Source: a virus. From it: DNA of 46,648 bases. A program made the translations under genes and the position numbers. Under the pieces are notes generated by a model. It was not told the origin of the DNA, ran no database searches, and saw only the letters and a program-made list of their open reading frames with translations. The stretch is taken from positions 1 to 46,648 of the IMG/VR virus record IMGVR_UViG_3300009184_000072, one strand, 5' to 3'. Below, in pieces: positions 1-46,648 of the stretch (its first letter is position 1; every line of letters begins with the position of its first letter).

Positions 1-50
1 GGGAAGGGGGGTATAAGGGGGGAAGGGGAGGGGAAGGGAAGGGGGGGGCA
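1..50. repeat. G-rich low-complexity tract at the left edge
   Basis: The plus strand here is almost only G with A and a single TATA. On the minus strand it continues the reading frame of the cut-off gene at 1-423 as a run of Pro, Leu, Ser and Phe codons, so it may be a real proline-rich linker. Low-complexity DNA at a contig end can also be an assembly or sequencing artefact, and the sequence alone cannot separate the two. Confidence 0.6.
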
Positions 51-423
51 AGGTTACCCCACCATTACTTGCTAACTGCCCAATCGTTCCAATAACTGGT
101 GCTTCCCTCTTCATCCGTCTGCAATAGATAGCACCTCGCTTCGAGCGTGAAAATACACCAGCCTTTTCAAGTTCATCAAGCAAAGGTTTTATCTGATGAA
201 CTGGTGCGTTAACCAGCTCCGAGATTTCCCCTAGCTTCATTGGGAATCCCGCTCTGGTGCAAAGCACTCCATAGTTTCGCCACTTGCGCATACAGCCAAG
301 AAGCTCGAACCATAGACCTCTGGCACCGAGAGAAGTCGAACGAACGCCTTCGTCCTTCGACCAAGCTCTCCAGTCCCAATAGGCTATCGGATATTTTTCG
401 CTGTAGTTTGGCTCAATAGACAT
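1..423 (-). CDS. Replication initiator-like winged-helix protein (C-terminus cut off)
   Basis: The frame opens with ATG at 423 and stays open to the left edge (141 codons). It begins MSIEPNYSEKYPIAYWDW, and the first about 110 residues resemble the N-terminal domain of phage replisome organizers and O-like initiators: an aromatic start, ARGLWFELLGCM, a helix-turn-helix over residues about 60-90, and a beta hairpin ending in YCRRMKRE. The visible end turns proline-rich, a plausible linker to a missing C-terminal domain. It overlaps the stop of the exonuclease at 413 by 11 bases and is the last visible gene of the recombination operon. A general phage winged-helix regulator is the alternative; the start and the partial state are clear. 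Confidence 0.6.
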   Translation of the reverse strand, partial: MSIEPNYSEKYPIAYWDWRAWSKDEGVRSTSLGARGLWFELLGCMRKWRNYGVLCTRAGFPMKLGEISELVNAPVHQIKPLLDELEKAGVFSRSKRGAIYCRRMKREAPVIGTIGQLASNGGVTLPPPSLPLPFPPYTPLP

Positions 424-1177
424 GAGGCCAGTATTTATTTGACCACTGCCAATAGGAAACAATCCCAAGGAAAGCTGGCATCGCTTTTTCCAGATCAGCT
501 TCTTGCCACTTGTGAAAGCTCACTTGCAAGTCATCTGTTGAACTGAACATCAGATTTCCGCAGGAAACCTTCTCTCCAAGTGCAAGCCGATATGCGGAAA
601 GTTGCATGCAATGGCTATCCCAAGGCTTAATGGGCTTTCCCTTTGGATCGGAAGTTTTCAGATCCAACAAGCAACGCTCGCCCTTCTGAGTTCCGTCCTT
701 CAGAACGCAGAGCGTATCAAACCTACCAGCATATCCGTATTCTTTATTCAAAACTACAGTCTCAGACTTTTCGATTGAAAGAATATTCTCTGACTTCCAT
801 TGCGCCAGCATCTCGACACGCTTTTTGTCTAAGTCCGTCTGCTCTGCTAGCTTGATAGTATCAAGTGATTCCCATAAGTTGTGAATGTGAGTACCACGCT
901 CCATCGCCTCACGACTTTTTGCACTTGCGTCTTCATCCACTCGCTCAATAAACTTATCGTCTGGCTCTGAGCGAAGCCTCGGAAGAGTGAGCAGGCTCAA
1001 AGCAAACTGCTCCCGCTTCCAGTTATCTAGGCCATAGTTTCTGGTGGCTCCCATAATTGTAGTTACCGAAGGGAAAGCTCTGCATGGTCTTGCCATGCGA
1101 AGCCCCCCATCAACAGGCATTCCGTACTGATCGTAGAAATGCCCAAATCCCTGTTTCTGTGCTGGCACGATTGTCAT
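413..1177 (-). CDS. RecB-like PD-(D/E)XK exonuclease
   Basis: A 254-residue protein with the RecB/Cas4-type nuclease signature: GTHIHNLWE near residue 97, GRFD with Asp154, LLDLKTS with Asp172 and Lys174, then MQLSAYRL with Gln192 and Tyr196. Such exonucleases digest one strand of a duplex so that an annealing protein can pair the exposed DNA. The ERF-type annealing gene lies directly upstream, giving a Red-like recombination pair. ATG at 1177 is chosen because AAAGGAAAT sits at ribosome-binding distance. The frame runs open back to 1339 and could add up to 54 residues, but these overlap the annealing gene and look unlike a nuclease. Confidence 0.85.
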   Translation of the reverse strand: MTIVPAQKQGFGHFYDQYGMPVDGGLRMARPCRAFPSVTTIMGATRNYGLDNWKREQFALSLLTLPRLRSEPDDKFIERVDEDASAKSREAMERGTHIHNLWESLDTIKLAEQTDLDKKRVEMLAQWKSENILSIEKSETVVLNKEYGYAGRFDTLCVLKDGTQKGERCLLDLKTSDPKGKPIKPWDSHCMQLSAYRLALGEKVSCGNLMFSSTDDLQVSFHKWQEADLEKAMPAFLGIVSYWQWSNKYWPHVY

Positions 1178-1301
1178 ATTTATTTCCTTTGTTTTGTAAG
1201 AGATACTGGGAACGATAGGTAACCAGCCTATCTTTTCAGCCCTCGTCTTGGGTGAAAGGTCGAACCCACTATAAGGTCTGCCCAGTTTCTCAATTTTTGT
1301 T

Positions 1302-2024
1302 TTATCCGTTCTGTTCTGCCATCTGCTCATCCACTTCAAGTGCTGCTTGGTCTAAAGCAGATCGCAAGATTTCATCCTGTGGGGATGTCTTGCCCTTGAA
1401 GGGCTGGGGAGTCCACTCACGAATCCACCAAGACAAGCTACGAGGAGTCAGAGTGCCTAACGCCATGTCCTTGTTTTTTCCGAAGTGAATCTTTACAGAC
1501 TTCCACTCAATTGCTCCGTCTGATGTTGCCTTGACTGGCTCTTCCGAATTGCCCTGCGTGACAATCCGAGAGGCTGGTTCAATGTATTCAATCCCATTTC
1601 TTTTGGGTGCTGAATACACACTCCTGCCCATCGCTGATTCTCCGTCATCATCATCTTCCGAAACTACGCCCACAATAGCTGATAGGGCATAGCGTCTGGC
1701 ATAGGTGATGGCACTTCCCATTGCTTGCGGGTCAGCTTTCACCGCTGTTACTGGGTAGTAGCCACGAATCCATTGTCCCGAAGTGTGATGCAAGGTCGTA
1801 ACAAGAGCCGTTACGCCGTTCACTAGCGTTGTGCTTTGCGTTACTACCAAGTTGTTCTTTAAGAGTGCCGACTTGCAAGCCTCAACGATGCTAGGCAAAT
1901 CAGAATACTTGCTCTTGAAGAATGGATTCTCTGCGTCTTTTTTCGCTGTCTTGATTTCAGCAGATGCTTTCACAAGTGCCGAAACCAAGTCATTCGTCTG
2001 CTCTGATTGTAATTGGTTTTCCAT
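1302..2024 (-). CDS. ERF-family single-strand annealing protein
   Basis: A 240-residue protein with the ERF core. Helices near residues 10-50 (ENPFFKSKYSDLPSIVEACK) precede a beta region and the diagnostic block GSAITYARRYALSAIVGV followed by an acidic run at residues 103-128. ERF proteins form rings that anneal complementary single strands during phage recombination and end repair. The start at 2024 has a strong AGGAGGAA ribosome site. The gene lies between a small unknown gene and the exonuclease, probably under the promoter at 2487-2520. The C-terminal half (from about 150) is variable, as in the family. I am confident of the family. Confidence 0.9.
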   Translation of the reverse strand: MENQLQSEQTNDLVSALVKASAEIKTAKKDAENPFFKSKYSDLPSIVEACKSALLKNNLVVTQSTTLVNGVTALVTTLHHTSGQWIRGYYPVTAVKADPQAMGSAITYARRYALSAIVGVVSEDDDDGESAMGRSVYSAPKRNGIEYIEPASRIVTQGNSEEPVKATSDGAIEWKSVKIHFGKNKDMALGTLTPRSLSWWIREWTPQPFKGKTSPQDEILRSALDQAALEVDEQMAEQNG

Positions 2025-2035
2025 TGTTCCTCCTA

Positions 2036-2353
2036 TTAAAAGGAAAATTCAGCCTGTGGCACTTCTACCCTCTTGGGAGCGTGTGATGGCTTGGTTTCCT
2101 CTTGCCTCCAAAAGAAAGAAATAAGCTGATAAGGCTTTGTTCCCCTCTTAGAGACAAACTTTTTCTGTACTAACAATACTCCCTCATCTGGTGTGAAGGT
2201 TTGCACCCCAAGATTATTGACTGATATTTTCAAGTCTTTATCTTGTTGTCTTGCCTTCTCAACCACATGGGAACGCACATCGGCAATTGTTCCCTTGAAC
2301 AGCCGTGAGCATTTCACAAGTATGCTTTTTTTAGACTGATTTTTTAATGTCAT
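2036..2353 (-). CDS. Hypothetical early protein, 105 aa
   Basis: I do not recognise this protein. It is basic, with an N-terminal SKKSILVKCSRLFKG, a central beta-rich stretch (LKISVNNLGVQTFTPDEGVLLVQKKFVS) and a tail ending AEFSF. An acidic-aromatic tail of this kind can be a protein-docking peptide, as in single-strand-binding proteins, but nothing else supports that role. Its start overlaps the 51-residue gene upstream by 23 bases, and it lies just ahead of the ERF gene, so a DNA-metabolism role is possible but unproven. Confidence 0.65.
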   Translation of the reverse strand: MTLKNQSKKSILVKCSRLFKGTIADVRSHVVEKARQQDKDLKISVNNLGVQTFTPDEGVLLVQKKFVSKRGTKPYQLISFFWRQEETKPSHAPKRVEVPQAEFSF

Positions 2354-2486
2354 TTCTTTTGTAAAACCTATCCCAGCGAAGCTGTGCGTTCCTTCGGTTG
2401 GCTAGCGTTTTCCTGTCGGACTTCGCTTTGCCTCCCCTCGAACCAATGCTCGCCAAGTAGGTCTTTATATCCGTGTTTAATTTCAT
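2331..2486 (-). CDS. Small basic protein, 51 aa
   Basis: ATG at 2486 to TAA at 2331. The product begins MKLNTDIKTYLASIGSRGGK and continues with a very basic helix (Lys/Arg-rich, ending RRNAQLRW and then DRFYKRND). Short proteins with a GxRGGKAKS-type turn and an Arg/Lys helix are common in phages and often bind nucleic acid; that is analogy only. The start codon lies 6 bases after a -10-like CATAAC, so the mRNA may be leaderless. It is the first gene of the ERF/exonuclease operon. Confidence 0.65.
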   Translation of the reverse strand: MKLNTDIKTYLASIGSRGGKAKSDRKTLANRRNAQLRWDRFYKRNDIKKSV

Positions 2487-2520
2487 TGTTTGGTTATGCC
2501 GTTCCGCTTGGGAATGGCAA
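2487..2520 (-). promoter_or_regulatory. Family-1 promoter ahead of the recombination operon
   Basis: On the minus strand: TTGCCA (2515-2520), 16-base spacer, CATAAC (2493-2498), 6 bases, then ATG at 2486. It shares TCTTGCCA and GCATA with three other sites (4348, 5475, 32177). The others have a 17-base spacer and a CCAA/TTGG inverted repeat; here the repeat is degenerate. The spacing fits a sigma70 promoter whose transcript begins at or just before the start codon. Confidence 0.6.
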
Positions 2521-2530
2521 GATAATTGAT

Positions 2531-2555
2531 GGGAGGAGGATTAGAACCTCCTCCC
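2531..2555 (-). terminator. Perfect 9-bp hairpin after the DUF932 gene
   Basis: The minus-strand RNA forms GGGAGGAGG / CCTCCTCCC with a 7-base loop, just after the stop of the gene at 2563 and just before the promoter at 2487-2520. There is no clear U-run, so it may be a weak terminator or a 3-prime stabilising hairpin that separates two transcription units. Confidence 0.5.
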
Positions 2556-2562
2556 GATCAAG

Positions 2563-3558
2563 TTAGTTGATGAGTGCCACCTCCTCTCCAACTTTAATTC
2601 CAGCGAGCCTCGCACCGAGGACGAAAGCCCTCTGCTTGACGCTCGAACCCTGTCCGAACCAGATGCTTCCGATTCGGTTATCTTCACCGCCACGCACTTT
2701 CCGCTTGTGGTCGATGAACTCTGTGATGGCGTTGTATGCACCCCAAGCCGTTCCCCGAACTCCTCTGATGTCCGAGCCACGGCCAGTCTCCATCAACTCT
2801 GCCACGCTATCCACCATCGTATCCAAGCGAGCAGTAGTTTCTTTGCTTTCATTGAAGCTAGGTTGTAGCGACTTGCGGATATACAGAACTGCGTCACTCG
2901 ACTTCAATTGCTTCTGAGCCATCTTCATAAAGATGGGCTTGGTTTCATCAATCATCGCACCCGCCACACGCAGAATATCGCCAGCAGAACGAATCTTGCC
3001 AGCCACATCCCCAGTATGACGAATCTTGATCTCGTCCTCGCCTTTGGATAGTGCAACTCGTAGCGTGTTTTGGCACACCACCCGAATGGGGGTGAACTTC
3101 GCACGAACACACGAACTGCCATCGTGAGAGTGAGAGAGAAGCAAGTAGGGCTGAATGGCATCATCGGGGAGAACTGCAAAATCAGAGTTCTCCACTTTTG
3201 CCAACATCCAGACTCGTTCTCCCTTTCCGAGTGCCCCAACCGTCTCGAAGATAGCTTTACGCTCCGAGATAGCAGAGTCAAAGAAGCCAAACGCTTCCTT
3301 GTTTTGGAGGGGAACATATGAAGTCCCGACAACTCCAAGCACCTTGTTGTTGTCCGTGCGAACTACTGCACGATTATCTTCGCACTCGATTTGATTCCCT
3401 TCTGTATCTACTGCTCGAACATCTTGAAGCTGAACCTCCCAGCTCAAGCCTCCTTTTTCGAGTGCTTCTTCTGATGTCATTCGCTTCTGCAAGCGAGTAC
3501 CGAACCCATGCCAAGGAACTGCCCCAGCATAGGCCATGCTATTTACATTAGCTGGCAT
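2563..3558 (-). CDS. DUF932 phage/plasmid-like protein
   Basis: A 331-residue protein matching DUF932 (phage/plasmid-like protein). The N-terminus MAYAGAVPWHGFGTRL is typical, followed by SYVPLQNKEAFGFFDS near residue 85 and RVWMLAKV near 125; VVCQNTLRVAL near 165 is another family hallmark. Biochemical function is not established. Family members are usually early, highly expressed genes near recombination or replication genes, as here. It is the last and longest gene of a run of small early genes that starts at 4347, and its start overlaps the gene upstream by 11 bases. Confidence 0.85.
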   Translation of the reverse strand: MPANVNSMAYAGAVPWHGFGTRLQKRMTSEEALEKGGLSWEVQLQDVRAVDTEGNQIECEDNRAVVRTDNNKVLGVVGTSYVPLQNKEAFGFFDSAISERKAIFETVGALGKGERVWMLAKVENSDFAVLPDDAIQPYLLLSHSHDGSSCVRAKFTPIRVVCQNTLRVALSKGEDEIKIRHTGDVAGKIRSAGDILRVAGAMIDETKPIFMKMAQKQLKSSDAVLYIRKSLQPSFNESKETTARLDTMVDSVAELMETGRGSDIRGVRGTAWGAYNAITEFIDHKRKVRGGEDNRIGSIWFGQGSSVKQRAFVLGARLAGIKVGEEVALIN

Positions 3559-3763
3559 TGTTGTTCACCTCTTTCTGTTTTGGGCAGAAGGTTTGTTCGA
3601 GCTTGCTGATGGCAAGCACGACCCTTCTGCGAAGTCCTCTTCCTTTTTGTTTCTCCAACAGATCGTAAAAACCAATCGCATCTCGAATATCGAACTCAAA
3701 CTGCTGGTATGCCGTCAGAGTTGCGTATCCGACTTCCGATGGCACTTCAAACTGCATTTTCAT
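3548..3763 (-). CDS. Hypothetical early protein, 71 aa
   Basis: Not recognised. A small, mainly helical protein (EFDIRDAIGFYDLLEKQKGR followed by an Arg-rich turn). AAAGGAG lies six bases before the ATG at 3763, a better spacing than for the in-frame ATG at 3769, which touches the ribosome site. It overlaps both neighbours, so it is translated as part of the early operon. Confidence 0.6.
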   Translation of the reverse strand: MKMQFEVPSEVGYATLTAYQQFEFDIRDAIGFYDLLEKQKGRGLRRRVVLAISKLEQTFCPKQKEVNNNAS

Positions 3764-3950
3764 TGGCATCTCCTTTAATTCCCAGCACTTGCCTCAGCAC
3801 CGAGCAGATTGCGCTTGCATAGGCTATGTCATTTTGTGAGATAGCACCTTCAATACGGATGATCTGATTGCGTAGCCAAGCGTTTTCTTTTCGTAGCTGT
3901 GCCAGCTCGTCTTGTAGTTGCACCTCACACATTTCTTCGAGTAGTCTCAT
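3747..3950 (-). CDS. Hypothetical coiled-coil protein, 67 aa
   Basis: Not recognised. Residues 5-40 form a leucine/glutamate-rich helix (LQDELAQLRKENAWLRNQI) that should be a short coiled coil. The start overlaps the stop of the upstream gene as ATGA (3947-3950), so translation is coupled. The ALLXX-type helix and size resemble other early phage proteins of unknown role. Confidence 0.6.
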   Translation of the reverse strand: MRLLEEMCEVQLQDELAQLRKENAWLRNQIIRIEGAISQNDIAYASAICSVLRQVLGIKGDANENAV

Positions 3951-4153
3951 TTTGCTCCTCCGTCCTTCACTTCATTCAAGGATGAAGCCTCGTCCTTGAT
4001 TTCCGTGCAGGAGTCGTCTTGCCATCCTGCCTCATCCTCAACTTTCCAGAGGTCTTGCATACACGCTTTGTTCAAAGCCTCTTGCTCGTCCTTCGCTGTT
4101 ACCTCGCATATGTACTTACGAATTGCCGATGCTTTTAATATGTATCTTGGCAT
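3947..4153 (-). CDS. Hypothetical early protein, 68 aa
   Basis: Not recognised. The N-terminal half (YILKASAIRKYICEVTAKDE) looks like a small alpha/beta fold with a helix EQEALNKAC, and the C-terminal half is acidic. AAGGAG stands five bases before ATG 4153. Its stop is coupled to the next gene by ATGA. Confidence 0.65.
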   Translation of the reverse strand: MPRYILKASAIRKYICEVTAKDEQEALNKACMQDLWKVEDEAGWQDDSCTEIKDEASSLNEVKDGGAK

Positions 4154-4164
4154 ATTTTCTCCTT

Positions 4165-4347
4165 TTAGGTTATTTGTTCTTCTAGCTTCCTGTTTATTTC
4201 TCCGAGTAAATCCAAGAAGGCAAAGATCACCGAGTGAAACTTGCTTGTCTGATCGTTGAGCGTTTCGTAATACTCCATCGCAGAAAACCTTACTGCCTTG
4301 GAGGCGAATAAGATTCCTTCGAGAAGTTTTCGTTCTTCCTTTGTCAC
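4165..4347 (-). CDS. Hypothetical early protein, 60 aa (GTG start)
   Basis: Not recognised; helical, starting (M)TKEERKLLEGILFASKAV. I chose GTG at 4347 because a promoter-like element ends seven bases before it, the same geometry as three other genes in this window. The frame is open back to 4422, but that extension overlaps the end of the upstream gene by 66 bases. An AAGGAG lies 13 bases before the GTG, rather far for a ribosome site. Confidence 0.5.
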   Translation of the reverse strand: MTKEERKLLEGILFASKAVRFSAMEYYETLNDQTSKFHSVIFAFLDLLGEINRKLEEQIT

Positions 4348-4383
4348 GGCTTTACTTATGCTCCTTCCAAAGCGGTTTGGCAA
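4348..4383 (-). promoter_or_regulatory. Family-1 promoter of the DUF932 operon
   Basis: Minus strand: TTGCCA (4378-4383), 17-base spacer, CATAAG (4355-4360), 7 bases, GTG at 4347. The spacer holds CCAAA-N4-TTTGG (read across the -35 edge), an operator-like inverted repeat. It sits inside the 3-prime end of the upstream gene, so it would be an internal promoter. Confidence 0.6.
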
Positions 4384-4640
4384 GACTTTTCTAGTATTTC
4401 TTTTTGTGTCAGTCCGATACATTGCCTTGTGTGATATGAGCCAAGATCATATCCAGCCCAATATGCCAGCGGATCAGACTTGAAGATTTCTTCCTCTGCC
4501 TTGCTAAACGGAAAGTCGATAGTCCAATATCTCCTTCCTATATAGTACCCAAAGGCAAAGGCAGTTCTCTCGACCTCGGAGGTTCGCAGGCGGTTCGCCC
4601 CTTCTCCGACTGGTGCTGGTTTGTAGGGGTGTTCTCTCAC
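4356..4640 (-). CDS. Hypothetical early protein, 94 aa (GTG start)
   Basis: Not recognised. GTG at 4640 overlaps the upstream stop as GTGA. The centre is aromatic and glycine-rich (AFAFGYYIGRRYWTIDFPF, then DPLAYWAGYDLGSY), which suggests a compact globular protein; no catalytic motif is seen. Its last codons contain a promoter-like element for the next gene. Confidence 0.6.
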   Translation of the reverse strand: MREHPYKPAPVGEGANRLRTSEVERTAFAFGYYIGRRYWTIDFPFSKAEEEIFKSDPLAYWAGYDLGSYHTRQCIGLTQKEILEKSCQTALEGA

Positions 4641-4837
4641 TTTGCCCTTAGCCCCACCTCGCCTTGCAGGGACTTAATCTGCTCACGAATCGTAGCATTT
4701 TCAGTTCGCATAGCCTCCAGCTTTGCCATTATGTATCCGTGGGCTTTTGCTGTTTCGACCATCTGGTTAAATACCGAGTCGAACAAGGCTCTGGTTGATG
4801 GGCTTGCCTCAAGATGTTTTTTGATTTTCTTCTTCAT
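4637..4837 (-). CDS. Hypothetical coiled-coil protein, 66 aa
   Basis: Not recognised. ATG at 4837 overlaps the upstream stop as ATGA, which decides the start over the in-frame ATGs at 4846 and 4882. The N-terminus is Lys-rich (MKKKIKKHLE) and residues about 35-60 form a heptad-like helix (MAKLEAMRTENATIREQIKS). Probably an oligomerising early protein. Confidence 0.55.
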   Translation of the reverse strand: MKKKIKKHLEASPSTRALFDSVFNQMVETAKAHGYIMAKLEAMRTENATIREQIKSLQGEVGLRAK

Positions 4838-5160
4838 ACATCCCATGCTTGATGTTGAGCGTTTTCCTTGGTTGCCTCCCACATCGCTTCCTTGGCTTTT
4901 TCAAATAGCTCTCCTATCCGTGGAAGCTCGTTACCGCCATCGTCTGCAAGTATAACTTCCTCGTAGGTGGCTTCCTTGAATTCCGATACATACTCATAGG
5001 AGTTGTCTGACTCTTTCGCTCCTTGGTACTCATACGAGCCTATCCCGCAACTTTCTTTCCTACATTGGTGGTACACAATACCGCTAACCCAATACTTTCT
5101 TCCCTCAAACTGGAAGTCCACAGACTCCGCATCAGTCCATATTTCAGTTGCATTTGCCAT
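4834..5160 (-). CDS. Hypothetical early protein, 107 aa
   Basis: Not recognised. It starts MANATEIWTDAESVDFQFEG with AAAGGAAA about nine bases upstream; a longer frame to 5241 lacks a ribosome site. The protein is beta-rich and acidic, with two close cysteines (YHQCRKESCGIGS) that could be a metal or redox site, and a C-terminal amphipathic helix (LFEKAKEAMWEATKENAQ). Confidence 0.6.
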   Translation of the reverse strand: MANATEIWTDAESVDFQFEGRKYWVSGIVYHQCRKESCGIGSYEYQGAKESDNSYEYVSEFKEATYEEVILADDGGNELPRIGELFEKAKEAMWEATKENAQHQAWDV

Positions 5161-5192
5161 TGTTTTGTTTCCTTTCTTGGTTGGGGTTAGAG

Positions 5193-5474
5193 CTAGACCA
5201 TCCCGCTGAATACCGAAGCATTCATAATTTTGCTGTACCAAGCAGGATTTGCTTCCTTAAGAATCTCAAGCGGAGTTTTGCCAGCATCGTGAGCTTTGAA
5301 GTATTCCGCTGGAGTGTGGTTGGCGATTAGCTCATTACGGAATTTAGCCATTGTAATAGGCAAAGAGCGATATTTGAAGCGAGCCACAAACTTGCGACTC
5401 TCTCCGAACAGCAAGTACATTCCGTCTTTGATTAAGTTTTCTTTGGTGAACTTGGTTTCGTTGGTTTTTATCAT
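5193..5474 (-). CDS. Hypothetical early protein, 93 aa
   Basis: Not recognised. It begins MIKTNETKFTKENLIKDGMY and holds a beta strand pair (YLLFGESRKFVARFKYR) followed by helices (AEYFKAHDAGKTPLEILKEA). ATG 5474 is chosen because the family-1 promoter element ends six bases before it; there is no Shine-Dalgarno at normal spacing. It is the first gene of the small-gene operon. Confidence 0.6.
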   Translation of the reverse strand: MIKTNETKFTKENLIKDGMYLLFGESRKFVARFKYRSLPITMAKFRNELIANHTPAEYFKAHDAGKTPLEILKEANPAWYSKIMNASVFSGMV

Positions 5475-5509
5475 GAGGTGATTATGCCTCATTCCAAGCG
5501 GTTTGGCAA
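5475..5509 (-). promoter_or_regulatory. Family-1 promoter of the small-gene operon
   Basis: Minus strand: TTGCCA (5504-5509), 17-base spacer, CATAAT (5481-5486), 6 bases, ATG at 5474. The spacer holds a CCAA/TTGG inverted repeat and an AT-rich stretch lies upstream of the -35 box. This is the best sigma70 match of the four sites, and it lies in the divergent interval between this gene and the plus-strand nuclease at 5570. Confidence 0.65.
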
Positions 5510-5569
5510 GATTTATTTTAATCTTTTTTTAGTGACTTTTAAGCCCTACAAGGTAAGTGACTTAAGACT

Positions 5570-5917
5570 GTGGCATCTAACCTCGAGCAGAAGTTCAAGC
5601 TACTTTGGAGAGCCTGCAACGGACCGACATTGGAAGAAGAATATCATTTCTGCCCCCTGCGAAAGTGGCGAGCAGACTTCTTCCATCGCCCGACAAACAC
5701 TCTTATCGAAGTTGAGGGGGGAATGTGGAGTGGGGGGAGGCATCAAAAAGGATTCGGATTTTCCGCTGATGCCGTGAAATATAATGTAGCTTCGTATATG
5801 GGCTTTCGGCTTTTTCGCCTGCCGTCAAGCTTGCTTACTTTGGAGTATGTTTCCGACTTGGCAAAGATTTGCTTGAAGCAGTCGCCTTCGGAGAACTTTT
5901 TGTTGCGGAAGCATTAG
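5570..5917 (+). CDS. PD-(D/E)XK-type endonuclease-like protein (only plus-strand gene)
   Basis: A 115-residue protein with the pattern of small phage Vsr/Mrr-like nucleases: RADFFHRP (Asp36), LIEVEGGMW (Glu47, Glu49), SGGRH (residues 54-58), then GFSADAVKYN and a final strand YMGFRLFRLP. Asp36 and Glu47-x-Glu49 would form the metal site, with Lys70 as possible catalytic lysine. Relatives are thought to act on branched or mismatched DNA; the exact substrate is unknown. The start is GTG at 5570 with AAGG about 14 bases upstream. The gene diverges from the small-gene operon and its 3-prime end overlaps the convergent gene at 5835-6194 by 83 bases. Confidence 0.75.
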   Translation: MASNLEQKFKLLWRACNGPTLEEEYHFCPLRKWRADFFHRPTNTLIEVEGGMWSGGRHQKGFGFSADAVKYNVASYMGFRLFRLPSSLLTLEYVSDLAKICLKQSPSENFLLRKH

Positions 5918-6194
5918 ACCCTTTCAACACCCGATAGTGATTGATCGGCATAACCCTTCTTCCGCTTATGTCTAGCACTCTAAACCTTTTCATTTCTAAA
6001 ATCCCTTTTCTGCACATATCTGCCATCATAAGGTGTCGGCCACCTCCCCTTGTGTGCATAAGCCCGAAGTTCTTCATCACTTGCTCAATTGTTTTCCATT
6101 CTGGGGAAACTTTATCCTCCAGAGTTTTAAGATAGCTTTGAAGTGTAGAAGCCCACTCTCCACGAATTGGCTTGTTCCACTTTCTGTCTTTCAT
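5835..6194 (-). CDS. Hypothetical protein, 119 aa
   Basis: Not firmly recognised. Residues about 25-90 (LEDKVSPEWKTIEQVMKNFG, then MADMCRKGILEMKRFRV) look like a winged-helix DNA-binding fold; the tail is rich in Ser, Lys and Ala. ATG 6194 overlaps the upstream stop as ATGA. The last 83 bases overlap the convergent plus-strand nuclease gene, so transcripts of the two would be antisense there. Confidence 0.6.
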   Translation of the reverse strand: MKDRKWNKPIRGEWASTLQSYLKTLEDKVSPEWKTIEQVMKNFGLMHTRGGGRHLMMADMCRKGILEMKRFRVLDISGRRVMPINHYRVLKGSNASATKSSPKATASSKSLPSRKHTPK

Positions 6195-6925
6195 ATTGCT
6201 TTAAAGTCTGTTGATACAATCCAGTCCCCGCTTACTTTTCTGGCTTGATGCACGATGTATCCTCCGTTGCTCAAGAGCAATCCATACACAAATCCGCTTT
6301 CCTGTGCAAGAGAAGAAATGGTGGCTCGGTTATACTCGTAGTCCAGACGGCATAAGCACCCAGCAATCCAGCCCTGCCGAGGGGTCAAGCCCTCAACCGT
6401 TGCCTGCTGAATCGTGTGACAATGACCCATGACAATATTCTCTCCGTAGCTCTGAAGCGACTTGCGAAGTGCCGTTGCACCATGAGCATAGCCGTGCAGA
6501 AAAAGAAGTCTGCCCTCACGATGTATGCCCTTTCTTTTGTCGTAGGGATACATTATCGTTCCCTGCTTTTTGCATAGTGCTTCGATCTCGGAAATTCCCT
6601 TCTGAGCTGCGTCCCGCTTGATGCCATCCTCCACATTATTATCTGCCAGATCCCACAGACGCTCACAATGATTCCCTCGCAAGTACACGCTTGGCTTCCA
6701 GTCTTGCAGGAACTCCATGCCCATCGCTACATCGTCTGCAATTCCCTCTGCCTTTTCCTCGTTGCCAGCCTTTTTGCGAAGCCCACGAAAGTCAAACAGA
6801 TCGCCCCCAAAAATTCTAACCTCTGGCTTAAATGCCTTGGTGAATTCGTGTAGCTTTTTAACAACAGACTGATCTGCCATATCGCCGTGAAGATCGAATG
6901 AAGCGATAAATTTTCGGTGCTTCAT
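6191..6925 (-). CDS. Calcineurin-like metallophosphoesterase
   Basis: A 244-residue protein with the full set of metallophosphoesterase motifs: FDLHGDMAD (Asp11, His13), FGGDLFDF (Asp42), LRGNHCERL (Asn85, His86), LFLHGY (His144) and MGHCH (His168, His170). These ligate two metal ions and hydrolyse phosphoesters. Phage members of this size include DNA-associated exonuclease-like and nucleotide-phosphatase-like enzymes; the substrate here cannot be told. It lies between a possible DNA-binding protein and a helical protein near the lysis genes. Confidence 0.88.
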   Translation of the reverse strand: MKHRKFIASFDLHGDMADQSVVKKLHEFTKAFKPEVRIFGGDLFDFRGLRKKAGNEEKAEGIADDVAMGMEFLQDWKPSVYLRGNHCERLWDLADNNVEDGIKRDAAQKGISEIEALCKKQGTIMYPYDKRKGIHREGRLLFLHGYAHGATALRKSLQSYGENIVMGHCHTIQQATVEGLTPRQGWIAGCLCRLDYEYNRATISSLAQESGFVYGLLLSNGGYIVHQARKVSGDWIVSTDFKAI

Positions 6926-6927
6926 TT

Positions 6928-7197
6928 TTATCCAAGCAGCTTTATGATTTTCTTGCGGAGGTAAGTCGCACTTTTTTTGGACTTTGCATCCTGTACTAGT
7001 TCGCAGGCTTTTTCCGCAAAAGCAAGGTAATAGTTAGATAAGTCTAAGATTTCCTGCATGATTTCACCCATTAGCGGTTTATCCTCAAGTCTGGTTTGAT
7101 ACTTGGAATATCCCTTTAGATACTTGTCATACATTAAGCCCTGCATCTTTTTCGATAGCCTCCTGCCGTGAGCCAGTCTGTCCTTGGGGATTTTCAA
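6928..7197 (-). CDS. Hypothetical helical protein, 89 aa (TTG start)
   Basis: Not recognised. The frame starts with TTG at 7197 that overlaps the endolysin stop as TTGA, and GAGG lies six bases upstream, so the rare start is well supported; the next ATG would lose 18 residues. The protein is almost all helix, Lys/Leu-rich (SNYYLAFAEKACELVQDAK). Confidence 0.6.
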   Translation of the reverse strand: MKIPKDRLAHGRRLSKKMQGLMYDKYLKGYSKYQTRLEDKPLMGEIMQEILDLSNYYLAFAEKACELVQDAKSKKSATYLRKKIIKLLG

Positions 7198-7682
7198 CGA
7201 AGCCCTCTTCCACCAACCGTTCTCCCAATGCCCTTTAATCGATCTACAATGGGGCTAAAAATGCTCTTAGTCTTGCCAGAGGACGCTTGTGCCAGCTCTC
7301 GCCAGCTTGCAAAGTTTGCATCTTCAAGATGAGGCAATTCCCACGATATGGCTCTAAGCCCAAACTCCCTGCCAATTCGCTGTGCCTTTACATAGCTTGC
7401 GGTATCATCCCAAGCTGTTGCCCCGCTTCGCACAGGAGCAAAGTCAATCGCCCTGCCGTAGTTGTGAAAGCTCTGACCCCCCTTGGCATTTGTTACAACC
7501 TTGCCCCCCATCGTTCTTCCGTGCCTATATAGTTTGTCTTGATCTTCATTTGATCGAAACCCGCAATAAACCAGAATCTTTATTCCCTCTGCACCACACT
7601 CCTCATACCAGCGAATCACTCTTTCCTTGAAGTCTGGTTGTAGTCCGTCAAATACTTTATAACTTCTTTCCTCGTAGTTCAT
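7194..7682 (-). CDS. M15-family peptidoglycan peptidase (endolysin)
   Basis: A 162-residue zinc peptidase of the M15 (VanY / L-alanyl-D-glutamate endopeptidase) type. The zinc ligands are visible: SFHNYGRAIDF gives His73 and Asp80, and WELPHLE gives His118, with Glu115 as likely catalytic base. GFRSNEDQDKLYRHGR near residue 45 is also typical. Such enzymes cut the peptide stem of the cell wall at the end of infection. There is no signal peptide, so it needs the holin encoded at 8003-8185 to reach the wall. It overlaps the lipoprotein gene upstream as ATGA, completing a lysis cassette. Confidence 0.9.
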   Translation of the reverse strand: MNYEERSYKVFDGLQPDFKERVIRWYEECGAEGIKILVYCGFRSNEDQDKLYRHGRTMGGKVVTNAKGGQSFHNYGRAIDFAPVRSGATAWDDTASYVKAQRIGREFGLRAISWELPHLEDANFASWRELAQASSGKTKSIFSPIVDRLKGIGRTVGGRGLR

Positions 7683-7912
7683 TTATTGCGCTCTACTTCG
7701 AGTTGATATTGAAGTTCGTTGATTGTTTGAAGAGCATCCCTCGCCCAGCCCTTCACATCATCATTTGATTCCATCACTTTTTTGAAGCGATAGTCCGTAG
7801 TAAGAAAAGTTACTGTGTCTGTGGGAAGAAACTGCGAGCCTGTGTTAGCGCAACCACCAAGGAATGCCATCACTACCAGAGAACAGGCGATCAATCCGAT
7901 CTTTGTTATCAT
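7679..7912 (-). CDS. Small lipoprotein, spanin candidate (77 aa)
   Basis: ATG 7912 gives MITKIGLIACSLVVMAFLGG followed by Cys21, a signal peptide with a lipobox (FLGGC). The mature part is short, with a C-terminal helix (DALQTINELQYQLEVERNK). Its place between holin and endolysin fits an outer-membrane spanin subunit, though no obvious inner-membrane partner lies beside it. The frame is open upstream to a TTG at 7981, which would place an odd basic stretch before the signal peptide. Confidence 0.65.
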   Translation of the reverse strand: MITKIGLIACSLVVMAFLGGCANTGSQFLPTDTVTFLTTDYRFKKVMESNDDVKGWARDALQTINELQYQLEVERNK

Positions 7913-8002
7913 TCCGCTTTTTTTTAATCTCGGATTCTTTTTGTTCCTTCGCAGTCGGCCAAAACCGAAGAAGCAGGTCAATTAAGGCTCCGACTAGGCG
8001 AA

Positions 8003-8185
8003 TCACTTTTTGTCGTCTATGTGAAGTCCGACAGTCTTGAGAAATGCAACGATCTTTTCCAACACGCTATCATCGGTAGGAGTGGGGGTAAGTTTTACAA
8101 TCACCCTCGCCAAGATCACAACCGCACCAGCAACCGCTACAATCGAGGCAAAGTTTTCAGTAACCCAAGGGATAATGTTATTCAT
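8003..8185 (-). CDS. Holin-like single-span membrane protein (60 aa)
   Basis: MNNIIPWVTENFASIVAVAG leads into one hydrophobic segment (about residues 12-33), followed by the turn KLTPTPTDD and an amphipathic tail ending DDKK. Small phage proteins with this transmembrane segment plus a TPTPxDD turn are common next to endolysins and are annotated as holins, which open the inner membrane. A TTGACA site lies 14 bases before the ATG. The role rests on topology and position. Confidence 0.65.
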   Translation of the reverse strand: MNNIIPWVTENFASIVAVAGAVVILARVIVKLTPTPTDDSVLEKIVAFLKTVGLHIDDKK

Positions 8186-8199
8186 ATAGCTAGGCGTAG

Positions 8200-8205
8200 T
8201 GTCAA
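8200..8205 (-). promoter_or_regulatory. TTGACA site 14 bases before the holin start
   Basis: A minus-strand TTGACA ending 14 bases before ATG 8185, followed by TATATG at the start codon. It is one of ten such sites ahead of virion and lysis genes; the function is unknown. Confidence 0.5.
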
Positions 8206-8216
8206 TATGATATGGC

Positions 8217-9251
8217 TTATGCGTTGAAGTTAATGTATTTGCGTGGCCTCCAGCGAATATGCCCCTTGCACTCTCCTTCTAGTTCGTGATAGGCTTCGTG
8301 AATCTCGATCTCATCCGTTCGCTTGCCATCCTCTCCGACTTTTCTTTTAACATGAGAACAAAGAATATGCGGAATCACACACATTTTTATATCTGCTGGA
8401 TGCCATCGACTCCAGCATAGAAACAAGTCTTGAGTTCCCTTTAGTTCATACCCCTCAAAAGTAGCTAGAGATAGAGCCTTTTTATTCATTATGGTGCATC
8501 CAAGGCCAACCCAATCCGTGGGAAGAATCGCTCCTCGTCCGATGGCTGGATATGCTGAGTCAAGCCAGCCCCTTTGTCTCCAGCCTTTTGATTGAAGTTC
8601 AAATATGTTTCCCCTTGGAGGACAGGTTTTTATTTTTTTATCAAGCTCTTCCCATTCTTTCAGATCCGAGTCTTTCGGCCTTTCTTTTTTTTCTGAAAGC
8701 TGTTTGATTTTTTCATCCTTTTTCTTTATTTCTTTTTTTAAGTCTGCTGGAATTACTCTTTCTTCTGGCTTAAAATCTTCTGCAATATGATGTTGCGGGT
8801 TTCCCCTGCCCCCAAGAAATTGACCATTCGGATAGGTGACCATCCCAACTCCATAGTGTCCGTCATCAAACTCTAGTGATTGTAGTAAAACCTTCAGCGA
8901 ATTTGGCGGAACCAGAACATCACTCTCAATCGACCAAAATATGTCTGCATCTAGCTTTCTTGCCATAGAAAAAGCTTTCTGCTGAATTCTTGCTATAATT
9001 AATTGGGCATCGTCCTTGTAAGCCTTTTGAGAATCCTCTTGCACTACTGACTTTACTATGTGAGTAACCCATCCAGCTTCCAGAGCCTTTGCCGTGATAA
9101 TTTTGCATTTTTCATCACACTCATCGGAAGTGTCCGTGCTTAAAATAAGATCTCCAGAAAATCCCCTTGCCGATGAAATAAAGTGTTCAAACCAAGAGTC
9201 CATTGAGTAACACCAACCCTTTGTAAAGTAAGTTGCGGTACATATTTTCAC
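8217..9251 (-). CDS. GT-A type glycosyltransferase-like protein
   Basis: The first strand KICTATYFTKGW follows directly after GTG 9251, as expected for the start of a GT-A fold. The frame is open to 9329, but that overlaps the fibre gene. IFWSIESDVLVPPNSL (about residues 115-130) holds the acidic metal-binding motif, and TDWVGLGCTIMNKKAL and GTQDLFLCW are acceptor-side motifs. Residues about 180-225 form a Lys/Glu-rich coiled-coil insert. Phages carry such enzymes to glycosylate virion proteins or host glycans; beside the large tail fibre, fibre modification is a reasonable guess. A TTGACA at 9281-9286 with a 17-base spacer and AATATT before the GTG could be its promoter. Confidence 0.65.
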   Translation of the reverse strand: MKICTATYFTKGWCYSMDSWFEHFISSARGFSGDLILSTDTSDECDEKCKIITAKALEAGWVTHIVKSVVQEDSQKAYKDDAQLIIARIQQKAFSMARKLDADIFWSIESDVLVPPNSLKVLLQSLEFDDGHYGVGMVTYPNGQFLGGRGNPQHHIAEDFKPEERVIPADLKKEIKKKDEKIKQLSEKKERPKDSDLKEWEELDKKIKTCPPRGNIFELQSKGWRQRGWLDSAYPAIGRGAILPTDWVGLGCTIMNKKALSLATFEGYELKGTQDLFLCWSRWHPADIKMCVIPHILCSHVKRKVGEDGKRTDEIEIHEAYHELEGECKGHIRWRPRKYINFNA

Positions 9252-9282
9252 TCGCTTAATATTTTCGGCGAACCGCTCTTTG

Positions 9283-11919
9283 TCAATACATAAAGTAAGT
9301 GCTTCCATAGTGTGTTGTAAATTCATCATAAGGCATTAATCCCCCAATTGGGGATGAAGAAGCCCAGTATGGCTGGGCAAGTTGTTGGGCAGAAGCTGAA
9401 CCAAAACCCGTAAGCTTAGGATCCTTAACAAGCCAGCTATTTTCATTTAAAGAAATAAATTTCAGATTATTTATTGGGCTTGTTCCATTTAAAATACTTC
9501 CATACTGCACGGAAAGCGATCCTGTGCTTGTATTTGTAAAATAATTAATAACAGTATAATTATGCGGTCTTTTTAAAGTAAACCGACTTTCTCTCAAAGC
9601 ATAAGAAAATTGTTGCTCATTTGTTATTGGCATCAATGTTTGAGTATCTGTATATAAAGCTCTCTTTCCCCCGAGTCCAGATTTACTTGCAGCGTGCTGG
9701 TTATCATTAACACCTGCAAATACATATCCAGTCCCAGCCTCCACGCCAAAGAAAAACTGTATTATTCCAGTACTTGTCTCAGAGTAAGTTGAATTTGTAA
9801 CATTTTTTCCATTTGCTGTATAAGAGCCAGAGTCCGAAACACCTCCAAAGCTTACTATATATTCGGTATATGCTGGGTATTCATTATTAATAAATCCATA
9901 TGATGACTGAGAAATTGGAGTCATCACATAGAAGAGATAGTCGAAATCGAAGTCATAAGAAGAACCAAATCCTGCATATACGTATTTTTCATCTCCTTGA
10001 GCCTTAAAAAATGAAAGCTGGTTATCGTTTGTAATAACTGTATTTGCGTTATATGTAAGAGCAACTTCATGTGGATATAAGCCTATATTATTAGAAAATT
10101 GGAAGTATCCAGTATTATTTGTTTTATTTGATACTGAAGTGTGAAGATAAGTATTTCCTAGTTGATATTGACCATTCTTTTTGCCTAAAACATTAAGTTT
10201 CCCGTGATAAATGGGACCGATGTAAGAGTGATATTTTGCAGTAGCTGTATTAAATGATTGAAGCTCATAAGATCTTCCCTCATTTTCATATGTTCTGTAA
10301 TATCCACTATTTGCACTATCGTAATAAGTTGAGGAAATACTAGTATTTGCAAGTCTAAAACTATATTGTATGGCTGTTATTGTAGTTCTACTTACTCCAT
10401 CATATGTGAATATAATATTTCTATTTGATCCGCCCACTTGTGTTCGTGATTGAATAGAGTCAAATTCCACAGTACCAATATATGTAACAAACTCAGTACC
10501 AGCATAGTATAGTCCCTCTGTTGTGACTGTAGTAATAAGCAAACCTAATGCCGAGTATGTTGAATTAAAATAATCTATAAAGGTTGTGCTGCTTGTAATG
10601 TTCTGGCCGTAACTCGTATTTGCAAAGCTTTCATCGAGGACTCCAGTAAGCTGAATGGCTGATGCTACTATTGTGATATATCCAAATGTCTGTCCATCTG
10701 TATCATTGTTATAGTTTGGAGTTTCTGTGTATCTCCCCATAGACAAGGGGGGCAAAAATGTTTCATTTGAAACTACAACTGAAAATTGTGAAAATTCTTG
10801 TATTAGGTTTTGATTATTCCCATTATTTACTAAATATCCTCCGACAATTCCATTAGCCCAGTTTCCACCGATATTCACTAGTGCTGTAGCAGGAGTTCCA
10901 AGAGGTTGATAAAAAGAAGTGGTAGTACCCATAGTAAGCATTGGCCTTCTAGAAGCATCTAGCGTTGTCGTTCTTATATTTGTTGCTGTGCCTGCATAAG
11001 TACTTATGGTAAGAAATGAACTAGTTCCAGATGTACTTGTTGTTTGAGATAGATATGCAAATGTTATATTAGTCTGAGTAGAGAGTATATATGGAGTATT
11101 TGTAGCGGTTTCTGTATAAAATATTGTATATCTATATCTTCCTTCGTAAGTTTCGCTTGTAGTTGCTGTTTGCGAGGTTTCATCTCCTGTTTGAGATGTA
11201 AAAAAGCTGGTAGATTGTTGAGTTGGATATAAAGTTGTAATATATGCATTTGAAGAAGAAGTTGATGCGGTATTTGTAGTTGTGTTATTAGCTTGATATG
11301 CGGATGAAAAATATGATGTAAAATCACTATATCTAATTTCACCATTTTGAAATGTGTATCCAGAACTAGATATATATTGTGAAACAGACACAGCATTTGT
11401 GAAAACTACAAAATTACTTCCATCTTGAGCACTATAAACAGAAAGTGTGTTTGTGCGATTATCTGTCAATCCATTAAAGACAACTCCATCAGAACCTAGA
11501 GTTTGAATAATAGAAGAATTATAATTATATATATTATTTGTTATTCCCTGACCAAAGCTGTTAGATCCCGTTTCAGTTGTGATAAAAACAGGACCAAATT
11601 GGTGTGAATAACTAGCACTTCCAGTGCTGGCTCCACTAGTATTTGCCGAGACTTCATTTTGCCCAGAAATGCAAAATGAATCTGAATTTCTATATGTTTC
11701 ATTTTCTGCAAATTCATAATAATTTTGTAAATTATTTACGCTGCCTCCGCCAACATAGCTATTTATATATGTTGTTGTGTCGAAATCCAAAGCATCAGAA
11801 CCAGAATAACTATAGGTACTTACTATGCTTGTTCTAAGCTCTGTTGTTTTAGAGTGATATCCCTCAAGATGCGGAAACACTACGGAAGTGTTGTATACTG
11901 AGGTAGTATAGGAATACAT
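9283..11919 (-). CDS. Large AT-rich tail fibre / host-recognition protein (878 aa)
   Basis: The protein is dominated by Ser, Thr, Tyr and Asn, with almost no Lys, Cys or Met, and is predicted to be nearly all beta. It ends a chain of tail genes at the distal-tail position. It has no motif I can name. Short repeated themes such as TYxGT, NTxY and SxTSS run throughout, typical of trimeric or solenoid fibres. Its DNA is visibly more AT-rich than the neighbouring genes, a common sign of horizontally exchanged receptor-binding genes. It lies one base from the gene upstream. A glycosyltransferase gene follows. Confidence 0.6.
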   Translation of the reverse strand: MYSYTTSVYNTSVVFPHLEGYHSKTTELRTSIVSTYSYSGSDALDFDTTTYINSYVGGGSVNNLQNYYEFAENETYRNSDSFCISGQNEVSANTSGASTGSASYSHQFGPVFITTETGSNSFGQGITNNIYNYNSSIIQTLGSDGVVFNGLTDNRTNTLSVYSAQDGSNFVVFTNAVSVSQYISSSGYTFQNGEIRYSDFTSYFSSAYQANNTTTNTASTSSSNAYITTLYPTQQSTSFFTSQTGDETSQTATTSETYEGRYRYTIFYTETATNTPYILSTQTNITFAYLSQTTSTSGTSSFLTISTYAGTATNIRTTTLDASRRPMLTMGTTTSFYQPLGTPATALVNIGGNWANGIVGGYLVNNGNNQNLIQEFSQFSVVVSNETFLPPLSMGRYTETPNYNNDTDGQTFGYITIVASAIQLTGVLDESFANTSYGQNITSSTTFIDYFNSTYSALGLLITTVTTEGLYYAGTEFVTYIGTVEFDSIQSRTQVGGSNRNIIFTYDGVSRTTITAIQYSFRLANTSISSTYYDSANSGYYRTYENEGRSYELQSFNTATAKYHSYIGPIYHGKLNVLGKKNGQYQLGNTYLHTSVSNKTNNTGYFQFSNNIGLYPHEVALTYNANTVITNDNQLSFFKAQGDEKYVYAGFGSSYDFDFDYLFYVMTPISQSSYGFINNEYPAYTEYIVSFGGVSDSGSYTANGKNVTNSTYSETSTGIIQFFFGVEAGTGYVFAGVNDNQHAASKSGLGGKRALYTDTQTLMPITNEQQFSYALRESRFTLKRPHNYTVINYFTNTSTGSLSVQYGSILNGTSPINNLKFISLNENSWLVKDPKLTGFGSASAQQLAQPYWASSSPIGGLMPYDEFTTHYGSTYFMY

Positions 11920-12519
11920 TTAAGATGCAAAAGCCCATATATAATATTGATCCCAAGGCTTTACTCCATATTCTACATTTGCTCTATCTACTCTGATTGA
12001 CTCTTGAACAACGGCTAAAATAGATGACGCTCCAATAGTCCTATATGCAATTCCATTTACAACAGTATGTGTATTTATTTTAAAAGATGATGGTGCTGAC
12101 TCATAAGTTGCTGTCATTGGTGGTGGGGGGGTGCTGTTTAGCTGTATTTCAACGGAATTAACGGATGCACCATCTCCACTACATTGTAAGTCTACATATC
12201 TTGTATATCCAGCCGTGGTTACCACTGGAAGTGCAAATGTTGTCGTCCAGTTTGTAGGAAGCACTCCATTAACTGTTCCTGCTCTCAATCCAAACCAAGG
12301 AGCAGTTGCTGTTCCTCCAGAATAATATTCAAATGGATATGTAAGAGAAAGCCCACCCGCAGTTGATGGCTCAACTGTGATTGTAGTTCCACCAACTCCC
12401 CTTCGAAATACGCCTCCCACTACAGATTGAAGCTGGCACTCACGAATGTTGTCTATGATATTATTTATCATATCAGCCGTAAGTGGCTGGCCTCTTTGAA
12501 CTTTTCCTATTAGTGCCAT
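11920..12519 (-). CDS. Distal tail structural protein (199 aa)
   Basis: The N-terminus MALIGKVQRGQPLTADMINN, followed by NIRECQLQ, is the pattern seen at the start of many phage baseplate or fibre-attached proteins (a short strand then an N-terminal helix). The rest is beta-rich and Thr/Ser/Gly-rich. It sits between paired tail proteins and the large fibre, so a fibre-adaptor role is likely. No enzymatic motif is seen. Confidence 0.55.
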   Translation of the reverse strand: MALIGKVQRGQPLTADMINNIIDNIRECQLQSVVGGVFRRGVGGTTITVEPSTAGGLSLTYPFEYYSGGTATAPWFGLRAGTVNGVLPTNWTTTFALPVVTTAGYTRYVDLQCSGDGASVNSVEIQLNSTPPPPMTATYESAPSSFKINTHTVVNGIAYRTIGASSILAVVQESIRVDRANVEYGVKPWDQYYIWAFAS

Positions 12520-12523
12520 AAAA

Positions 12524-13240
12524 TTATGCTGGAACTGCTGGAGCTGCTATGGCTGCTCCATATATGTATGTATTCCAGCCCTGCTCACCAGAGGCTCTAA
12601 AATCTTGTGTTACATCAAATGCTTGCCCTCTCTTTACATAGGATATTCCAGAGCAAAGCCAAGTAGAACCCGCAATAACTGCTGGGAAATCAGCTGTGGC
12701 TGTTACAATTCTTCCTACAGCTGATAGGTCTGTTGCTGATGCAGTAACGGAAGTTGTAAATGATCTCCTATAAACAAAGTTTGGATTCAGATATGATGTA
12801 ACACCAAAGAAATTGTTTTGCGCATTTTTGGAAAAGCCAGCAAAAGAACCGTCATCATTATATATTACATTTGCAGATCCAGCTGCTGTAACGATGCTTG
12901 AGCCACCACCAATATCTCCAACAAAGAAGTACTTGTTGCTTTCTATCGGCTCTTCTCCAGTTGAACTTGTTGAGTCCTGCTGAAGCGTTGTTCCCTCTTG
13001 GCCTTGATAAGTAACTGTAACTTCCGTAAATGCACCACCACCACTCACCACATTTATAGCAACAGCTCTCAATGTTTGCCCCGCAATGCTTTTGGTTTGA
13101 GTAAGCGTTGGAGTAACTACGGTTACAGAACGCAAAACCATATTCTTTTCCGTGTATGTGATTAGCCCCTCTTTATTCTGCTCCCAAGAGGATTCTGGAA
13201 TTAAGTCCGTACCAGTATATCCGATATATGTCGCACTCAT
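12524..13240 (-). CDS. Tail protein, paralog of the upstream gene (238 aa)
   Basis: ATG 13240 overlaps the upstream stop as ATGA, so the frame's earlier start at 13267 is not needed. It is clearly a diverged copy of the gene at 13237-13950: both share NNFFGVxSxLxPxxxYRR near residue 150, a GSANVxYxxDGxFxxFSK block before it, and a final ASGxxGWNxYIY. Both are beta-rich tail proteins, probably of the distal tail, of unknown exact role. Confidence 0.6.
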   Translation of the reverse strand: MSATYIGYTGTDLIPESSWEQNKEGLITYTEKNMVLRSVTVVTPTLTQTKSIAGQTLRAVAINVVSGGGAFTEVTVTYQGQEGTTLQQDSTSSTGEEPIESNKYFFVGDIGGGSSIVTAAGSANVIYNDDGSFAGFSKNAQNNFFGVTSYLNPNFVYRRSFTTSVTASATDLSAVGRIVTATADFPAVIAGSTWLCSGISYVKRGQAFDVTQDFRASGEQGWNTYIYGAAIAAPAVPA

Positions 13241-13950
13241 GCTGTAAAGTATATGTATCCGTTCCAACCCTTTGAACCGCTTGCTTTATATTCTTCTACA
13301 ATCTCATACTGACCAGAGTTAGTTTTTTGATTACCATTGTTTCTGATATTTACTGAATTCTTTAGCCAGTTTCTCCCAGCTGCTATTGTGGGAGGGCTTC
13401 CCTCTGGAGTTGCATAAATGTAAGCAACTGTGTCTGTAATTCCAGATGATGGGACTGTTCCAGTAGAGTATATTCTTCTATATTGTACTTGAGGACTCAA
13501 AAAACTTTGCACTCCAAAAAAGCCATTATTTGCTGTTTTTGAGAATGAAACAAATATTCCTTCAGCATCATAGTTAACATTTGCAGTTCCAGCTGCGTCT
13601 TGAATTGGTGTTGCATATATTCCAGTACTAACTGTAAAGGCAACATGGGATGAGATTGGCTCTTCTTGTACGCTTGCAATAACCTCATATACCTCTGGTG
13701 CGGAGGAGTCTCCACCGCTGTATGTCTTTGTTACTTCTGCAAGGCCATCTTTTCTGTTTACGGATATATTTGTTAGAGCAAGGATTTTTCCAGATATTGA
13801 GGCAGAATCAGAGCTTCCGATGTCTCCAGTAACAACAGTAGCAAGACTGTAAATGTTTGTTACCGAGTACTCTATTTTTCCCCTATCAAAGTAGCGAGTA
13901 GATTCGCTCACTTTAACAGGAAAAGTTCCCTTGAATACTGGGGCTGGCAT
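13237..13950 (-). CDS. Tail protein, first of a tandem pair (237 aa)
   Basis: Directly downstream of the tape measure gene, where siphophages encode distal-tail components. Beta-rich, with NGFFGVQSFLSPQVQYRRIY and a C-terminal ASGSKGWNGYIYF shared with the next gene. The two appear to derive from a tandem duplication and may form hetero-oligomers or successive rings. I do not recognise a named family. Confidence 0.6.
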   Translation of the reverse strand: MPAPVFKGTFPVKVSESTRYFDRGKIEYSVTNIYSLATVVTGDIGSSDSASISGKILALTNISVNRKDGLAEVTKTYSGGDSSAPEVYEVIASVQEEPISSHVAFTVSTGIYATPIQDAAGTANVNYDAEGIFVSFSKTANNGFFGVQSFLSPQVQYRRIYSTGTVPSSGITDTVAYIYATPEGSPPTIAAGRNWLKNSVNIRNNGNQKTNSGQYEIVEEYKASGSKGWNGYIYFTA

Positions 13951-13951
13951 A

Positions 13952-16120
13952 TTACTGCAAGAATGCTTTGACCATTCCCCCCGAATTCATTGACGGCATG
14001 AAGAAAGATTCTGTTATTTTTTTAGTTATAGGCGCAACAAGAGTTGCAACTTTTTCGATTACGGCTGTTTGTTTTTGGCTTTCTTTAATTATCGGATCAG
14101 TTGCTCTAAATGCACCGCCACCTCCACCTATTCTTTGCAGGCTAGAAATGCCTTCGGATGCTCTGCCACCACTCATAGATTTTATCCTTGCACCTAAAAC
14201 TTCTGCTCCAGCAACATCTCCTGCTACCCCTGCACTTGCCTTACCCGCAACGGCAACAGCAGAAAGCATGGCCTTGTATTTTTGAAGTTGGTCTGTTACT
14301 TGTTGAGATTCCTCCCCAAATTTAATGCTAGCCCCAGCAAGTGCGTCTACCCCAGTTTTGACTGCGCTGAATGACTTTTTAGCAGCAAGGGCAATCTGGT
14401 TAATTCCATCATTTGCACTTCTTGAATTTACTTCGAATTCGTCAAGTCCAAACTGAACTCCATTCTCTAGCCTTTCCTTTAGCAGATTCGCAAATTCTTT
14501 TTGATCTGGAAGTGATTTATCAGATGCCACAATACTTGCTGAAGCAATAGCCCCTCCGATTGCTCCTCCCCTTGCAAAGCCCTTTCCAATAGTTCCAAAG
14601 CTTTTGAATAAAGAATCAAATGCTTTCATTGCGTATAGTACGGCAAACTCGATCCCTGTCTGAAAGTATGCTATTGGAGTTTCAAATGCCCTTAGAAGCA
14701 TAGCTCCAACGACCTTTGCAAAGCCAGTAAACACATCAATAAGACCACTTGAAAGACCTTCTAGTGCGTCTGTTGAGAGAAGTTTATTTAGATAGGCAGA
14801 TACAAACCTAGCTGTTCGCTCAAATAGGTCTTTAAACACAATTACAGATGTCTCAAATGTTGCCCTCAAAAGATCAAAAAGCATACGGCTCTTAAATGCG
14901 CCGACCAGAACATCTATGCCGAACCTAATCTGCTCTCCTAGCTTTGCTCCAAATCCAGACAGCATGTCGCCACCCTCGAATAACTTGAAAAGTTCAAGTA
15001 TGGAGGGGGCTACTGCTCCAGCCATTTCCACGAAAAAGCCACGGAAGAATGAACCAGAGTCACGGAGTTTTGCGGAAATCTTTGAAAAGTTATCTGCATT
15101 TTTAGCCAGAGAAACACCAAGCTGGCTTTGCTTTGTTCCTAGCTCTGTAAATCCAGCCTCCTTAAATACTCCCTTTAAAGAAGCACCAGCCCTTCCAAAT
15201 ATTGAAAAAGAAGCAGCGGTTTGCTCTGCTGATGTGGAAAGCTTTGAAATAGCTGTTCCAATAGCGAGAAACTGCTGTTCGGGAGTCATCTTCATCAGAT
15301 CATCCACATTGAGCTTGAGCCGAGCCAGCATATCATTGGTTGGCTCTCCGTCTGCGTTCACACCAGTTAAAGCTCTTTGCATATTCTGAAGTGCAACAGC
15401 ACCAGACATTGAGCTAACCCCAGAGTTTTTGAGAAGCTTTTGAAGGTCGACAAGGAAGGGAATGCTTGCGCCTGTTCTGCCTGCGAGATTCTTCATCTCA
15501 TCGCCCATCTCGATTGCACTCATTATTCCGATCTTAAAGAATCTATCTAAAGCACCAAACGCAAGCCCAAGGCCACCAACAGCTACTCCAACTGGTTTCA
15601 ATATGTTTAAAAAGCCACGAAAAGCACTTGAAACAGCACCGCCAACGGATGTGGTTGCACTTCTAGCCATATTGGAAAGACCACTTGCTACTGAAGAAAT
15701 ACCAGATAAGGCACTCTTTGTTGCTCCAGATACGGCTTGTAACGCTTTTACAACTCCAAAAATGGAAACCCCAGCAACAACGGCAGACGCCCCAATAACC
15801 TTAAATGTAGTTGGAACTTTTGAAAGCACTTCTCCAACTTGAGATGCAAATGTTTTTAGATTTTGGAATCCATCAGATACTCTTTTTATGGCCGTTGGAA
15901 GTGCATTAAAGATTGCCTGCAAGTCTCTACCGCCTTGGGCAATCAAACTTATCTTGGCAGAAACGCCAGCGATAGCGTCAAAAGCCTTAAAGCCTGTTCT
16001 GACAACAGACCCAAGCGTATTTACAGAAGTGCCTAGTGCGAGTAGCTTGTTTTTAGCAGAATCAACTGCACTATTAAACTGAGATACATCAACTTTAATT
16101 GATCCTTGTGCTGTTTTCAT
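13952..16120 (-). CDS. Tape measure protein (722 aa)
   Basis: A long, helical, Ala/Ser/Gly-rich protein with several hydrophobic segments (for example residues about 110-135 and 170-200), in the position expected just after the tail assembly chaperones. SGVSSMSGAVALQNMQRALTG and EQFLAIGTAISKLSTSAEQT are typical of phage tail tape measure proteins. It sets tail length and is ejected toward the host membrane. By the usual 0.15 nm per residue rule, 722 residues suggest a tail near 110 nm. The start overlaps the gene upstream as ATGA. Confidence 0.85.
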   Translation of the reverse strand: MKTAQGSIKVDVSQFNSAVDSAKNKLLALGTSVNTLGSVVRTGFKAFDAIAGVSAKISLIAQGGRDLQAIFNALPTAIKRVSDGFQNLKTFASQVGEVLSKVPTTFKVIGASAVVAGVSIFGVVKALQAVSGATKSALSGISSVASGLSNMARSATTSVGGAVSSAFRGFLNILKPVGVAVGGLGLAFGALDRFFKIGIMSAIEMGDEMKNLAGRTGASIPFLVDLQKLLKNSGVSSMSGAVALQNMQRALTGVNADGEPTNDMLARLKLNVDDLMKMTPEQQFLAIGTAISKLSTSAEQTAASFSIFGRAGASLKGVFKEAGFTELGTKQSQLGVSLAKNADNFSKISAKLRDSGSFFRGFFVEMAGAVAPSILELFKLFEGGDMLSGFGAKLGEQIRFGIDVLVGAFKSRMLFDLLRATFETSVIVFKDLFERTARFVSAYLNKLLSTDALEGLSSGLIDVFTGFAKVVGAMLLRAFETPIAYFQTGIEFAVLYAMKAFDSLFKSFGTIGKGFARGGAIGGAIASASIVASDKSLPDQKEFANLLKERLENGVQFGLDEFEVNSRSANDGINQIALAAKKSFSAVKTGVDALAGASIKFGEESQQVTDQLQKYKAMLSAVAVAGKASAGVAGDVAGAEVLGARIKSMSGGRASEGISSLQRIGGGGGAFRATDPIIKESQKQTAVIEKVATLVAPITKKITESFFMPSMNSGGMVKAFLQ

Positions 16121-16488
16121 TTGAAGTTAGAAAATGCCACCTCCAAGGCTTTGTCCAGTTCCTGCTGTTTTCTCGCCCCAAGAATCTGGGCTAGCTCGCT
16201 ATTTGCTTGCCTTCTTTTGTTTTCCAGAAAGTTTCTTCCCGCCCAAACTGGGTTCGGAGTTTTCCATTCGTTCGTTATGTACCACTTCTTCTTATTGAAG
16301 CTGAACCATTCCTTGCCATTTCTTCCCTTGCTCAAAACAGCCTCTGAGGCAATCGCTTTTCTCCAAGCTTTTTTCCCGTCAGAATCTAGCCTTTGAGAAG
16401 AGCCTGATAGCTCTTTCTGCACATCGTCCTTGAGGGCATCAAGTCCGTATAGCAGATTCTTCATATCCCATGTAACAGATATATTCAT
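16117..16488 (-). CDS. Hypothetical tail-module protein (123 aa)
   Basis: Not recognised. It lies between the frameshifted tail chaperone and the tape measure gene and is coupled to both by ATGA overlaps. It is basic and helical at both ends (KRRQANSELAQILGARKQQ) with a Trp-rich centre (EWFSFNKKKWYITNEW). A tail-completion or tape-measure chaperone role is possible from position only. Confidence 0.6.
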   Translation of the reverse strand: MNISVTWDMKNLLYGLDALKDDVQKELSGSSQRLDSDGKKAWRKAIASEAVLSKGRNGKEWFSFNKKKWYITNEWKTPNPVWAGRNFLENKRRQANSELAQILGARKQQELDKALEVAFSNFK

Positions 16489-17098
16489 AGTCCCATCTGT
16501 CTTTCTATGTCAGCTTTTCTTTTAAATTGATCTGACCCCCACTCCGTGCTGATGCCGTTCATTCTCCAGATACAATGCTGGTATTGGAATCCTCTGGCAA
16601 GTGGAAGCACATTCAAAATAAAGTCCTCAGTCCATCCTGTTTGTGATGCCAGAGTGATCACATAAGATGCAACCCACTCTGGCTCTGCTAGTTTGGGGAG
16701 TCTCCTCCGCTTGAATTGTTGCTATCCTTGGGGGATGCAATCGCAAGACCAGAGGAAGAAATAATCTCCTCGATCATCTTGCCAGCCTCCTCTAAATCTG
16801 TGACTTTGAGCTTATCAGCCCACTCGAGAACCGAACCCCAAAACTTCTCTTTACTATACGAATTCACCCGAACTTGCACGACTGGTGCAGAATGAATGTA
16901 AATAAAGGAAAGAATATCAAACTCTGGATTTTCGCTTTCGCCCCCAGTAATCAGCTTATTTCCAACTTTCTTGCAGATAAGCAGAGAGCCAGCCGTGAAT
17001 GGGCGTAGCTTTACATCTCTTATGCTTGTCTCTTTAGGAACAAAGGCATCTACCCTTGTTTGACTTAACACCTCTTCGTCATTCATTAGGTCATTCAT
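16485..17098 (-). CDS. Tail assembly chaperone, GT-type -1 frameshift product (204 aa)
   Basis: At the end of the 136-residue G-like frame the mRNA reads CCCAAAC directly before TAG. A -1 slip there joins the frame to 68 further codons beginning LAEPEWVASYVITLASQTGW and containing LPLARGFQYQHC, ending at TGA 16485. This downstream frame has no start codon of its own near the junction, is open across the whole gap to the next gene, and looks like the T domain of G/GT chaperones (helix, TGW turn, QYQH). Lambda makes its gpG/gpGT pair the same way. The fusion protein binds the tape measure protein and recruits the tail tube. Confidence 0.8.
16688..17098 (-). CDS. Tail assembly chaperone, G-type short product (136 aa)
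   Basis: The unshifted product of the same start. It is acidic, with VKLRPFTAGSLLICKKVGNK near residue 30 and an alpha-helical second half (FWGSVLEWADKLKVTDLEE), ending in a Ser/Asn/Gly-rich tail as G proteins often do. It lies just upstream of the T frame and the tape measure gene. Its start is coupled to the gene upstream by ATGA (17095-17098). Confidence 0.75.
   Translation of the reverse strand: MNDLMNDEEVLSQTRVDAFVPKETSIRDVKLRPFTAGSLLICKKVGNKLITGGESENPEFDILSFIYIHSAPVVQVRVNSYSKEKFWGSVLEWADKLKVTDLEEAGKMIEEIISSSGLAIASPKDSNNSSGGDSPN
16691..16697 (-). promoter_or_regulatory. Programmed -1 ribosomal frameshift site CCCAAAC
   Basis: The heptamer fits X XXY YYZ (C CCA AAC in the G frame) and is followed at once by the TAG stop of the G frame. 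After the slip the codons read CCC AAA CTA GCA and continue open for 68 codons. No downstream pseudoknot was modelled. Confidence 0.8.
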
Positions 17099-17472
17099 AG
17101 TTTTGTCATTATCCTTCTTTTTTGTTCTGCGGTTGCATTTTTGGGGTAAAGAAGAATCTTGCCTCCAGATCGAACCCGAACCATGGGTATGCTTTGTTTG
17201 ATAACATCTAGGAGTCTGTCACGGTTGTGGGCATACGCCCAAAGGTATGCAAGTGGCTCTTCTAAGTTCATGCTCTCAAGACCAGCCTTCCACCTCTTTG
17301 CATCTGCAGAAACAAGATTATTGGTATCTTCAAATATAAAGTTTACTTCCGTCTTTCCGTTTTCCTCGATACAGCAAGATTCGTTATCCTTCAGCTTGTG
17401 ACCCATCGTGAGCAAGGCACAGGCCAGCTTAATGTTGTTTGTAATGTAAAGGAAGTCGCCTGTTTGAATCAT
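17095..17472 (-). CDS. Hypothetical phage protein (DUF5659-like, 125 aa)
   Basis: MIQTGDFLYITNNIKLACAL and the following TMGHKL resemble the short phage DUF5659 domain, an N-terminal strand-helix unit of unknown function. The remainder is alpha/beta with FIFEDTNN and a basic C-terminus (EQKRRIMTKL). It lies between the tail-tube candidates and the chaperones, and its stop is coupled to the G gene. A role in tail assembly is inferred from position only. Confidence 0.5.
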   Translation of the reverse strand: MIQTGDFLYITNNIKLACALLTMGHKLKDNESCCIEENGKTEVNFIFEDTNNLVSADAKRWKAGLESMNLEEPLAYLWAYAHNRDRLLDVIKQSIPMVRVRSGGKILLYPKNATAEQKRRIMTKL

Positions 17473-17515
17473 GGGAATCTGAGGGGTTGGAATCTGATGA
17501 GGGATTGTCTATATG

Positions 17516-17872
17516 TTAATTTATTCCGTCTCGCTGAACAACTTTGTACTTAATTTTGTTAAAGTCCTCAGATGACTTGCTTAAGTTCACCTCTTCCACA
17601 TAGTATCCACCACTCAGACCACCGAATCCAGTAAGATTTGTAGGGCTAAATGCTCCACCTTGAGTTACAGAGTTAGTTGCCGTGATATAGCCCTCAAGAT
17701 TGTATTCGTTCTTTTTTCCAGTAAAGGCCACAGCTGCAACACCACCAGAGATGTTTTTAGCTTCCACCTTGTTCGAGGAAGAATTCACGGAAAGATTGGT
17801 TGCGACCATTGTGGAAACGGCAGACAAAATTCCAAAGCTAGTAGAAGTTCCTTTGATTATGGCTGCTGGCAT
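17516..17872 (-). CDS. Tail tube candidate (118 aa)
   Basis: A beta-rich protein, MPAAIIKGTSTSFGILSAVS onward, ending YYVEEVNLSKSSEDFNKIKY plus a short tail. Its place just before the tail chaperones is where siphophages encode the major tail protein. The repeated VxATNLSVNSSSNKVEAKN and KNEYNLEGYIT resemble the strand pattern of tail-tube monomers that make a beta barrel. Size is small for the family, so this and the next gene could share the role. Confidence 0.5.
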   Translation of the reverse strand: MPAAIIKGTSTSFGILSAVSTMVATNLSVNSSSNKVEAKNISGGVAAVAFTGKKNEYNLEGYITATNSVTQGGAFSPTNLTGFGGLSGGYYVEEVNLSKSSEDFNKIKYKVVQRDGIN

Positions 17873-17876
17873 AAAA

Positions 17877-18230
17877 TTAGGTCGCTGAGCTTAGGTTAAG
17901 ATATCCAACGGCTGAAATCTGAGTTTCAGCAAATCCATCGTTGGTGAGGGTTCTGGATGCACTTTCCACAAAGAGACTATCCACTCCAGTTAGGAATGTA
18001 TTTGTAGTTAGAGAAAATGCAGATCCAATACCAGCAGAAACAGAACCGCTAACAATCGTAATCGATGCAGAGCTATTGGGATTAGAAATCGCTACCGCTT
18101 GGAATGTTCCGCTACCACTCATAAGCTCAACTGGATCGCATTTAATTGTCTCCTCGAAGGAGCGAACCACAGAAGACTCATCTGTAGTTCCGAACTTGAG
18201 AGTGCTAAGACCAATGCAAGTAGCAGCCAT
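17877..18230 (-). CDS. Small virion protein, tail tube candidate (117 aa)
   Basis: A beta-rich, Ser/Thr-rich protein of nearly the same size as its downstream neighbour. VVRSFEETIKCDPVELMSGS and the closing AETQISAVGYLNL recall tail-tube proteins (a loop, then strands). No named family is clear. A TTGACA site lies 16 bases before its ATG and overlaps the upstream stop codon. Confidence 0.5.
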   Translation of the reverse strand: MAATCIGLSTLKFGTTDESSVVRSFEETIKCDPVELMSGSGTFQAVAISNPNSSASITIVSGSVSAGIGSAFSLTTNTFLTGVDSLFVESASRTLTNDGFAETQISAVGYLNLSSAT

Positions 18231-18246
18231 TATACTTTACTATTTG

Positions 18247-18252
18247 TGTCAA
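18247..18252 (-). promoter_or_regulatory. TTGACA site 16 bases before ATG 18230
   Basis: Minus-strand TTGACA whose TGA is also the stop codon of the gene at 18249-18473. A TATAAT precedes the start codon, 12 bases after TTGACA, too close for a standard promoter. One of ten such sites. Confidence 0.5.
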
Positions 18253-18473
18253 CCTTTGCGAACGAGCATTTCTTTGATTACTTCCCAAGAAACCGTCATA
18301 ATTGCACCGACAACGGCTATCATGCCTAAAGCCTTGTGCTTCAATGCCTCAAGAAGAGATACCCTATTTGATAGATCAGCAAAGTTTGAAAGAGACTTTT
18401 CCACCATACTGCACAACTGCACTTGCCTTTCCTCCATTCTTGCGAGCCGTTCTTTTATGGTTATCTCAGTCAT
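18249..18473 (-). CDS. Coiled-coil plus C-terminal membrane segment, XhlA-like (74 aa)
   Basis: ATG 18473 overlaps the upstream stop as ATGA; an in-frame GTG at 18482 is an alternative. A charged coiled coil (RLARMEERQVQLCSMVEKSL) is followed by a single hydrophobic segment (ALGMIAVVGAIMTVSWEVI) and a short basic end. This layout matches XhlA/hemolysin-type phage proteins that accompany lysis genes. Together with the lipoprotein two genes upstream it could be a second envelope-disruption module. Confidence 0.55.
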   Translation of the reverse strand: MTEITIKERLARMEERQVQLCSMVEKSLSNFADLSNRVSLLEALKHKALGMIAVVGAIMTVSWEVIKEMLVRKG

Positions 18474-18643
18474 TTCTTCCACCAGTCTGCAACATCTGGA
18501 TTTTGCGCTAGGATGGCTTTCTGTGCTTCTGCAAGGCTCGTAGTGAGGTAGACCGCTGGCTTGCCGTCAATATAGCCTAACGATATGAAGCCCTCGTCTA
18601 GTAGGTACTGAAGGGCTTTGCAGGCTTGCTCGTCCTTGCTCAT
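18470..18643 (-). CDS. Hypothetical protein, 57 aa
   Basis: ATG 18643 overlaps the lipoprotein stop as ATGA, and its own TGA overlaps the next ATG, so it is locked between two coupled genes. It begins MSKDEQACKALQYLLDEGFI and ends DVADWWKK. The first half looks like a small helical fold with a GYIDGKPAVYL hairpin. I do not recognise it. Confidence 0.6.
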   Translation of the reverse strand: MSKDEQACKALQYLLDEGFISLGYIDGKPAVYLTTSLAEAQKAILAQNPDVADWWKK

Positions 18644-18768
18644 TTGCTTGGCGTTTGACCCGCATCTTCGGCAGCTTGCATCATCTCGTAATTCGGCAAT
18701 CCTGTATTATCCGCTGGCCGTTGCGAGCAGGAGCACAGCAACATTAAAACCAAAAAAATCAGTTTCAT
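18640..18768 (-). CDS. Tiny lipoprotein (42 aa)
   Basis: ATG 18768 gives MKLIFLVLMLLCSCSQRPAD and 22 more residues: a short signal peptide with a lipobox (LLCSC), then a mature peptide of about 30 residues. Rz1-type outer-membrane spanins look like this, and it is coupled to a coiled-coil membrane protein gene two genes on. The role is inferred from size, lipobox and context. Confidence 0.6.
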   Translation of the reverse strand: MKLIFLVLMLLCSCSQRPADNTGLPNYEMMQAAEDAGQTPSK

Positions 18769-18790
18769 AATTTTAATGTAAGTATTTCTA

Positions 18791-20107
18791 TCAAATTCTG
18801 ATAATTCCCACTTTGAAATTATAGGATGCTGGGTTGATTGCATTATTATGCGGATTATGCGCTCTAACAGTAACCGTGTCCGTAGCGGATACAAACGCTT
18901 CAAAGATAAGTTGTCCATCCGTAGCTCCTCGTCCAGCCAAACAAGTAACAAAAACTACATCAGTAGTGACCGCCCCAGTAAGTGTTATAGTTAAATCAGC
19001 AAAAGCACCGTTACCGTTAATACTTCCAAAATTAAGTGCCGTAGATGCACTAATCAAAGCAATGGGCAAAGTTCCTGTAATATCTGGAAGAGTAATTGTT
19101 CGATCTACGGTAGCTGAACCATTCAGAGTGGTTCTTGTGTCGACTGTTCCAAGCCCAATTGAACCTACTCCTTTGGTGTTAATACTGCCACCGCCATTTG
19201 AGGTGTCGATTGACCCACCAACTTCATCCAAACCGCCAGAGGTATTGATTGAACCTCCAGCACCACCTGCTCCTCCATAAGTGTTGACTGAACCCCCGCT
19301 AGAACCATTACCCGAAGTATTGATTGATCCCCCGCTAGAAAAAGCATCATCAGAAGTATTGATTGTCGCACCAAGGGTGAGCAGAGCAAGATCAAGTCCA
19401 ACAGGGACAAACCCGAGCGTTCCGCTTGCGTCTGGTAGGCTAATTGCTCGATCTTCAGTAGCAGTACCAACTAGGGTGGTTCTTGTGCCACTTATTCCAA
19501 ATTCAATCGAGCCAACCCCCTGCGTATTTATACTGCCACCACCCCCCGAAGTATTGATTGATCCACCGCCGTCTGAAGTATTTATTGAACCGCCAACACC
19601 ATTAGTTCCACCAGAAGTATCTATTGAACCGCCAGCATTTGCTCCTCCTTCCGAACCATTTGTACTTATTGAGCCTCCTAAGATAGAAGTGTTTATCGAG
19701 CCTCCGTTGCCGTGAGTGTCGATTGAACCACCCACATCGGTAGTATCTATTGATCCGCCAGCACCAAACCCAGAAGCATAGGTGCTAATTGATCCGCCAT
19801 TTTGTCCGCCAACTCCCGACATATTTAGCGTTCCGCCTGATCCTCCAAAATTATCACTACTAGTTGAAATAATACTCCCGCCATTTCCGCCAGAAATATC
19901 TCCACTCAAGTCGATGCTTCCACCATTACCAAGACTTCCACTTAGGTCGATTGTTCCACCCGAACCTCCCTCGACACTACCACTTAAATTTATTGCACCA
20001 CCAACTCCACCATTATCTATCGTGCTTAATGAATAGCCCAACGCATTTGTATTGTCTGGAAGAACGAGGGGATTAGTCGGAGGAGTTGGAGCTCTAAAAA
20101 GTGGCAT
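18791..20107 (-). CDS. Glycine-rich repeat tail fibre (438 aa)
   Basis: After an N-terminal MPLFRAPTPPTNPLVLPDNT come about 25 units of the form GGSI(D/N)TS or GGxI(D/N)LSG, split into two blocks (residues about 35-200 and 250-320). Each block ends with a segment like RTTLxGxATxDRxIxLPD, the TITLPDxTGTL pattern common in phage fibres. The last 80 residues form a separate beta domain (TLTGAVTTDVVFVTCLAG and following), probably the receptor-binding or trimerisation tip. Regular GG-x-I strands fit a beta-solenoid or polyglycine sandwich. Confidence 0.65.
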   Translation of the reverse strand: MPLFRAPTPPTNPLVLPDNTNALGYSLSTIDNGGVGGAINLSGSVEGGSGGTIDLSGSLGNGGSIDLSGDISGGNGGSIISTSSDNFGGSGGTLNMSGVGGQNGGSISTYASGFGAGGSIDTTDVGGSIDTHGNGGSINTSILGGSISTNGSEGGANAGGSIDTSGGTNGVGGSINTSDGGGSINTSGGGGSINTQGVGSIEFGISGTRTTLVGTATEDRAISLPDASGTLGFVPVGLDLALLTLGATINTSDDAFSSGGSINTSGNGSSGGSVNTYGGAGGAGGSINTSGGLDEVGGSIDTSNGGGSINTKGVGSIGLGTVDTRTTLNGSATVDRTITLPDITGTLPIALISASTALNFGSINGNGAFADLTITLTGAVTTDVVFVTCLAGRGATDGQLIFEAFVSATDTVTVRAHNPHNNAINPASYNFKVGIIRI

Positions 20108-20118
20108 TGCTACTCCTG

Positions 20119-21678
20119 TTAATAACTCACCCAGCTTGCCGTGCCAGCATTAGCAAAGATGGCAGAGAGGGTGGTAGTGGTGTAGTTACATTCGTAGAAA
20201 TCTCCGCTGGATAAGGCAACCATAAATCCCCCGCCTAAGGTGGTAGCCGTTACCCCTGCGTTAATAAACAACTGCCCTGCTCCGAGATTATAGACGGTAG
20301 CCATTCTGCGAGCGGTGTTAGCGGGGACGAGTGTGCCCGAAGTCAGCGAAGTAAAACTGCCAGAGGTGATAACGGTAGATGAGATTAAGAAGTTGGCCGT
20401 CACCGTGCCAGAGATGGCGGGAAGTGAGCCAATCGTAATTGAGTTTCCAATCGTTACGGATGCGATGCTAATTGGTTGCGTGGCAGGAAAGTTTCCAATA
20501 GTAACCGAAGAAATGCTGATTGGGATAGTTCCAGAAATCGATGCTGTAACACTTCCAATTTGCGCCGTTCCAGATCCAATGGTAACGCCATGAGTCGCAA
20601 TCTGCGTGAAAGTAACAGACGCAGTTCCGATAATACTTGCTGATCCAGTTACTACAGCAGTCCCGAATGTAACCGATGCTTGTGTAAAAGTAACTGTTTG
20701 TGTGGCTGGAAAATTAAGAATCGAAGTCGAGCCTGTAATTACCGCTGTACCAAAAGTAATAGAAGGTGTTCCAGAAATGCTTGCAGTAACTGAACCAATC
20801 TGGGCTGTTCCAGCACCGATTGTTACACCATGCGTGGCAATTTGAGTGAAAGTTACCGATGGAGTTCCAATGATGCTGGTTGACCCTGTGATAACAGCTG
20901 TCCCAAAGGTAACAGAAGCCTGAGAAAATGTTACACTCTGGCTTGCTGGGAAGTTCAAAATCGAAGTCGAGCCAGTAATTACGGCAGTACCAAAAGTCAC
21001 TGAAGCATTTGTAAAAGTGACAGCTTGAGAAGCTGGAAAGTTTAATACCGACACAGAACCAGTAACAGCCGATGTTCCAAAAGTTACAGTTTGTGTAGAT
21101 GGAAAATTAAGAATAGATGTTGAACCAGTTACTACCGCTGTTCCAAAGGTAACGGAAGCCTGAGAAAATGTGACAGTCTGAGTTGCTGGGAAATTAAGAA
21201 CGGAAGTTGATCCTGTAATAACAGCCGTGCCAAATGTCACAGAAGCAGTTCCACTAATTGAAGCTGTAACTGCTCCTTTGATTGTTTGAACGCCCAAATC
21301 ATCTACATGAATTGGATAAAGCTTATTGTCTGCTAAATTGTATCCACCAACTTGAATAGCTTCTGTTGGTGCAGATCCACCAATTACAACTTGAGCGTCT
21401 GACAGATAGATTCCTCCACCAATCGTTACGGCAGAAGCCCGAAGCTGTGTATCCGTAAGACCACCAGTAATCGTTACTTGGCCTAGTGTAACCGTAATGT
21501 TTTCGAGAGCATTTATTGTGTTTGGTCCGAGTTCCACTCCCGAAACAGCCGTTGCTATATCTGTAATCCCTTGTGTACCGAAGGATATAACAGTATGAGC
21601 TGGGATATGGGAGTTACTTACAAGAATCGTTGAAAGCGTAGTTAAAGACTGATTCCCATCACGAATTGGTAGTGCCAT
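20119..21678 (-). CDS. Repeat-rich virion fibre protein (519 aa)
   Basis: ATG 21678 (MALPIRDGNQSLTTLSTILV) is chosen over a TTG at 21699 that overlaps the upstream stop. Residues about 125-400 are built from repeats of about 28 residues with the core ASVTFGTAVITGSTSILNFP then a TQTVTF linker, alternating with a variant ASVTFTQIATHGVTIG. This suggests a beta-solenoid shaft. The C-terminal about 80 residues (FINAGVTATTLGGGFMVALS and following) form a compact domain seen at the end of other phage structural proteins. Likely a head or tail fibre. Confidence 0.6.
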   Translation of the reverse strand: MALPIRDGNQSLTTLSTILVSNSHIPAHTVISFGTQGITDIATAVSGVELGPNTINALENITVTLGQVTITGGLTDTQLRASAVTIGGGIYLSDAQVVIGGSAPTEAIQVGGYNLADNKLYPIHVDDLGVQTIKGAVTASISGTASVTFGTAVITGSTSVLNFPATQTVTFSQASVTFGTAVVTGSTSILNFPSTQTVTFGTSAVTGSVSVLNFPASQAVTFTNASVTFGTAVITGSTSILNFPASQSVTFSQASVTFGTAVITGSTSIIGTPSVTFTQIATHGVTIGAGTAQIGSVTASISGTPSITFGTAVITGSTSILNFPATQTVTFTQASVTFGTAVVTGSASIIGTASVTFTQIATHGVTIGSGTAQIGSVTASISGTIPISISSVTIGNFPATQPISIASVTIGNSITIGSLPAISGTVTANFLISSTVITSGSFTSLTSGTLVPANTARRMATVYNLGAGQLFINAGVTATTLGGGFMVALSSGDFYECNYTTTTLSAIFANAGTASWVSY

Positions 21679-21693
21679 ATAGGTATTACCCTT

Positions 21694-21699
21694 TGTCAA
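21694..21699 (-). promoter_or_regulatory. TTGACA site 15 bases before ATG 21678
   Basis: Minus-strand TTGACA that includes the TGA stop of the gene at 21696-22190 and runs into AAAGGG, a possible ribosome site. One of ten such sites. Confidence 0.5.
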
Positions 21700-22190
21700 A
21701 TAACCGCTAGATACTGTGAGTTCAGATAGTCGCTAAAGTCCAAGCTTCGACTTCCAGCATTCGTAGATGGAGTACAAATTACGGAAAGTACTAATCCTCT
21801 TCTCCAAGCAGTTTTAGCTATTTGTATAGTAGGAGTTTGTGAAGAAATTCTAGCCATATAAACTTGCAGATAAACTGCATTACTTTCAATTTCGTAGGTT
21901 AATGTTTCTCCAGTTCCATAAAGAGAGCCAAAAATATCCAGATAGGTAGAATCAAAAGTGCTGGCCGATACCTTTGCCGAGGTGTCTGAATAATCCACAG
22001 AAACTTCCATCTCATACACACCGCTGTAAGGAGTCACCAATTGGCCTACTGGCTTTGCGGAAATTGCAATATAAGGAAAAAGCCTCGCACCTATCCGTGT
22101 AGTTGTATAAACATTTACCCCAGTAACCGCAGAAAATAGCGAAGCTACGGATTGCTCAAGCTGATAGTCTGGTGAATTTGAAATACTCAT
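21696..22190 (-). CDS. Connector/tail-completion-like protein, paralog of next gene (164 aa)
   Basis: Shares the layout of the gene at 22187-22612: a helix near residue 10, TGVNVYTTTRIGARLFPYIA then AISAKP, a Tyr/Ser pair of strands (PYSGVYEMEVSVDY) and a C-terminal YMARISSQ strand block. The alpha/beta pattern is like head-tail connector and tail-terminator proteins that form a ring at the neck. ATGA overlap with the upstream gene. Confidence 0.55.
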   Translation of the reverse strand: MSISNSPDYQLEQSVASLFSAVTGVNVYTTTRIGARLFPYIAISAKPVGQLVTPYSGVYEMEVSVDYSDTSAKVSASTFDSTYLDIFGSLYGTGETLTYEIESNAVYLQVYMARISSQTPTIQIAKTAWRRGLVLSVICTPSTNAGSRSLDFSDYLNSQYLAVI

Positions 22191-22612
22191 TTAGAAGTCA
22201 CCTTTATATCCATAATAATATCTTTAGCCCAAGTGCGTGTGGGTGCTACAATTCTCTGCCCGATGCTTTTAATGTTTGCTATGTAAAACTCAAGATTCGC
22301 TGAAGCTGTGGTCATTTGTGAGGCTAGGTTCGGGTCTGTATAAAATGCCTGCTGAATCTCAAAGAACTTTTGATCATATCCTTGGTTGGACGATATATCA
22401 GCCCTAGCCACATAAGATATTGTAGCAGTAAGATCAAAAATACCTGTGAACGGAGCAATCTCTTCAGAGTTAATTTTAGCACTTATAGCTACAAACGGAA
22501 GAAGCCTTACGCTATCTACTGTAGATGTAAAAATATTTACCCCAGTAACACTCGCCGTGGTAATGGCGGTTGCTAGGGAATTCTCTACATCTTTCTCAAT
22601 TGAAGTGGTCAT
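22187..22612 (-). CDS. Connector/tail-completion-like protein, tandem paralog (141 aa)
   Basis: Aligns by eye with its downstream neighbour: TGVNIFTSTVDSVRLLPFVA then ISAKI, then PFTGIFDLTATISY, then YIANIKS. Such 140-165 residue proteins in the neck region are typical of tail terminators. Two copies may cap head and tail separately. It overlaps the next gene as ATGA. Confidence 0.55.
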   Translation of the reverse strand: MTTSIEKDVENSLATAITTASVTGVNIFTSTVDSVRLLPFVAISAKINSEEIAPFTGIFDLTATISYVARADISSNQGYDQKFFEIQQAFYTDPNLASQMTTASANLEFYIANIKSIGQRIVAPTRTWAKDIIMDIKVTSK

Positions 22613-22932
22613 CCAGTTGTAATTTCAGCCACATCAATGTTATACGAAACTCCATCAGCCGATATAGTCCAGCGAGCAACCATTCGCTCTGTCGCCCCAA
22701 CCGTGCAAAGAGATCCCACTACAGGAGGAGCAGACACCACAGAAGCAGGCACAATGAGAGTTTGTGTAATATTATAAACCTCTCCTCCGACTTCTAGTTC
22801 AGAAGTAAAAGATAGGTCAGTTACGGATGCAGACACGGCATTGGTAGCCAAGCCAGTAACCACGGTATAAAGATCGCTGATTAGCTCGTTTAGGTCTGTT
22901 CCAAAAATAGTGGTATCCAAGCGTCCTGCCAT
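22609..22932 (-). CDS. Small structural protein (107 aa)
   Basis: Not recognised. It begins MAGRLDTTIFGTDLNELISD with a short helix and then beta strands (EVYNITQTLIVPA, VARWTISADGVSYNIDVAEI). It is the first gene after a 64-base gap and precedes the connector-like pair, so it is probably a neck or head-tail protein. A TTGACA site lies 16 bases upstream. Confidence 0.55.
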   Translation of the reverse strand: MAGRLDTTIFGTDLNELISDLYTVVTGLATNAVSASVTDLSFTSELEVGGEVYNITQTLIVPASVVSAPPVVGSLCTVGATERMVARWTISADGVSYNIDVAEITTG

Positions 22933-22948
22933 ATTACATATATAGCCC

Positions 22949-22954
22949 TGTCAA
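22949..22954 (-). promoter_or_regulatory. TTGACA site 16 bases before ATG 22932
   Basis: Minus-strand TTGACA followed by GGGCTATATATG. The bases around it (AATAA before, GGG plus a TATA-like run after) match the site at 41739-41744 closely. One of ten such sites. Confidence 0.55.
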
Positions 22955-22996
22955 TTATTCCCCCACAACCCCCTTGTTGAGTATCGAAAGCCCTTT

Positions 22997-23659
22997 CTAG
23001 GTGCATTCTGGAGCGTTTTTGATGGGTTTTGGAGCCTCTATTTTAACTGCCCCTACGGACAGAATGTTAGGATATGGCTGGGCAGATGTTCTTATCTGAT
23101 CCTCTGGATTACCCACATAAAGTGGTGTAAAGCCAGCCATCTCTAAAGTTGAGCATAAACCGCCTGCTGTAAAGTGGTGGAAGTGTTCGTTCTCTCGCCT
23201 GTGCTTCCAGCCCTTAAACCAATCATTCCCCAAGTTATGATACCACGGCAAGGAAACAAATATAAACCTACACTTCAAGCCCTGTAAAAATCCAACAATG
23301 TTCTCGTCTTCAATATGCTCAAGCGAATCAAAGAATGTTATCAGATCGTATCCGTTCTGTGTTGCAGACTCGACTTTCTTTATGCCTTCTGCCAATGGGT
23401 AGTCTGAAATATCATAACCAAAGCAGTTCCTTTGCATCTTATGACAATGTTTTAGGAAAGAGCCGTTGCCATATCCGAAGTCTAAAACAGACTTGAAGTC
23501 AAAAAGAGTGGATACCAAGTAGTAGCGAAGCTCCGACATTTTATCTGTGTGAGGGTACTTGTCGTATCTTTCTTGCGAGTAGCTCTTGTCGTAAACTGGA
23601 ATCTCGCCAGTTTTCTCGGTCTGATGTAAGTGTCCGTGGCAAATCTCTTTATAGCTCAA
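22997..23659 (-). CDS. SAM-dependent methyltransferase (class I)
   Basis: VLDFGYGNGSFLKHC (about residues 58-72) is the glycine-rich SAM-binding motif I, GYDISDYPLAEG carries the acidic residue of motif II, and DLITFFDSLEHIED is motif IV of small-molecule and sugar methyltransferases. HFHHFTAGGLCSTLEMAGF near the end is typical of the methyltransferase-12/23 group. The start is TTG; 23659 overlaps the upstream stop as TTGA, and an earlier TTG at 23680 is possible. With two glycosyltransferases upstream, it may cap a glycan. There is no DNA-methylase target domain. Confidence 0.75.
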   Translation of the reverse strand: MSYKEICHGHLHQTEKTGEIPVYDKSYSQERYDKYPHTDKMSELRYYLVSTLFDFKSVLDFGYGNGSFLKHCHKMQRNCFGYDISDYPLAEGIKKVESATQNGYDLITFFDSLEHIEDENIVGFLQGLKCRFIFVSLPWYHNLGNDWFKGWKHRRENEHFHHFTAGGLCSTLEMAGFTPLYVGNPEDQIRTSAQPYPNILSVGAVKIEAPKPIKNAPECT

Positions 23660-24333
23660 AGATAAACCCTCGTAGCCCAAGTGCCATAATCATCTTGTCC
23701 TCCGAATGATCCGTCTGCAATCCAATCGTATTGACCACGAACCGCAGAGGCTACAACCGCTGGAGATGAATTGATGCCTAGAAAGTTCTTTGCGTTTTTA
23801 ATGAGAGTAACCATCTCTGTAATAGTATTACAATGATGTCCCTTGCAAATCACAAGCCCTTCCGCAAGCTCCCTTGTCGGGCAAAGCACAAGCATCTTTT
23901 CCACCCCATATATCTGTAACGCTTTTTTAATTACCATCGTAGGCTCAATTCTGTTTACTTGGCTTATCCCAAACGGAGCAACAAGGTTATACTCCTCGGC
24001 TGGCTTGCTTTCTGGAAGTCTATCCAGAACGATCTTTTGACCAACAGCCTCCTCGCAAAATCCACCATATACAAACTTCTCCCACTTCATTCCGCTTTCC
24101 CTGTATTCATCATAAAGCCAAGGCCAAATCTGCCTATTAAAAACGAAGTCTATGTTTTCATACATCGCATCAATCGGCTTATGCTTAACATAGGATACGC
24201 AATTAAAAATATCCTTATATTCGTCCTTGCACTCAAGCAATACCTCATTCCCCTTGTCGTGAAAATGCTTTGCCAAAGGAAGCATCCTCAAAATGTCTCC
24301 AAGCCTTTCGTGATATTGAATTAGGATACGCAT
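23656..24333 (-). CDS. GT-B / heptosyltransferase-like glycosyltransferase (225 aa)
   Basis: MRILIQYHERLGDILRMLPL matches the N-terminal GDxLxxLP motif of the GT9 heptosyltransferase family, and the C-terminal part TITEMVTLIKNAKNFLGINS followed by SPAVVASA matches its sugar-nucleotide site (normally D.G..H.A). The protein is shorter than bacterial GT9 enzymes (about 320), so it is a minimal version. It overlaps the double glycosyltransferase upstream by 13 bases. Likely acts on a virion or host surface glycan. Confidence 0.65.
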   Translation of the reverse strand: MRILIQYHERLGDILRMLPLAKHFHDKGNEVLLECKDEYKDIFNCVSYVKHKPIDAMYENIDFVFNRQIWPWLYDEYRESGMKWEKFVYGGFCEEAVGQKIVLDRLPESKPAEEYNLVAPFGISQVNRIEPTMVIKKALQIYGVEKMLVLCPTRELAEGLVICKGHHCNTITEMVTLIKNAKNFLGINSSPAVVASAVRGQYDWIADGSFGGQDDYGTWATRVYL

Positions 24334-26009
24334 GGATTCCTTTGCTCAAATATCTTCTTGCCGATCTCGTAGTTTGAAACTGCATTGTGTTTTTTGAATA
24401 TCTCGTCCTGTGGTGCGTTTGTGAAGAATGGGTTATTGTGCTTAAAGACCAAATCCCTTGCTTGCACTTGAATATCCTTTGTTCTTGCCGTGAATTCATT
24501 ATCAGAAAAGATACCGCTACATTCTGCATATTCTGGTGCAAATAGATTTCCTCCTAAATGGTCTATGGTTGGCTTTGTGCAGATTGCTATGCAGAGAAGA
24601 TCGTCTGTGCGATGTCCGTCCGATACCGCAAGGACGGCAGGCTTTGTGGGGTCTGGCAGTCTCTTTCTAATTTCATCATCCCATCCCAGCGGAGGAACAA
24701 AATCATCGGACACTTGTACGATATACTTCCCCTTTGCTTGCTTGGCACAGGCATTCCAAGCACCCACACACTTTCCATTCGGAGTGATTATTTTTTCGTT
24801 TCCTCCGTACTCATCTGCATCTACATCTACCCCTAGAATGTGCTGAATCCTGTTGGGTTGCTTTGCCATCGCCAGCCAAGCCCATCTTGCACCTTGGAAG
24901 CCAGTAGGTCTTGCCGTTGCGTGGCACAATGTAATATCCACCTCGCCAAAGTTTTTGGCTTTGTCCTGTTGAAGAAACTCTACTAAATCGTTCTGTCCTA
25001 ATGCTCTCGCACATCTTTCATAAAGGTCTGGTGCTTCCCACTTGTAAATAGCATCCTTCGTAGTCCAGTAGGCAATATTGGGAATTGGAATTGAGCAAGC
25101 GGAGCGAGCAAGGGCAAGTGCCTCCATGTAGTGCTTTCGAGTGTAGTAGTCCTCGGCGATGTAGAATAATGCTTCAATTCTATGCGGAGCTAGTGCGTAG
25201 GCACGAAAAAGCTCCTCTCTTTTTAATACTGGGTCAGCAAGTGATCGGCCTATAATCGTATGACATTGAATGCGAAGAATGGGGTCAAGGGTGGCATCAG
25301 CTAATGCAGTTTTTGCGTGTTGCATCGCCTCATCGTACTTGCCAGATAAAAAGTATTCCTCTGCCTTGTAGAATCGAAATAAATAACTTTCACGAATAGT
25401 TTCGTCTAAAATCCTGTGATTTCTGGTTACGCTTGAGCCTTTGTGATCTAATGGTGCGTGAAGGATGAGCCCTGCGTGTGTTCCCATCGCCTTTGCGCCT
25501 TCTGTGGATGTAGGCTTTAGCTGTTCGTGGACTGGGTACTTCCACTTGAACTTTTTATTTCGAGTAATGCGTTCACGGACAGGACACAAGCCAGCAAGAG
25601 GAACAGAATAGCCAGCAAAGATGCAATCGTGGTCAGTTACTTTTTCACCGATAGCAAAGAAGGCTTTTTCTGCTCCATCTACAAGAACATCGTCAGCATC
25701 AAACCACATGCAAAACTCTTGCGTGCAAGCTTCGAGTGCCGTGTTTCGTGCGTCTGCAAAGTTATCAATATGCTCCCAATGACTGGCATCATCTTTGTTT
25801 TTATAAACTACTACTTTTGCTCCAAACTTTTTTCCGATCTCCTCAAGAATTGGAAGCCCTTCTTCTGTGTGCTTGCCCATCGCAGAGCAAAGCACGATCT
25901 CATCTGGCTTGAGTGCCTTGAAAGACTCCAAAGCTCTTGTGATATACTTAGATGCACACTCCCTAGAAACGATAGCGTAAAGGGATAGGGTGAATGGGAA
26001 TCTGTCCAT
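24321..26009 (-). CDS. Two-domain GT2 glycosyltransferase with TPR-like linker (562 aa)
   Basis: The N-terminal GT-A domain reads LYAIVSRECASKYITRALES, then HIDNFADARNTALEACTQEF and MWFDADDVLVDG, with the DxD-type metal site in DADD. Residues about 205-330 are helical repeats of TPR type (EYFLSGKYDEAMQHAKTAL and AEDYYTRKHYMEALALARSA). A second GT-A-like domain follows, from DITLCHATARPTGFQGARWA, with YIVQVSDDFVPPLGWDDEI as its acidic motif. Such large phage enzymes decorate capsid or tail proteins. It heads a three-gene glycan cluster with the GT9-like and methyltransferase genes. Confidence 0.75.
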   Translation of the reverse strand: MDRFPFTLSLYAIVSRECASKYITRALESFKALKPDEIVLCSAMGKHTEEGLPILEEIGKKFGAKVVVYKNKDDASHWEHIDNFADARNTALEACTQEFCMWFDADDVLVDGAEKAFFAIGEKVTDHDCIFAGYSVPLAGLCPVRERITRNKKFKWKYPVHEQLKPTSTEGAKAMGTHAGLILHAPLDHKGSSVTRNHRILDETIRESYLFRFYKAEEYFLSGKYDEAMQHAKTALADATLDPILRIQCHTIIGRSLADPVLKREELFRAYALAPHRIEALFYIAEDYYTRKHYMEALALARSACSIPIPNIAYWTTKDAIYKWEAPDLYERCARALGQNDLVEFLQQDKAKNFGEVDITLCHATARPTGFQGARWAWLAMAKQPNRIQHILGVDVDADEYGGNEKIITPNGKCVGAWNACAKQAKGKYIVQVSDDFVPPLGWDDEIRKRLPDPTKPAVLAVSDGHRTDDLLCIAICTKPTIDHLGGNLFAPEYAECSGIFSDNEFTARTKDIQVQARDLVFKHNNPFFTNAPQDEIFKKHNAVSNYEIGKKIFEQRNPCVS

Positions 26010-26050
26010 GCTTGGATTTTAGGAATCTGATCAAGTCTGGCAAGCAAATT

Positions 26051-26182
26051 CTATGGCCTAAATTCTTCCCACGATCCGTTTGTAGGCACTTCTGGGTACT
26101 TGGTAGGGTAATCCTGTGTTATTTCTGGTTTTGAGCAAGACGCAAGGGCAAGGCAGAGGATGGAGATGGTGAGGGTGTTCAT
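26051..26182 (-). CDS. Tiny lipoprotein (43 aa)
   Basis: ATG 26182 to TAG 26051 encodes MNTLTISILCLALASCSKPE followed by a short Tyr/Pro/Thr-rich peptide ending WEEFRP. It has a hydrophobic signal and a lipobox (LASC). Nothing else is recognised. It resembles the other two tiny lipoproteins (7679, 18640) in size and signal only, and may protect the host envelope or help lysis. Confidence 0.55.
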   Translation of the reverse strand: MNTLTISILCLALASCSKPEITQDYPTKYPEVPTNGSWEEFRP

Positions 26183-26198
26183 CAAGCAGCGGTGATGG

Positions 26199-26525
26199 TT
26201 ATGCCACAACTGTTATTGTTATGGGTACACTCCAATTTGTTTGCGGTATAAAATTTACTGTTTGGCCTGTGTTAATTGACACAGGCTCTCCATTATAAAT
26301 TACTTGCCATTCCACGCCAACAAAACCAAGTGCATAATCTTCTGGTCCAGTCCAATAACCTGCATCAGCTTTATAGAAATAACCTTCAAATCCGAGGCTT
26401 GAAATTGCATTTATATTAACAATCGTCGTAGTTGCCGTAGGAATCCCGCTGGGTACTGCTCCACCAGAAGCTACAATGGGTGTCCTACTACCGCTTACGG
26501 ATATTCCGTAGCCGTAACCAGCCAT
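26199..26525 (-). CDS. Small structural protein (108 aa)
   Basis: Gly/Ser/Thr-rich and beta-rich: MAGYGYGISVSGSRTPIVAS, then GYFYKADAGYWTGPEDYALG and a closing NWSVPITITVVA. The NG(V/Y)Y..ag..y...... pattern is seen in small phage virion proteins that bind fibres. It is one base downstream of the next structural gene and shares its operon after the capsid terminator. Confidence 0.5.
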   Translation of the reverse strand: MAGYGYGISVSGSRTPIVASGGAVPSGIPTATTTIVNINAISSLGFEGYFYKADAGYWTGPEDYALGFVGVEWQVIYNGEPVSINTGQTVNFIPQTNWSVPITITVVA

Positions 26526-26526
26526 T

Positions 26527-26817
26527 TTAGTCTCCGATTGCGAGGACTACGCCACTATGAATCTGGAACGCAGAAACATCCCCAGCGATGTATGCTCCAG
26601 CGGGAATGGTCACGGAATTCGCAAGAGTCACGCTGGCAATTCCACTCATTCCAGTAACGGTAGAAGTGATTGAATGAAACTTGCTCTCGGTAATGGCAAC
26701 AAGACCAGCAAATGTTCCAGTTACGGAGCTTCCAGTCGTAGTCACATAGCGGGTTGTGGGACGAGCTGCGTGACTGATTTGATCATAATAAGGCTCTGAA
26801 TTAGTTAAGTCTGCCAT
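26527..26817 (-). CDS. Small structural protein (96 aa)
   Basis: MADLTNSEPYYDQISHAARP, then a beta-rich half with TSTVTGMSGIASVTLANSVT and IPAGAYIAGDVSAFQIHSG. The second half is the type of domain found at the ends of phage fibre and capsid-spike proteins. It is the first gene after the capsid terminator, with a TTGACA site and AAAGG ahead of it. Confidence 0.5.
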   Translation of the reverse strand: MADLTNSEPYYDQISHAARPTTRYVTTTGSSVTGTFAGLVAITESKFHSITSTVTGMSGIASVTLANSVTIPAGAYIAGDVSAFQIHSGVVLAIGD

Positions 26818-26833
26818 AATACTTATCCTTTCT

Positions 26834-26839
26834 TGTCAA
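26834..26839 (-). promoter_or_regulatory. TTGACA site 16 bases before ATG 26817
   Basis: Minus-strand TTGACA directly after the capsid terminator and before AGAAAGGAT, a likely ribosome site. Its place just after a terminator would suit a promoter, but no -10 box is at normal spacing. One of ten such sites. Confidence 0.5.
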
Positions 26840-26880
26840 AGAAAAAGGGGGACAGGACTTTCGCCCCATCCCCCTTTCTC
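26840..26880 (-). terminator. Intrinsic terminator after the major capsid gene
   Basis: Minus-strand RNA: AAAGGGGGA pairs with TCCCCCTTT, enclosing an inner GGGC-GAAA-GTCC hairpin with a GNRA tetraloop, and is followed by more T residues (TTCTTTG). This is a strong rho-independent terminator, 20 bases after the capsid stop. Confidence 0.85.
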
Positions 26881-26899
26881 GGATGAACTAACCAACCAA

Positions 26900-27862
26900 T
26901 TACGAAGCAGAGTAAGAGGTCGTGATCAACTGCATCGCAGTAGAGTCGATGACCTTGACCACACGATTCGAGCGAACACGGAGGATGTTCGACCTGCGTC
27001 CCTCGTCCCGATAGCTCTCGGCAACGAAAGGAGCAGAAGCATCCTCGCTCCAAACAATCGTGCGACCCGCACCGCCAGAGGCAAAATCACCACCAGCAGT
27101 TTGTCCAACCGCCACATAGGTTGTGGGGAAGATGAACGAACCGCTGAAGGTTTGACCTTTAGCAGCTGAATTCTTCGCAGCTTTTCCGACTAACACTTTT
27201 TCAACACCAGCAGCTTGAGCGATCTCAACTTCCGACAGCAGACGGCGGGAGTCAGTCGCAACAACGCCGAAGAACTGATTCTGTGTCAGCGGTGAACGCC
27301 GAACGAGATCAAATACTTCTTGGTTCATCACAACCGTGTTAGCGATCACACCCTGCTTAAGCAAACGCTGTTTAGCAGCTGCGACATCGGCCACGAAGTT
27401 AATCGTGGAAAGATTGGTCACGGTATAGTTGACCAAAGCAGCTGTCGCTGTGAAGGTGCTATTATTAAACAAGGTAGTAGCACATTCGGCTTCATGCCCA
27501 ATTTGAATGTTGCGGAGGAGAATCTTCGCAGTTTCAGTCTCCAGACCGAAGAAGCGAGAAACATCCGAAGCCAACGCATCTGGTACGACTTCTTCCAGTC
27601 CGTATTCCACGCAAGTGAAATTATCGTTGTCAAAAGCCCTTGCCGAGCGAGGATACGCAGAACCTGGAGCTACGACTGAAGCATCGCTGTTCAAAAGTTC
27701 AGCGTTGCCTAATTGCAGTTTGAGATACTGTCCAGCACGAACTGGGCTGTTATAGATCGGGAACAAATCGGTTCCGATGAATCCCTGATCTGCTTGGCTG
27801 GCTTGAATGACAGCCGTTGTGATGTCGCCACGAAGAGTGGCGTTAGAGGTAAGGTAAGACAT
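26900..27862 (-). CDS. Major capsid protein (320 aa)
   Basis: HK97-fold type capsid protein by position (after protease and decoration protein) and sequence. The N-arm is MSYLTSNATLRGDITTAVIQ; QADQGFIGTDLFPIYNSPV and CVEYGLEEVVPDALASD are typical of the E-like capsid group; GVIANTVVMNQEVFDLVRRS is the conserved alpha-helix and strand block, and TTYVAVGQTAGGDFASGGAG is followed by the C-terminal strand. It has AAAGGAAA before the ATG, as expected for a highly expressed gene, and is followed by a strong terminator. Confidence 0.85.
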   Translation of the reverse strand: MSYLTSNATLRGDITTAVIQASQADQGFIGTDLFPIYNSPVRAGQYLKLQLGNAELLNSDASVVAPGSAYPRSARAFDNDNFTCVEYGLEEVVPDALASDVSRFFGLETETAKILLRNIQIGHEAECATTLFNNSTFTATAALVNYTVTNLSTINFVADVAAAKQRLLKQGVIANTVVMNQEVFDLVRRSPLTQNQFFGVVATDSRRLLSEVEIAQAAGVEKVLVGKAAKNSAAKGQTFSGSFIFPTTYVAVGQTAGGDFASGGAGRTIVWSEDASAPFVAESYRDEGRRSNILRVRSNRVVKVIDSTAMQLITTSYSAS

Positions 27863-27880
27863 TTTTTTATTTTCCTTTCT

Positions 27881-28240
27881 TTAGACTGCGATGTTGCGGG
27901 TGAGGAACACTTCGATGGTATCACCAGTTGCACCAGCATTACGAGCAACTCCGAGAGCTGCTGTGCCAGAGAGACTGACAGTGCCACCAGTTCCAATAAA
28001 TAATTTATCAGCAGCCGTCACCAAAGTGGCGAGGTTGCGGACGAAGAACGAAGGTGCCCAGAGCTTTACAAGCCCGACAGAACCGCTAACCACATCCTGT
28101 TGCAGGACGCCGATTGCGTTTCCAGCAGTTGCGGAAGCCTGTGCCGTGTTGTCCGTAGTAGTCATGCTGACGATGCTGTTAGCTGTCACCGTGGAGGCGA
28201 AAGCCAATGAAGCAAAGCCAGAATCAAATTGAGTTGCCAT
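27881..28240 (-). CDS. Capsid decoration protein (DUF2190-like, 119 aa)
   Basis: A small Ala/Thr/Val-rich beta protein, MATQFDSGFASLAFASTVTA to TGDTIEVFLTRNIAV. The internal GNAIGVLQQDVVSGSVGLVK and ALGVARNAGATGDTIEVFL match small capsid-stabilising proteins (DUF2190 / lambda D position) that trimerise on the shell. It lies directly between the protease/scaffold gene and the major capsid gene. Confidence 0.75.
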   Translation of the reverse strand: MATQFDSGFASLAFASTVTANSIVSMTTTDNTAQASATAGNAIGVLQQDVVSGSVGLVKLWAPSFFVRNLATLVTAADKLFIGTGGTVSLSGTAALGVARNAGATGDTIEVFLTRNIAV

Positions 28241-28259
28241 AGTTTTGTTTTACCTTTCT

Positions 28260-28748
28260 TTAGAAGCTTTTGAAGCCACCAGCGGAAAGCTCTTTCCGAT
28301 ATTGTTCTGTGTATTTTCCAACACAAAGGCGAAGAGCTTCACCCTTGGAGATGTTATTTGCTTTCATCTCAAAATTCACTAGCTCCGAGAAGGTTGTGGG
28401 CTTCTTTTCCTCAACGGCGGGAGCCGAGTGAGCAATAGGAGCAGATACCATCTTGGAGAGTTCGGTGCGGATTTCCTTCAGCACACCAGAAAGTTCGATC
28501 TTGCCAGCCTCAACAGCCGAGAAGTCTTCGACAGGATTTCCTTCAGCACCTTTTTTATCGATGACAGGAGCTGTGGCTTCCATCTCGGCTTTGTCTTCAG
28601 CTTGATCCTTGGCTTCATCGACAGGATTCATTTTAGCTTCCAAAGCGGAGAGCCGAGTAGCGAATTCTGCCATCTGTTTACCGAGGTCTTCCATGTTATA
28701 AGAAGGGGTTTCCATCTTGTCGGTGGGTTCAGCAGGCTTGTGTTCCAT
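28260..28748 (-). CDS. Nested scaffold protein, internal start (162 aa)
   Basis: Inside the protease gene, ATG 28748 (MEHKPAEPTDKME...) is preceded by AAGGGGAG at nine bases, a strong ribosome site in the middle of a coding frame, and by TTGACA 17 bases upstream. The product is acidic and helical (MAEFATRLSALEAKMNPVDE, then KEIRTELSKM), ending with the conserved-looking FSELVNFEMKANNISKGEAL region. Lambda makes its scaffold Nu3 from an in-frame internal start of the protease gene C in the same way. The evidence is the ribosome site, the domain boundary and that precedent. Confidence 0.6.
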   Translation of the reverse strand: MEHKPAEPTDKMETPSYNMEDLGKQMAEFATRLSALEAKMNPVDEAKDQAEDKAEMEATAPVIDKKGAEGNPVEDFSAVEAGKIELSGVLKEIRTELSKMVSAPIAHSAPAVEEKKPTTFSELVNFEMKANNISKGEALRLCVGKYTEQYRKELSAGGFKSF

Positions 28749-29753
28749 ATTGATATTCTCCCCTTTGTCAACCGTTACACAACCGCAATCCGCAGAAAAT
28801 AAACCTGTGGGGTTCGAAGCAGGGTGCTGGACTAGGTCGGCAGAGTATAGCTCAGAGCATCTCGCAAGGTCAAAATCTTGACCATTCATCTGCGATTCAC
28901 CGCTGAACGAAATCGAAATCCCAAACGCATCTGGGATCTCGGAGGCCAAGTCCATGTAGTATTTTGCACGATCTTGGCGACTCTTGAGAAAAGTCAAATC
29001 TGCGAGGAGCTTTTTCTGATCACCGCTTTGTTCAATTCTGAAGTTCGTGAGCTTGCCGATAATATCACCGATACCAGCACCGTGATTTTCGTTTACTTTA
29101 ACACCGCCCTTGAACTGCTCGGCACATTTCTTCACTTGTTCGAGAGTAGTCGAATCAATCTGAAGATTATGCCCCTTGGCCATGCCAGTTGTAAGAACAG
29201 AAACTCCGCTTAAAGTCATATCATCGCCCTCCTCGTAGTTATACTTTTTCTTTTTTTCCCCACCCTGCCCTTGAATAACAGCCGTGGGAATAGTTCCCGC
29301 TGGTGCTCCACCGCCATTTGCACCGCTAGCCGAGGACATCAAATCTTCCTGCTCCTCATCTTCATCCTCGTTCTGGGAAACGGCAGGCTCAATAGGGGTA
29401 GAATCGCTTCCAGATTCAGAATCGTTTATCATTTCCATTTCATTGTTATCAAAGATTTCAGACGCAATCTCTGCCCGATCTGAAGAGTCTGGGAATAACG
29501 CCATCATTCCTTCGTCAGATACAAACCTACCCAAGAAGTCGGTGAAGCTTTCGTCTGGATTAGGGCTTAGAATGCTACTATCTGACTCCAGATTTTCTTT
29601 TCTCTGCTTCTTTTTGGTATCACGAAAAATGCTAGCCCCTACCGCATATCTCTGCTTGGAATCTTTATAGTCCTTTACGGCGGTTGAATTGCCCATGAAT
29701 TTGCTAATGAAATCGGCCATTCTTTCGCCTTTTTTGGGAGTTGGGAGAGGCAT
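28260..29753 (-). CDS. Prohead protease with C-terminal scaffold domain (497 aa)
   Basis: Three parts. Residues 10-105 carry two short helical repeats (ADFISKFMGN..QRYAVGASIF and TDFLGRFVSD..DRAEIASEIF), then an acidic linker to about 170. Residues 175-325 are a protease core with NENHGAGIGDIIGKL (His224), PDAFGISISFSGE (Ser280/282) and ELYSADLVQHPASNPTGLF, the pattern of serine prohead proteases. The last 162 residues are an acidic, helical scaffold region and can start separately at 28748. It would cut scaffold and N-arms during head maturation. ATG 29753 has a TTGACA 14 bases upstream; ATG 29720 has a better ribosome site (AAAGG) and is a real alternative. Confidence 0.8.
   Translation of the reverse strand: MPLPTPKKGERMADFISKFMGNSTAVKDYKDSKQRYAVGASIFRDTKKKQRKENLESDSSILSPNPDESFTDFLGRFVSDEGMMALFPDSSDRAEIASEIFDNNEMEMINDSESGSDSTPIEPAVSQNEDEDEEQEDLMSSASGANGGGAPAGTIPTAVIQGQGGEKKKKYNYEEGDDMTLSGVSVLTTGMAKGHNLQIDSTTLEQVKKCAEQFKGGVKVNENHGAGIGDIIGKLTNFRIEQSGDQKKLLADLTFLKSRQDRAKYYMDLASEIPDAFGISISFSGESQMNGQDFDLARCSELYSADLVQHPASNPTGLFSADCGCVTVDKGENINMEHKPAEPTDKMETPSYNMEDLGKQMAEFATRLSALEAKMNPVDEAKDQAEDKAEMEATAPVIDKKGAEGNPVEDFSAVEAGKIELSGVLKEIRTELSKMVSAPIAHSAPAVEEKKPTTFSELVNFEMKANNISKGEALRLCVGKYTEQYRKELSAGGFKSF
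28766..28771 (-). promoter_or_regulatory. TTGACA site 17 bases before the nested scaffold start
   Basis: Minus-strand TTGACA running into AAGGGGAG inside the protease gene. It is the only site of the family found inside a gene that also precedes a likely start codon. Confidence 0.5.
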
Positions 29754-29767
29754 ACGCTTGCTCGAAG

Positions 29768-29773
29768 TGTCAA
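29768..29773 (-). promoter_or_regulatory. TTGACA site 14 bases before ATG 29753
   Basis: Minus-strand TTGACA in the intergenic region ahead of the head-protein operon, with CATATAG just upstream. One of ten such sites. Confidence 0.5.
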
Positions 29774-29836
29774 CTACTATATGTGTAGCAAATTGGAATG
29801 TGACTTTGTGCCTAGTTTTCTATCGCACCTTAACTT

Positions 29837-29855
29837 GGGGGGGGCACAACCCCCC
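29837..29855. repeat. G/C inverted repeat in the 29754-29992 gap
   Basis: Eight G, then CACAA, then six C, giving a stem of six G-C pairs. It has no U-run on either strand. This 239-base gap holds no gene I can support; it holds this repeat, the larger one at 29942-29973 and a TTGACA site. Confidence 0.55.
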
Positions 29856-29941
29856 GCATCATCCCAAACAAACTCCGTTGTGAGGCTTTAAACGCCATTT
29901 TAGTGCATCCCAATGAAGGGGTCAGACTCACCAAGATGCAA

Positions 29942-29973
29942 GTAGGGGAGCCTACGGAAGCAGACTCCCCTAC
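29942..29973. repeat. 9-bp inverted repeat in the 29754-29992 gap
   Basis: GTAGGGGAG and CTCCCCTAC pair perfectly around a 14-base loop. It lies after the stop of the 34-residue gene (29993), so the transcript of the amidoligase unit would end in or near it. A terminator is possible but no U-run follows on the minus strand (TTGCATCTTGG). Confidence 0.55.
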
Positions 29974-29992
29974 CCGCCAACCAACCAACAAG

Positions 29993-30097
29993 CTATTTAA
30001 TGTATTCCAACCAGCTCATCAGCCCCATTCCGATCAAAGCCCCAAGGCATAAGACAATCCACCACTTTAGAGCTTCCTCAATATCTCTGCTTTTCAT
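29993..30097 (-). CDS. Single-span membrane microprotein (34 aa)
   Basis: ATG 30097 overlaps the upstream stop as ATGA. The product is MKSRDIEEALKWWIVLCLGA followed by LIGMGLMSWLEYIK: a short charged N-terminus and one hydrophobic helix. The coupling and the clear transmembrane helix support a real gene; the function is unknown. Confidence 0.55.
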   Translation of the reverse strand: MKSRDIEEALKWWIVLCLGALIGMGLMSWLEYIK

Positions 30098-30348
30098 TTG
30101 AAGTCCACTTTCTTTACCCCACCTGACTGAAGAAGGGTTGCCATCTTCTCCTCAATCATTCCCCTGCATTTCATCAAAGCCTTGAGCTCGCAGTCTGCGT
30201 AGATCGCCTTCGGCCATATCTTCTGCCACCGCCTATTGAATATGTGCCAAAGGCTCTGACCCTTCAGCTTTTTTGAGTCTCCAATCTCTACGGCATGGGC
30301 ACAGGTAAATAATTCCTTCGCTTCCTTGGGCATTTTAATGACGATCAT
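30094..30348 (-). CDS. Hypothetical protein (84 aa)
   Basis: Not recognised. ATG 30348 overlaps the amidotransferase-like stop as ATGA. It is basic with a Trp-rich centre (QSLWHIFNRRWQKIWPKAIY) and a C-terminal helix (ALMKCRGMIEEKMATLLQSG). It probably belongs to the amidoligase unit. Confidence 0.55.
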   Translation of the reverse strand: MIVIKMPKEAKELFTCAHAVEIGDSKKLKGQSLWHIFNRRWQKIWPKAIYADCELKALMKCRGMIEEKMATLLQSGGVKKVDFK

Positions 30349-31136
30349 TTTCCAACCCCTATTCTCGTCAAAGTCTCACCGAGAGACAAAAGCCCTTGCG
30401 ATCTTTGAACCGCCCTGCGAACCATTGAGTGTTTCAAGTTAGGAGTTATGCCCAGCTTGCTGAAGCCAGCCAAGTGTTTTTCAGCTTGCCGTTCCAAGCG
30501 GTCATCTTCTTCAAGCACCTCACAGGCTTCGTCAAAAAGCGAAACCCCCTTGTACGAGGAGTAGGTTTGCGTGTACTTGGGCTTCCAATCCCAATGCATA
30601 TTCGAGTACCAGTTGCCATCGGTATGCTTCGTCCAACCACCATTGAACATGAACGCTCCCTCGCTATCCAAGACACAGAACTTACCGCCCATCTTGGACA
30701 GAGCATTCCGTCCAGAAACGGCAACGACAAGTGCCGAGGCTCTGGAGTCGGAGAACTCGCCATCAACTTCGATTCCGTTACGCTTTAGAACGGAGGCGAG
30801 GACGCTGTTCCAATCAGACCAAGTTCCGTTGTGGAAAAGCACCGAGTCGCTTTGCCCTTGGAGAGATTGCGATGGGCGAGGGCTGATGGGGAACGGATGG
30901 CAGAGGACTGGCTTCACACCGCCGACAGTTGCGATGCGGAAGTGGGCTACGACCGCACCACCCTTCGTCTGCATAATATCGTGGATGAATTCGGCATCGA
31001 CTCCCTTGCGGAAAGTCGGCTTGCCGTTTTCAAGCCACGCTACGCCACCGCCGTCACGATTGCTACGCTCGCAACGCTTGAGGGTTTCGAGGGTCGGGCG
31101 GTTTTTCTTGCTGGGACTTATTACGATTACGCACAT
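30345..31136 (-). CDS. Class-II glutamine amidotransferase-like Ntn hydrolase (263 aa)
   Basis: Met1 is followed by Cys2, the N-terminal nucleophile of the class. The expected motifs follow in order: RDGGGVAW, VVAHFRIATVG (the G/A-H-x-R-x-A-T signature), CHPFPI, LFHNGTWSDW (the HNG motif) and FSDSRASAL. These proteins release ammonia from glutamine or cleave amide bonds. The last 80 residues are a charged helical region without known function. It lies 35 bases downstream of the amidoligase gene, so the pair may make and break or amidate a small peptide. No synthetase domain is fused. Confidence 0.75.
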   Translation of the reverse strand: MCVIVISPSKKNRPTLETLKRCERSNRDGGGVAWLENGKPTFRKGVDAEFIHDIMQTKGGAVVAHFRIATVGGVKPVLCHPFPISPRPSQSLQGQSDSVLFHNGTWSDWNSVLASVLKRNGIEVDGEFSDSRASALVVAVSGRNALSKMGGKFCVLDSEGAFMFNGGWTKHTDGNWYSNMHWDWKPKYTQTYSSYKGVSLFDEACEVLEEDDRLERQAEKHLAGFSKLGITPNLKHSMVRRAVQRSQGLLSLGETLTRIGVGK

Positions 31137-31171
31137 ATTGTTTTTTCTTTCTTGGTTGGTTGTTTGGTTGG

Positions 31172-32176
31172 TTAGACTGAACCTCTCACATGGGACTGCC
31201 AGAGGGGGGTCGACATCAGTTCAACGGCTTGGTCAACGGCGATGTAGCAATGGCCACGCTCGGAGGCGACAGGGAGCGAACCATTTTTCAACCGATCAAA
31301 CCAAGCACAGGAGGCGTATCCCCAGTTGAACATCGAGCGAGAGAACCGCTTGAGTGTGGGGAAGAAGTTAGTGATGTCCCTGCGGGAACGCCAAGCCCAG
31401 ATGGTGCGGAAGAGTTCGGAGGCAAGAGTCCGCTCGATTCTGCGGGAGCTAGACCAGTTGGGGATGTTGGCTCGGTTGGCTTCTTGGCAAATCAAGAACA
31501 CGCTGGAGATGATGAGCATAATTTTGTTGGGGTTGAGAGTCGTGGAAAAACCACGGAACTCAATGCAACCAGTAGAGCGGAGTTTGGAGAAGTTGATGAG
31601 GGCGTACTTGCCGATGTTGATGTTGAGCGTTCCGTAATCTTTGGCTCGCTTGATTTCAGCGTCCAAGGTGCGGGAGGGGTGCAACGGACACCATTGGCTA
31701 CGATCTCTACGCTCGGCATTTTGTCCGTACAAAACAGGGGAGAGCTTGAATCCGAGCCGAGCTACCTTCTCGCACCAGTTCAAGATTTGGGCAGGGGAGG
31801 ACGAACCGCACGAAGTTCCAGCGTGAATCGTCACATGGATTCCACCTTGAGTCGAACCGCCCATCCGAATCGGACGCTTTGCTCCGATTGCCTTGAGGAA
31901 AGTGAGGAATTCGAGGATATGCTGGAGTCCTTGATCGCCCTTGAGGACAGGGGAGACAAACTCGCATTTTTTGAATCCGTCAGCCGTGCGAATCGAAGGG
32001 TCTTCATCCGCTTTCCAAGTTTCACCAGCGAAGCGGGGAGCTTGAACAACTTGGCCGTTGGAGAGAGTAACCTCGGTAACAGGGAGTCCGTTGCCGTGGT
32101 AGCCAATACGAATGGCGATGTTGGTGGGAATTTGAGTTTCGATCTCGATTCCGAAGGTCGTTTGGTTGTTTATCAT
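31172..32176 (-). CDS. Amidoligase (glutamine synthetase-fold, amidoligase_2 type, 334 aa)
   Basis: The N-terminus FGIEIETQIP is the hallmark strand of the GCS-like amidoligase family. WKADEDPSI, KCEFVSPVL, GGIHVTIHAG and INFSKLRSTGCIEFRGF are the remaining motifs that bind ATP-Mg and the two substrates. Such enzymes form amide or peptide bonds between a carboxylate and an amine; phage examples sit beside amidotransferases. ATG 32176 is chosen because a family-1 promoter ends seven bases before it, though the frame runs open to 32212. Substrate unknown; a small peptide, a virion protein or a modified base are all possible. Confidence 0.85.
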   Translation of the reverse strand: MINNQTTFGIEIETQIPTNIAIRIGYHGNGLPVTEVTLSNGQVVQAPRFAGETWKADEDPSIRTADGFKKCEFVSPVLKGDQGLQHILEFLTFLKAIGAKRPIRMGGSTQGGIHVTIHAGTSCGSSSPAQILNWCEKVARLGFKLSPVLYGQNAERRDRSQWCPLHPSRTLDAEIKRAKDYGTLNINIGKYALINFSKLRSTGCIEFRGFSTTLNPNKIMLIISSVFLICQEANRANIPNWSSSRRIERTLASELFRTIWAWRSRRDITNFFPTLKRFSRSMFNWGYASCAWFDRLKNGSLPVASERGHCYIAVDQAVELMSTPLWQSHVRGSV

Positions 32177-32212
32177 GGGAGTGAGTATGCCCTTTCCAAA
32201 CCCGCTTGGCAA
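32177..32212 (-). promoter_or_regulatory. Family-1 promoter of the amidoligase unit
   Basis: Minus strand: TTGCCA (32207-32212), 17-base spacer, CATACT (32184-32189), 7 bases, ATG at 32176. CCAA/TTGG repeats in the spacer and AATAAA upstream match the sites at 4348 and 5475. It gives this late-region unit an early-type promoter. Confidence 0.65.
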
Positions 32213-32282
32213 GATTTATTTTCAATTATTTTCGAGAGCAAGACACACAATAGCTGTGTTTTACAGAGGAGGGTAAAAATAA

Positions 32283-32303
32283 CCTTAAAATATTTATTTA
32301 AGG
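32283..32303 (-). terminator. AT-rich hairpin after the kinase-like gene
   Basis: CCTTAAA pairs with TTTAAGG around seven bases and TTATTTTT follows on the minus strand. The stem overlaps the kinase stop codon. It is a weak rho-independent terminator candidate that would separate the modification cassette from the amidoligase unit. Confidence 0.45.
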
Positions 32304-32857
32304 CAGAGGAAATTTACGATTTTTGACTGCTCTTCCAGCGTGGTATTGCTCATCCGAGTAACGAATGGAATTAGTTCTCTATCTTCCGCTATGTTTTTAT
32401 ACTTTGTATCTCTTCCCTTCAAGAAAGTTTCGGATTGATTTGAGCCTCTGGCTTTGTATCTTTTTTCTAGCATTTCTTTTGGTGCAGTTAAAATTAAGAT
32501 TCTTAACTTCGTGTCTGGAAGAACGGATAGGAACTTCAAGAAAGACGGCGTGAAAAGCCTATCCCCCTCAAACAATATATTCCTCTTCACATAGTGTACA
32601 AAGTCCTGTGCAGTTGGCTGGACTGCCATACTTAACTTGTCCGTTCCAGAGAACAATTCGTTCGTCTGGTACTTTCCCAAAATAAAAAGGTCGAGCATTT
32701 GGCTATACATACAAGGGATGGATTTAATCAGTCTGTTTTTAGATGCTGGCGGTGCTGGCTCTAGCGTCTGCCACTCGCCGTGAATCTCGATAAACTTCCG
32801 CATAAGCGTGGTTTTGCCAGTAGCGGGAGAGCCACCTATTGCCGTTATTGTTCTCAT
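32294..32857 (-). CDS. P-loop kinase of the 5-hydroxymethyl-dU DNA kinase type (187 aa)
   Basis: GGSPATGKTTLMRKFIEIHG is a Walker A loop. The central GTDKLSMAVQPTAQDFVHY and NILFEGDRLFTPSFL match the pattern I associate with phage 5-hydroxymethyluracil DNA kinases (GTDRLSMAVQP and LFEGDRLF). QSETFLKGRDTKYKNI near the end is also characteristic. These enzymes phosphorylate the hydroxymethyl group of 5-hmdU in DNA. ATG 32857 overlaps the upstream AADT-like stop as ATGA; a TTG at 32872 would add five residues. Adjacent to an AADT-like gene as in thymidine-hypermodifying phages. Confidence 0.75.
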   Translation of the reverse strand: MRTITAIGGSPATGKTTLMRKFIEIHGEWQTLEPAPPASKNRLIKSIPCMYSQMLDLFILGKYQTNELFSGTDKLSMAVQPTAQDFVHYVKRNILFEGDRLFTPSFLKFLSVLPDTKLRILILTAPKEMLEKRYKARGSNQSETFLKGRDTKYKNIAEDRELIPFVTRMSNTTLEEQSKIVNFLCLK

Positions 32858-33843
32858 CTTTCGTTTAGCCAATCCAGCCGATTGATTTGACCAGAGTTAT
32901 CCTTGGATATAAATGAGTAGCCCCTCTTGTCGATACCTTTTTTGGAGACTAGCCTCTTGTCCAAGGTTTCATTCCTCGCCTGCCATAGAACTTTCCACTC
33001 GATTCCAGACCATCCATCGCCGTCTGCCTTGCTGATTTCTTCTGCCTGCCTGTCGAGATAGTATCCTAGATACCTTCCGTGATGGTTTCTGAACAACTTT
33101 TTGTATGAGCAGAGGCAAGTTTCCATCGAAAAAGGGTCTGCATGCTTGGCTACATCTGGAAATCTCTGCCTTGTTTCGAGTAGAATCTGATTGCTTTCTG
33201 ATTCCAGCGAGTTGTATTCCATTGGCGTTAGCCTTGAATTGCACCTATCGTCCTGTCCCAACGCAAGAATAAGGCCATTTCTGTGCGATTTTGAGCCATC
33301 GTAGTCGTTTAGCATCAGTCCTGTGGGGTAAATATCCAAACTAGCCGTCTGCTTTAGGTGCTGTAGGTAAAACCAAGTCGAGTATCTGCCGAACTTATGC
33401 AGGCTATTCTTCACCCCATTCCAGAGGCTAGTAAAGGATTCGGATTCGTTTGATCCTAGAAAGCTAGTTATTCTCTCTCTCTGCGTCTTTGCACCTATGA
33501 ACTTTTTATACGAAGCGAACATAGACGGCAAGTGCCCCTTGTTCCACTTGGTGTCTGTTTGGTATCTCAGTCTCTTGTAGTTCTTTTGATTCCACTCCTC
33601 TATTCTGGACTCCGTGGCAAGCTCGAAGTCTGGAAATTCATTCATCAGAACCCAAGCCGTGGGTAGGTTGTATGTGTTTCCGTACAGCCAGCACAGCCAA
33701 AGCCTCTGCTCGTCATTGTGTTCGTATCTTTTGTTGATGTAGTTCGTCATCCAAACGGCAGGGTCGCAATCCAAGAACCGCAAAGACCAAGCGTACCATC
33801 TTATGAATCCCTCTCGCCTATTCGCTTTCTCGTATAGGTTCAT
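32854..33843 (-). CDS. Amino acid:DNA transferase-like protein (AADT / alpha-glutamyl-thymine pyrophosphorylase type, 329 aa)
   Basis: The N-terminal half is RWYAWSLRFLDCDPAVWMTN, then NDEQRLWLCWLYGNTYNLPT with AWVLMNEFPDFEL, and later RLRYQTDTKWNKGHLPSMFA. This matches my recollection of the phage family first described as alpha-glutamyl/putrescinyl thymine pyrophosphorylases and later shown to transfer an amino acid onto phosphorylated 5-hmdU. The C-terminal half (SLDIYPTGLMLNDYDGSKSH onward) is typical of the same group in having an HhH-glycosylase-like helical core. ATG 33843 overlaps the upstream GNAT stop as ATGA. Recognition is from memory of motifs, so moderate confidence. Confidence 0.6.
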   Translation of the reverse strand: MNLYEKANRREGFIRWYAWSLRFLDCDPAVWMTNYINKRYEHNDEQRLWLCWLYGNTYNLPTAWVLMNEFPDFELATESRIEEWNQKNYKRLRYQTDTKWNKGHLPSMFASYKKFIGAKTQRERITSFLGSNESESFTSLWNGVKNSLHKFGRYSTWFYLQHLKQTASLDIYPTGLMLNDYDGSKSHRNGLILALGQDDRCNSRLTPMEYNSLESESNQILLETRQRFPDVAKHADPFSMETCLCSYKKLFRNHHGRYLGYYLDRQAEEISKADGDGWSGIEWKVLWQARNETLDKRLVSKKGIDKRGYSFISKDNSGQINRLDWLNER

Positions 33844-34457
33844 TTCTGGAAAAGTGCGTTGCGTAGCCAGAAGCTTCCAGCCTTGGCGATTGCGGTGTTT
33901 ACTTCCTCTAGCTTCTTCTGACTGAACTTGTGTCCCTCTATGGTTTCTAATGCAAGTTTTTTGCACACCTTCGGGCTGGGAATTCCGATGATCGGATGCT
34001 TTACGCAAGCATCTCGATAGTCCTTCTGCTCTTGAACTGTCTGGAATATTCTTTGATCCGACCTCAGAGAGCCAGTTGGATCAACACCCCAGAACACAAG
34101 TCCGTTTCTAATGTGCCAAGTCAGCGATGACGGAGTGCAAGACAGCTTTAACCTTTTGCATTTTTTCTCCAAGCACGAATACCTTATGAACTCCCGCCAC
34201 AGCAAAGACGCATACCCTTTCCCCTCGTTGCCCTGCGTAGTCACTATCTCGTATAGATTCACATACTCGTCTCGGTTGTATGTGCAGAAAATGACAGAAA
34301 CTATCTTACCATCGACCTCAAGACCAAGCGGGGGATTCTTTTTGTAGTTCTCGAATCTCTTCCAAAGGCTGTGTGAGTTAGACAGGAACTTGGTATTATC
34401 ACCAGATGGCGATGAATTTAGCGTGGAAACTACTGAATTCTCACTTAACAGCTTCAT
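33840..34457 (-). CDS. GNAT-fold acyltransferase-like protein (205 aa)
   Basis: VDGKIVSVIFCTYNRDEYVN and the following YEIVTTQGNEGKGYASLLWR hold the GNAT strands and motif A (QGNEGKGYA) that binds acyl-CoA; RLKLSCTPSSLTWHIRNGLV is the motif B region with the usual (W/Y)xxxG(F/V) ending. The last 80 residues are basic and helical, possibly for DNA binding. It is locked between the amidotransferase (17-base overlap) and the AADT-like gene (ATGA), so it likely acts on the same product, for example by acylating an amine on the base. Mom-type base modification enzymes also use a GNAT fold. Confidence 0.7.
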   Translation of the reverse strand: MKLLSENSVVSTLNSSPSGDNTKFLSNSHSLWKRFENYKKNPPLGLEVDGKIVSVIFCTYNRDEYVNLYEIVTTQGNEGKGYASLLWREFIRYSCLEKKCKRLKLSCTPSSLTWHIRNGLVFWGVDPTGSLRSDQRIFQTVQEQKDYRDACVKHPIIGIPSPKVCKKLALETIEGHKFSQKKLEEVNTAIAKAGSFWLRNALFQK

Positions 34458-35139
34458 AGTTTATTTGTAGGTCAGTTGATATTGCACCAGAATCTTCCTC
34501 GGTTATGCAGAGGCTTTTGTCTGCCTTGTAATAGACATTTGGTTTGGCTCTTTCGATCTCCTCCGAGATGCCAGCCCTCTTGAGAATGTCTGCAGTTGAG
34601 GATACAAAGATGTTATTTTCCAAGCGACAAAAGTAAAGTGGCCTTTTTCCGTTGCGGTAGAACCTTATATGCCCCTCTGGGTATAGCTCACAGCAGGCTA
34701 TCGAGGCATTTTCCCACTTTTTGAGAGGGTTTTTCCCATCGAGAATAGATTTTAGAAGAAGCTCTGTGTCGTTTCTTGTTTCGCAATCGTAGCCATATAA
34801 TTGCTTCCAGCTTTCCGCAGGCTCTTGGGTGATAACTCCGTTGTGTGCCACGGATAGTGCGTCCGTGGATATGGGCTGGTTAAAGTTTAAGTCGCTTGTC
34901 GAATACCTACAATGCCCGATAAGTGCTAGGTTTTTGTTTTTGTCGAGGTAACTAGGAAAGTTTAGCTGAAAGTTGTCTGCTTTTTCTGGAGTTTTCTCCG
35001 TGAATACTTTTCCGTCTCTTGCATAGGAGATTCCAGTAGCGTGTAGCCCCCTTATTTGGGACTGATTAAATATGTTTCTTAAAAGTTGAAAGTCTGTAAA
35101 GCTAGGATTAACGCACAACGCACCTACTACAGAACACAT
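34441..35139 (-). CDS. Class-II glutamine amidotransferase (232 aa)
   Basis: MCSVVGALCVNPSFTDFQLL puts the nucleophile at Cys2. RGLHATGISY matches the RGxDSxG loop, IGHCRYSTSD the GHxRxST motif, SVAHNGVITQ the HNG motif, and RNDTELLLKSI the SDTE-like loop. This is a stand-alone glutaminase domain as in GlmS or asparagine synthetase. It would produce ammonia from glutamine, or transfer nitrogen, for its coupled neighbours. It begins two bases after the stop of the 54-residue gene. Confidence 0.8.
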   Translation of the reverse strand: MCSVVGALCVNPSFTDFQLLRNIFNQSQIRGLHATGISYARDGKVFTEKTPEKADNFQLNFPSYLDKNKNLALIGHCRYSTSDLNFNQPISTDALSVAHNGVITQEPAESWKQLYGYDCETRNDTELLLKSILDGKNPLKKWENASIACCELYPEGHIRFYRNGKRPLYFCRLENNIFVSSTADILKRAGISEEIERAKPNVYYKADKSLCITEEDSGAISTDLQINYEAVK

Positions 35140-35141
35140 CC

Positions 35142-35306
35142 TTACAGCTTAATAGGCTTGCCGTTATAGGAAAAGCTTTTTTCTTTAGCTATCTTTGCCT
35201 TAATTCTTTCTAGTACCGATGGCTTTTTCTTCATTTCTGCCACCTCCTGCTCGGTTAGGGTCTTATATTCGTCATCGTCCATTCGTTGTTCGATTTGATT
35301 GCTCAT
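35142..35306 (-). CDS. Small charged protein (54 aa)
   Basis: ATG 35306 overlaps the stop of the ADP-ribosyltransferase gene as ATGA, and TAA lies two bases before the amidotransferase start. The product is MSNQIEQRMDDDEYKTLTEQ, then a Lys/Ala helix (PSVLERIKAKIAKEK) and a short SFSYNGKPIKL end. Not recognised; the tight fit supports expression with both neighbours. Confidence 0.6.
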   Translation of the reverse strand: MSNQIEQRMDDDEYKTLTEQEVAEMKKKPSVLERIKAKIAKEKSFSYNGKPIKL

Positions 35307-37876
35307 TTTACGATCTCTGCCTCGATTAGCGTGTGATAAACAAATTTATCTTCTCCTTTAAGAACTGATGCGACAGGAAGTTCCTTTCTGGTAACAGATG
35401 TAATTCTTAGCGGTGTTTCTGGACGAAGCAATACTTCTTTTTCCTTTAGAAATGAGGACGAAAAAGATGGCATCTTTACTCCGACTCCATCAGCATTTTT
35501 GACTTTAATTAAGACCTTAGAGCCGTAGTATTTTCTTCCCTCTGTTCTTCCCTGCATTGTTTTTTCATCCCAGTTGGAAAATTCTTCTGCGATTGTTTTG
35601 TCCAGAGAAAAAGAAGAGAATCCAAAGTCACTTATATTTTCACCTACCTTTGCAGTTTTGGCGAGCTTGTGTGCTTTGCTTTCGCTTAATGGCCTGTCTA
35701 TATTTGTTTTAATTCCTCTCCATATTTCACTCTGTTTAATTTTAGGAGCTAAAACTAGTGCGGTTTCCATTAAAGCAGCCATTTGAAGAGCCTCTAGGTC
35801 TGGAGAATCTGATTTTCTACTCAAGTCTCCCATATCACGCAAGGATTTATTTACCTCTCTGTGTCCGTCTCCAGCATATTTGTGAAGGCTTTTTGCGATT
35901 TCAACTGCTTCTTCTTTGTCCACATTGTTTTCAGCAAATGATTTTGACCATCCTACTACATCCTGCTTGTATTCCTCGTCGTGTTCTCCGAGTGTATGCT
36001 CTCTTTTAGGTGGACCAATAACTTGCATAAATTCTAGTGCGTACCCTTGCTCTGTTGGATTTAGTTCTTTTTCGATAGCTTTGGCCTGCGTTAATTCTTC
36101 CTCAGAAATTCCCATTGGGGAAATTGGCATATTCTCGTCCTCATCGTAGATCGGCATTCCTTGTTCTGGCTCATTAGCCACAGCAGTACCTCCACCGCCT
36201 GTCCACTTTCCGCTTGAATCCCTATCTTGCGAGGGGTCATAGAATGAAATGATCTCAAATCTCTCCTTGCCCTCAATGGCTTCCTCAATCGAGACACGGA
36301 GAACATCTGCCAGATAGGATACGACATCGTCTATGGGCGGTTGATTAACTTGAAGCTTGATCGTCTGAACAAAAGCTTGCATCGGCTTTACTCCGATCTT
36401 TTCCCTAATCTTGTTAGATATTGCCCTTCCGACTCCCTTGCCACGATATTCCTTTGCCACTTGGTCGAACATTCCCCTCGTTGCAGAAGCTCCTGCAAGA
36501 TAAGGAACAACTGCTGGATTTACTAGCCCACCAATAAGGATTTTATATCTGTCATTGTTTATGCCCCGAATCGCCCCGATTGCTCCTGCTCCGATAACAC
36601 GAAGGGCATCGCCTGCTGTGTTTAGAAACTCCTTCCCCTCGCTACTTCCGAGCCACTTTTTAATCTCTGCCGTTTTTGTAGCTCCATACTTCCCTGCAAT
36701 TTTCGCTCCACGGACTCCCTTGATGATTGTATTCACCCCATTTTTTACTGCCTCGCTTGCCACATCTGCCTTGGGATTTTGGGATTTTATTCTTTCGATA
36801 AACTTTCCTTCGGCTGATGCTCCGCTTCCAGCCCACTTCCCAGATTCGTCACGCTCTTGGCTTGGGTCGTAAAGAAGCGTTGCTCCTTGTTCCTTTAGTG
36901 ATAATAGGTCGGCTTTTAGCTGTTCGAGATTTGTCTTATCCGTAATCGGACCACCCACAATCCAAGCATCGCAAGTCCGAAGCGAGGCACACTTAAAGTC
37001 GAATATCTCACAAAATCCAAGGTCGCCAGCCTGCTCGACTTCCTTGGCATCCATTCCTATGCCTTTTGTAATACAATCAATAAGTTTGCTTGTTTGATTG
37101 AAGCCAGCACAATTCCCGCATCGCATCGTCTTGGCTTCTTCCACAGACCCCTTGAAAATGTTTGCCTTCGTTTTCCAGTAGTCCTCATTCGGCTCTTTGG
37201 GATTGGCTGGACCATAGTGTGCTATATCAATAGCTTCCTGCCTGTTCGCTAGGTTCGCTTTAATGTCCTGCGTCTCAACTGGACATTCCCCCTCTTCGAG
37301 ATTTGTTAGTTCGGATTCGTCAATAAGAATTGGAACAAAGATAGTTCCTTCTTCGAGATTTTTAACTGCGATAGGCTTTGGCTTTTCGCCTCCTTCAAAA
37401 ATCCATTTTCTCACAGGCTTTGCGTCAAATATCATCATCTTTTTAATTGCAGATGGCAATACTTCTTTTTCAGATAGGAATACTTTATATGGGTCTTTGT
37501 CTCTTTTTTCCTCATACACACTTTTGAATCCAGATGCTACGACCTCAACAATTCCAAGAAGAACCTTCCCGCCTATTTTAGTTGCCTGCGGTGCTTTTAG
37601 GCATCCATATTCTAGTGCTAGTCTTTGATTATCTGTTGCGTAAACGCCTTTGCCGTGAACTCCATCTCTGGATGGCTTCAGCCCTGCTTCTCTAATTTTA
37701 CCAAGAACATCGGCAGTTGTTCCGTGGTAAACAGTTGTTGTTCCGCTTAGACTTTCCTTGCCCTCTCCTCCGCTACCAGTCCACTTGCCAGAGCTGTCCC
37801 TAGCTTGGCTATCATCGTAAAACTCAATCTTTTTTGAGTTGTAAGAAAACTGGGTCACGGAGCTATTCTCCGTCAC
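35303..37876 (-). CDS. Virion protein with two ADP-ribosyltransferase domains (857 aa)
   Basis: Domain 1, residues about 45-160: VYHGTTADVLGKIREAGLKP (His51), GKGVYATDN (Tyr79), FLSEKEVLP (Glu136/138), a PARP/Tpt1-like H-Y-E set. Residues 253-302 hold six cysteines (MRCGNCAGFN, GFCEIFDFKC, RTCDAW), a motif seen in phage internal proteins. Domain 2, about 600-857: EIWRGI (Arg720), FGFSSFSLDK (Ser755, Ser757), LKEKEVLL (Glu812, Glu814), the R-S-ExE set of arginine-modifying toxins. Three copies of a YDxSQxRDxSGKWxGxG tag (residues 19, 335, 545) separate the parts. GTG 37876 overlaps the portal stop by 14 bases. T4 injects related Alt to modify host proteins; injection with DNA is a likely use here. 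Confidence 0.75.
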   Translation of the reverse strand: MTENSSVTQFSYNSKKIEFYDDSQARDSSGKWTGSGGEGKESLSGTTTVYHGTTADVLGKIREAGLKPSRDGVHGKGVYATDNQRLALEYGCLKAPQATKIGGKVLLGIVEVVASGFKSVYEEKRDKDPYKVFLSEKEVLPSAIKKMMIFDAKPVRKWIFEGGEKPKPIAVKNLEEGTIFVPILIDESELTNLEEGECPVETQDIKANLANRQEAIDIAHYGPANPKEPNEDYWKTKANIFKGSVEEAKTMRCGNCAGFNQTSKLIDCITKGIGMDAKEVEQAGDLGFCEIFDFKCASLRTCDAWIVGGPITDKTNLEQLKADLLSLKEQGATLLYDPSQERDESGKWAGSGASAEGKFIERIKSQNPKADVASEAVKNGVNTIIKGVRGAKIAGKYGATKTAEIKKWLGSSEGKEFLNTAGDALRVIGAGAIGAIRGINNDRYKILIGGLVNPAVVPYLAGASATRGMFDQVAKEYRGKGVGRAISNKIREKIGVKPMQAFVQTIKLQVNQPPIDDVVSYLADVLRVSIEEAIEGKERFEIISFYDPSQDRDSSGKWTGGGGTAVANEPEQGMPIYDEDENMPISPMGISEEELTQAKAIEKELNPTEQGYALEFMQVIGPPKREHTLGEHDEEYKQDVVGWSKSFAENNVDKEEAVEIAKSLHKYAGDGHREVNKSLRDMGDLSRKSDSPDLEALQMAALMETALVLAPKIKQSEIWRGIKTNIDRPLSESKAHKLAKTAKVGENISDFGFSSFSLDKTIAEEFSNWDEKTMQGRTEGRKYYGSKVLIKVKNADGVGVKMPSFSSSFLKEKEVLLRPETPLRITSVTRKELPVASVLKGEDKFVYHTLIEAEIVK

Positions 37877-40058
37877 GAACTTTGTTAAGTTGCTCCACTA
37901 TCTTTCTGGCTCTGGAGAACCCTGCATCCCCACCCCATCCGTGCCACGCCTGCCAGCCCTTGCCCTGCTCGTCCCAGCTTGAGCCCTTCTTATCCACTTC
38001 GTGCCGTGAGAAGAAAGCTAACATCCTGCGCCAAGTGCGGGGAGAGAGCTTCTTCTTTCCGATAATATCCCTAGCCCTTGCAAGACCAACTTGTGTCATT
38101 CCCCTGTCGCTAGCTGGCTTCTCCGCACGAACACGCAGGGCTGATTTCGCAGCATCAATCATTCCTTCTGATGGGGTCAGATCAATGTCTGCGAGCTTCT
38201 GCATTTCAATCGCATCCAAAATCATTTCTGCATCGCTTGTAGTAAAGTAAGGTGTGAGGTTTGTCCTTCTCGCTCTCGCTGGCACATCCTGTTCCCCCGC
38301 CACTTCTGATGCCGTTGGGTCAATTTTAGCTGTGGGAATTGTCGTTCCAACGCTCACCCCAGAGACAATCTGTGAAGCTTGTTCAACGCTAATCGTTGGG
38401 AAGGCAGAGGTGATAATGGCAACCGCACCATCTTTCGAGATCGCACCAACCGAGACAGCGTTCATTACATTGATCAGCGAGGATACCTGTGCCCCATTCA
38501 AGGAGGGAATATCGGTGACTACGCCTTGTGGCATCCCTTCTTGTGCTGGCATATCTGGCAGTTGCGTCTTCGCCAGTTCGGGCATCGGTGCTTGGGTTTT
38601 GAACGCATCTGAAATATTTTCCGTAGAAACTCCAAACTCTTTTGAAAGATCGTTGGCATATTTGACTTCGTAGGCTCTTTGACGCATGGCTTCTTCATAA
38701 TCTTCTCCTTTTGCTCCGTAGATTTCAGACGCAGTACGAAGTCCAGCTTTGAACTCCGAGATGTTTGCCTGCGAATCACGACCTACATCAATCGTGCTGT
38801 CAGACGGATAAATCCATTTTCCAGTAGTAAAGTTAGCATTGGGTGGGATTTTCCCTCTCGAAATTCCGTCTGCGATAACAAGGTTCTTGATTTTGTCAAA
38901 AAAGCGAGCCTCAAAGATTCCCTGCCACCGCTTGAAGGTGCGAGAGGCAAGTGCCATCTCTAGGCGAACAGTCGGACCACCTAGCTTGGAAAGGTCGTAG
39001 CAGAATCCGAAAGGCAAGTTAAATGCAAGAGCAATCATATGAACAATCAAATCCACATAGCCTTGGAAGGCAGAAGATGGACGATTGCTCTCAAACATCT
39101 TCATCTCCGAGCCAGTAGGGATATAATTGATCTGACCCCTCTGCATATTCTCAATGTTCATCGTGTTGCCGTAGGAGTCTGTCTGTGCTTGGTTGAAATA
39201 GGATGCGGGATCGTCTGCTGATCCTGTGGCATTTGAGATTGTCATAATGCGGAAAGCAGCGTTTTTGACTGCCAGATTCTCAGCTTCCATCGTTTCGGCA
39301 AGGTCTTTGCAGTAGTTGATGACAGAGGCAAGATGGCTACGACCACGCACCTCATCCAAGCGAAGCGGGTCATAGATGAATAGGAAAGAGGATGCGGGTA
39401 CTTCCTGCTCGTCCGTATAGAAGTTGCCCTGCGTCCTGCGGTAAACTTTATATGACTTTGTGCGTCCATGTTCGTCAAAGTTCACGCCACCGATATAGGA
39501 CTGCGAAGATGTGGGATTATCAAACATTCCACCGATACGATCAGCTTCTACTGCTTGTAGTCGTAGGTCTGAATTGGGATCTACTTCATCTCCGATTGAG
39601 CTTTCCCTTGTAATAACAAAGCCAACATCTCCGTCACGAAGAACAGAGCGAAGTGCAAGGTGCGAAAGGGATTCAAAGTTCTGCCGTCCGAAGTAGTCAC
39701 AACGCTTGCACCAGCTAGACCAGTAATCTTCATATGCCTGATCTACAACCCTATCGCCAGTTCTAGACATATAGCGGAAGTTGCCAAGTGCATACTGCGA
39801 AAATTTGAGAAGAATAGACCGAATAATCGGATTGTTATCTTCAAGCTCACGACCCGCACGAATCAGCTGAAGCCTCTCGTATGTGGAGTAATAGCTTTCA
39901 CCACCAGACAATGGCCGAGATGGAAGTCTGTCACGGCTGGGATAAGCACCAGCGAAGCGAGTAAACTCCGTAAGCTTACACTTGTCGGCGAGTCTCTTTA
40001 GCCCAAACTTGGGATTTAGAGTGCTGATGGCTTTTTCGAGGAAGTTTAGCTGTGCCAT
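37863..40058 (-). CDS. Lambda-type portal protein with C-terminal extension (731 aa)
   Basis: Lambda gpB-family portal: YYSTYERLQLIRAGRELEDN, then RSILLKFSQYALG, DRVVDQAYEDYWSSWCKRCD and RSVLRDGDVGFV are diagnostic. FLFIYDPLRLDEVRGRSHLA and FNLPFGFCYDLSKLGGPTVR follow in the usual order. The portal forms the dodecameric vertex for DNA entry. Residues about 600-731 are an extra domain (SEGMIDAAKSALRVRAEKPA, RARDIIGKKKLSPRTWRRML, RHEVDKKG, WHGWGGDAG) known as a stand-alone conserved segment in phage portals and proteases, of unknown function. Preceded by the gpW-like and tagged proteins, as in lambda order. Confidence 0.9.
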   Translation of the reverse strand: MAQLNFLEKAISTLNPKFGLKRLADKCKLTEFTRFAGAYPSRDRLPSRPLSGGESYYSTYERLQLIRAGRELEDNNPIIRSILLKFSQYALGNFRYMSRTGDRVVDQAYEDYWSSWCKRCDYFGRQNFESLSHLALRSVLRDGDVGFVITRESSIGDEVDPNSDLRLQAVEADRIGGMFDNPTSSQSYIGGVNFDEHGRTKSYKVYRRTQGNFYTDEQEVPASSFLFIYDPLRLDEVRGRSHLASVINYCKDLAETMEAENLAVKNAAFRIMTISNATGSADDPASYFNQAQTDSYGNTMNIENMQRGQINYIPTGSEMKMFESNRPSSAFQGYVDLIVHMIALAFNLPFGFCYDLSKLGGPTVRLEMALASRTFKRWQGIFEARFFDKIKNLVIADGISRGKIPPNANFTTGKWIYPSDSTIDVGRDSQANISEFKAGLRTASEIYGAKGEDYEEAMRQRAYEVKYANDLSKEFGVSTENISDAFKTQAPMPELAKTQLPDMPAQEGMPQGVVTDIPSLNGAQVSSLINVMNAVSVGAISKDGAVAIITSAFPTISVEQASQIVSGVSVGTTIPTAKIDPTASEVAGEQDVPARARRTNLTPYFTTSDAEMILDAIEMQKLADIDLTPSEGMIDAAKSALRVRAEKPASDRGMTQVGLARARDIIGKKKLSPRTWRRMLAFFSRHEVDKKGSSWDEQGKGWQAWHGWGGDAGFSRARKIVEQLNKVRDGE

Positions 40059-40061
40059 AAA

Positions 40062-40991
40062 TTATTTTCTATACCAAGTATCCGATGTTTTTTCGCTCCA
40101 AACTTCCGCAATTTCATTGATTGCATCTGCTAGGTTCTCAAAGTAGCCAGCGTTTTGGCTTACTGCTTTAGAGCTACTTTTAGATATTTGCCGTGAAATG
40201 GATTGAACTTTATCTGAAGCTCTGCCAAGAAGCTCATAAAACTTGTGAGGCTGATCTTGCCTTGCTTGATCAATAGCTTCCATTACGGATTCAACCCTAT
40301 CCAGAGCATCGGATATTGCAGGCTCATCATCTTCTCCAGTAACATTCTTTAATGCTCTTTCATGGTGATCTTGAATAACTTTTATAACATCTGTTTTGTT
40401 GGTAAGGATTTGTTCTTGGGCATCTGTTACAAATGATGTTCCGCTTTTATTCGATCCGTATTCCCCCGCACCACCCGCCCACCTTCCAGACTCATCCCTA
40501 GCTTGGGTTGGGTCGTAAAAGTTAATAGCCTTATCAAGCATTCCGATAACCTCTTGAATTTCTTCCATTTTTTTCTTGCAACTTCCGCTTTCGTAAGGCT
40601 TCATACCAGCCACAGGCTCGTACCCCTCCCAGCATCTTCCCTCGTCTTTGCCCATTTCTTCCTTCGTGGCTTTCTTGCGGAGAAGGTCAATATTGTATCC
40701 AAGCTTCTGAATATACTGCATCGCATCGTCATAGTAGTGAGCAACGATGTTTGTGTCTGTGGTCGGAGGGATTTTGGTATTCACTTGGTAAGCCCGAGCG
40801 ATGGCTTCCTTCGGCTCTTTGACTAGTTCATCGTGAACCCGATAATATTCCTTCACATCTTCCTCGCTGGATGGATGCTCTGCCCTTGTGATTTTATGAG
40901 ATAAATCCATCAGTTGCTTGAAAAGACTGACGGCTTTGCTTGAAGAATCGAGCATTTCAATGGCTTTGTCGAGTAGGTTTAGAATATTCAT
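40062..40991 (-). CDS. Tagged virion protein of unknown function (309 aa)
   Basis: Helical and Lys/Glu-rich. Two recognisable segments: CWEGYEPVAGMKPYESGSC (about residues 120-138), a motif seen in other phage head proteins, and FYDPTQARDESGRWAGGAGE (residues 158-177), the same tag found three times in the 857-residue protein. The C-terminal third is helical (LLGRASDKVQSISRQISKSS). It lies between Dps-like and portal genes and begins after AAGGAG, so it is probably packaged in the head. Confidence 0.6.
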   Translation of the reverse strand: MNILNLLDKAIEMLDSSSKAVSLFKQLMDLSHKITRAEHPSSEEDVKEYYRVHDELVKEPKEAIARAYQVNTKIPPTTDTNIVAHYYDDAMQYIQKLGYNIDLLRKKATKEEMGKDEGRCWEGYEPVAGMKPYESGSCKKKMEEIQEVIGMLDKAINFYDPTQARDESGRWAGGAGEYGSNKSGTSFVTDAQEQILTNKTDVIKVIQDHHERALKNVTGEDDEPAISDALDRVESVMEAIDQARQDQPHKFYELLGRASDKVQSISRQISKSSSKAVSQNAGYFENLADAINEIAEVWSEKTSDTWYRK

Positions 40992-41000
40992 AGTGTCTCC

Positions 41001-41441
41001 TTATCCCAATGTCAGCAGATATTTGAGCCTATTCAAGTCACCGACAATCTCATCTCTGATATTTAACAGATCGGTGTCTGTTGGCTTAATGCTTTTGGGA
41101 AATTCGCCCATAAGAAAATCAATGGTTTGGTTGGCTAGTGTAACACCGCTACCATCCACAAGATTGTTTAGGGTTATGTTGAAGTTTTCCGTGGCGTAGG
41201 CTCGTCCATACTTTCCGAAGTAAGTTTCGAGAAGTTTATCAATAGCCTCGTCCAGTATCTCGTAGATTTTCCCGAATGACTTGTGATGAGCGTAGCTTTT
41301 AGTCTGCCAATGATAGATTCGAAATTGGTTCTGCACATTTAAAAGCCGTGATACTATCACATCCCCATTGTTGCTTGGCACCGCATCTAGCTCGGTCTTG
41401 CGTTCCTCGACCTTTGAGATCAATTTGTCGATATATTTCAT
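41001..41441 (-). CDS. Dps/ferritin-like helical protein (DUF5856-like, 146 aa)
   Basis: RLLNVQNQFRIYHWQTKSYA and the following HHKSFGKIYEILDEAIDKLL match the first two helices of the Dps-like phage family DUF5856; the His-Trp-Gln and Tyr-Ala-His-His residues sit where Dps proteins hold the iron site, but not all ligands are certain. Four helices are predicted. Phages may use it to protect DNA or sequester iron, but no function is proven. GATATAAATAGCG lies upstream, similar to the sequence before the next gene. Confidence 0.65.
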   Translation of the reverse strand: MKYIDKLISKVEERKTELDAVPSNNGDVIVSRLLNVQNQFRIYHWQTKSYAHHKSFGKIYEILDEAIDKLLETYFGKYGRAYATENFNITLNNLVDGSGVTLANQTIDFLMGEFPKSIKPTDTDLLNIRDEIVGDLNRLKYLLTLG

Positions 41442-41466
41442 ATTAAACGCTATTTATATCACCTTT

Positions 41467-41724
41467 TTAGATACGATTTCCGTTCGAATAGTCGGGGAAT
41501 GTGCGGTTGATTCTAGTCCTCGGACCACCCAAACGATTGATCGCAGCTGTGCATTCCATCACGGTATTCTGAAGTTCTTGCAGATTTGCTCTCGTAAGTT
41601 GCCGACCACCAATACTATATGAAGCACCAGTTTTGAGGATAGCTTCGATTGCAGTCAGCGTATCCGTGCGAATCTGTGTAACAGTTGCCAGATCCAATCC
41701 ATAATAAACCCCTTGTACGGCCAT
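41467..41724 (-). CDS. gpW-like head-tail connector candidate (85 aa)
   Basis: A short helical protein: TDTLTAIEAILKTGASYSIG, then RQLTRANLQELQNTVMECTA. The ASYSIGGRQLTRANLxEL turn is the typical hairpin of the lambda gpW family, and it lies between the large terminase and the portal gene, as gpW does. gpW joins the portal and the tail. The C-terminus is basic. A TTGACA site lies 14 bases before the start. Confidence 0.65.
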   Translation of the reverse strand: MAVQGVYYGLDLATVTQIRTDTLTAIEAILKTGASYSIGGRQLTRANLQELQNTVMECTAAINRLGGPRTRINRTFPDYSNGNRI

Positions 41725-41738
41725 GCTATTTATATCCC

Positions 41739-41744
41739 TGTCAA
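41739..41744 (-). promoter_or_regulatory. TTGACA site 14 bases before ATG 41724
   Basis: Minus-strand TTGACA followed by GGGATATAAATAGC and the ATG. The TATAAATA resembles the single-box late promoter of T4, and a similar GATATAAATAGCG precedes the next gene (41441). One of ten TTGACA sites. Confidence 0.55.
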
Positions 41745-41745
41745 C

Positions 41746-41904
41746 TTATTCATTGGGTTCTTTCCAAATTTGCCCTTTTTTATCAAGATCACAAGACAAA
41801 AGCATAACCTTGTTGTAGAACCCATAGCCTATGCCTGTTTTCACCATAAAGAGGCTATATTTATCCCCTATGTGGTAAAGAATCCAAGATAAGAAAAGCC
41901 TCAT
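41746..41904 (-). CDS. Small conserved-looking phage protein (52 aa)
   Basis: ATG 41904 overlaps the terminase stop as ATGA. It begins MRLFLSWILYHIGDKYSLFM and ends KVMLLSCDLDKKGQIWKEPN plus Glu. The Tyr-His-Ile-Gly-Asp start and the LMLxSxxLDKxGxIWK ending recur in small phage proteins I recall between terminase and connector genes. The N-terminal helix is hydrophobic and could be membrane-associated. Confidence 0.6.
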   Translation of the reverse strand: MRLFLSWILYHIGDKYSLFMVKTGIGYGFYNKVMLLSCDLDKKGQIWKEPNE

Positions 41905-43718
41905 ACTTTCTCCAGTTCTATCTTATCCATCTGTTCAACCTTCTCTTCAGCCAGCCCATCCTGCGGAACTGGCATACATCCAGATAACATCGCACCCACA
42001 AGGTTCATACACTCGCAATCTCTCAAGTGATTGTCCTTCTTAACCCGATGCCAGATGAGTCTTGTTCGGCCAGTAAGAGGATTGTACTTGGGTCTTTTTA
42101 CCTCTGCGTTCATATGGTTGTGCCAATCGTCGGGTGCATCGTCTGGGATTTCCCACTTGCCCATTTTGCCAGTACGAAGCATCTGCACCATATCTTTAAT
42201 GGTTGGGTTTGACCAGCGGATAACAGGACACCTTGGCCTCGCAAGACCTTCTGATTGTGCGTTGCGATTTGTTCCAGACAAAGGATCGCCCCACTGCATC
42301 GAGGAATATGGTCGGTTTACTCGCATCTTACCGCTAGTATGGGCAAAAAGCGGAGCATCGCTACCGAGTAAACAAGTCCAGCCGTAGCGACAAGCCTGAT
42401 AATAAACATCCCTCGTCTGATCTGCCGAATCCACAAACACCATTTTATCATCCACTTTCCAATCCAGTTGTGTTGCTCGCAGGGAATCCCAAGTCTCTAG
42501 CCTCCCACACCACTCCAAGCGGGACGAACCATCCAGCTTCCACGCACGAATTGTGACCCACATATGGAACCCGCCAGCCTCTTGAATATCGGCAGAGATG
42601 ATTCTTCGCTGAGAGTCTTTCCATTGTTCCCCCATCCTGTACCCAGAGCCAGATACCCGCACAGGCTCTTCGTCATTCTGCTCCACCCAAGGCTGTCCGA
42701 GAACTGAATTAACAAAGTCTTGTAGCCCCATAATGCTTTTCTTGTCATTAATAAACTTTACAGCCAGCTTTCCGAATGTCTCCCAAGGGCTATACAAACC
42801 AGACAAGTGATAGGATTTGATGTTCGGTTCTGGGTTTGGATTGGCAGGCTTCCACTTTCCGAGCCGTAGCATCTTGGTTTTGTGTCCGTCTGTGATCTTT
42901 CCCTTGCAACTAGGACATTCGTAATACGCACTAGCCCGAACTCTCTCATTGTCCCACTCGCCATTTTCTCCCTTTGCTGTGGCATCCCACTTCACATTCG
43001 GCCAAGTAAGAACTTGGGTTTCCGCACAGAAGGGGCAGGGAACATGGAAGTATCTCTGATCTCCTCGTAAGAATGACTGCCAGATGTAGCCAAACTCCGT
43101 GGTGGGCGTGGAAGTCTGAACTGTTAGGGAAAGCGGATAGGTTCGGGTGCGAGCCTCTGCCAGTTGAATAGCTCCTGCTTCCTTTGAAGATGCCTCTGCA
43201 AATTTGTCCGTCTCGTCACAAATCAATAAGCCTACACTACGAGAGCTAAGATTAGCTGGCGAGTTACTGCCAAAAAACCAAAGCGACATTTTATCAAAAT
43301 GTTGCTCCATCAGCTTGTACTTATCTGTGTTTGAAGGCTTGTGTCGTGAAAGCACAGGACAGTCATCGACCATCGGTAGCCAGCGATATTCCGAGAAAGA
43401 CCTAGCCAGATTTTCGTTTGGCATTACCCACATCGCAGGCACAGGAGCCATATCCAGCTTGTAGGCTAAACCAGCGAGGATTGTAGTTGTTTTTGCCGTC
43501 TGTGCCCCCCAACAGAGAACCATCGTTCTCACCCTATCATCACGAAAGTCCTCCAGAGGCTCACGCACATAGGGAGTCAGAATTGTGGAATATGGTCCAG
43601 CACTCGAGGAAACACGCTCTGAAAGGTAAAGATTTTCTTCTGCCCACTCTCTGACTGATGGTGTTTTCTTTGGCGACCACATCCCATCCACGAATTGCTC
43701 TAGCTCTAGTTCGGTCAT
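41901..43718 (-). CDS. Terminase large subunit, GpA family (605 aa)
   Basis: Walker A is WGAQTAKTT (Lys76), Walker B is VGLLICDETD (Asp168, Glu169), and QTSTPTTEFG is the coupling motif. Two CxxC pairs (CPFC at about 228, CPSC at about 268) make a zinc knuckle as in lambda gpA. The nuclease domain starts with RRIISADIQEAGGFHMWVTI (Asp377) and VFVDSADQTRD. It pumps and cuts DNA into the prohead together with the small subunit at 45852. ATG 43718 overlaps the upstream stop as ATGA. Confidence 0.95.
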   Translation of the reverse strand: MTELELEQFVDGMWSPKKTPSVREWAEENLYLSERVSSSAGPYSTILTPYVREPLEDFRDDRVRTMVLCWGAQTAKTTTILAGLAYKLDMAPVPAMWVMPNENLARSFSEYRWLPMVDDCPVLSRHKPSNTDKYKLMEQHFDKMSLWFFGSNSPANLSSRSVGLLICDETDKFAEASSKEAGAIQLAEARTRTYPLSLTVQTSTPTTEFGYIWQSFLRGDQRYFHVPCPFCAETQVLTWPNVKWDATAKGENGEWDNERVRASAYYECPSCKGKITDGHKTKMLRLGKWKPANPNPEPNIKSYHLSGLYSPWETFGKLAVKFINDKKSIMGLQDFVNSVLGQPWVEQNDEEPVRVSGSGYRMGEQWKDSQRRIISADIQEAGGFHMWVTIRAWKLDGSSRLEWCGRLETWDSLRATQLDWKVDDKMVFVDSADQTRDVYYQACRYGWTCLLGSDAPLFAHTSGKMRVNRPYSSMQWGDPLSGTNRNAQSEGLARPRCPVIRWSNPTIKDMVQMLRTGKMGKWEIPDDAPDDWHNHMNAEVKRPKYNPLTGRTRLIWHRVKKDNHLRDCECMNLVGAMLSGCMPVPQDGLAEEKVEQMDKIELEKV

Positions 43719-44278
43719 AGGGAAAGTATTGTCATGCTACTCATACTCTGCTTCTCACTTATAACTTTTACTTGATCCGAGTAAAGGATTTTCTCAGATT
43801 CCGTCTGACAAACCACCAGCCTAACAAATTTTAGGTAGTCAAATGCCCAATTTATTAGGGCGTCTTCCATTGGCATATTATTAAATACTATGTCTCTGGA
43901 TGGTGATTGCCTCCACAAATACAAAACTCCCTCTCTGGTTACATCGTAGGTTCTGGGAACTTCTGGGGCTATGCCAATCCAAGTCCGTGTATGGTAGTTT
44001 CCTAGCTTCTGAATGACCTCAAACGAGGCTTGGGGCGTAGAACCGCAGACTGTGATCGGAAATCCGTTGCTGCTTAAAAACTTCTTATTCGTTAAAAGTC
44101 TGCTTGTGTTTGGGGAGAAGTAATAAATATGCGGGATAAGTCCGTTATAAAAAGAATTCGCAGCTACAAGTTGAGTTTCTTTTGAGTGTTTTCCGTTAGG
44201 CTCTCCACAGCCTATGACGGCAACTTCGCTCCTAAGAGTAGACTGGTTGTCCTGCTCCTCTGATTCGCTTTTTGACAT
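43715..44278 (-). CDS. Unknown protein coupled to the TET/JBP gene (187 aa)
   Basis: Not recognised. The N-terminus is Ser/Glu-rich, then a Rossmann-like start (EVAVIGCGEPNGKHSKETQL), ITVCGSTPQASFEVIQKLGN, TWIGIAPEVPRTYDVTREGV and VRLVVCQTESE. The alternating strands and Gly turns suggest an alpha/beta nucleotide- or sugar-binding fold. It overlaps the TET/JBP gene by 47 bases and its stop overlaps the terminase start as ATGA, so it is made with both. A partner enzyme of the oxygenase is a plausible guess. Confidence 0.55.
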   Translation of the reverse strand: MSKSESEEQDNQSTLRSEVAVIGCGEPNGKHSKETQLVAANSFYNGLIPHIYYFSPNTSRLLTNKKFLSSNGFPITVCGSTPQASFEVIQKLGNYHTRTWIGIAPEVPRTYDVTREGVLYLWRQSPSRDIVFNNMPMEDALINWAFDYLKFVRLVVCQTESEKILYSDQVKVISEKQSMSSMTILSL

Positions 44279-45179
44279 TATCTAGTTCTTCCTTAGCAGT
44301 CCCGCACTTTAACATGTTCTCCCGATAGTAGAACACGCAACTGATTCTTTCGTGTGGGACACCCTCCTTGGGAACTAGAGGAGTGTTGCCGTGCCATTCG
44401 TGAACATCACATAAAATGACATCGCCAGTACGCATATCGCAAGCAACTCGATACTTTGGGAAAACAAGATAACAGCCAGCATATCCACCAGCGGAAAAGG
44501 CAGACATAACTCCGAAGCCCTCTGCCAAATCACCTTGGTCTTTGTGAACCGCAGTCTGCCAGTTCTTATTGACTGTGATGGTGGTAAAGACTGTATTGGG
44601 AATTACCCACTCTTGCGATGTGGAGTCACATTTTTCTTTCTGTGCTTTCCAGCGTTCGGGTACTTCTTTTTCAAAAACAGAGCTGATTGTTTGGATTAAG
44701 GGGATTGCCTTTGCGAATTTCTCTGGATTTGCGTTATTCCAAGAAGTTGTACGACAATAGGGGAATCTTGCGTTGCGATCCATAGATCCCATCACTCCCG
44801 ACAAAACAGGGATTGCTACGCTTGTTTTGCTGATTGTGCCGTCAGCCAGCATCCTTTGTGCCCTCACACCGAAGCCTTTGTTGGTTTTCGCACTTTTGAT
44901 CAGACCATACTGCTTTGCTTTCTCATCTGTGAGAATCCCGCCAGCCATTCCTCTGTTTTCGTTGGGGGTAGCAGCTGAGCGAACAGATTCGTATGATTTC
45001 TGGCATAGCTCGATAGGTAGTATGCCTTTGCGGAAACGCATCAGAAGTGTGCCGTCTGGCTTGTAAACCTCTGCATCCTCTTGGATGAGGTGGTCATAGC
45101 AGTTCTCAGGGAGATGTGTTCCCCCTAGTTTATCTACTTCCTCATCGGGCAGGCAAGTTTCCAGCTTGATAATCTTCAT
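44232..45179 (-). CDS. TET/JBP-family 2-oxoglutarate/Fe(II) oxygenase (315 aa)
   Basis: NTVFTTITVNKNWQTAVHKD, then QGDLAEGFGVMSAFSAGGYA with GCYLVFPKYRVACDMRTGDV, and LCDVHEWHGNTP match the phage TET/JBP oxygenase pattern. Iron ligands would be His212 and Asp214 (HKD) and His263 (HGN); Arg278 (HERIS) would bind 2-oxoglutarate. Known relatives hydroxylate the methyl of 5-methylcytosine or thymine in DNA. ATG 45179 has a TTGACA site 15 bases upstream. It sits between ParB-like and terminase genes. No C5-cytosine methyltransferase is seen here; the substrate could be thymine or a host-made 5mC. Confidence 0.75.
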   Translation of the reverse strand: MKIIKLETCLPDEEVDKLGGTHLPENCYDHLIQEDAEVYKPDGTLLMRFRKGILPIELCQKSYESVRSAATPNENRGMAGGILTDEKAKQYGLIKSAKTNKGFGVRAQRMLADGTISKTSVAIPVLSGVMGSMDRNARFPYCRTTSWNNANPEKFAKAIPLIQTISSVFEKEVPERWKAQKEKCDSTSQEWVIPNTVFTTITVNKNWQTAVHKDQGDLAEGFGVMSAFSAGGYAGCYLVFPKYRVACDMRTGDVILCDVHEWHGNTPLVPKEGVPHERISCVFYYRENMLKCGTAKEELDNVKKRIRGAGQPVYS

Positions 45180-45194
45180 TAACCTACTTTACCT

Positions 45195-45200
45195 TGTCAA
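45195..45200 (-). promoter_or_regulatory. TTGACA site 15 bases before ATG 45179
   Basis: Minus-strand TTGACA that includes the TGA stop of the ParB-like gene and runs into AGGTAAAG. One of ten such sites. Confidence 0.5.
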
Positions 45201-45868
45201 ACCTTGGGTGCAAGGTCTTGAAACGCTTTTTCAACGCAGGCTTTGATTGTGTCCGTTGCCGTTTCTGCTTTCCAAGTGTCTCCGAGCTTTCTGACTTTTT
45301 CGAGGAATCCATCGTGTTCCTCGTTTGTAAGATAGATTGGAACCATTCGGATTGAAGATGCGGGAGGAATATACTCGCCAGCGTCAATATCCCCTCCTCC
45401 AGCTTGAGCTTGCTCTGCATCCAAAGCCAATGGACCATCGGGAATTGTAGCGGACATAAGGCTCTTAAGGTTTTCATCTGAGAAGCCTGTAAGCTGAAGA
45501 TCGATCTGAGAAGTGTCAATATCTTCGAGCAAGTCTTTGAGAGCTTCCGTGTCGAACTCTCCAGCCATATTGTTAAGTGCGAGATTGGCTGCTTTTTCTT
45601 TTTCTTCAGAAAGGTCAACGAGCCAAACATCAATTTCTTCCCTTCCCATGGCTTGATAGATTTTGAATCTCTGGTGTCCTCCGATAATGGTATTTCCAGT
45701 TCGGACATTGACTGTGATTGGTTGCAGATCCCCAAGTTCGGAAAGACTCTTGGTGAGGCGACCAAGTGCCTCGTTGCTAATTTTTCGAGGATTGTATTCC
45801 GCACCCTTGATTTCATTTAGCTTGATCTTCCTAATGCACGGATAGCTAACTTCATTTTTCTTGCTCAT
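45197..45868 (-). CDS. ParB/Srx-like nuclease-fold protein (223 aa)
   Basis: KIKLNEIKGAEYNPRKISNE, then LGDLQPITVNVRTGNTIIGG followed by HQRFKIYQAMG show the ParB/Srx N-terminal fold with its GGHxR nucleotide-binding loop. AEQAQAGGGDIDAGEYIPPAS and the last 70 residues are an extra helical part. Phage ParB-like proteins often lie next to terminases or DNA-modification enzymes and may act as CTPases or nucleases. It overlaps the small terminase gene by 17 bases. Confidence 0.75.
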   Translation of the reverse strand: MSKKNEVSYPCIRKIKLNEIKGAEYNPRKISNEALGRLTKSLSELGDLQPITVNVRTGNTIIGGHQRFKIYQAMGREEIDVWLVDLSEEKEKAANLALNNMAGEFDTEALKDLLEDIDTSQIDLQLTGFSDENLKSLMSATIPDGPLALDAEQAQAGGGDIDAGEYIPPASSIRMVPIYLTNEEHDGFLEKVRKLGDTWKAETATDTIKACVEKAFQDLAPKV

Positions 45869-46523
45869 CTTCTAGTTTTACCTCTTTTTCTTTCCTTTCG
45901 TCAAGCAATTTTGTTTCTCCGAACGAACCTTTTGTTTTGTGGATAACTGCTATAACCTTTTCAATTCCCTCCGTTATAACTTCCTTGGCAAGTTCGGGGT
46001 CTGTGGGGTTTGCTCTGCGACAAAGGCTGGATGGCAAGCCTTCCATAAGGTTGCGAATCGTGGTCATGTATCGGGACATAATGCTACGAGCCAGATCCGT
46101 GCCAATTACCGCACCAGTTGCTCTCTGCAAACTCTCTACTTTCATCTCTGCGTCCAGTCGGCCACGCAAAGCCTCCCTGTGTGCCTTAACCAAGTTAGGT
46201 AGCCTAGCGTGATCTCTGTTTGCCTGTGCTTGGTGAAGCAGGGCATAAGCAACTTTTTCGCTTTGCTTGGATCTAGCCAGACAACCATATATATCGTCCC
46301 TTAATAAATCGCTCCCAGACGAACCCCCCGCCTCCGCTTCACTATCTTCCAACAAAACCCCCGCTGGCGGGGCTATAAAGCCCTTAGGAGGCCTTTCACG
46401 ATTGGCCTCACGCCATTCCGTAGCACCTTCGATTGTCTCTTGTGGCATGCCTTTTTGCTTAAGTTTGCTCACATAGCTGATGGAAGTGCCCCACGCTTGC
46501 GCAATTTCAGTTAAACTTACCAT
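45852..46523 (-). CDS. Small terminase subunit, Nu1-like (223 aa)
   Basis: ATG 46523 begins MVSLTEIAQAWGTSISYVSK, a helix-turn-helix of the Nu1/excisionase type that binds packaging sites, followed by LKQKGMPQ. The middle is helical (LLHQAQANRDHARLPNLVKA and AEMKVESLQRATGAVIGTDL), and the C-terminus is Lys/Glu-rich, as Nu1-like proteins have for contact with the large subunit. A TTG at 46529 is the only upstream alternative. It is the first complete gene of the packaging operon. Confidence 0.75.
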   Translation of the reverse strand: MVSLTEIAQAWGTSISYVSKLKQKGMPQETIEGATEWREANRERPPKGFIAPPAGVLLEDSEAEAGGSSGSDLLRDDIYGCLARSKQSEKVAYALLHQAQANRDHARLPNLVKAHREALRGRLDAEMKVESLQRATGAVIGTDLARSIMSRYMTTIRNLMEGLPSSLCRRANPTDPELAKEVITEGIEKVIAVIHKTKGSFGETKLLDERKEKEVKLEDEQEK

Positions 46524-46538
46524 TTCCAAGAAGTTTTA

Positions 46539-46544
46539 TGTCAA
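46539..46544 (-). promoter_or_regulatory. TTGACA site 15 bases before ATG 46523
   Basis: Minus-strand TTGACA directly after the U-run of the hairpin at 46548-46572. One of ten such sites. Confidence 0.5.
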
Positions 46545-46572
46545 AAATGCTGAAGGTCAAACAAATTCAGCA
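46543..46572 (-). terminator. Intrinsic terminator before the small terminase gene
   Basis: TGCTGAA pairs with TTCAGCA around an 11-base loop, followed by TTTTT on the minus strand. It would end transcripts coming from the right and separate them from the packaging operon. Confidence 0.6.
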
Positions 46573-46605
46573 GTAAAACCCGCTTTGCATTTCTCCTTAA
46601 TGTTT

Positions 46606-46648
46606 TTAGACGACAAAGTCTAGGAAAAGGGTCGGGGCTTCGCCAACC
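46606..46648 (-). CDS. Possible 3-prime end of a further gene, cut by the right edge
   Basis: One minus-strand frame is open from the edge and stops at TAA 46606, ending VGEAPTLFLDFVV. Thirteen codons are too few to judge. AAGGAG and a 7-codon ATG frame at 46590-46567 follow it. I see nothing else in 46524-46648 beyond the terminator and the TTGACA site. Confidence 0.25.
   Translation of the reverse strand, partial: VGEAPTLFLDFVV

Follow-up and report, generated by a model that had tools for sequence, protein, structure and literature searches.

A class II glutamine amidotransferase linked to predicted thymidine hypermodification genes in uncultured phages

In related viral contigs from the environment, a glutamine amidotransferase (GATase) is the constant partner of a gene set predicted to hypermodify thymine, and this pairing was not found in the isolated phages searched. 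The set was studied in the viral record IMGVR_UViG_3300009184_000072, the whole 46,648 nucleotides of which are referred to as the window. We favour the view that the cassette as a whole encodes the hypermodification of thymidine after replication, with the GATase as a core component that feeds ammonia to the amino acid:DNA transferase (AADT). The class of pathway is very likely to be thymidine hypermodification; a predicted maker of 5-hydroxymethyl-dU (5-hmdU), a kinase and an AADT-type transferase are found together both in the window and in the survey of relatives. The supply of glutamine-derived ammonia to the AADT by the GATase is put forward more tentatively, at slightly less than an even chance. 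If the scheme is true, it adds a glutamine-dependent branch to the known chemistry of thymidine hypermodification.

The four-gene cassette and other genes of the window

The genes discussed here are all on the minus strand:

34441-35139, minus strand: GATase (class II glutamine amidotransferase), 232 aa, a stand-alone glutaminase domain with Met-Cys2 and HNG at 99-101
33840-34457, minus strand: GNAT acyltransferase, 205 aa, with QGNEGKGYA
32854-33843, minus strand: AADT, 329 aa from the ATG at 33843
32294-32857, minus strand: P-loop kinase, predicted 5-hmdU DNA kinase, 187 aa, with a GSPATGKTT P-loop, GTDKLSMAVQP and LFEGDRLF
45197-45868, minus strand: ParB-like protein, 223 aa (PHROG 620 ParB-like, E 2.3e-38)
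44232-45179, minus strand: TET/JBP-type 2-oxoglutarate/Fe dioxygenase, 315 aa (PF12851 Tet_JBP)
31172-32212, minus strand: Amidoligase_2-type ATP-dependent COOH-NH2 ligase, 346 aa (PF12224, 23.8 bits against 22)
30345-31136, minus strand: second, divergent class II GATase-like protein, 263 aa, starting Met-Cys

The preliminary description of this DNA had reported four overlapping genes in 32294-35139. All four open reading frames were found and do overlap as claimed; the overlaps measure 17, 4 (ATGA) and 4 (ATGA) bases between GATase, GNAT, AADT and kinase in turn. Each cassette gene is under purifying selection (dN/dS of 0.01-0.13 against close relatives) and homologous gene sets are arranged in the same order in many unrelated contigs, which argues that the cassette is not a chance arrangement. 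The TET/JBP, ParB-like, Amidoligase_2 and second GATase-like genes were absent from that description.

The 329-residue protein had been called AADT-like, and this is borne out by a match to PF18724 (E 7.1e-21, 75.4 bits against a curated cut-off of 26.2). Searching the PDB by sequence with the AADT and with the GATase gave no useful match, so a fold search was needed. The best match to the AlphaFold2 model of the AADT (pTM 0.77) was the 5-PmdU glycinyltransferase of phage PaMx11 (8z2n_B; Z 16.8, rmsd 4.1, 255 aligned), and 8z2m scored Z 16.1; the next family was clearly below these at Z 11.3. The PaMx11 enzyme, gp46, is also a member of PF18724. A profile comparison between the AADT and gp46, taken as a single sequence, gave no signal, so their kinship rests on the common Pfam family and the fold. 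Taken together, sequence and model support membership of the amino acid:DNA transferase family, with a predicted transfer activity.

The suggestion that the 187-residue protein is like a 5-hmdU kinase holds in part. It is a P-loop kinase and its nearest family is PF18751 (P-loop nucleotide kinase 3), for which it scores 25.8 bits against a cut-off of 27; two relatives with 42-48% identity (L007 and L008) score 35.2 and 55.6 bits. It lies outside the tested HMUDK families PF18748/PF18723, to which there was no match up to E 1. Of the PaMx11 proteins, gp50 gives a strong match to PF18723 and gp49 a weak one to PF18748. The kinase gene directly follows the AADT gene, as it does in Mycobacterium phage Prince.

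The GATase II and GNAT assignments were also upheld. The GATase matches PF13522 (E 5.9e-9, 36.5 bits against a cut-off of 27), and Cys2, R78, H99-N100-G101 and N123-D124 are invariant in 32 relatives. The GNAT matches PF00583 (E 2.3e-4, 21.9 bits against a cut-off of 20.7) and QGNEGKGYA is its acyl-CoA loop motif. Two GNAT subtypes can be seen in the alignment, and the one in the window is of the type found in cassettes with no amidoligase between GATase and GNAT.

The TET/JBP protein matches PF12851 well (E 1.7e-22, 79.9 bits against a cut-off of 34.9), has HKD and WHGN motifs (HxD and the distal His that bind Fe), and is predicted to oxidize thymine in DNA to 5-hydroxymethyluracil. Its gene neighbours the ParB-like gene in the window; in most relatives the homologue is found immediately upstream of the GATase. 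The amidoligase of the window also matches PHROG 2443 amidoligase (E 1.1e-13), and its presence at this place is confined to close relatives of the window. When compared with the cassette amidoligases by hhalign the match was weak, with one common IEFR-type motif, and we do not claim orthology for this reason. It is possible that it is a tailoring enzyme or part of a separate module. The second GATase-like protein matches PF13230/PF13522 weakly (E 0.005, below cut-off).

Co-occurrence of the GATase with AADT and TET

The AADT subfamily of the window is represented by 559 loci in IMG/VR. It was not found in the 50,697 phage records searched, and scanning the AADT alignment against 84,980 prokaryote genomes gave no relative. 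Environmental viral contigs in the hundreds carry it, but no isolated phage among those searched does. For co-occurrence, the closest 80 loci per IMG/VR scan were dereplicated into clusters. Both TET and GATase were present in 28/28 AADT clusters with 4.5 kb of upstream sequence, and AADT was downstream in all 30 GATase clusters with 4 kb of downstream sequence. These counts support the earlier proposal that the GATase and GNAT are tied to the AADT-kinase pair. The kinase was present in 23 of 24 clusters, and TET was upstream of the GATase in 35/38. No GATase-AADT or GATase-TET fusion was seen in the surveyed loci, which gave just two over-long calls, an AADT and a GNAT, so it is gene order that supports a GATase-AADT partnership. 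In Cr30, TET, AADT and a kinase of the window's type occur with no GATase, so the GATase goes with one particular AADT subfamily and is not needed by all AADTs.

The genes around this core vary. The tailoring slot of the surveyed cassettes holds a GNAT or a LMW phosphatase but never both, and in 48 of 126 loci an amidoligase separates the GATase from the GNAT or AADT. Among the dereplicated clusters, half keep the GATase with no amidoligase of the cassette family. They include the V1 records of 163, 126 and 110 kb, in which none was found anywhere, suggesting that the GATase is independent of the amidoligase. In most relatives the cassette has replication genes (gp41-like helicase, UvsX-like) as its neighbours. 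We therefore reject the earlier argument that a position inside the head-gene operon points to late action.

Proposed pathway and alternatives

The scheme draws on the gene families, their constant co-occurrence and the fold; the order of reactions is borrowed from the established pathway, and the ammonia feed is our own inference. TET/JBP would convert thymine in phage DNA to 5-hydroxymethyl-dU, which the P-loop kinase would phosphorylate to 5-phosphomethyl-dU. The AADT would then replace the phosphate with an amine. Most probably, the GATase would hydrolyse glutamine and pass the ammonia to the AADT, giving 5-aminomethyl-dU in one step, and the GNAT would acylate the new amine. Acetylated aminomethyl-dU is a plausible end product, one that may not be new. 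As a counterpoint to the ammonia feed, the presence of an amidoligase and a second GATase in the window could mean that the ammonia is used elsewhere.

A broader proposal, which we hold with slightly less confidence than the ammonia feed itself, is that the class II glutaminase and the AADT form an ammonia-dependent DNA-aminating enzyme. 5-Aminomethyl-dU would be a common intermediate, from which the tailoring sets (GNAT; amidoligase and GNAT; amidoligase and LMW phosphatase, some with a glycosyltransferase-like gene) may produce at least three thymine adducts in uncultured phages. The swapping of tailoring genes around a constant core would provide a testable account of phage DNA variation, probably directed against restriction. 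The enzyme set is small and suited to co-expression and, if the ammonia step holds, would be a compact enzymatic route to a primary amine on thymine in DNA, a handle for further chemistry.

The strongest alternative, although unlikely, is that the AADT adds an amino acid such as glycine, glutamate or glutamine. The GATase, with the amidoligase where present, would then amidate the carboxylate of the DNA-bound amino acid or trim DNA-bound glutamine, and the GNAT would cap the remaining amine. Members of the AADT family do add amino acids, an amidoligase is present within the 48 loci given above and just downstream in the window, and the amidoligase model matches YbdK, glutamate-cysteine ligase and glutamine synthetase. 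Other phages have also been proposed to use glutamine-hydrolysing ligases for 5-carboxymethylcytosine (PMC12783734). Against this, amide formation needs ATP activation, and the amidoligase-free cassettes, which make up half of the clusters and keep the GATase, show no enzyme for it.

It is improbable that the TET substrate is 5-methylcytosine, making this a cassette for cytosine rather than thymine hypermodification. Some phage TETs do adjoin C5-cytosine methylases, as in Methylophilales phage Melnitz-3, where the kinase after TET is 32% identical to that of the window. In contrast, 16 cassette-bearing records yielded no match to a C5-cytosine methylase, nor any to a thymidylate synthase family; these records are fragments, and the rapid pre-filtered search used for them overlooked several GATases that they are known to carry. 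Additionally, the AADT fold is that of an enzyme acting on 5-phosphomethyl-dU, and Prince has TET-AADT-kinase with no methylase beside them.

Least probable of all is a chance placement of GATase, GNAT and amidoligase, as an unrelated phage module, beside hypermodification genes: Pseudomonas phage tf joins amidoligase, GATase and ATP-grasp genes with no AADT or TET, but tf-type GATases are just 25-31% identical and part of longer proteins, whereas the closest GATase relatives have AADT downstream and TET upstream in the proportions given above (30/30 and 35/38).

Comparison with known phage systems

A close parallel to the thymidine hypermodification scheme that we favour is found in Pseudomonas phage PaMx11, where the operon order is AADT gp46, FAD oxidoreductase gp47, acetyltransferase gp48, kinase (HMUDK) genes and thymidylate synthase gp51. 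Both systems have an AADT-family transferase of the same fold, a GNAT and a P-loop kinase in short clustered genes. They differ in the family of the kinase and in the source of 5-hmdU, which is TET/JBP in the window and a thymidylate synthase homologue in PaMx11. The window has a GATase II and no FAD enzyme; for the GATase/AADT step, the PaMx11 operon instead carries a glycine transferase together with an FAD-dependent oxidoreductase. No homologues of the PaMx11 FAD enzyme or thymidylate synthase were found in the surveyed cassettes.

The amidoligase/GATase module of the LUZ24-like phage tf and of phiEco32 resembles 30345-32212 of the window in having an amidoligase and a class II GATase side by side, but has no AADT, TET or kinase of the window's kind beside it. 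Modules of this type, reportedly described by Iyer et al. in 2009, occur in LUZ24-like and phiEco32-like phages, where the cell wall or peptides have been proposed as their target.

An amidotransferase also helps to build a modified DNA base in phage 9g (Gat-QueC), although there the base is a 7-deazaguanine and the amidotransferase is fused to QueC (PMC6884629). CmoA-CmoX-CmoY of Synechococcus phage S-B43 hypermodifies DNA with an amide ligase, and some relatives have a glutamine-hydrolysing domain; unlike the window, this system uses cytosine, a carboxymethyl handle and an asparagine-synthetase-type ligase, and has no TET, AADT or kinase (PMC12783734).

Finally, the gene order in Prince is ParB-TET-AADT-kinase-TerL. 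Prince and the window have in common TET/JBP as the 5-hmdU source, the transferase, a kinase of the PF18751 type (to which the window's comes nearest, just under the cut-off), a ParB neighbour and, in Prince, a position adjoining terminase. Unlike the window, the annotated neighbours in Prince include no GATase, GNAT or amidoligase, and its AADT is only about 25% identical. Rhodococcus phage Tonitrus, which is grouped with the Prince-type cluster, likewise has TET/JBP as the 5-hmdU source, a transferase and a ParB neighbour (PMC11955845). A ParB-like gene next to TET/JBP is also seen in actinophages with such a pathway.

The GATase-GNAT-AADT-kinase genes

The preliminary description had placed a class II glutamine amidotransferase (GATase), a GNAT, an amino acid:DNA transferase (AADT)-like protein and a 5-hmdU DNA kinase (HMUDK)-like protein at 32294-35139. 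All four genes are found there, on the minus strand, and every motif quoted for them is present in the translations. These genes, and the gene next downstream, are as follows:

34441-35139, minus strand, GATase (PF13522, 36.5 bits, cut-off 27)
33840-34457, minus strand, GNAT (PF00583, 21.9 bits, cut-off 20.7)
32854-33843, minus strand, AADT (PF18724, 75.4 bits, cut-off 26.2)
32294-32857, minus strand, P-loop kinase (PF18751, 25.8 bits, just below the cut-off of 27)
31172-32212, minus strand, Amidoligase_2 gene, next downstream of the kinase (23.8 bits, cut-off 22)

The four genes lie between the portal and major capsid genes, with successive overlaps of 17, 4 and 4 bases. Against close relatives (95-99% protein identity) their dN/dS is 0.01 to 0.13, so they are kept up as proteins. 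The profile matches bear out the AADT, GATase and GNAT calls. The term HMUDK-like is right in role at best and wrong in family, because the profile search gave no match of the window kinase to the tested 5-hmdU kinase families PF18748 and PF18723. In Pseudomonas phage PaMx11, which has a thymidine hypermodification operon, gp50 is a strong PF18723 match and gp49 a weak PF18748 match. The kinase of Mycobacterium phage Prince, encoded downstream of TET/JBP and AADT genes, matches PF18751 fully.

The best PDB matches of the AADT model (pTM 0.77) are two structures of PaMx11 gp46, a 5-phosphomethyl-dU glycinyltransferase that is also in PF18724 (Z 16.8 and 16.1; 253-255 residues aligned at 12% identity). 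The next fold families, at Z 11.3 and 10, are queuosine-salvage enzymes and HhH DNA glycosylases. Some annotation labels seem misleading: PHROG 800/6059 name the kinase family 'terminase small subunit' and a TET/JBP family 'queuine tRNA-ribosyltransferase', and in isolated phage records TET appears as 'SNF2 DNA repair protein' and AADT as 'DNA glycosylase'.

The TET/JBP dioxygenase and its target base

There is a TET/JBP dioxygenase gene in the window that the preliminary description overlooked, preceded by two further genes:

44232-45179, TET/JBP dioxygenase (PF12851, 79.9 bits, cut-off 34.9)
45197-45868, ParB-like gene
45852-46529, probable small terminase gene

TET/JBP is followed by one unknown gene and then the large terminase. 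The order in Prince is ParB-TET-AADT-kinase-TerL, and the window likewise has ParB-like and TET genes near the terminase; a set of ParB, TET-like, aGPT-Pplase2 and 5-hmU kinase genes has been described in Rhodococcus phage Tonitrus (PMC11955845). The window thus carries a predicted source of 5-hydroxymethyl-dU, one expected to act in DNA and not at the nucleotide level.

The window and the fifteen further records with the cassette that were searched (40 to 164 kb) contain no match to C5-cytosine methylase (PF00145) or thymidylate synthase (PF00303), which favours thymine as the TET substrate; this absence is not firm, because the records may be fragments and the same tool, queried with PF13522, missed the GATase in several of the 16. 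In the Melnitz phages, TET occurs alongside a methylase and a related kinase. In Methylophilales phage Melnitz-3 (L160, 4010-8090), consecutive genes encode a C5-methylase, TET/JBP, an unknown protein of 427 aa and a kinase that shares 32% identity with that of the window, and AADT is absent; the product may be 5-hydroxymethylcytosine in phosphorylated form or a cytosine adduct whose formation depends on the kinase.

Conservation and variants of the cassette

The window AADT as a single sequence gave seven loci in IMG/VR, an AADT alignment 559 AADT loci and a separate GATase alignment 415 GATase loci; the closest 80 of each alignment scan were fetched and clustered at 90% identity, so that the counts describe the closest relatives and not all AADTs. 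Where an AADT cluster extends 4.5 kb or more upstream, TET and GATase are both found there (28/28), and the kinase is downstream in 23/24 AADT clusters. Conversely, in the 30 GATase clusters that reach 4 kb or more downstream, AADT follows every time, and TET lies within 2.5 kb upstream in 35/38 GATase clusters; the window, whose TET is 9 kb off, belongs to the three that differ. Among the seven single-sequence loci, L008, whose AADT is 63% identical to the window's, has the unbroken order TET/JBP, GATase, GNAT, AADT, kinase, and L007 has amidoligase, GNAT, ParB-like, AADT, kinase. In Caulobacter phage Cr30, TET, AADT and a kinase of this type occur with no GATase nearby. In most relatives the neighbours of the cassette are T4-like replication genes, a gp41-like helicase among them, whereas in the window TET is beside the terminase and the other four genes are among head genes.

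Each of 126 loci with both GATase and AADT (not dereplicated) has exactly one of two further proteins: GNAT in 105, and an LMW phosphatase-like protein (PF01451) in 21. There are three variants: the window's type (TET, GATase, GNAT subtype A, AADT, kinase); a second with an amidoligase and GNAT subtype B between GATase and AADT; and a third with an amidoligase and LMW phosphatase there, some also having a 362-aa protein that is GT-B glycosyltransferase-like by eye. In examples of the third (L131, 3692-6187; L073; L139; L083), this protein, a divergent amidoligase and the phosphatase-like protein, its CX5R intact, sit between GATase and AADT, replacing GNAT. The cassette amidoligase is barely recognised by Pfam, but its model (pTM 0.84) resembles YbdK, glutamate-cysteine ligase and glutamine synthetase (Z about 10). 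Seven loci, among them L011 (11020-12447), have a radical SAM protein (PF04055) after AADT and before the kinase; in 14 loci, including L130 (5332-6057), a 242-aa protein that matches no Pfam family separates GNAT from AADT.

Proposed pathway and other genes of the window

In PaMx11, gp46 is followed by genes for an FAD-dependent oxidoreductase, an acetyltransferase, kinases and a thymidylate synthase homologue. The FAD enzyme presumably releases 5-aminomethyl-dU from the glycine adduct, which the acetyltransferase then caps. Neither the FAD enzyme nor the thymidylate synthase has a homologue near AADT in the cassettes surveyed; TET takes the place of the latter, and GATase is regularly present in addition. 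GATase apparently has no need of an ATP-dependent ligase, because records of the window's type of 163, 126 and 110 kb gave no cassette-type amidoligase. Since 5-phosphomethyl-dU is also the sole activated acceptor in sight, we infer that GATase hands ammonia to AADT, which would make 5-aminomethyl-dU directly; GNAT would then acylate this product, or the amidoligase would extend it. The data establish the protein families, the AADT fold, the gene order and the joint conservation, whereas the sequence of reactions, the role of ammonia as nucleophile and the identity of the product are inferred.

Among the matches listed from 50,697 phage records there is no GATase relative above 31% identity and no AADT-subfamily relative above about 30%, and no AADT relative was found in 84,980 prokaryote genomes. 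A literature text search, with the central pathway papers outside its scope and an earlier mention therefore possible, gave no paper linking a glutamine amidotransferase to thymidine hypermodification. Closest in the literature come amide ligases that act on 5-carboxymethylcytosine, of which some contain a glutamine-hydrolysing domain (PMC12783734), and the Gat-QueC system that serves deoxyarchaeosine formation (PMC6884629).

The window's Amidoligase_2 gene adjoins a divergent second class II GATase (30345-32212, minus strand), an arrangement confined to close relatives of the window; the pair may be a separate LUZ24/phiEco32-type module or serve in additional tailoring. A methyltransferase (PF13489) lies near a family 2 glycosyltransferase (PF00535) at 22997-26009 (minus strand), downstream of the capsid genes, and nothing in the analysis ties these two to the cassette. 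Finally, an 857-aa protein (35303-37876, minus strand) has PARP/ART-like stretches, all below cut-off, and is a candidate injected ADP-ribosyltransferase. It carries three copies of the motif FYDPSQxRDSSGKWTGxGG, with one more in a 309-aa protein near the portal (40062-40991, minus strand); the motif may be a capsid cargo or processing tag.
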